IMG/VR virus record: IMGVR_UViG_3300020446_001464 | Span: 1 to 25,818 of that record | From: a virus | Strand: one strand, 5' to 3' | DNA: 25,818 nt | Shown here: in pieces, positions 1-25,818 of the stretch | Layout: each line of letters opens with the position of its first letter | Position numbering within the stretch: position 1 is the stretch's first letter | Made by a program: the position numbers and the translations under genes | The notes under the pieces: generated by a model | What the model saw: the letters and a program-made list of their open reading frames with translations, nothing else | Told to the model about the DNA's origin: nothing | The model's database searches: none

Positions 1-185
1 CGTTTAGTTCGTGACTTTGATGCATCAAAACCTCCAGTGTCCGCAAATGGACCTTTAGATTTTTTTGACTGCATTATCATACCAGCAGCACCTATACCAC
101 TCATTAAGGCAGGAACAACTTTACTTCCTCCTACCTTTAATGCAGCAGCTGCAACACCCTCTTGAAATTGCTTATATGTTTTCAT
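1..185 (-). CDS. N-terminal part of small phage protein, cut by window edge
   Basis: The ATG (183-185) overlaps the TAA stop of the upstream DUF4815 gene as TAATG, so the two are probably translationally coupled; no Shine-Dalgarno sequence is visible. The frame stays open for 61 codons to the window edge, and the C-terminus is missing. The translation begins MKTYKQFQEG, then has an Ala/Gly/Val-rich stretch (about residues 11-37, including VAAAALKVGG and MSGIGAAGMIM), then a basic polar run (QSKKSKG). From memory, starts like MK(T/S)(Y/F)xQF are common among small virion-region proteins of T4-like marine phages, but I cannot name the family. The apolar stretch could be an amphipathic or membrane-associating helix. 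Position in the late gp8 unit suggests a structural or assembly role; this is inference. Confidence 0.72.
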   Translation of the reverse strand, partial: MKTYKQFQEGVAAAALKVGGSKVVPALMSGIGAAGMIMQSKKSKGPFADTGGFDASKSRTK

Positions 186-3100
186 TATGCTAATGCAATT
201 GCTCTAAAGTCTCTTAATCTAACAGGCACAGATTCATTTGTTGATGTCATCACTATTTTAATTATAAATCCATTAAATTGTTCAACATCATCAATTGTAA
301 ATTGATATTCTGAAAATTCATTAAATCTATTTGGTGTTACAAACGAATCAGCTTGACCATTATTTAATGAAGTATCAATAATATCATCACCAAATCCATC
401 TCCATCAACATCATTCAAGTTTTTAAAACCAGGAAACGCTCTATATGTTGTATTGACTTCAGATGAATCAGCAGTAAATAAACGGTAGAACACTCTAAAA
501 TCTGCTTCAGGTTCAACACTCGCTGCGACTACAACTTTTAATGATGTTGCAGGTGACTCTAAATCAACTCTATCCATAACAAATACAGATGCATGAGGAT
601 CATCAAATATTTGATTTGTTCTTGAGTCTGTTGCATAATTATCAAATCCTATCGGATTATTGATTTTATTTCTACCAAACAAGAATGTTGCATTTTTAGT
701 ATCAATAACTGGTGATAAATTTGGATCAGAACTTGACATGCTCATATTTAATAATAATGATTTTGAGTTAGGGAAGGTACCTAACTTATCCTGATTCACA
801 GTTGATGCTATTAATCTTGGAGTTGAGAAAAATGTTGTTTCATTTAAAGTTGTAGGATCAAATCCTTGATCTACAAATGAAATTTCGTTTCCACCTGCAC
901 TTGTACCAGAAATTGTTCTGACACTTGTATTTAAATCAGTTGTTGTTCCTGGTGTGATAAAATTAATTTGAGGTGAGAATGAACTATACTGATGATTCTG
1001 AGATATTTTAGCACTATTGCCTCCAAATGCCTTTTCATTTGTAAAACATAAAAGAGCATTTCCTGTTCTTGTATTAGATGGGTCTAATGCTGACCGATCT
1101 ATTTCTAGATAATAATTATCAATATTTGTTAGATTTACAAGAGTTGTGTTAGTTGGAACTGTGAACACTGTATTAATACCAGCGAGTGAGACACCACTTG
1201 CTTCATAAGTCTGAATAGAAGCACCTTCAGGATGAGGTAAAGCTGTTGTATTTAAAACACCTCTTGTAAGTGAAAGTTGACCTGTGCCAACAACATAAGA
1301 AACAATTTCTTCTTCAATTAATGCCTCTCCCCTATCAGTTGAAATTCCAGAGAATGAAGTAAATGGTGCAGTATTTGCTAATGACACAACAGTGCTTTCA
1401 GCAGTTAACTCTGATGTTGTTGGTACTATCAAAGTATCTGGTTTTATATTTTGTATATCAATTTTATTTTGAAAACCATGATGGGCATGATTATATTGAG
1501 TAACTTCCATAACGTTACCCTCAAAAATAGGATCTATAACAGTTGAATTACCATCAACTGCCACATTACTTAAAACACTTCTTGTAGTATTAGAAGCACC
1601 ATATGTGACAAGATTTTCATTATTTGTAAATTTTTCACCCTGAACATCAGTTAGATATAATGTATCAAAACTAGAAGATATTGCAGTAACTGTAAACTTT
1701 AATCCACTACCTCTAGTTACTTTAGCATCACTATTATTAACAGTTAATACATCACCTACTTGATAACCATTTCCTGATGCATTAATTGCAACAGCAGTAA
1801 CTTTTTCATTAGAAACTGTAACATTCACAGTGCAACCTGTACCACTACCAGTTAAAGCAGTTGTAGTTATTGCAGAGTTAGAGGTAAATACATATCCCTC
1901 TCCTTGAGATACAACCTCCTCTGAGGTTATGGAAGAACCTTGTCCTTCAATTATTCCTGTAACACTTTGATCTTCTGGATCAGTGGCAGCACCTGTGCTT
2001 ACCTTTCTACCTAATGGTAATTCAGTATTTGTTCTACTTCCAGATCCATCAATAGAAACTTTGAGTTTTCTAGGTAGTGAACGTATTGGATTCGTTGGTA
2101 GAACCTGACAGTTAAAATTACCTGGTTCAATAGGACTATTATATAATGTAACTGTACCACTTGGAACAAATGCTGCTTTACGTAATTTAAAGGTTAAATC
2201 TTGATTCTGGCTAGCAGTCCATATTGTACCATTTTGAGATTTGTATAAACTACCTCCAAGATACTGTTTAGAGACAACAACATTTTGTACATCAGGTAGA
2301 TTTGTGGTTCTAACAGATTTTTCACCCATAGTTGCAACCCACATCTCATACTTATCAGAGGATGGACATAAGAATACTAAAGTATACATTTCTCCACCTA
2401 CAAGATAAATTGGAGATGAGAATCTTATTGTCGTTGGCACTGAAGCATCATCAGATACGTTAATTTCATTAGGATTTAGTGTTATTGCTGCATAATCTTG
2501 CACAAGTAAACTAGTTGGAACACCAAGTTCTACTGTTCTTAATTGAACTTGTAATTTAGCAATTGGATCTTTTGATTTAAAATAAACATCAAATGAGGTT
2601 AAGAAAGCTCCTGAACCATCTACGGTAAATGATTGTGCTAGTGGGTCATCATCAGGTGCTTCAAATGTTGTTCTTACACCTAATTCTGAAGTCTCTTCAG
2701 TACTAAAGGCATTTGGTCTGTCTGGTGGTCTTGGTGGATTACGAAGTGAAACAGAAACATTATTTTGTGTTATAACTGTACCTGTACCTAAGTATGATGC
2801 AGAACCAGAACTTTGTAATGGGGCATCACCAGTGAATGGTACAATAACATTTTCTGCAGATGAAGTTATTCTGAATGTTAAAGTACCAGTTCTAAAGACA
2901 ACTGGTGGTCTAGGTGTTCTATTAGGATCTCTAAAGAAGAATGATCCAAGTATATCACCCCAGTTATCAGAAAATAAATCAATATTTGTTACAGTTGCAA
3001 CTGCTCCACTTGAAGCACCAGTTAATTTAGCACCTTTAACAACATAACCAAAATATTTTTCTACATTTGCTAATCCGATACAATCGGTATTAAATAATTT

Positions 3101-6100
3101 TGATGTTGCAGAATAAGTCGATGAGGGTGCTGGTCTATTTCTATCATATGGGTCAACATCATATGTTTCAATTGCTCTGTTAGGAGATCCTAAACCTGCC
3201 CCTACTTCAGGTCTTGATGAATCGCCAAATTTATGGTTAGGAGCTTGTGACCTAAACAATCCTATTTCATTACCATTAACCTCAACTTTTACATCCTCAA
3301 AAACAGAAAATACACCAGATGACATTTCTATTTCAATTACTTTAGGAACTATGTCAGGCACTCCACTGTCTAGGAAGTGATAATGTCTTGTAAATGGTTT
3401 TAAGTTACCCGCTGTAAAGAAAACATTACGAGATCTCATAAATGGATCTACATCAGAATCAACTTTCGTACTTTCAATATATGAAAATTCTCTAGATGGA
3501 CCTTCTAATACATTAGTAAACTCTCTTTCAACTCTATGAGTGGTTATATTTCTGTTTATCTCAACGTTTGTACTTCCTCCCATACTGTGCCCTATGGAAA
3601 AATCAGCAAGAGATTCAGTTCTTCTACCAACAACTTCACTTCCTACGACATTTGATCGTTCTGCCCATCTTGCTCCTGTTGATTCTTGTCTGGTATTTTC
3701 AACATATATCGTACGAGACCAGTTATCTGAAGGAGGATCTAATTGAATATTTCCTGAGAATACCAAGACGTTAAATGGGTTAACATTAACTGCAGTTGTT
3801 GCATGAGGGTTTTCTATCCAATCAACTTCTTCATAACTTAAAGTTATTAAATCTCCAGTCTTTTGACAATTAGCATCTAATAACTGTAGATTTGAGTTGA
3901 CATCTGCAGTTTTAATATCAATTCCAGAAGCTACACCCAACTCTGGATTCATAGACCAAAAATCAACTGCACTTATCAATTCACGATTTACAACATCCAC
4001 ATCACATCTGGAACCAGAATCAGGATTGAAATCTATAAAATTTCTATCTTTAAAATCATTTACAACAAAACCAGTTTTAAATCTATCTAATCCATCTTTA
4101 TCTCTTACTTGGAATGATTTTGTATCTAATTCTAAAGCACTTAATGATGTTATTGTTTCTAAATTAACAATTCTTCTCTCAAGTGCTGCAATATCACGCA
4201 TCGTAAATCTACGATTATCTCGTAATCTTATCTGTGGTTCTCTAACAGTATCATAAAGATATGGTGGATAAGAAATCTGTGCGATCTCCATAGAATCACT
4301 GACAGTTGATGGGGGAACTGGGAATTCAGATGATTCACCTTTGTATATTTGAACCTCTTCATTTTTGTTTATCACCAACTTATCGATTCTTCCAAGATAA
4401 TGACTAAATCCAATTAATGAACTTTCATTAGGTGTGATAACAAAAGGATTAGTAGATTCAAATAACCTATTATTAAAAGCAAATGGAGAACCTGTGTTAA
4501 CAGATGGATTATACTCTTTAACTCTTGGTCTTAAATCAAGAATATCGGAAGCTCTTCTTCCATCAACTCTAGGAATATCTCTAGTATATCTTTCTTGATT
4601 ATATGAATTGACTGTAAATACATCACCTGTATTTCCACTTGCTACTTGATATTGGTCAGCAATTATTAATAATTTTTTAGATGGTATTGCAGATTTATTT
4701 TTTCTTACAATTTTTGAAAAATCACTATATTGCTTTTTATGTCCCTTATCTAATACATAATTTTCAGTTCTGTTGGTATAATTACCTGCTGTGCTGTCTT
4801 GTAATATAGTTTCAATAGATGATTCTTTGAATTTAATAACTTCACCTATTGTAAATATACTATCATTTAAATAAACAAAATCGATGGTATTTGTAGTCGC
4901 ACTCACTATTTGTCCAATAGCACGACTATCTTGACCTACAATTTTTTCACCAATAATACTATCGGTATCTAAATTTAATCCACTAACAAATGTTAGTTTA
5001 TCTAAAACAGGTGTAGATGTATCTTTTGACTCATAGATAGCAACTATGTTGACAACATCAGGAACTAATAAACAAATTTCTTCATCTTCAACTCTTAATC
5101 CATAAACATTACTAGGTGTAAGCAAACTTGTTAGTGTAGATACACCGACTGTTCTTGTTACTTCAAATTTCTTACTTCTAATAAAATCTTTCGTCTTACT
5201 TGTAATACCTTGTTTTTTCAGTGTGACGTTGACTGTAGCATTACCTGATGCTTTTGATAATCCATCAAATGATATATTAGCACCACCATTTGTAATTGTT
5301 ACTTGATCTGATGTTAATGGTTCAGTAGTACCATCAGTGTAATGAATTGAGTATCTCTCAGCATCAAATGGTTCAAAAAATACACTAGTAATTCCAGACG
5401 CAATATTTAAACCAACTTGAGAAGAAAATGATATTGAATTACCAGATATTGATTGATTTTTAATTTGCCTACTGATAACTAAATTAGAATTACCACTATC
5501 AACAACAGAAACACTAGATTTTGGTAAATCTGCATATATACCAGATTGCTCTAAATTTAAAATCCTTGGAACCGCTATTCTAAATGGAGATACTGTTGAT
5601 ATACCTGCAGATAATACAGATCCCTCATTTACACCTGCAATATCAGATGTTGAATCAAGTGTTAAAGTTTTACCTGAAGGTAAACCTAAATCAGTAACTC
5701 TATTATATACTATCTGACCATTTGTATTTGCATCACCTCTTTGATATGCTATTATAGAACCAGTTTGAATACCAACTAATCCAGCAAAAGAGCGATTATT
5801 TACAGTTGCAGTATTAGCTGTAACATTTAATTGATCTGTTAGGGAGAATCCACGAAGCACTCGTTCATATAAGACAGCATCTGCACTAAAATTAGAGGGC
5901 ATATCAGAATCTAATGCATCAGAATCTTGGAATACAGATTTAATATCATCAACAGTATATGCAACAATACCCTTAATAGAAACATTTGAATTTACATTTC
6001 TCTCATCTATTACAAGTGCTTCTCCTGGTATAAAAATTCCTGTCGTTTCTGCTACTGCAAATTCATTTGCACCAGTTGTATTCGGATCTAATGCTAGATA

Positions 6101-7615
6101 TCCTACTGCTCCACTCGCAACACCTCTAACTCTTGATCCTTTTACTACATTACTAAATCCTGCTGTAACCTGCAATATTGTATATGTTTGAATATCATAT
6201 AAAAATAAATCAAATTGTGTTGCTTGACCAGTGTAAGGTGCATTACTTGCAGAATATGAATAAACTCTCGCTTGACCAATATTTGCTCCAACTTGTGTAT
6301 TATTTGTACCTGATGCTCCTGTTTTCCTTCTATTTTGTAATTGAATAACATTTGTTGCAACTCCACCTAAACTTATTAATGGAGTACCTTGAACGTTATT
6401 AACTCTTAGCAAGCTACCCATTCTAAATGGTATGGATGCTGATTCAACTCTCTTTTGATCTCTTGGTTTTTCAACATCTAAAACTGTTGTTCCAGATAAA
6501 TCAACATCAAATCCTCTCACATACGCTTTACCAGGAGAAAGTTTCACACAAGCTAAATCTTCACTTGGTGTATTTCCCTGATCAGTTATTCTATTTTCAG
6601 TGAAAAGACCTGCAGAATCTATTTCATCGTTTAATGAATTTTGAACAGTGACTCTAAAAGGTTCAACAGCATAGTCACCAGATTCATCAAATGTTCTTTT
6701 CGCAAAATATTGTTTAATTTCACTGTAACTTGCTGAATTTTGTAATTTTTTTAATTCTCCACCATCAACTCTCATTAACTCTACGAAGTTTGTATCTTCA
6801 TAGTCATTTAATGATTTTTTTGCAAGTTTAACAGATATTTTGAAACGATCAGCACCTGGTGCTGCAAAGTTAGTAAATCCTTTTGCATTATCATATAATG
6901 ATTCATCATCATTTGCATTTATTATCTCTTCTGATATATCAAATCCTACCCTGTAAGATGGAGCATTATTGTAAGGTTCTAATATTATTAAAGAAGTTGG
7001 AACATCTACAAAACTTCCACGCATAAAATATACACCCTCATTCACACCAAATGCACATCCAGTAGCAGTTGCATTTGAAGATACTAAAGTTAGTACAGTT
7101 TCTCCAAGTGTTAGTGTAGTATTTCCATATGTTAATGGTTCCTCTAATATTAAAATTTCGCCATCTGGGAATGCAGCACTTTCACCATCATTACCTGATT
7201 GTTGATATTTAATGAATATTGTAATATCATCAACTCCCTCTGCAGGAGGTAAAATAAAATTCTTTATTGTAGCAACAGTTCCAGATAATTGACCTCTTAC
7301 TCTTGTACCTTTACCATTATTATTTGCAATAAGATTACTTAAATAAATCGAAACATCAATTCCCAGATGCGTTGGATTTATTTTTGCAGAAAAATACGAC
7401 CTATCTAATTCGATGTTACCAGGTATGACCATCGAACCTTCTTTGAAGATATGTTTACCAAAAGACTCAACTTGATTCTGTAAAAGAGACTGTAAACCAG
7501 TTAACTCTCTCGCTTGAACAGGAAATCCTGGTTTAAACAATATTTTATAGAATTGATCCGCCTTATCGAAATCATCATAATAAGGTGATATATTTAAGTT
7601 AGTCTTTTGTGGCAT
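185..7615 (-). CDS. DUF4815-type giant virion structural protein, likely baseplate/tail fibre
   Basis: 2476 aa. The N-terminus (residues about 13-68: YYDDFDKADQFYKILFKPG, then PVQARELTGLQ and GSMVIPGN) matches the DUF4815 family of large T4-like phage structural proteins as I know it. Several regions follow. There are F/I-x-GE modules near 520-550 and 880-930. A probable helical/coiled segment lies near 1130-1200 (MRDIAALERRIVNLE, later GLDRFKTGFVVNDF). A jelly-roll-like segment lies near 1655-1765, starting DPLAQSFTVDGSGAF. A G-x-GY module lies near 1900-1960. An 'E-x-V-x-Y ... TRG' module lies near 2090-2137. A DxDGDGxGDD loop near 2400 could bind calcium. The conserved-looking C-terminus is PVRLRDFRAIALA. 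The start lies 2 bases after the gp8 stop, with no evident ribosome site, so coupling is likely. The role as an outer baseplate or fibre protein is inferred from family and position; no receptor-binding residues can be named. Confidence 0.88.
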   Translation of the reverse strand: MPQKTNLNISPYYDDFDKADQFYKILFKPGFPVQARELTGLQSLLQNQVESFGKHIFKEGSMVIPGNIELDRSYFSAKINPTHLGIDVSIYLSNLIANNNGKGTRVRGQLSGTVATIKNFILPPAEGVDDITIFIKYQQSGNDGESAAFPDGEILILEEPLTYGNTTLTLGETVLTLVSSNATATGCAFGVNEGVYFMRGSFVDVPTSLIILEPYNNAPSYRVGFDISEEIINANDDESLYDNAKGFTNFAAPGADRFKISVKLAKKSLNDYEDTNFVELMRVDGGELKKLQNSASYSEIKQYFAKRTFDESGDYAVEPFRVTVQNSLNDEIDSAGLFTENRITDQGNTPSEDLACVKLSPGKAYVRGFDVDLSGTTVLDVEKPRDQKRVESASIPFRMGSLLRVNNVQGTPLISLGGVATNVIQLQNRRKTGASGTNNTQVGANIGQARVYSYSASNAPYTGQATQFDLFLYDIQTYTILQVTAGFSNVVKGSRVRGVASGAVGYLALDPNTTGANEFAVAETTGIFIPGEALVIDERNVNSNVSIKGIVAYTVDDIKSVFQDSDALDSDMPSNFSADAVLYERVLRGFSLTDQLNVTANTATVNNRSFAGLVGIQTGSIIAYQRGDANTNGQIVYNRVTDLGLPSGKTLTLDSTSDIAGVNEGSVLSAGISTVSPFRIAVPRILNLEQSGIYADLPKSSVSVVDSGNSNLVISRQIKNQSISGNSISFSSQVGLNIASGITSVFFEPFDAERYSIHYTDGTTEPLTSDQVTITNGGANISFDGLSKASGNATVNVTLKKQGITSKTKDFIRSKKFEVTRTVGVSTLTSLLTPSNVYGLRVEDEEICLLVPDVVNIVAIYESKDTSTPVLDKLTFVSGLNLDTDSIIGEKIVGQDSRAIGQIVSATTNTIDFVYLNDSIFTIGEVIKFKESSIETILQDSTAGNYTNRTENYVLDKGHKKQYSDFSKIVRKNKSAIPSKKLLIIADQYQVASGNTGDVFTVNSYNQERYTRDIPRVDGRRASDILDLRPRVKEYNPSVNTGSPFAFNNRLFESTNPFVITPNESSLIGFSHYLGRIDKLVINKNEEVQIYKGESSEFPVPPSTVSDSMEIAQISYPPYLYDTVREPQIRLRDNRRFTMRDIAALERRIVNLETITSLSALELDTKSFQVRDKDGLDRFKTGFVVNDFKDRNFIDFNPDSGSRCDVDVVNRELISAVDFWSMNPELGVASGIDIKTADVNSNLQLLDANCQKTGDLITLSYEEVDWIENPHATTAVNVNPFNVLVFSGNIQLDPPSDNWSRTIYVENTRQESTGARWAERSNVVGSEVVGRRTESLADFSIGHSMGGSTNVEINRNITTHRVEREFTNVLEGPSREFSYIESTKVDSDVDPFMRSRNVFFTAGNLKPFTRHYHFLDSGVPDIVPKVIEIEMSSGVFSVFEDVKVEVNGNEIGLFRSQAPNHKFGDSSRPEVGAGLGSPNRAIETYDVDPYDRNRPAPSSTYSATSKLFNTDCIGLANVEKYFGYVVKGAKLTGASSGAVATVTNIDLFSDNWGDILGSFFFRDPNRTPRPPVVFRTGTLTFRITSSAENVIVPFTGDAPLQSSGSASYLGTGTVITQNNVSVSLRNPPRPPDRPNAFSTEETSELGVRTTFEAPDDDPLAQSFTVDGSGAFLTSFDVYFKSKDPIAKLQVQLRTVELGVPTSLLVQDYAAITLNPNEINVSDDASVPTTIRFSSPIYLVGGEMYTLVFLCPSSDKYEMWVATMGEKSVRTTNLPDVQNVVVSKQYLGGSLYKSQNGTIWTASQNQDLTFKLRKAAFVPSGTVTLYNSPIEPGNFNCQVLPTNPIRSLPRKLKVSIDGSGSRTNTELPLGRKVSTGAATDPEDQSVTGIIEGQGSSITSEEVVSQGEGYVFTSNSAITTTALTGSGTGCTVNVTVSNEKVTAVAINASGNGYQVGDVLTVNNSDAKVTRGSGLKFTVTAISSSFDTLYLTDVQGEKFTNNENLVTYGASNTTRSVLSNVAVDGNSTVIDPIFEGNVMEVTQYNHAHHGFQNKIDIQNIKPDTLIVPTTSELTAESTVVSLANTAPFTSFSGISTDRGEALIEEEIVSYVVGTGQLSLTRGVLNTTALPHPEGASIQTYEASGVSLAGINTVFTVPTNTTLVNLTNIDNYYLEIDRSALDPSNTRTGNALLCFTNEKAFGGNSAKISQNHQYSSFSPQINFITPGTTTDLNTSVRTISGTSAGGNEISFVDQGFDPTTLNETTFFSTPRLIASTVNQDKLGTFPNSKSLLLNMSMSSSDPNLSPVIDTKNATFLFGRNKINNPIGFDNYATDSRTNQIFDDPHASVFVMDRVDLESPATSLKVVVAASVEPEADFRVFYRLFTADSSEVNTTYRAFPGFKNLNDVDGDGFGDDIIDTSLNNGQADSFVTPNRFNEFSEYQFTIDDVEQFNGFIIKIVMTSTNESVPVRLRDFRAIALA

Positions 7616-7617
7616 TT

Positions 7618-9210
7618 TTAAAATTCGAGTATGATTTTAATGTCTTCCTTTTGACGAGAGTTTCTAACGATCAAAGGTCTATTATCTAAGTAAACTATTT
7701 CACCTGACCCTTTATTTATCTCAGAATTAGATAGTCCTCCAGTAAAGTTCACTCCTAAGTTAATTAATTTGTTTCCTTGAGGGTTAGTTGTAATTCCTGA
7801 AAAATTCAAATCAACTGAACCAGAGAATGATGATGATTTACCTTTTATATTGTTTGATCCGACTTGTGCTTCAAATTCAAAAATTCTAGCAGCTGTTGAT
7901 ATTCCAATATAATCAGTATGATCATAGGTGGTAGTATTGAAAAATAATGATCTATCTCTAAAATATTTCAAAACTTTTGTTTCAGGATCAAACGATGCAA
8001 CATATGCAGTTGCAACTTTCCCGATGTTTGGAGCAACTGTTAATACCTGTTGAATTTCTTCACCAATTTCAGGAGTATCAACTGTTCCATCATTAAATTT
8101 AATAGCTTGTAATGATGAGAATGTATTGTCAATATAAGTTGCTGCGGTTCCCACTTTTGTTGGATTTTTTACAATTCCAACCTGTGCAAATTTTGTATCT
8201 ATAGGAAAGTCTTTTGTTGAATCATCAAATCGAGCATATACTATTACTCTATCAGTCCCCAATTCAGTATACAAATCATGACCATGACCTTTTGATGGAG
8301 GTATGATAGGTATTAATTTTGCAAAATCTGTTGAAGTTCTAACACCAGTATTTAAATTTCCCAAATCAACTATTCCATAACTATATCCACTTCCACCAGA
8401 GGTAACTGTGACTTTAGTTATTTTATTATTTTCTACATCTACTCTTGCTTTTGCACCTGTACCATCACCTACGATGTCAACTTCTTGATTTTTGCCATCA
8501 CTATAACCATCACCAGCCTTATCAATATAAACATGTTTTATTTGATTTAAATTAACATCTGAATCCCCATTTTCACGGACTGTTCTTATCTGAGTATCTT
8601 GACTACTATTCCAATTATTAGGAACTGTTATGAATTCTGTCGAGTCAAATTTAATAATATCACTAGGTGAAACAGTGAAAAGATACTTCCAAACATATCC
8701 ATCACCGCTGTTACCTGCCTTTGAAGGTTCCAAATCCGTGAATGTTGGTTCATCTTGGGACACATTCCCAAGCGGTGTATCTCCTGTTGATCCATTATCA
8801 ATACAAATGTAAACTTTAAAGTCGGAATTAAGAACGTAGTAGTTTGCATCATATAAACGATTTGCTCGTGTTAGTGGACTTGGATTATCAATACTATAAT
8901 CATCTCTATAGATTTCATACCTATTTCCTGCTACCCAATCAACTCTTCTTATTATTCTTCTTATGTTGGCTGATGATACTTTTTTACCAAACATACTAGT
9001 GTCACCAGTATGGGCACGATAAGAAAAACTATCTGTTGGAGCTGGTGTAACTGAATTCCAATTCGATGATCTTCCATAACCAACAAAATTTATTTGACCA
9101 GGATTCGGAAGTCCTAAAAATACATAGTATGAATTATTTGTATTTTCTACTGACTCAACAAAATTATTAGCATTTAATATTCTAAATTGATCAGTAATAA
9201 TTGCTGACAT
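7618..9210 (-). CDS. 8: Baseplate wedge subunit, T4 gp8-like
   Basis: 530 aa. The N-terminus (MSAIITDQFRILNANNF, then NSYYVFLGLP and APTDSF) and the segment SGDGYVWKYLFTVSPSDI (about residues 168-185) match the gp8 baseplate wedge proteins of marine T4-like phages as I know them. In T4, gp8 (334 aa) is a dimer in the wedge, bound to gp7 and gp10; this protein is about 200 residues longer. Part of the excess is a tandem G-x-GY module at about 222-283 (KAGDGYSDG ... SGGSGYSYG) that also occurs in both giant neighbours, which points to module insertion. The gene follows the giant gene after 41 bases that hold a late promoter core, so it probably heads its own late unit with the DUF4815 gene. The ATG has only a weak purine-rich stretch upstream. 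Confidence 0.85.
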   Translation of the reverse strand: MSAIITDQFRILNANNFVESVENTNNSYYVFLGLPNPGQINFVGYGRSSNWNSVTPAPTDSFSYRAHTGDTSMFGKKVSSANIRRIIRRVDWVAGNRYEIYRDDYSIDNPSPLTRANRLYDANYYVLNSDFKVYICIDNGSTGDTPLGNVSQDEPTFTDLEPSKAGNSGDGYVWKYLFTVSPSDIIKFDSTEFITVPNNWNSSQDTQIRTVRENGDSDVNLNQIKHVYIDKAGDGYSDGKNQEVDIVGDGTGAKARVDVENNKITKVTVTSGGSGYSYGIVDLGNLNTGVRTSTDFAKLIPIIPPSKGHGHDLYTELGTDRVIVYARFDDSTKDFPIDTKFAQVGIVKNPTKVGTAATYIDNTFSSLQAIKFNDGTVDTPEIGEEIQQVLTVAPNIGKVATAYVASFDPETKVLKYFRDRSLFFNTTTYDHTDYIGISTAARIFEFEAQVGSNNIKGKSSSFSGSVDLNFSGITTNPQGNKLINLGVNFTGGLSNSEINKGSGEIVYLDNRPLIVRNSRQKEDIKIILEF

Positions 9211-9231
9211 TTTATCTAAACTTTTTCTTTT

Positions 9232-9239
9232 TATTTATA
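9232..9239 (-). promoter_or_regulatory. T4-type late promoter core upstream of gp8 gene
   Basis: The minus strand reads ACTATAAATAAAAAG, an exact TATAAATA, the -10 element recognised by T4 gp55-type late sigma factors. It sits 21 bases before the gp8 ATG, in the largest gap between genes in the window (41 bases). The giant gene ends just upstream and no terminator hairpin is visible, so read-through from the gp25 unit may also supply gp8 mRNA. An exact 8-mer in AT-rich DNA can arise by chance, but its location in a real gap next to a late gene supports function. Confidence 0.75.
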
Positions 9240-9251
9240 GTGGTAATTTAA

Positions 9252-12200
9252 TCAAAGTCCAAATACTCTAATTGCACCTGAAGATCTTAGTCCTCTGAGT
9301 GATGCAGGAGAGAAGTTCTTTCTTTGGATAGTTGGGAATGTATCTAATCCAGAATTAACGGTAAGTCCAGTTACAGCGATAGATACTGGGTTAGAGTCTC
9401 TAGAAAGATTATATAGTCTACCCCAAGTAATTCTTCCAAGCACGGTGCTTATACCTGCTTGTGCAGGATCAAAATTACCTGTTATTCCTGCACCTACTCC
9501 AGTGATTTGACCATTTTGTATATTACAAACAATTTGACCATTCTCTGCACCATCTGTTGTCACTGAGTGTACTTTGTAGATATTATCTAAGAAAGTGCTT
9601 CCAATTCCCACTATAGATGAATTGTGTGTATCAACTGAGGTAATTCCATTACCTACTTTTGTATCTGTTATGAATACAGGATATCCCTGTAGTAATGTAC
9701 CTGCTGGTTTATCTGCATGGAAGAAGAATTTAAGTGCAGATTGTGTACCAACTGTGGTTGTGCTGATACCTGTAATAATTCCAGTAAATCCTTCAACATC
9801 ATCAATACTAGTAATTTTTTCAAATTTAAATGGTGGTAATTCAATAATAACACTGGGTGGATTAGTAAAGGTATATCCAGCACCTGGATTTACAATAGTG
9901 GTTGATGTTATTTTACCGTTTGTGATAGTTGCGGTAGCAGTAGCAGTAGTTCCTAATCCAACAAATTTTTCAATACCTATAGGTGCTTCAATACCAATAT
10001 TAACTGTACCTGTATATCCTGAACCTGCTTCAGTTATCGATAATCCACTTATAGTTCCAGCAATTGAAACTATAGCAGTCGCAGCAGCTGCTACGTTGAT
10101 TTCACCAGAAGTTACAAGAGCATCCACAGTATCAAAAGTAAGATTATAGTCACCATCAGTTTCATTTGGAGTTGTTGCACTTAAATGTGTACCTTTTTCA
10201 TAGAAGAATACTTCAGCATCATCTACAAATATACCATTTGCTCCACCTATTCCTGATGAAGTTGTAAAATCACCAATAATTTTTGCTGTTGGATAAATTT
10301 GTGGTTCTAATATTTCTCTTGACTTATCAACTTTTCTTCCGTTTATAACTAAATCAACTTTTTGTTTTGTCCATCTAACTGGTTTTTCATTTGTTTCATC
10401 AATACCAAGTTCAGTATAAAGTTCAGTTTCAATTAATTTAGCACTGAGAATATTATAATTTGTTCTTTCCTGTTGTTGTGATGTAGTTATACCAGTATTA
10501 TCTTTAAAGACTCTTAATTCATCACCAATTTTAACAGATTCAAATACATCTGCTGTATCAACATCAACTCCATCTTGACCCTTATAGAAGAATATATCAA
10601 CGTGGTCATGGTCATTTAAATCTGGTGATGATTCAGGTCTTGGAGGTTCAACTAACTCGAAAGTCGTACCACCATTAAATATATAATTTTCGCCAGGTAT
10701 TTGTAATACACCATTAATGAAAATTAAGAGAACAGAGTTTAAATCAATTAGTTGAGATCTAGAATCATTAGGATCTTTTTCAAAACTTAATAATTGTCCA
10801 TTAAAGACTAATGGGAATCTACGTCTCGCACCATCTTGTAAATTTTTAATACTATCAATAAAATCTAATTCACCAAACTGCCATGATGAAAAACTATCAG
10901 TAAATGTTTTAATTACTTCTAATTCAAATTCTTGTATTGGTTGTGATAAATGTGCTGCTGTTACTAACCCAACTGGTTTGAATTTATCACCAACTTTAAA
11001 TGAATGTCCTGGTCTTACTATGCTAAATTTAGAAATTTCAAAACTAGTTGAACCTATACCAGTGGTTCTCGCAGCACCAACTTCAAGATCAAGTAATAAA
11101 TTTTTACCTGTATCTGTTGTGGGACCTTGACCAACTCTTGATACACCAATCACAGGCATATTTTCATAATTTGGTTGAGGAACAATAATTTCAGGATTAA
11201 CGTAACTAGTTCCAGCTGAAACAATATTAAATGAGAGTGTTCCACCAACACCCACGGTTGCTTCTACAACTGCACCGTTACCTGCTCCACCTCCGACTCC
11301 AGCATTTAATGTAATTGTGTTAAGTGTAGTTGCACCTATACCAGTTACTATGCCAGCGATTGGATCTGAATTTGGGAAACTAGTTTTTGAAACTGCTCTT
11401 GGATAAGGATGATCTGAGAAGAAGTTATCTTTTGAACACTTAAATACTAATCCACCAGTATCAATACCAATTGTGTCACTAGTAGTCAATCCATGATTCG
11501 GTATTGTAAGAACAAGAGTTCCTGTATGTGAAGTGTAAACTGCATTTGTTGCAGTAAATACATTTGCCCCAGTTGCAGCAAAATTACCTTTTTTAATAGA
11601 TCCAATCCCTGAACTTACAAATCTATGTTCATATGCCTGATCTGTTACACCTACTGCTACAGAACCACCACGATATCCAGAACCAAACGTTAAATCCTCA
11701 AAGAACTCAAACGTATTACCTCCACCAGTGTAAACCCAATTTTGAGTTTGAACTCCTGCTTTAACTTCAAATGTTCTATCAGATACAATACCAACTACGA
11801 ATAAAGATCTATCATGATTTGCAAACAGTGTTGCTCCAACACCTGTTATATTAAAGTTTAAATTGTTTAATTTAACCATATTTGGTCTTTCTAAACCAAA
11901 TCCATGAACTATATCAGTGGTGACTGTAATAATTCCAGTTATGTTATCATACGCAGCAGTTTGAATACCAAGGTTAAATCCTGAAGAGGTTGCAATACCA
12001 ACAACGCTTGTAATACCACCAGATGCATTTTTAAATGCCTTAACTTTTGCTCCTTGTAAAGGTGCATATCCAAGACCAGGTGTTGAACCTAATGAAACAA
12101 TTAAACCACCTCTTGGAACCTGATTCTGATTAATATCAAATTCTGATACAATAAGATCTCCATTTGTTGATGTAATACCTGTAAATTCTACAGTTGAAAT

Positions 12201-15200
12201 TCCTGCAATTGGATCAGAACTAAACTCATAATTATTACCAGTATTATTGACAGTTTTAGGTGTTTGGAATATTCCATTAATGAATAGAACACCATTTCCA
12301 ACTCCCACACCTGCAGATGTATTAGCACCACCCACAGTTAGGGTATAAGTTTTTCCAATACCTGTAAAATTATCTGATAAATCATCAAATAACATATTAG
12401 TTGTATAATCACTTCTAAGGAAAGTTCTACCACTAAACTTAGATCTTACAAATGGTAAATTTGTCTCATCTCTTCTTGACCTTGCATTACCTTTAGGTGG
12501 TTCAGCAAAAAATACTTTACTTTCAACTATATTGAATGAACCTCTATGAAGTTGAACTGGATCATTAGCAACATGTGAGGTTGCTGCTATTCCTAATTGA
12601 CCTCTACGAACCTTTACAACAGGTAATGTTGATATTCCAAGAGATACATCAGTTGCATCATTTATTATGCCTTGTGGAGTACTAGAGAAACCAACCTCAG
12701 TTACTAATACATATTCATCGTTAATTTTTAAGAAATCTCTAGGTTGAATGGAACTAATACCACTTAATACAAATTGTGAAAGTCCGATACCAATATTACT
12801 GTTATGAGTAAAACCATCAAATACACCTAACGAGAATGCTAAGTTGGTAAAATTAATTGGTGTTTGGACAACACCATCTAATCCAATTATTGTTTTGGTT
12901 AGAGGTTTTGTCATGGATAATTTGTGAGCATTACCTCCACCATTACCAGTAAATGTAACTGCTGCTCCTGAACTTACATATTCAGGTCTTGTAAATAATT
13001 GGAATTGATTCTCATCTATGACTTTTACAAAAACTGTGCTTGGTAGTTGGTCAGTTACAATACCTGCTATATTTTGAGTGCTTCCTATAGACACCGCAGT
13101 TCCAGCAATACCTATAAATGTTGAATCTGGTTTGTAAACTAATTGTTCATTTGTGTTAAAGAAGTGATTTGGAATTGTAAATATACCTGTGGTTTTTGCA
13201 AGACCTGTGGTGTTTGAAGGGTTAAATGTTTTTGAATATATTGGAGTTCCTTCATGTTTTAATTCAAAATCTTTTTTATTTGCTCTGAGACCAGATGCAC
13301 CATCATAAGTTGATAAGAATACACTTTGATCGACAGTTCCATATGTCAATTTAGGTGGTTCATTATCAAAATCACTTGAAGTATATAAAATTTGATTGAA
13401 TGATTGTACTTCGATTAATGAATTAAACTCAGCATCAGGATAAAATCTTAAATTTATATCATCACCACTAATTTCACCACCAAACGTTCCAATACCAGTT
13501 GTTGAACCAGCAGATACAAAGGGATATTGAACAGTTAATATATCATCAGCATCTCTTAACGCTATAATTTGATGAACTGCTGATGTTTCCCCACATGATA
13601 CTCTGACTATGGATTTAGCAGAACTATCAATATTTTTATTCAGTGTGGCAAATGTAATTGTGCTTGATGTTCCTGTAGCATATCCAGATTCGTATCTAGC
13701 ACTTCTCTCTGTACCCTCTGGTTGTCCTGCAACTAGATATCTGAATGTGCTAATACCTGTTGTCGTTGTACCTAATCCAACAATATTCGCTCTTACATCT
13801 AATGTATTGACTCTATCATTCTCACACTGTAATTTAATTAAATTATTTTCAAATTTAGCTGTTATTATTCCAACAATACTATTACTTACACCTGGTTGTG
13901 TATCAACATAAGTCTCTGCAATCGTTGTATCACTACCATCAAAATCAACGATAACCTCACTATAATTTACTTCCTTTGTAACAGAATCTTGTACAAAGAT
14001 GCTTGCATAGAGTGAATTAAAATTAGTTTTTGAATATTCTACAATTGTATTTGTTGTAATTCCAACTGTTGTACTACCAATACCTACATTTACACCTGTG
14101 AGATTAATATTACCAATAGCAGTAGTATTAATACCAATTAAATCAGTATTAAATTCAGTTTTAATTATTTTAATATCATGATCTTTTGTAAATGGTTCAG
14201 TGGGAGTAAATACTAGATTTTTAGTTCCACTATTCAAAATTTGAGTGCTATAATCTCCTAATTTAACAGATGTGAAATTTTCTGATTTATCGAATAGAAG
14301 AGCATTTTTTTCTGTTGTTAATATTACCAATTCATTAAACTGTGTATCTGATGTATCAGGATCTACAATTTGTATTAAATATTTTGCAATATCAGTTTTT
14401 AATGGTTCGATGACTGTACTATTAGATTCAAAACCATCACTTGAAAAAGTATCGCTGATATCATCATGCAATAAAACTCTATTAGTTTTACATCTTGTAA
14501 AATCAGTTAAATTACGAGTTTTAAATGTTAAAAATTTAGATTTTGTTTCATTTTCAAGGGTATCAAAATCCCTAACCACATCAAAATTATTAATAGCATC
14601 AACTCTTTGTTTATCATTCAATTCTAAAACATTTAATACATCTAAAACTATTAATTGATTTGAGTCTAAAGATGTTCCAATTCCAACATTTGTTTGTGAT
14701 ACAATCGCAGTATCTGCAAAATTTTTCAATCCAGAGGGATGAACTAAACTATTTACTGAGTTTACGAATTTATCCCACTCAACTGTACTCTTTACTGAAT
14801 ATGATAGATTTTGATAATAATCATTATTAGGAGTAACTTGAACATCTTCATTTAATTTACCAATATTATCAAGCCAACCATATTCTTGCCTATTTGAATA
14901 ATTAGTATTAAATTGAGCTGCATTACCTATAATATTAGTAATTTGAGCTGCGACGTTAGTAACATCTCCTCTTATAATATCTCCTTTTTTGACTCTGAAT
15001 TTACCATCAATTTTTATATAATCCTCTCTTATTTCAGTTACCTTTAAATCTGTTATGGTATTATCAACAATAAGAGATTCATTTACTTCAAACACACCTC
15101 TAGTTTGAATTGGTTGAATGACTGGCAAATCTTTTCTATTGATTAATGAGGCATAACCTGATTGGAAAGTCTTAGCGATTCCAGCGTTTGTTGTAACTCC

Positions 15201-18200
15201 AGCAACACTGAATTTTAATATATTTTGTACTCCTACAATATAATCATCAACATTAAAGAAACTATAATTATGATTATCTGAGTTAAACCCTTCACCCTCT
15301 ACAGTTGTGGTTGTAGATATACCTCCTTGTGTTGTTATACCACTTTCACCAACTCTTTGAATACCTTCAACAAATATTTCATCTCCTTTTGCAAATGGTT
15401 GAATATTGAAATTATTAATTGGTGTTTCTAAGAAACAAGTGACAACCCCTGAATTACTAGTTTGAACTGAATTAATACCTATACCATTCGTATTATTAAT
15501 CGCAACAATCTTATGTACAACAGATTCCAATCCACTTATATCTGCAACTATATCAACTTTAGATACAGTTTGATTAGGTGCTTTTGCTAATAAAGATTGA
15601 GAATCAACAACAGTATTAGATACTGGGTTAAATACGATTAATTTTGGTGGTGAAACATACTTATTACCGCCACTCAGTATTTCAACATTAGAGATAACAT
15701 CTAAATTGTCTAAATTAAGAACTGGAGATACAAATGCTTCAGGACTAAGTGTTTTATCAGCAGAATATTCATATCCAATATCAGCAATTCTAACCTTTTT
15801 AATTCTACCAATTGTTCTAGATGATGGAATAATATTTGCATTATTTCCACTTACACTTGATACAGTTCTAAATTTAGGTAATTTCTTATAATTAAATCCA
15901 GAGGAAATAATATCAAGTTTTTTAATCGCTCCAATAACATCTTTTGATTGTGTTGAATATTCTAAGATATCACACTGTTCTGATGTATAAGAGGAAAATT
16001 CAGGAACTGTAGGTGAAACATCAAATGTATCATCACTAACATTTGAAATTTGATACTCACCATTATATTTACTGTTAATAAATCTTATTTCTGAATAATT
16101 TGATACCTCTGTATCTGCAGTGCTTATAAATCCACCCTTAGTTAAACCATAGAATAATCTACCAGGTGTTGATTCAGAATAATTAATCTCAAGACTTGCA
16201 CCATCTGGATCTGTGTTATTTGTTCCTATTCCAATAGTTCCAGCTGTCCCTACATTAAATGAACTTGAATCTTGTGAACTAAAATATTCATTTGTTAAAT
16301 TTTTATCATAGAATATTTTAAAATCAAATCCCGCTAATGAAGTATTTGATAAACCAAATTTTAATTTAGAATTTCTAACTACATCTATTCTCGGATTAAT
16401 TAAACCAATTGTTTGATTTCCACCAGTATTTGCTGTGATGGGTACAATTCTAACAGGGTCTGAATTTAAATCTATGATTGTTTGAACTAAGTTAAACTTA
16501 GAACTATTAATTTCGTATATAAAGTAAGCACCAGTTTCGATTCCTGTCGCACCACCATCATAAAATACTTTATCACCAGTTTTAAAATTATGATCAGTGA
16601 TTTCAATTTCATTAGTTCCAACATTAGAACTTGTAAATGACACTGGATTTACGATTAGTTTATCAAATTCAGAATTGTATATGACAGAAACTGGTGTAGT
16701 TGTTCCTATACCAACAGATATATTAGGCACAACATTTAATGTAACTATGTCATTATTTTTTAAATTATGTGTCGTTGTATTTGCTGCAGATACATTTGTT
16801 GAAACAGTTGTAACGACTTTATCAATATCACCAGTTAATTTTTCTTTCTGAGATTCAAAGAAGTATGAACCTGAATTTATACCTGTAACAGATCCCTTAC
16901 TATAGAAGAATAGACCCTCACCAGTGCTACCTATTCCCACTCTCGTTGTAACTAATCCAATATTGTCAGGACCTTTATTAATTACAAAAACTTCAGTAGA
17001 ATTTTGACCTAATAGTGGTAATTTAAATTGTGTAACATTTGGTGTTGTTCCAACATCAAATCTTAATGCACCTGCTCTTTTATTTAAAATAAGTGCTTGA
17101 CCTGTTTTAAATGGGTGATTAGGAATACGAATTGTCCTTGTCGGTATTGATATCATCTTTTTAATATTACCAACAACCGTCTCAACTTCTATTGCTCCTC
17201 CAGAAGTTGTTCCAACTCCAACCGACTGTGGTCCATTAAAATATACTATATCATCTGCTACCGAAACAAATTTATTTGTTTTTGCAGGAATCGATATTTC
17301 ATTAGTTAAAATATCTACATTTGAACCACGAGTATGTGCGATACCTATATTTCTCAATACCCTTACAACTCTTGTCTGATCAAAAATATCCAAAACTTTT
17401 AACATTTCAGTATCAGAAGTATTTCCTGAACCAACTCTTATTGAACCACCTATCGCTACTGTATTAGGTATTTGTGATAAATGAACATCTTGTATTACTG
17501 CTCCATTTGATACAAGCATGGCTTGTTCTAGAGATGTTCTATGAGTTGTAACACCAACCTTATATGTACCACCTAAATTTAAAATAGAACTACTAAACCC
17601 AGATATTGTAACATTATCCCCATTATTAACCTCGATAAATGGTAAATATTTTGCTACTACCTCATTTCCAGATTTCCATTCAAATACAGCATTCTCAAAT
17701 GTGGTTGTCGTTGTATCAATACGTGATACTCCTAAACCTACGATTTCACTTACCTCTGCTCTAAAACCTGATCCGTTTGTATTTGTATCATCAAATATTG
17801 TAAAATCACCAACTTTATATCCCTCACCACCACTTAATATTGTTAGTGAATCCACCGTTCCTGTATTTACAGATTCTATCTTTGTAAGTTGTCTTACATC
17901 TTCATAAGATTCAATAATAAAATCATTATCTGAACTTGGTTCATCAACTGCATAAGGGAAAGTATTCCTTCTTAAATTAGTGCTATTAAAATCAAAGTTT
18001 TGATCTAATGTTTGATTTTCACTAATAAATGGAGATCTATAAGTATTACCAATAAAGTAAGGATAAACACCCTCTAATCTATTAGTATTTGTCCCTAGTC
18101 CAACTGATGTAAAGTATGCATATATACCATTTGGAAATTCAGGTGTTTTACAGAATCTACCGTTGTGTATATCAAGATCACCTGAATTATTAAATTTATG

Positions 18201-21200
18201 ATCTTCAACAAAAAATCCTGCCTCATATCCAGAAGGTCTATCTGGTACTGAGGTAATATCAGTAACGTATGATGTAGAAATTATTTTTAAAGGTGAGTTA
18301 ATATCATCTGCTTTTGAATATCCAAACGGACCATATATCGGATTACCATCATATGCCCAACCTATAATAGGTGAGTGACCTGTAATTTGATTAAATTGAT
18401 TAGAACCAGTTTCTGTAAATGTATTTTCAAATTTTTTCGCAATATCTTGAGAATAACTCAGAACACCAAATGTCAGAGCATCTCCTTTTGTAGTTAATAA
18501 AGAGTCACCAAATCTTTTTGTGCTGTTTAAGGTGAGTGCTCTTACTCTAGCACCAAATGAACCTCTTACACCTCTTGAAAATGCTCTTACCTCTGTAGTT
18601 GAAGGGTCATACCCAATACCACCATTCGTTACTATAGCATCTATGATTTGACCATTTTCTACAACTGGTCTTACAACTGCACCTGCACCCTCTCCTGCGG
18701 TAATTACTCTTAACTCAGGATCTGAATTATAGTCTCTTCCTCTGTTAACAACATTTACATCGATAATTCTACCATCAATAATAACTGGTTTTAATTCTGC
18801 TTTCTCACCATTAATAATTGTTATTTTAGGGGTAACTTCTTTATTAAGAGTCACGGAACCATATTTTGTTCCTTCCTCACTTAAATATGCACCAATTAAG
18901 TTACCTGTTACAACTGGAGTAATAATAATATCTCCAGTAACTGTTGATCCATAAGATACATTAATATTTACTTTTATTTTTGGATATTCAAATATTTGGA
19001 ATCCTGTACCATTAGATTTAAAGTTTACAAAATTACCTCTGTCAAAATTAGTTGTAGAAGTTCCACCTATACCAGCCTCTGCTAATTTAAAAGAATCATC
19101 ATCTAATTTTTTGACAAGATATGATGTGGTGGTGCTCATACCTTGAATTGCAGTTGTTTCGGTTGAATACTCTACTATTTCTCCACTAGAAAATCCATGA
19201 TTTTTATAGTTTACAGTATCAGATGATGTTGTAATTCCTGTTGGCTTAACTTTTAATTTTCTGTAAGTATATCCTGAACCTTCATTTAATACTTTGACTG
19301 TGATTAATGTTTTCTTTGTTTCGGTTCTAAATCTATGAATACCACTTGCCGATGTATCAGTGGATAATCCAACTGTGTTTATTCCAGTGGTTCCAAATAC
19401 TGCATCTACTTTAGTATTGAAAATTCTTACAGTTTTTGGATTGACAACTCTTACAAAGTAAGGATCTCCATCAGATAAAGTGTCTGTGACAGTGTTTAAT
19501 GCATTATATGCTGGACCAATACCAATAGGTGTATTACCATTTGAATTATAATATACTAATTGACCATTTTCTAAATTATGCTCAGTTAAAAATGTAATCG
19601 TTTCATCATTAATATCTACACCACCACCAAAAACAATATTTCTACTATCAAAACTAATAAAACGATCTCTCTCACCTAATATAGGTTGCAAAATACATCC
19701 TCTTCCATTTCCACCAGTTAATGAGATATTTGTAACCTCTGCCACATCAAAATTTTGAGGATCTACAAATACAGATTTAACTGAACCTTGTATAATAGGA
19801 TCTGCTGTTGCAGCAACTCCACCTGAACTGGTTTGGATTCCTATAATTGGTGGGTTAATTATGTCATAACCCTCTCCACCATTAAGTAAATCAATTGATT
19901 CTAATGGACCAAAGAAAATTTGATCGTCCGAAATAGGAGATCTTAATTGAACACCATTAATTAAAATACCAATCTCTGTAGATGTCTTTTCTTGTTTTGA
20001 TGGGACAAATAAATTTTGATTTAAAGGAAATTTTCTTAATATTCTATCAGCTTTTAATACCGCACTCTCATGCTTTTTAAGAATAAATCTATGATTCGTA
20101 GTTGTTGATACACCTGCGGTAATTTGAACAGTGCTTGCAGTTCCAATTTGTGATAATGAATTATATAATTTAATTTTTGATTTATTTTGATTTGGACCTG
20201 GTACAACAGGATCAACAAAATATGATCTACCAGTCTCTAATCCCCCTAGATTAGGACCATCTGGTTTATATACAACTTGATCACCCTGAATAAATTTTAT
20301 GTCTGAATTGGGTGGTGGTTCAAATGAAATAATTGAATAATTTCCATCTAATGGATTTCTTCCCTCTAATCCATTATCTGTGCTTCCAACTAATACCTCT
20401 TCTATGACATTTGCAGTTATATCATAAGTTGGTAGCGAGTTAGAGGCGACATATCCATCCGTTTCACCATCAACATAAACATTTAATACATTACCAATAA
20501 TTTTATCATTACCATTTTCTAAAGGCACACCTGAACTTGATACCTTTTCAATTCTACGACGAATATCATAAAGTTGATTTGGGTTTTGTGTAAATCCAGC
20601 AATGTTAACTGATGAAATTGTGTGGGTACCAAACGTAATAGTGTCAATTGTACCACTACCAACACCCACTTGCTCATTTCTGTTTAAAATATCAAAAGTA
20701 TCACCTACTTTTAAAAATGCTTTATCAATATCTTGCTCTAAAATAAAATTAGAACTATCTACACCAACATTAAATCTTGAACTTGTATTATAAATCCAAG
20801 AATTTGCAAATATTTGCTTATAATTTAAAGAGTCATTTTGTATTTTTTCACCAACATTTTTTACAAAAACGTTTTCACCTTCTTCTACTAAATTAATATC
20901 AGATATTGGAACTAATTCATTTAAAACTCCTGTAATTCTTAAATCTATTCTTTTTGATAAATCTCCATTTTCATAACCAAATATTGTTTCATTAGTTCTT
21001 ATATCATCAGCAGCACTTATAAGAGATTTTACTCCAGAACAACCAAAAAATTGATTAACTGTTTTTGAAGTATAATCAATTTGATTATTAGAACCACTAA
21101 TTAATGTTCCAGTTTTTGCAAATCCAACAGTTGAATCAACTGAAATAATTGATGAACCAATTGATACATCTTCTAGTGATTTTGTTTTACCAGGTATTGT

Positions 21201-22418
21201 AAACACACCTTGAATCAAATCACGGTCACTATATCCGACAAATAGAGAAATTTTATAGAAACTTTTACCACCTCTTCTTAATATTTCAACTTCTGAAACT
21301 GAACCATTTGTTTCAATATCTGTTGATTTAAAAATGGTTTGTCCAACTAAATTTGATGGTTGTCCTGTTGGTGTAATTAAATCTGCTACAATTACTTCTC
21401 TTCTTATGAACTCTGCAGATGATGGTTTTATAAGATTTCCTTCAAGATCTAAGATTGTCGCCTCAACACCAAATAATACTTTAAATAAAATTTTTATAGA
21501 TTCCTCTATACCTTTTGATTGATAGAATGAACGTGAAAATTTTATAAAGTTTCCTACATCCAAATCAGATGTAAAAGTTTGATTTTCTAATCCTGGTAAA
21601 AATGTTTTCTTTAATTTTTTAAAAAATTCTTGAATGAATAATACTGAAAGATTAACTATAGTCGAATCTTTTAAGTGAGATGATGATTTTGTTTCTTCAA
21701 ATTTTAAACTCTCTCTGTTAATATCAAGTAATGACGATGATATTCCAACATTATATCCTGTAATACCACTGAACCCACGTACACAACCAGTAAAGAAGAA
21801 TCTCTCATGAGTGAATGTAAACGCACCTTTTACAGGATTTTGATTTGATACTCCTTGAGCTGAAGTTGAAACAATTGGTCTATCAACTATTATTGTATTA
21901 TTACCAATACTTAAGACTCTTGTTCCATTTTGAACTGTAATAGTATCATTAATAGTATCATCAACTGATGATAAACTCACAATATCATTTACACTAACAT
22001 TATTAGTTGATATATTTCGTATAGTTCTATCAGATGCAAATGTGAGACTACCATTATGTGTTGCGACATCTGTTTCGGTTTTTTCCTTTCCAGTATAAGT
22101 TACAATTTCATTATCAATCTTTAACAATCCATATTCAGAAGGAAATCCTTTTGAGTTAGGTACTTCTATGGTTGTATCAGTTTCAGATATATCTTCCGAT
22201 AAACTTGTTTCACCAAAAACTACTTCGGGTACTAAGTTATCAGATTTTAAATATTGATCGAAATTACTTATTAAATCAGTAGCACCACCCTGAAATTCTT
22301 GTGATATAAAATATTGTTTTAAAAATTCAGTCGCTTTTGGAAAATCAGTTACCAAAAATTCTGGTAATTGATTCTCAATAATTGTATTGACTTTTATTCT
22401 CTTGTCAATTTGTGACAT
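9252..22418 (-). CDS. Giant 4388-aa modular virion protein at the gene 7 position (probable baseplate wedge/fibre)
   Basis: One uninterrupted 13.2-kb frame between gp6 and gp8, where T4 has gene 7 (1032 aa, wedge). Residues 1-40 (MSQIDKRIKVNTIIENQLPE, then DFPKATEFLKQYF) and a helical region near 239-346 (including FIQEFFKKLKKTFLPG and GIEESIKILFKVLFG) look like a conserved base. An 'E-x-V-x-Y' module near 90-220 splits them. The rest is almost all short beta-type modules. G-x-GY repeats lie near 839-885, 1036-1054, 1173-1291, 1519-1561, 2168-2266, 3706-3750 and 4123-4206. 'H-x-F-x-TG' modules lie near 940, 1073, 1763, 1880, 1940, 3082 and 3640. A YHYH-like domain lies near 1347-1463, a second 'E-Y-V...RG' module near 3219-3299, and a cysteine/'HPYPR' module near 3655-3680. 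Many VGIGTT-like turns recur. The C-terminus holds FPTIQR and RGLRSSGAIRVFGL. The start is supported by GAGAGG nine bases upstream. That it does the gp7 job is inferred from position only; it may be a wedge-fibre fusion. Confidence 0.85.
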   Translation of the reverse strand: MSQIDKRIKVNTIIENQLPEFLVTDFPKATEFLKQYFISQEFQGGATDLISNFDQYLKSDNLVPEVVFGETSLSEDISETDTTIEVPNSKGFPSEYGLLKIDNEIVTYTGKEKTETDVATHNGSLTFASDRTIRNISTNNVSVNDIVSLSSVDDTINDTITVQNGTRVLSIGNNTIIVDRPIVSTSAQGVSNQNPVKGAFTFTHERFFFTGCVRGFSGITGYNVGISSSLLDINRESLKFEETKSSSHLKDSTIVNLSVLFIQEFFKKLKKTFLPGLENQTFTSDLDVGNFIKFSRSFYQSKGIEESIKILFKVLFGVEATILDLEGNLIKPSSAEFIRREVIVADLITPTGQPSNLVGQTIFKSTDIETNGSVSEVEILRRGGKSFYKISLFVGYSDRDLIQGVFTIPGKTKSLEDVSIGSSIISVDSTVGFAKTGTLISGSNNQIDYTSKTVNQFFGCSGVKSLISAADDIRTNETIFGYENGDLSKRIDLRITGVLNELVPISDINLVEEGENVFVKNVGEKIQNDSLNYKQIFANSWIYNTSSRFNVGVDSSNFILEQDIDKAFLKVGDTFDILNRNEQVGVGSGTIDTITFGTHTISSVNIAGFTQNPNQLYDIRRRIEKVSSSGVPLENGNDKIIGNVLNVYVDGETDGYVASNSLPTYDITANVIEEVLVGSTDNGLEGRNPLDGNYSIISFEPPPNSDIKFIQGDQVVYKPDGPNLGGLETGRSYFVDPVVPGPNQNKSKIKLYNSLSQIGTASTVQITAGVSTTTNHRFILKKHESAVLKADRILRKFPLNQNLFVPSKQEKTSTEIGILINGVQLRSPISDDQIFFGPLESIDLLNGGEGYDIINPPIIGIQTSSGGVAATADPIIQGSVKSVFVDPQNFDVAEVTNISLTGGNGRGCILQPILGERDRFISFDSRNIVFGGGVDINDETITFLTEHNLENGQLVYYNSNGNTPIGIGPAYNALNTVTDTLSDGDPYFVRVVNPKTVRIFNTKVDAVFGTTGINTVGLSTDTSASGIHRFRTETKKTLITVKVLNEGSGYTYRKLKVKPTGITTSSDTVNYKNHGFSSGEIVEYSTETTAIQGMSTTTSYLVKKLDDDSFKLAEAGIGGTSTTNFDRGNFVNFKSNGTGFQIFEYPKIKVNINVSYGSTVTGDIIITPVVTGNLIGAYLSEEGTKYGSVTLNKEVTPKITIINGEKAELKPVIIDGRIIDVNVVNRGRDYNSDPELRVITAGEGAGAVVRPVVENGQIIDAIVTNGGIGYDPSTTEVRAFSRGVRGSFGARVRALTLNSTKRFGDSLLTTKGDALTFGVLSYSQDIAKKFENTFTETGSNQFNQITGHSPIIGWAYDGNPIYGPFGYSKADDINSPLKIISTSYVTDITSVPDRPSGYEAGFFVEDHKFNNSGDLDIHNGRFCKTPEFPNGIYAYFTSVGLGTNTNRLEGVYPYFIGNTYRSPFISENQTLDQNFDFNSTNLRRNTFPYAVDEPSSDNDFIIESYEDVRQLTKIESVNTGTVDSLTILSGGEGYKVGDFTIFDDTNTNGSGFRAEVSEIVGLGVSRIDTTTTTFENAVFEWKSGNEVVAKYLPFIEVNNGDNVTISGFSSSILNLGGTYKVGVTTHRTSLEQAMLVSNGAVIQDVHLSQIPNTVAIGGSIRVGSGNTSDTEMLKVLDIFDQTRVVRVLRNIGIAHTRGSNVDILTNEISIPAKTNKFVSVADDIVYFNGPQSVGVGTTSGGAIEVETVVGNIKKMISIPTRTIRIPNHPFKTGQALILNKRAGALRFDVGTTPNVTQFKLPLLGQNSTEVFVINKGPDNIGLVTTRVGIGSTGEGLFFYSKGSVTGINSGSYFFESQKEKLTGDIDKVVTTVSTNVSAANTTTHNLKNNDIVTLNVVPNISVGIGTTTPVSVIYNSEFDKLIVNPVSFTSSNVGTNEIEITDHNFKTGDKVFYDGGATGIETGAYFIYEINSSKFNLVQTIIDLNSDPVRIVPITANTGGNQTIGLINPRIDVVRNSKLKFGLSNTSLAGFDFKIFYDKNLTNEYFSSQDSSSFNVGTAGTIGIGTNNTDPDGASLEINYSESTPGRLFYGLTKGGFISTADTEVSNYSEIRFINSKYNGEYQISNVSDDTFDVSPTVPEFSSYTSEQCDILEYSTQSKDVIGAIKKLDIISSGFNYKKLPKFRTVSSVSGNNANIIPSSRTIGRIKKVRIADIGYEYSADKTLSPEAFVSPVLNLDNLDVISNVEILSGGNKYVSPPKLIVFNPVSNTVVDSQSLLAKAPNQTVSKVDIVADISGLESVVHKIVAINNTNGIGINSVQTSNSGVVTCFLETPINNFNIQPFAKGDEIFVEGIQRVGESGITTQGGISTTTTVEGEGFNSDNHNYSFFNVDDYIVGVQNILKFSVAGVTTNAGIAKTFQSGYASLINRKDLPVIQPIQTRGVFEVNESLIVDNTITDLKVTEIREDYIKIDGKFRVKKGDIIRGDVTNVAAQITNIIGNAAQFNTNYSNRQEYGWLDNIGKLNEDVQVTPNNDYYQNLSYSVKSTVEWDKFVNSVNSLVHPSGLKNFADTAIVSQTNVGIGTSLDSNQLIVLDVLNVLELNDKQRVDAINNFDVVRDFDTLENETKSKFLTFKTRNLTDFTRCKTNRVLLHDDISDTFSSDGFESNSTVIEPLKTDIAKYLIQIVDPDTSDTQFNELVILTTEKNALLFDKSENFTSVKLGDYSTQILNSGTKNLVFTPTEPFTKDHDIKIIKTEFNTDLIGINTTAIGNINLTGVNVGIGSTTVGITTNTIVEYSKTNFNSLYASIFVQDSVTKEVNYSEVIVDFDGSDTTIAETYVDTQPGVSNSIVGIITAKFENNLIKLQCENDRVNTLDVRANIVGLGTTTTGISTFRYLVAGQPEGTERSARYESGYATGTSSTITFATLNKNIDSSAKSIVRVSCGETSAVHQIIALRDADDILTVQYPFVSAGSTTGIGTFGGEISGDDINLRFYPDAEFNSLIEVQSFNQILYTSSDFDNEPPKLTYGTVDQSVFLSTYDGASGLRANKKDFELKHEGTPIYSKTFNPSNTTGLAKTTGIFTIPNHFFNTNEQLVYKPDSTFIGIAGTAVSIGSTQNIAGIVTDQLPSTVFVKVIDENQFQLFTRPEYVSSGAAVTFTGNGGGNAHKLSMTKPLTKTIIGLDGVVQTPINFTNLAFSLGVFDGFTHNSNIGIGLSQFVLSGISSIQPRDFLKINDEYVLVTEVGFSSTPQGIINDATDVSLGISTLPVVKVRRGQLGIAATSHVANDPVQLHRGSFNIVESKVFFAEPPKGNARSRRDETNLPFVRSKFSGRTFLRSDYTTNMLFDDLSDNFTGIGKTYTLTVGGANTSAGVGVGNGVLFINGIFQTPKTVNNTGNNYEFSSDPIAGISTVEFTGITSTNGDLIVSEFDINQNQVPRGGLIVSLGSTPGLGYAPLQGAKVKAFKNASGGITSVVGIATSSGFNLGIQTAAYDNITGIITVTTDIVHGFGLERPNMVKLNNLNFNITGVGATLFANHDRSLFVVGIVSDRTFEVKAGVQTQNWVYTGGGNTFEFFEDLTFGSGYRGGSVAVGVTDQAYEHRFVSSGIGSIKKGNFAATGANVFTATNAVYTSHTGTLVLTIPNHGLTTSDTIGIDTGGLVFKCSKDNFFSDHPYPRAVSKTSFPNSDPIAGIVTGIGATTLNTITLNAGVGGGAGNGAVVEATVGVGGTLSFNIVSAGTSYVNPEIIVPQPNYENMPVIGVSRVGQGPTTDTGKNLLLDLEVGAARTTGIGSTSFEISKFSIVRPGHSFKVGDKFKPVGLVTAAHLSQPIQEFELEVIKTFTDSFSSWQFGELDFIDSIKNLQDGARRRFPLVFNGQLLSFEKDPNDSRSQLIDLNSVLLIFINGVLQIPGENYIFNGGTTFELVEPPRPESSPDLNDHDHVDIFFYKGQDGVDVDTADVFESVKIGDELRVFKDNTGITTSQQQERTNYNILSAKLIETELYTELGIDETNEKPVRWTKQKVDLVINGRKVDKSREILEPQIYPTAKIIGDFTTSSGIGGANGIFVDDAEVFFYEKGTHLSATTPNETDGDYNLTFDTVDALVTSGEINVAAAATAIVSIAGTISGLSITEAGSGYTGTVNIGIEAPIGIEKFVGLGTTATATATITNGKITSTTIVNPGAGYTFTNPPSVIIELPPFKFEKITSIDDVEGFTGIITGISTTTVGTQSALKFFFHADKPAGTLLQGYPVFITDTKVGNGITSVDTHNSSIVGIGSTFLDNIYKVHSVTTDGAENGQIVCNIQNGQITGVGAGITGNFDPAQAGISTVLGRITWGRLYNLSRDSNPVSIAVTGLTVNSGLDTFPTIQRKNFSPASLRGLRSSGAIRVFGL
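9800..10050 (-). repeat. C-terminal pair of G-x-GY modules in giant gene
   Basis: Codes for residues about 4123-4206. Two copies face each other: LSITEAGSGYTG ... then a GT-rich stretch and NGKITSTTIVNPGAGYTF followed by NPPSVII. The pattern (short strand, turn with G-x-G-Y, Pro-rich strand, then a T/A-rich 'GxGxxAxAxxxNGxI' strand) recurs at least seven times in this protein and also in gp8 (8360-8545) and the DUF4815 protein (about 1740-1910). It is a repeat at protein level; the DNA copies have diverged. Confidence 0.7.
18025..18380 (-). other. YHYH-like domain inside the giant protein
   Basis: About residues 1347-1463 of the 4388-aa protein. Visible landmarks in order are GHSPIIGWAYDGNPIYGPFG, then a Pro/Gly-rich stretch with SVPDRPSGYEAG, then LDIHNGRF, FPNGIYAYF and GVYPYFIG. 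The G-W-A-Y-D-G-x-P-I-Y-G-P-x-G-Y signature, the conserved D-x-H-N-G-R-F and the Y-P-Y-F end are what I know from the YHYH family of secreted or virion-associated proteins. Its biochemical role is not established to my knowledge. It is the only stretch in the central part of this protein that looks like a compact domain rather than a short repeat, so it may be the functional head of a fibre. Confidence 0.75.
18545..18900 (-). repeat. Tandem cluster of G-x-GY/R-x-Y modules in giant gene
   Basis: Codes for residues about 1173-1291, just before the YHYH-like domain. Successive units read SEEGTKYGS, then NGEKAELKPVIIDGRIIDV, VNRGRDYNSDPEL, then GAGAVVRPVVENGQIIDAI and VTNGGIGYDPSTTEV. The two 'xxxV-x-NG-x-IIDx' strands are near copies of each other, which indicates local tandem duplication of one module of about 50 residues. 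Confidence 0.7.
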
Positions 22419-22421
22419 AAA

Positions 22422-24368
22422 TTATTTCCTCTCTAAATCTCCATTATGATAACTGGAGGTATAATAATCTCTCTGGAATACAACTCCTGATACATCTTCT
22501 CCTGATGCGATAACGTCCTTAACCATATTTATGGTACTATTTGAAACGTCAAAATCAAGATAAAGATCCTTCAATCCTATTACATCATTTGATTCAGGAC
22601 ATGCTTGAACCTCGATAATATTATTTTGTGCAGATGTTGATGTAATATTGATTGTATTTAATATGACTTCACCTTTTTTATAATCAACCATTCCAGCACT
22701 TTTGACTATAATTACCTGTTGACCTTTATTATTTTTAGATACTACACTTAACACTCCTTTCATACTACCATCAAGATTTCCAGATGCATCTTTATTTGGA
22801 ACATCTGTTAGAAATGCTGTTTGATTAAATCCATTAATTGTAAAACCTGTGCTTTTTATATTAAATCCTTCAGGTTTAATGTAAAACTGATTACCAAAAC
22901 ATAATTCATATTGGGCAAATTGATTTAGAAGTGCCTTTAAATCTCTTCTTATTTTGACTTTAGTAATATTTGATGTAATGCCATTATCAACTCTATCAAT
23001 TAATATGTTTATTTTACTGTATTTGAATCTACCACCAAACTTATTAATCTCCACATTTTTTGAATAATCATTTAATGCTGTAATAACTTCAGTTCTCAAT
23101 TGTTGAGCAGAAGCAACTTGAGTTGGATTATAATAAACAGTAGTATCTAATTCTACATATAGTATCTTTAAATCAACAATCTCAGAATTAATACCAGCGA
23201 TAGCGTAATTTTTTAATTTATTTTTTATTTGAGTCTTGTCAAAATCTGATACAAATGAACCATTTTTTGGTTTAATACTAATTTGAACTTGACCAAATTT
23301 AGGAGGATCTAATTCCTCTCCTCCAACGACAGCAACTGATTCTGTTTGAGGATAAATTGTTGATATTATTGTCTCATAATCTCTAGGTGTAACTGCTCTA
23401 TATTGTGCTGAGTAAAGTCTAGGTGCAAAATACTTAATAGAAGACACATCTTCTACTTCAGCACCATTAGAAGCGTTTGTAACGGTAGTGACTGTTACAT
23501 TATCATTAGGTGTAAATAATGTTCCATCATCCTTCGTAAACGAACCTTGGAAACTAAAATTGGATGCACCATTACCACCCTCTCCCTCTGTCACAATATA
23601 TTTTACAGTGATAGTTGAATTATTTTCTAACTTTTTACCAAAGAAACCGTCACCAAATAATATTTCGTATTTTTCGTCTTGAACTTCTTGTGCAAGGAAT
23701 ATTTCAGAATTTTTAGTCAGACTCAATATATTATCAACCATCGAAAATTTTCGACCTAATCCAGTTTCATCGATTCCCTTTACAAATACTCTTAATGTTG
23801 AACTATCAATATTTGGACTATCGATGATGAATCTTTGATCTTTTGAATTATCAACAAGATAAACTCTCTGAAGATAAGTTCCTTCAAAAATGCTTATTGG
23901 ATCATCAAATTCTGCAAAAGATGTCCCTCCTATATCTCTTACTCTTGTTGAAGTAATTTCATCTGGTATTGAAAAACGAAAAGTTGTGTTTTCTTGATTA
24001 CCAACACAAACGAGACCTGGTTGGAGTGTTAAAAACCTTGGAGTCGAGTCATTTGTTGTTCCTAAGTTTATACTACCAATATTAACTTCAGCGATTGCAG
24101 CGGTTTTTGAACGGGGTACATAACCTATGTTACGTGCTAATGATACAACATTCTCTCTTATGGTCGCAGAATCGAGAAAAGACTCATTTGCAACTAAGTT
24201 TGCATTAAATGAGTTGATATATGTATTATAAGCAAGAGTATCAATTAAAACCGAGAAATTAGAACCTTCAAAATCAAAATCTGAAAAATTTGAGTTTGAA
24301 CGAAGGAAATCTTTTATTTGTGCTTTGATTTGATCAAAGTCTAAACTAGTAAACTGTGTAAAGGGCAT
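22422..24368 (-). CDS. 6: Baseplate wedge subunit, T4 gp6-like (baseplate J family)
   Basis: 648 aa, close to T4 gp6 (660 aa), which forms the dimeric ring of the wedge that holds the baseplate together with gp25, gp53 and gp7. The N-terminus (MPFTQFTSLDFDQIKAQIKD, then FEGSNFSVLIDTLAYNTYIN, NESFLDSATIRENV and ARNIGYVPRS) is the typical gp6/J-like opening of marine T4-like phages. A central segment has EILFGDGFFGKKL (about 231-243) and RAVTPRDYETIISTIYPQTE (about 325-344), which is the conserved core of this family. The gene starts 1 base after the gp25 stop with only GAGA as a possible ribosome site, so translation is probably coupled to gp25. Its stop lies 3 bases before the start of the giant gene, inside that gene's leader. 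Confidence 0.9.
   Translation of the reverse strand: MPFTQFTSLDFDQIKAQIKDFLRSNSNFSDFDFEGSNFSVLIDTLAYNTYINSFNANLVANESFLDSATIRENVVSLARNIGYVPRSKTAAIAEVNIGSINLGTTNDSTPRFLTLQPGLVCVGNQENTTFRFSIPDEITSTRVRDIGGTSFAEFDDPISIFEGTYLQRVYLVDNSKDQRFIIDSPNIDSSTLRVFVKGIDETGLGRKFSMVDNILSLTKNSEIFLAQEVQDEKYEILFGDGFFGKKLENNSTITVKYIVTEGEGGNGASNFSFQGSFTKDDGTLFTPNDNVTVTTVTNASNGAEVEDVSSIKYFAPRLYSAQYRAVTPRDYETIISTIYPQTESVAVVGGEELDPPKFGQVQISIKPKNGSFVSDFDKTQIKNKLKNYAIAGINSEIVDLKILYVELDTTVYYNPTQVASAQQLRTEVITALNDYSKNVEINKFGGRFKYSKINILIDRVDNGITSNITKVKIRRDLKALLNQFAQYELCFGNQFYIKPEGFNIKSTGFTINGFNQTAFLTDVPNKDASGNLDGSMKGVLSVVSKNNKGQQVIIVKSAGMVDYKKGEVILNTINITSTSAQNNIIEVQACPESNDVIGLKDLYLDFDVSNSTINMVKDVIASGEDVSGVVFQRDYYTSSYHNGDLERK
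22428..22433 (-). promoter_or_regulatory. Strong ribosome binding site for the giant gene
   Basis: The minus strand reads GAGAGG followed by nine bases and the ATG at 22416-22418. It lies inside the last codons of gene 6 (LERK, stop TAA at 22422-22424). It is the clearest Shine-Dalgarno site in the window; the other starts in the region have weak or no such site. It fixes the start of the 4388-aa protein. Confidence 0.7.
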
Positions 24369-24369
24369 A

Positions 24370-24771
24370 TTATCTCGTTGGTTCTAATATGAATGAAAAA
24401 CTTTGAGTAGGTATATCTAAACCTATAATATCAAAAAGCACATTAACTTCAAATTCATTATTATCAGGTGCTGCATTTACCTCAACACCAATCTCTCCTA
24501 CTCTTGGTTCATAGTTTCGGATTGTATTCCGAACCATATCCTCAATTAACATAACAGATGATGCTGAAAAGTTTTCAAATAGCATCTCACGAACATCTGT
24601 ACCTAAATTTGAGTCAAAAAATCTCTCTGTAGGTATTGTTTCAACTAAATTCCTCACTGATCGTACGATTGCTCGCTCATTTGTAAGGACAGTGAGATCT
24701 TTTGTTACTGGATGTACGTCAAAAGACAAACTTATATCCTTAAATGCTCTTGATCTGCGTTGAATCGCCAT
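24370..24771 (-). CDS. 25: Baseplate wedge subunit, gp25/GPW family
   Basis: 133 aa, the usual length of T4 gp25 (132 aa). The family signs are the RSVRNLVETIPTERFF segment (about 37-52), LGTDVREMLFENF (about 56-68) and the EPRVGEIGVEV motif (about 89-99), which is the conserved EPR loop of gp25-like wedge proteins. In T4, gp25 sits in the wedge core and links to the sheath; it was once described as a lysozyme, but its role is structural. It is the first gene after the late promoter at 24790-24797 and precedes gene 6 by 1 base, the expected core wedge pair. Confidence 0.93.
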   Translation of the reverse strand: MAIQRRSRAFKDISLSFDVHPVTKDLTVLTNERAIVRSVRNLVETIPTERFFDSNLGTDVREMLFENFSASSVMLIEDMVRNTIRNYEPRVGEIGVEVNAAPDNNEFEVNVLFDIIGLDIPTQSFSFILEPTR

Positions 24772-24789
24772 TATTAATGCTTTTAGATT

Positions 24790-24797
24790 TATTTATA
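24790..24797 (-). promoter_or_regulatory. T4-type late promoter core upstream of gp25 gene
   Basis: The minus strand reads GGGTATAAATAAATC, again an exact TATAAATA late core, 18 bases before the gp25 ATG and starting 2 bases after the speD TAG stop (24800-24802). With the second copy at 9232-9239 these are the only exact copies I saw at gene boundaries. It separates the baseplate genes from speD and its unknown partners, which could therefore be expressed earlier in infection. No hairpin terminator lies between. Confidence 0.8.
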
Positions 24798-24799
24798 CC

Positions 24800-25153
24800 C
24801 TATCTTGCATAATCTTTCATGACATAATCATCACTATCAAAGTATTCAAGTAACCACCATGCTACTGATCTTGGATTTGTGCCTCCACAAGTGAAAATAT
24901 CAAATGCAACACACCCTTTTTCTGGCCAAGTATGGCATGAAAGGTGACTTTCACCTAAAGAAACAGTGCAAGTGACTCCATATGGGTCAAATTGATGAGT
25001 GTAAACGTTAAGTATCTGCAAATTTTCAGTTTGACATGCTCCAACACACCTTTCTTCAATTTTTTTGACATCATTTAACTTATCAAAGGTAACATTATAC
25101 ACTTCAGCAAGTAGATGTGTGCCCATATGAGCATTTTTAACGTGTTTTTTCAT
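24800..25153 (-). CDS. speD: S-adenosylmethionine decarboxylase proenzyme (SpeD)
   Basis: 117 aa from the chosen start, the size of prokaryotic class 1 enzymes. It removes the carboxyl group of S-adenosylmethionine; the product donates aminopropyl groups for spermidine. The proenzyme cleaves itself at the Glu-Ser bond of LGESHLSCHTWPE to make a pyruvoyl group from Ser69. His74 and Cys89 (in DIFTCGG) match the catalytic His68 and Cys83 of the Thermotoga enzyme with the same spacing (Ser+5, Ser+20). The N-terminus GTHLLAEVYN is typical. The ATG at 25151-25153 gives MKKHVKNAHMGTH; ATGs at 25156 and 25168 or one at 25126 are possible, and the frame extends further only to a TTG. It overlaps the upstream gene by 17 bases. 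speD is a known auxiliary gene of marine cyanophages; all catalytic residues are present, so it should be active. No speE is near. Confidence 0.95.
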   Translation of the reverse strand: MKKHVKNAHMGTHLLAEVYNVTFDKLNDVKKIEERCVGACQTENLQILNVYTHQFDPYGVTCTVSLGESHLSCHTWPEKGCVAFDIFTCGGTNPRSVAWWLLEYFDSDDYVMKDYAR

Positions 25154-25604
25154 CATTAATGATTCCATAGTCTTCTTCGAGTACCTCTTCAAGGTAATTT
25201 TTGTCCCAATAGTCGTAATAATTGGTTTTTGCAAGTTTTTTTCTTGCTTCAGTCAGTTCTTTTCTTGGTTGACAAAGAACTAAGTTATATTTTCCATTAC
25301 TTGTTTGAACTCCTTGTATGTATGTCTTCGTTTTTCCATGATCTGCGATAAATTTATAGTCTGAATAGTTGTGATTATAGTCATCAACAGCATCATATAG
25401 AAATTGTTTGTCAATATCATCTTCAACGATGTAAATAATCACATCATATTCATCATTTGGCATAATTCGACACAATTTTTCTTCAAAAATTGCAAATTTC
25501 GCCTTTGATGCATATGGACATATTGCAAAACTTCCTAATTCTGGTCGAATTTTAGATAATTGACCAATCCAGTGTAAAATATACCTACTCTTCTCGTCTT
25601 TCAT
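25137..25604 (-). CDS. Conserved-looking unknown protein upstream of speD
   Basis: 155 aa from the first ATG (25602-25604, MKDEKSRYILHWIGQL); the frame also offers a GTG at 25637, which I consider less likely because it would overlap the previous gene by 53 bases instead of 20. I do not recognise the family. Visible features are a short alpha/beta N-terminal part with GSFAICPYASKAKFAIFEEK, a hydrophobic strand DVIIYIVEDD, then YIQGVQTSNGKYNLVLCQPR, a helical ARKKLAKTNYYDYWDKNYLE and an acidic C-terminus (EEVLEEDYG). There are three cysteines (in AICPYA, KLCRIM, VLCQPR). The CPYA segment recalls the CPFA motif of DUF1415 proteins, but nothing else seen supports that. It lies between two genes it overlaps, so the three form a coupled unit with speD. 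Confidence 0.75.
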   Translation of the reverse strand: MKDEKSRYILHWIGQLSKIRPELGSFAICPYASKAKFAIFEEKLCRIMPNDEYDVIIYIVEDDIDKQFLYDAVDDYNHNYSDYKFIADHGKTKTYIQGVQTSNGKYNLVLCQPRKELTEARKKLAKTNYYDYWDKNYLEEVLEEDYGIINDEKTR

Positions 25605-25818
25605 CAGGTGTCGTCCAGAAGTAATCGTCACAATCACCCAATCGACCCCAATTTACATCATTCTCAACCTCAAAGATACGTGTCGAAACCTTAAAATCAG
25701 GTATTTTCACGTTCTGAGGTGTCATCGAGGTATCAAAGATGCGACAACGGTTGTTTGGATAGAGACAAAACTGCCCATTTCGCAATTCAATCAAGTTAAA
25801 TGACTTATGTTCATCGGG
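25585..25818 (-). CDS. Unknown small phage protein, start beyond right window edge
   Basis: The frame is open from the window edge to the TAG/TGA-type stop at 25585-25587, 77 codons in view. The first internal start codon is only a TTG at 25792-25794, and the upstream codons (PDEHKSFN) read on smoothly, so I treat the gene as 5' truncated. The visible part reads NLIELRNGQFCLYPNNRC, then RIFDTSMTP, DFKVSTRIFEVEN and WGRLGDCDDYFWTTPDE. It is polar, with no membrane segment, and is rich in aromatic residues and in conserved-looking Asn/Gly turns. I recognise the style as a marine T4-like phage hypothetical protein but know no function. It overlaps the next gene by 20 bases. Confidence 0.7.
   Translation of the reverse strand, partial: PDEHKSFNLIELRNGQFCLYPNNRCRIFDTSMTPQNVKIPDFKVSTRIFEVENDVNWGRLGDCDDYFWTTPDERREE

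Follow-up and report, generated by a model that had tools for sequence, protein, structure and literature searches.

Sequence comparisons support a gp7 identity, with a probably split core, for the 4388-residue protein in the gene 7 slot of a cyanomyovirus contig

Which protein fills the gene 7 slot of the baseplate wedge in marine cyanomyoviruses is a question to which the literature gives inconsistent answers. Most of the sequenced myoviruses that infect abundant marine cyanobacteria encode giant gene-7 proteins; sequence records name these gp7, while comparative papers hold that gp7 is lacking or that VrlC stands in for it. In one such paper, gp7 is listed among the genes of the non-cyanophage core (PMC3037559), and a study from 2020 describes cyanomyophages and pelagimyophages as having no gp7, with VrlC as its substitute (PMC7029224). 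The window analysed here is an entire record, a virus contig of 25,818 bases (IMG/VR record IMGVR_UViG_3300020446_001464), which resembles DNA of Prochlorococcus and Synechococcus myoviruses, the nearest isolates being P-SSM2 and P-SSM5 (~70% identity). Along its minus strand, a 166-aa ORF, SpeD, gp25, gp6, a giant ORF, gp8 and a 2476-aa VrlC-type protein follow one another:

25137–25637, minus strand: 166-aa ORF (PHROG 10325, E 2e-30), which overlaps speD where that gene is listed to start
24800–25234, minus strand: S-adenosylmethionine decarboxylase gene speD (Pfam E 5e-31), directly upstream of gp25
24370–24771, minus strand: gp25 wedge protein (Pfam GPW_gp25, E 1e-11)
22422–24368, minus strand: gp6, the expected wedge partner (Pfam Gp6, E 6e-17), immediately upstream of the giant ORF
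9252–22418, minus strand: giant gene assigned to gp7, whole, 4388 aa (PHROG 2885 at residues 208–4367, 3746 bits)
7618–9210, minus strand: gp8 wedge protein (Pfam Phage-Gp8, E 3e-14), downstream of the giant ORF
185–7615, minus strand: VrlC-type protein (DUF4815, PHROG 358), without a T4 gp7 match and not a gp7 homologue

Phage-borne speD is a known cyanophage auxiliary gene. The giant ORF starts with ATG, encodes a protein of ~473 kDa and is preceded by GAGAGGAAATAATTT, a plausible ribosome-binding site. A sequence-only reading of the window had placed one 4388-aa protein between gp6 and gp8, naming no strand, had put it at more than four times the length of T4 gp7 and had seen it take half of the window without interruption. 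All of this holds: the frame is uninterrupted, covers 51% of the window and encodes a protein 4.25 times as long as T4 gp7 (1032 aa). When the window was shuffled 20 times, no stop-free run exceeded 163 codons. The plus-strand reading of the region is full of stops and was rejected. Since the source is a metagenome contig, the frame might in principle be a product of assembly that fused adjacent genes, but slot proteins of 4067–7124 aa in isolates share its architecture and more than 3,000 codons of the same gene run uninterrupted in many other contigs. The recurrence of this architecture in sequenced isolates and in many other open contigs already refutes such an artefact, the probability of which is negligible.

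The protein matches the PHROG 2885 profile “baseplate wedge subunit” over positions 117–4178 of 4179. Across phages, the proteins of this slot range from 767 to 7124 aa, the shorter ones being those of Cr30 (767 aa), phiM12 (1007 aa), HTVC008M (1016 aa), S-CRM01 (1454 aa) and S-SSM7 (3007 aa), and the longer ones those of Bellamy (4067 aa), P-HM1 (4446 aa), P-SSM2 (5195 aa) and P-SSM7 (7124 aa). The P-SSM2 protein (gp7, PSSM2_111) occupies the equivalent place in its genome. Records such as that of P-SSM2 already annotate the gene as gp7, so a protein of this size has precedents; judged by its sequence matches, the window protein belongs to the known giant gp7 family and is of ordinary size for its group. 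With the Pfam model PF23786 (Baseplate_wedge), it stays below the curated cut-off (17 versus 27 bits), which is reached by the slot proteins of HTVC008M, phiM12 and Cr30. The HTVC008M protein (33435–36485) carries a gp7-type core despite its annotation as “head closure Hc2,” a label probably due to GxGY modules common to the slot protein and gp14. In the slot of S-SKS1 (17306–27489), two frames of 1601 aa and 1113 aa overlap and the first part has no annotated gene, which suggests either that the record contains frameshifts or that the frames are broken.

The sequence-only reading had offered the equivalence to gp7 as an inference; several comparisons support it. A search of the PDB with the first 439 residues returned T4 gp7 and a Klebsiella-phage gp7 as the sole matches (E 0.11 and 0.14), and a 71-sequence N-terminal profile, the kind of search suggested at the time, retrieved the same two gp7 proteins only (E 2.1e-4 and 6.4e-4). 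In hhalign, the N-terminal core aligned with T4-type gp7 (T4 residues 730–813) at E 8e-8, or 5e-9 against the trimmed core, whereas no control against T4 gp7 (gp6, gp8, gp25, VrlC) did better than E 0.08 and none of 20 column-shuffled T4 alignments better than E 0.034. The clean comparison of alignment A1 with A3 gave E 2e-12; that of A4 with A3 (E 9e-66) was set aside because A4 was contaminated with HTVC-type rows. T4 gp7 itself matches PHROG 2885 at the corresponding position (E 1.3e-4). A Foldseek search with the N-terminal model, in which the helical core is poor (pLDDT about 40–50), had as its top match a T4 baseplate chain of gp7 length (E 2.1e-4), with a low TM-score. In P-SSM2, the T4 core model searched against 919 ORFs, read piecewise, found the slot protein alone (E 1.3e-5; next ORF 1.3), with two matches in collinear order along it. 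When 206 P-SSM2 fragments were scanned blindly with hhalign, these two pieces of the slot protein ranked first and second. The PDB, hhalign, PHROG 2885 and P-SSM2 tests draw on the same stretch of sequence and are thus not fully independent. A separate gp7 homologue elsewhere in the genome, which was to speak against the assignment, was not seen among the 919 ORFs of P-SSM2, the closest complete genome, the window itself being a 25.8-kb contig.

Other searches mark the extent of the likeness. The Pfam domains present in T4 gp7 (fn3, helical domain, V and VI) were not found in the window protein, and no counterpart of the N-terminal ~640 residues of T4 gp7 was detected in it. The peripheral domains of T4 gp7 are not shared by all members of the wider gp7 class, the XM1 orthologue gp17 having 242 aa (PMC10457771). 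Searching the PDB with the whole 4388-aa chain gave no matches, and with the Cr30 slot protein one match at chance level. Matches of the N-terminus to NCBIfam thiolase and PTS models lay far below the cut-off and were ignored.

The published alternative is that gp7 is missing and VrlC (185–7615) takes its place, in which case the 4388-aa protein would be peripheral and receptor-binding, sharing with gp7 no more than the position of its gene. The replacement is what PMC7029224 states for cyanomyophages and pelagimyophages, and the presence of a YHYH domain and of tail-fiber-like parts in the giant protein would agree with it. The VrlC profile, however, matches T4 gp7 at E 0.08–0.14, which equals the unrelated controls, compared with 1e-7 or better for the slot protein, and with the T4 core model the P-SSM2 homologue of VrlC reaches E 3, against 1.3e-5 for the slot protein. 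VrlC was consequently rejected as a gp7 homologue, its comparison with T4 gp7 being no better than that of the controls, and the alternative as a whole appears very improbable. The sequence tests favour gp7 and place the T4 core within the chain; they support the giant protein as the gp7 equivalent, against the VrlC-replacement view of PMC7029224.

Along the chain, the following parts were delimited:

22239–22418, minus strand: N-terminal helices, residues 1–60, candidate helix-turn-helix of the core bundle (helices predicted at 2–17, 20–25 and 27–42, low confidence)
21798–22088, minus strand: insertion of ~97 residues, residues 111–207 (alignment A1; in ~15 of ~80 relatives, absent from most)
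21159–21647, minus strand: gp7 core with FYxSKGIEES motif, residues 258–420 (hhalign and PDB-profile matches given above, E 8e-8 and 2.1e-4)
14949–21158, minus strand: central insertion of beta-rich domains, residues 421–2490, between the two T4-matching elements (residues 820–1700 modelled)
18102–18386, minus strand: YHYH domain, residues 1345–1439, in which YAYF replaces the motif that gave the domain its name (Pfam PF14240, E 6e-24)
14664–14948, minus strand: HPxG element, residues 2491–2585 (P-SSM2 counterpart collinear with T4 gp7; hhalign)
9255–12632, minus strand: C-terminal arm, residues 3263–4388 (separate gene SSSM7_103 in S-SSM7; PHROG 5342)
11298–11552, minus strand: arm module of ~80 aa, one full copy, residues 3623–3707 (module HMM, 78 bits)

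The “SKG” core match to T4 gp7 spans window residues ~292–413. A second match, around an HPxG element at residue 2560, covers residues ~2541–2577, ~2100 residues beyond the core. Compared with T4 gp7 865–901, this element gives hhalign E-values of 1e-3 to 3e-3, weak when taken alone; with HTVC008M it is clearly related (E 2e-21), and all long relatives with coverage of the region have it. A comparison of the HP region with VrlC (E 2e-5) was inspected and rejected, as the HPxG motif was unaligned; since this unrelated pair nominally beats the T4 link without aligning the motif, E-values of this kind are rough. The weak match and the conserved order together make a second gp7 core element likely, and the HPxG element is quite probably the counterpart of T4 gp7 865–901. 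The gp7 core would accordingly be split by an insertion of ~2000 aa and followed by a C-terminal arm. The proposal that a base domain is confined to the first ~350 residues is not borne out, with core homology reaching ~413 and a second element lying at ~2500–2580.

The model of residues 820–1700 of the central insertion, predicted as a monomer, is almost all beta (mean pLDDT 79, with ~90 for the first ~480 residues). Foldseek found nothing below 0.05 for it in the PDB, and its matches in BFVD are mainly other cyanophage structural proteins. Within this part, the position of the YHYH motif reads YAYF in the window and in nearly all phage copies seen, with one YCYF, whereas three bacterial copies keep YHYH. 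Relatives of the domain in cellular genomes were seen at eight loci, some of which are apparently phage contigs binned into MAGs. A zinc-dependent hydrolase function has been predicted for the YHYH domain (PMC7824862), and all 63 related sequences compared keep H1348, D1357, D1416 and H1418; on these grounds, the giant protein could be regarded as an envelope-degrading enzyme at the baseplate. The replacement of HYH by AYF in the phage copies, with HYH retained in the three bacterial ones, and the small share of the domain (~95 of 4388 residues) argue against this, and such an enzyme is improbable; judged by its sequence, an altered metal site in the domain is possible.

The C-terminal arm matches a tail fiber protein profile (PHROG 5342, E 5e-10) and, at the same E-value limit, 95 phage records, compared with 459 for the N-terminus. 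In S-SSM7, the giant protein corresponds to two genes (27042–37083): SSSM7_101 matches window residues 6–3243 and SSSM7_103 (3001 aa) residues 3263–4367. The two are separated by a 340-aa gene that carries a T4 gp9/10 N-terminal domain, and SSSM7_103 is a long array with many more arm modules than the window protein. The arm is called the fibre-like part on account of the tail fiber match and of this separate gene after a gp9/10-type connector. By the module HMM, the window arm has one full module copy and one weak partial one; hits, partial ones included, number 6 in P-HM1, 11 in P-SSM2, 13 in P-SSM7 and 17 in SSSM7_103. Module number thus explains part of the extra length in P-SSM2 and P-SSM7, though not all length, as Bellamy has no module copy and yet 4067 aa.

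Internal repeats in the giant protein were not found by self-BLAST at E 0.01, nor convincingly by windowed phmmer, and Tandem Repeats Finder reported none within the giant gene. The sole tandem repeat of the window, a 21-base unit in 2.2 copies (7089–7134, minus strand), lies within the VrlC-type gene. About ten degenerate GxGY half-motifs occur in the giant protein, two of which clearly exceed shuffled sequence. GxGY half-modules are also seen in gp8 (223–289) and in the VrlC-type protein (1938–1963), making this a module common to several virion proteins. The earlier description of everything after the base domain as repeated modules therefore fits the window copy weakly, clear repetition being confined to the longer relatives. 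The related picture of a base domain followed by a fibre-like extension stands for the C-terminal arm, but the core is split and much of the extra mass lies inside it.

This mass may protrude from the baseplate or enclose it. An appendage protruding from the giant gp7 is plausible from sequence. It is possible, though not the likelier course, that the protein is gp7 but that insertion and arm wrap the baseplate as an enlarged structural shell replacing T4 gp10, gp11 and others. Full-length identity with near relatives is about 50–79%, and a hypervariable arm tip, a possible mark of a receptor binder, was not seen among them; this pattern would rather suggest a structural role. No gp9/10/11-like gene was seen within the window, which would also suit a shell. 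The strong variation of arm length with module number and the separate arm gene in S-SSM7, on the other hand, lean to an appendage, and the tail fiber match of the arm likewise speaks against a shell.

Taken together, the protein is probably the gp7 orthologue of a P-SSM2-like cyanomyovirus, with a split core at gp6, an insertion and a fibre-like arm reaching outward. Homology to gp7 was established by sequence comparison for the core region. In T4, gp7 forms a (gp6)2–gp7 heterotrimer, to which (TssF)2–TssG is related (PMC6300606). The N-terminal helices, the SKG core and the HPxG element would come together in the same way and join two gp6 chains. In T4 both core elements lie in the C-terminal part of the chain, with large peripheral domains before them; here the new mass would consist of ~2000 aa of mostly beta domains, including YHYH, between the core elements and of ~1800 aa after them, the arm beginning at ~3263. 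With one copy per wedge, six chains of ~473 kDa would surround the baseplate, a copy number and virion position that we infer by analogy. With a single chain per wedge, a classical trimeric fibre would be less likely for the extra part than a string of monomeric beta domains. Within it, the arm looks most like a fibre, as its module number varies between phages and as it can form a separate gene. It may reach outward and carry or form a host-contact element, and the attachment signal would then pass from the arm via the wedge to the sheath. In phage XM1, tail spikes are attached through gp17, the gp7 orthologue (PMC10457771). The S-CREM2 orthologue ORF122 (77594–83407), the gene of which has, close to its end, a match to the HTVC008M HPxG region, is a virion protein identified by 91 unique peptides (PMC10665884). 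None of the papers searched gave a cyanomyovirus baseplate structure.

What is new is the test-based identity, the split-core arrangement and the explanation by module count; the giant gp7 family itself was already known. Module copy number in one arm offers a simple, partial cause of length variation, and the arm is a candidate host-contact element, giving a specific prediction for cryo-EM. Only tentatively can this be extended to a cyanomyovirus gp7 rebuilt as a split-core wedge subunit with a monomeric arm, the reach of which would be determined by its count of tandem modules (from 0 to about 15 across phages). Host contact would then be made by the baseplate itself as well as by separate trimeric fibres.

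Among known systems, T4 gp7 (1032 aa; PDB 5iv5, 5hx2) shares the SKG core, the position between gp6 and gp8 and probably the HPxG element with the window protein, but its N-terminal ~640 residues and Pfam domains have no counterpart found there, while the window protein has ~2000 aa between the two core elements and a long C-terminal extension. XM1 gp17 and the T6SS protein TssG are described as gp7 relatives that bundle with two gp6 or TssF chains and attach spikes or receptor-protein-like subunits; gp17, in contrast to the window protein, is of minimal size (242 aa), and its N-terminal helix-turn-helix (1–48) resembles window residues 1–60 by position only. The core is matched in the slot proteins of HTVC008M, phiM12 and Cr30, and an HPxG-type element in those of HTVC008M and Cr30, but all three have a far smaller insertion and no arm. 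The closest counterpart, P-SSM2 gp7, agrees in slot, N-terminal core, insertion, HPxG element and arm, with 50–66% identity over the aligned pieces, and differs in its 11 arm-module hits (nine or so full) versus one full copy in the window protein.
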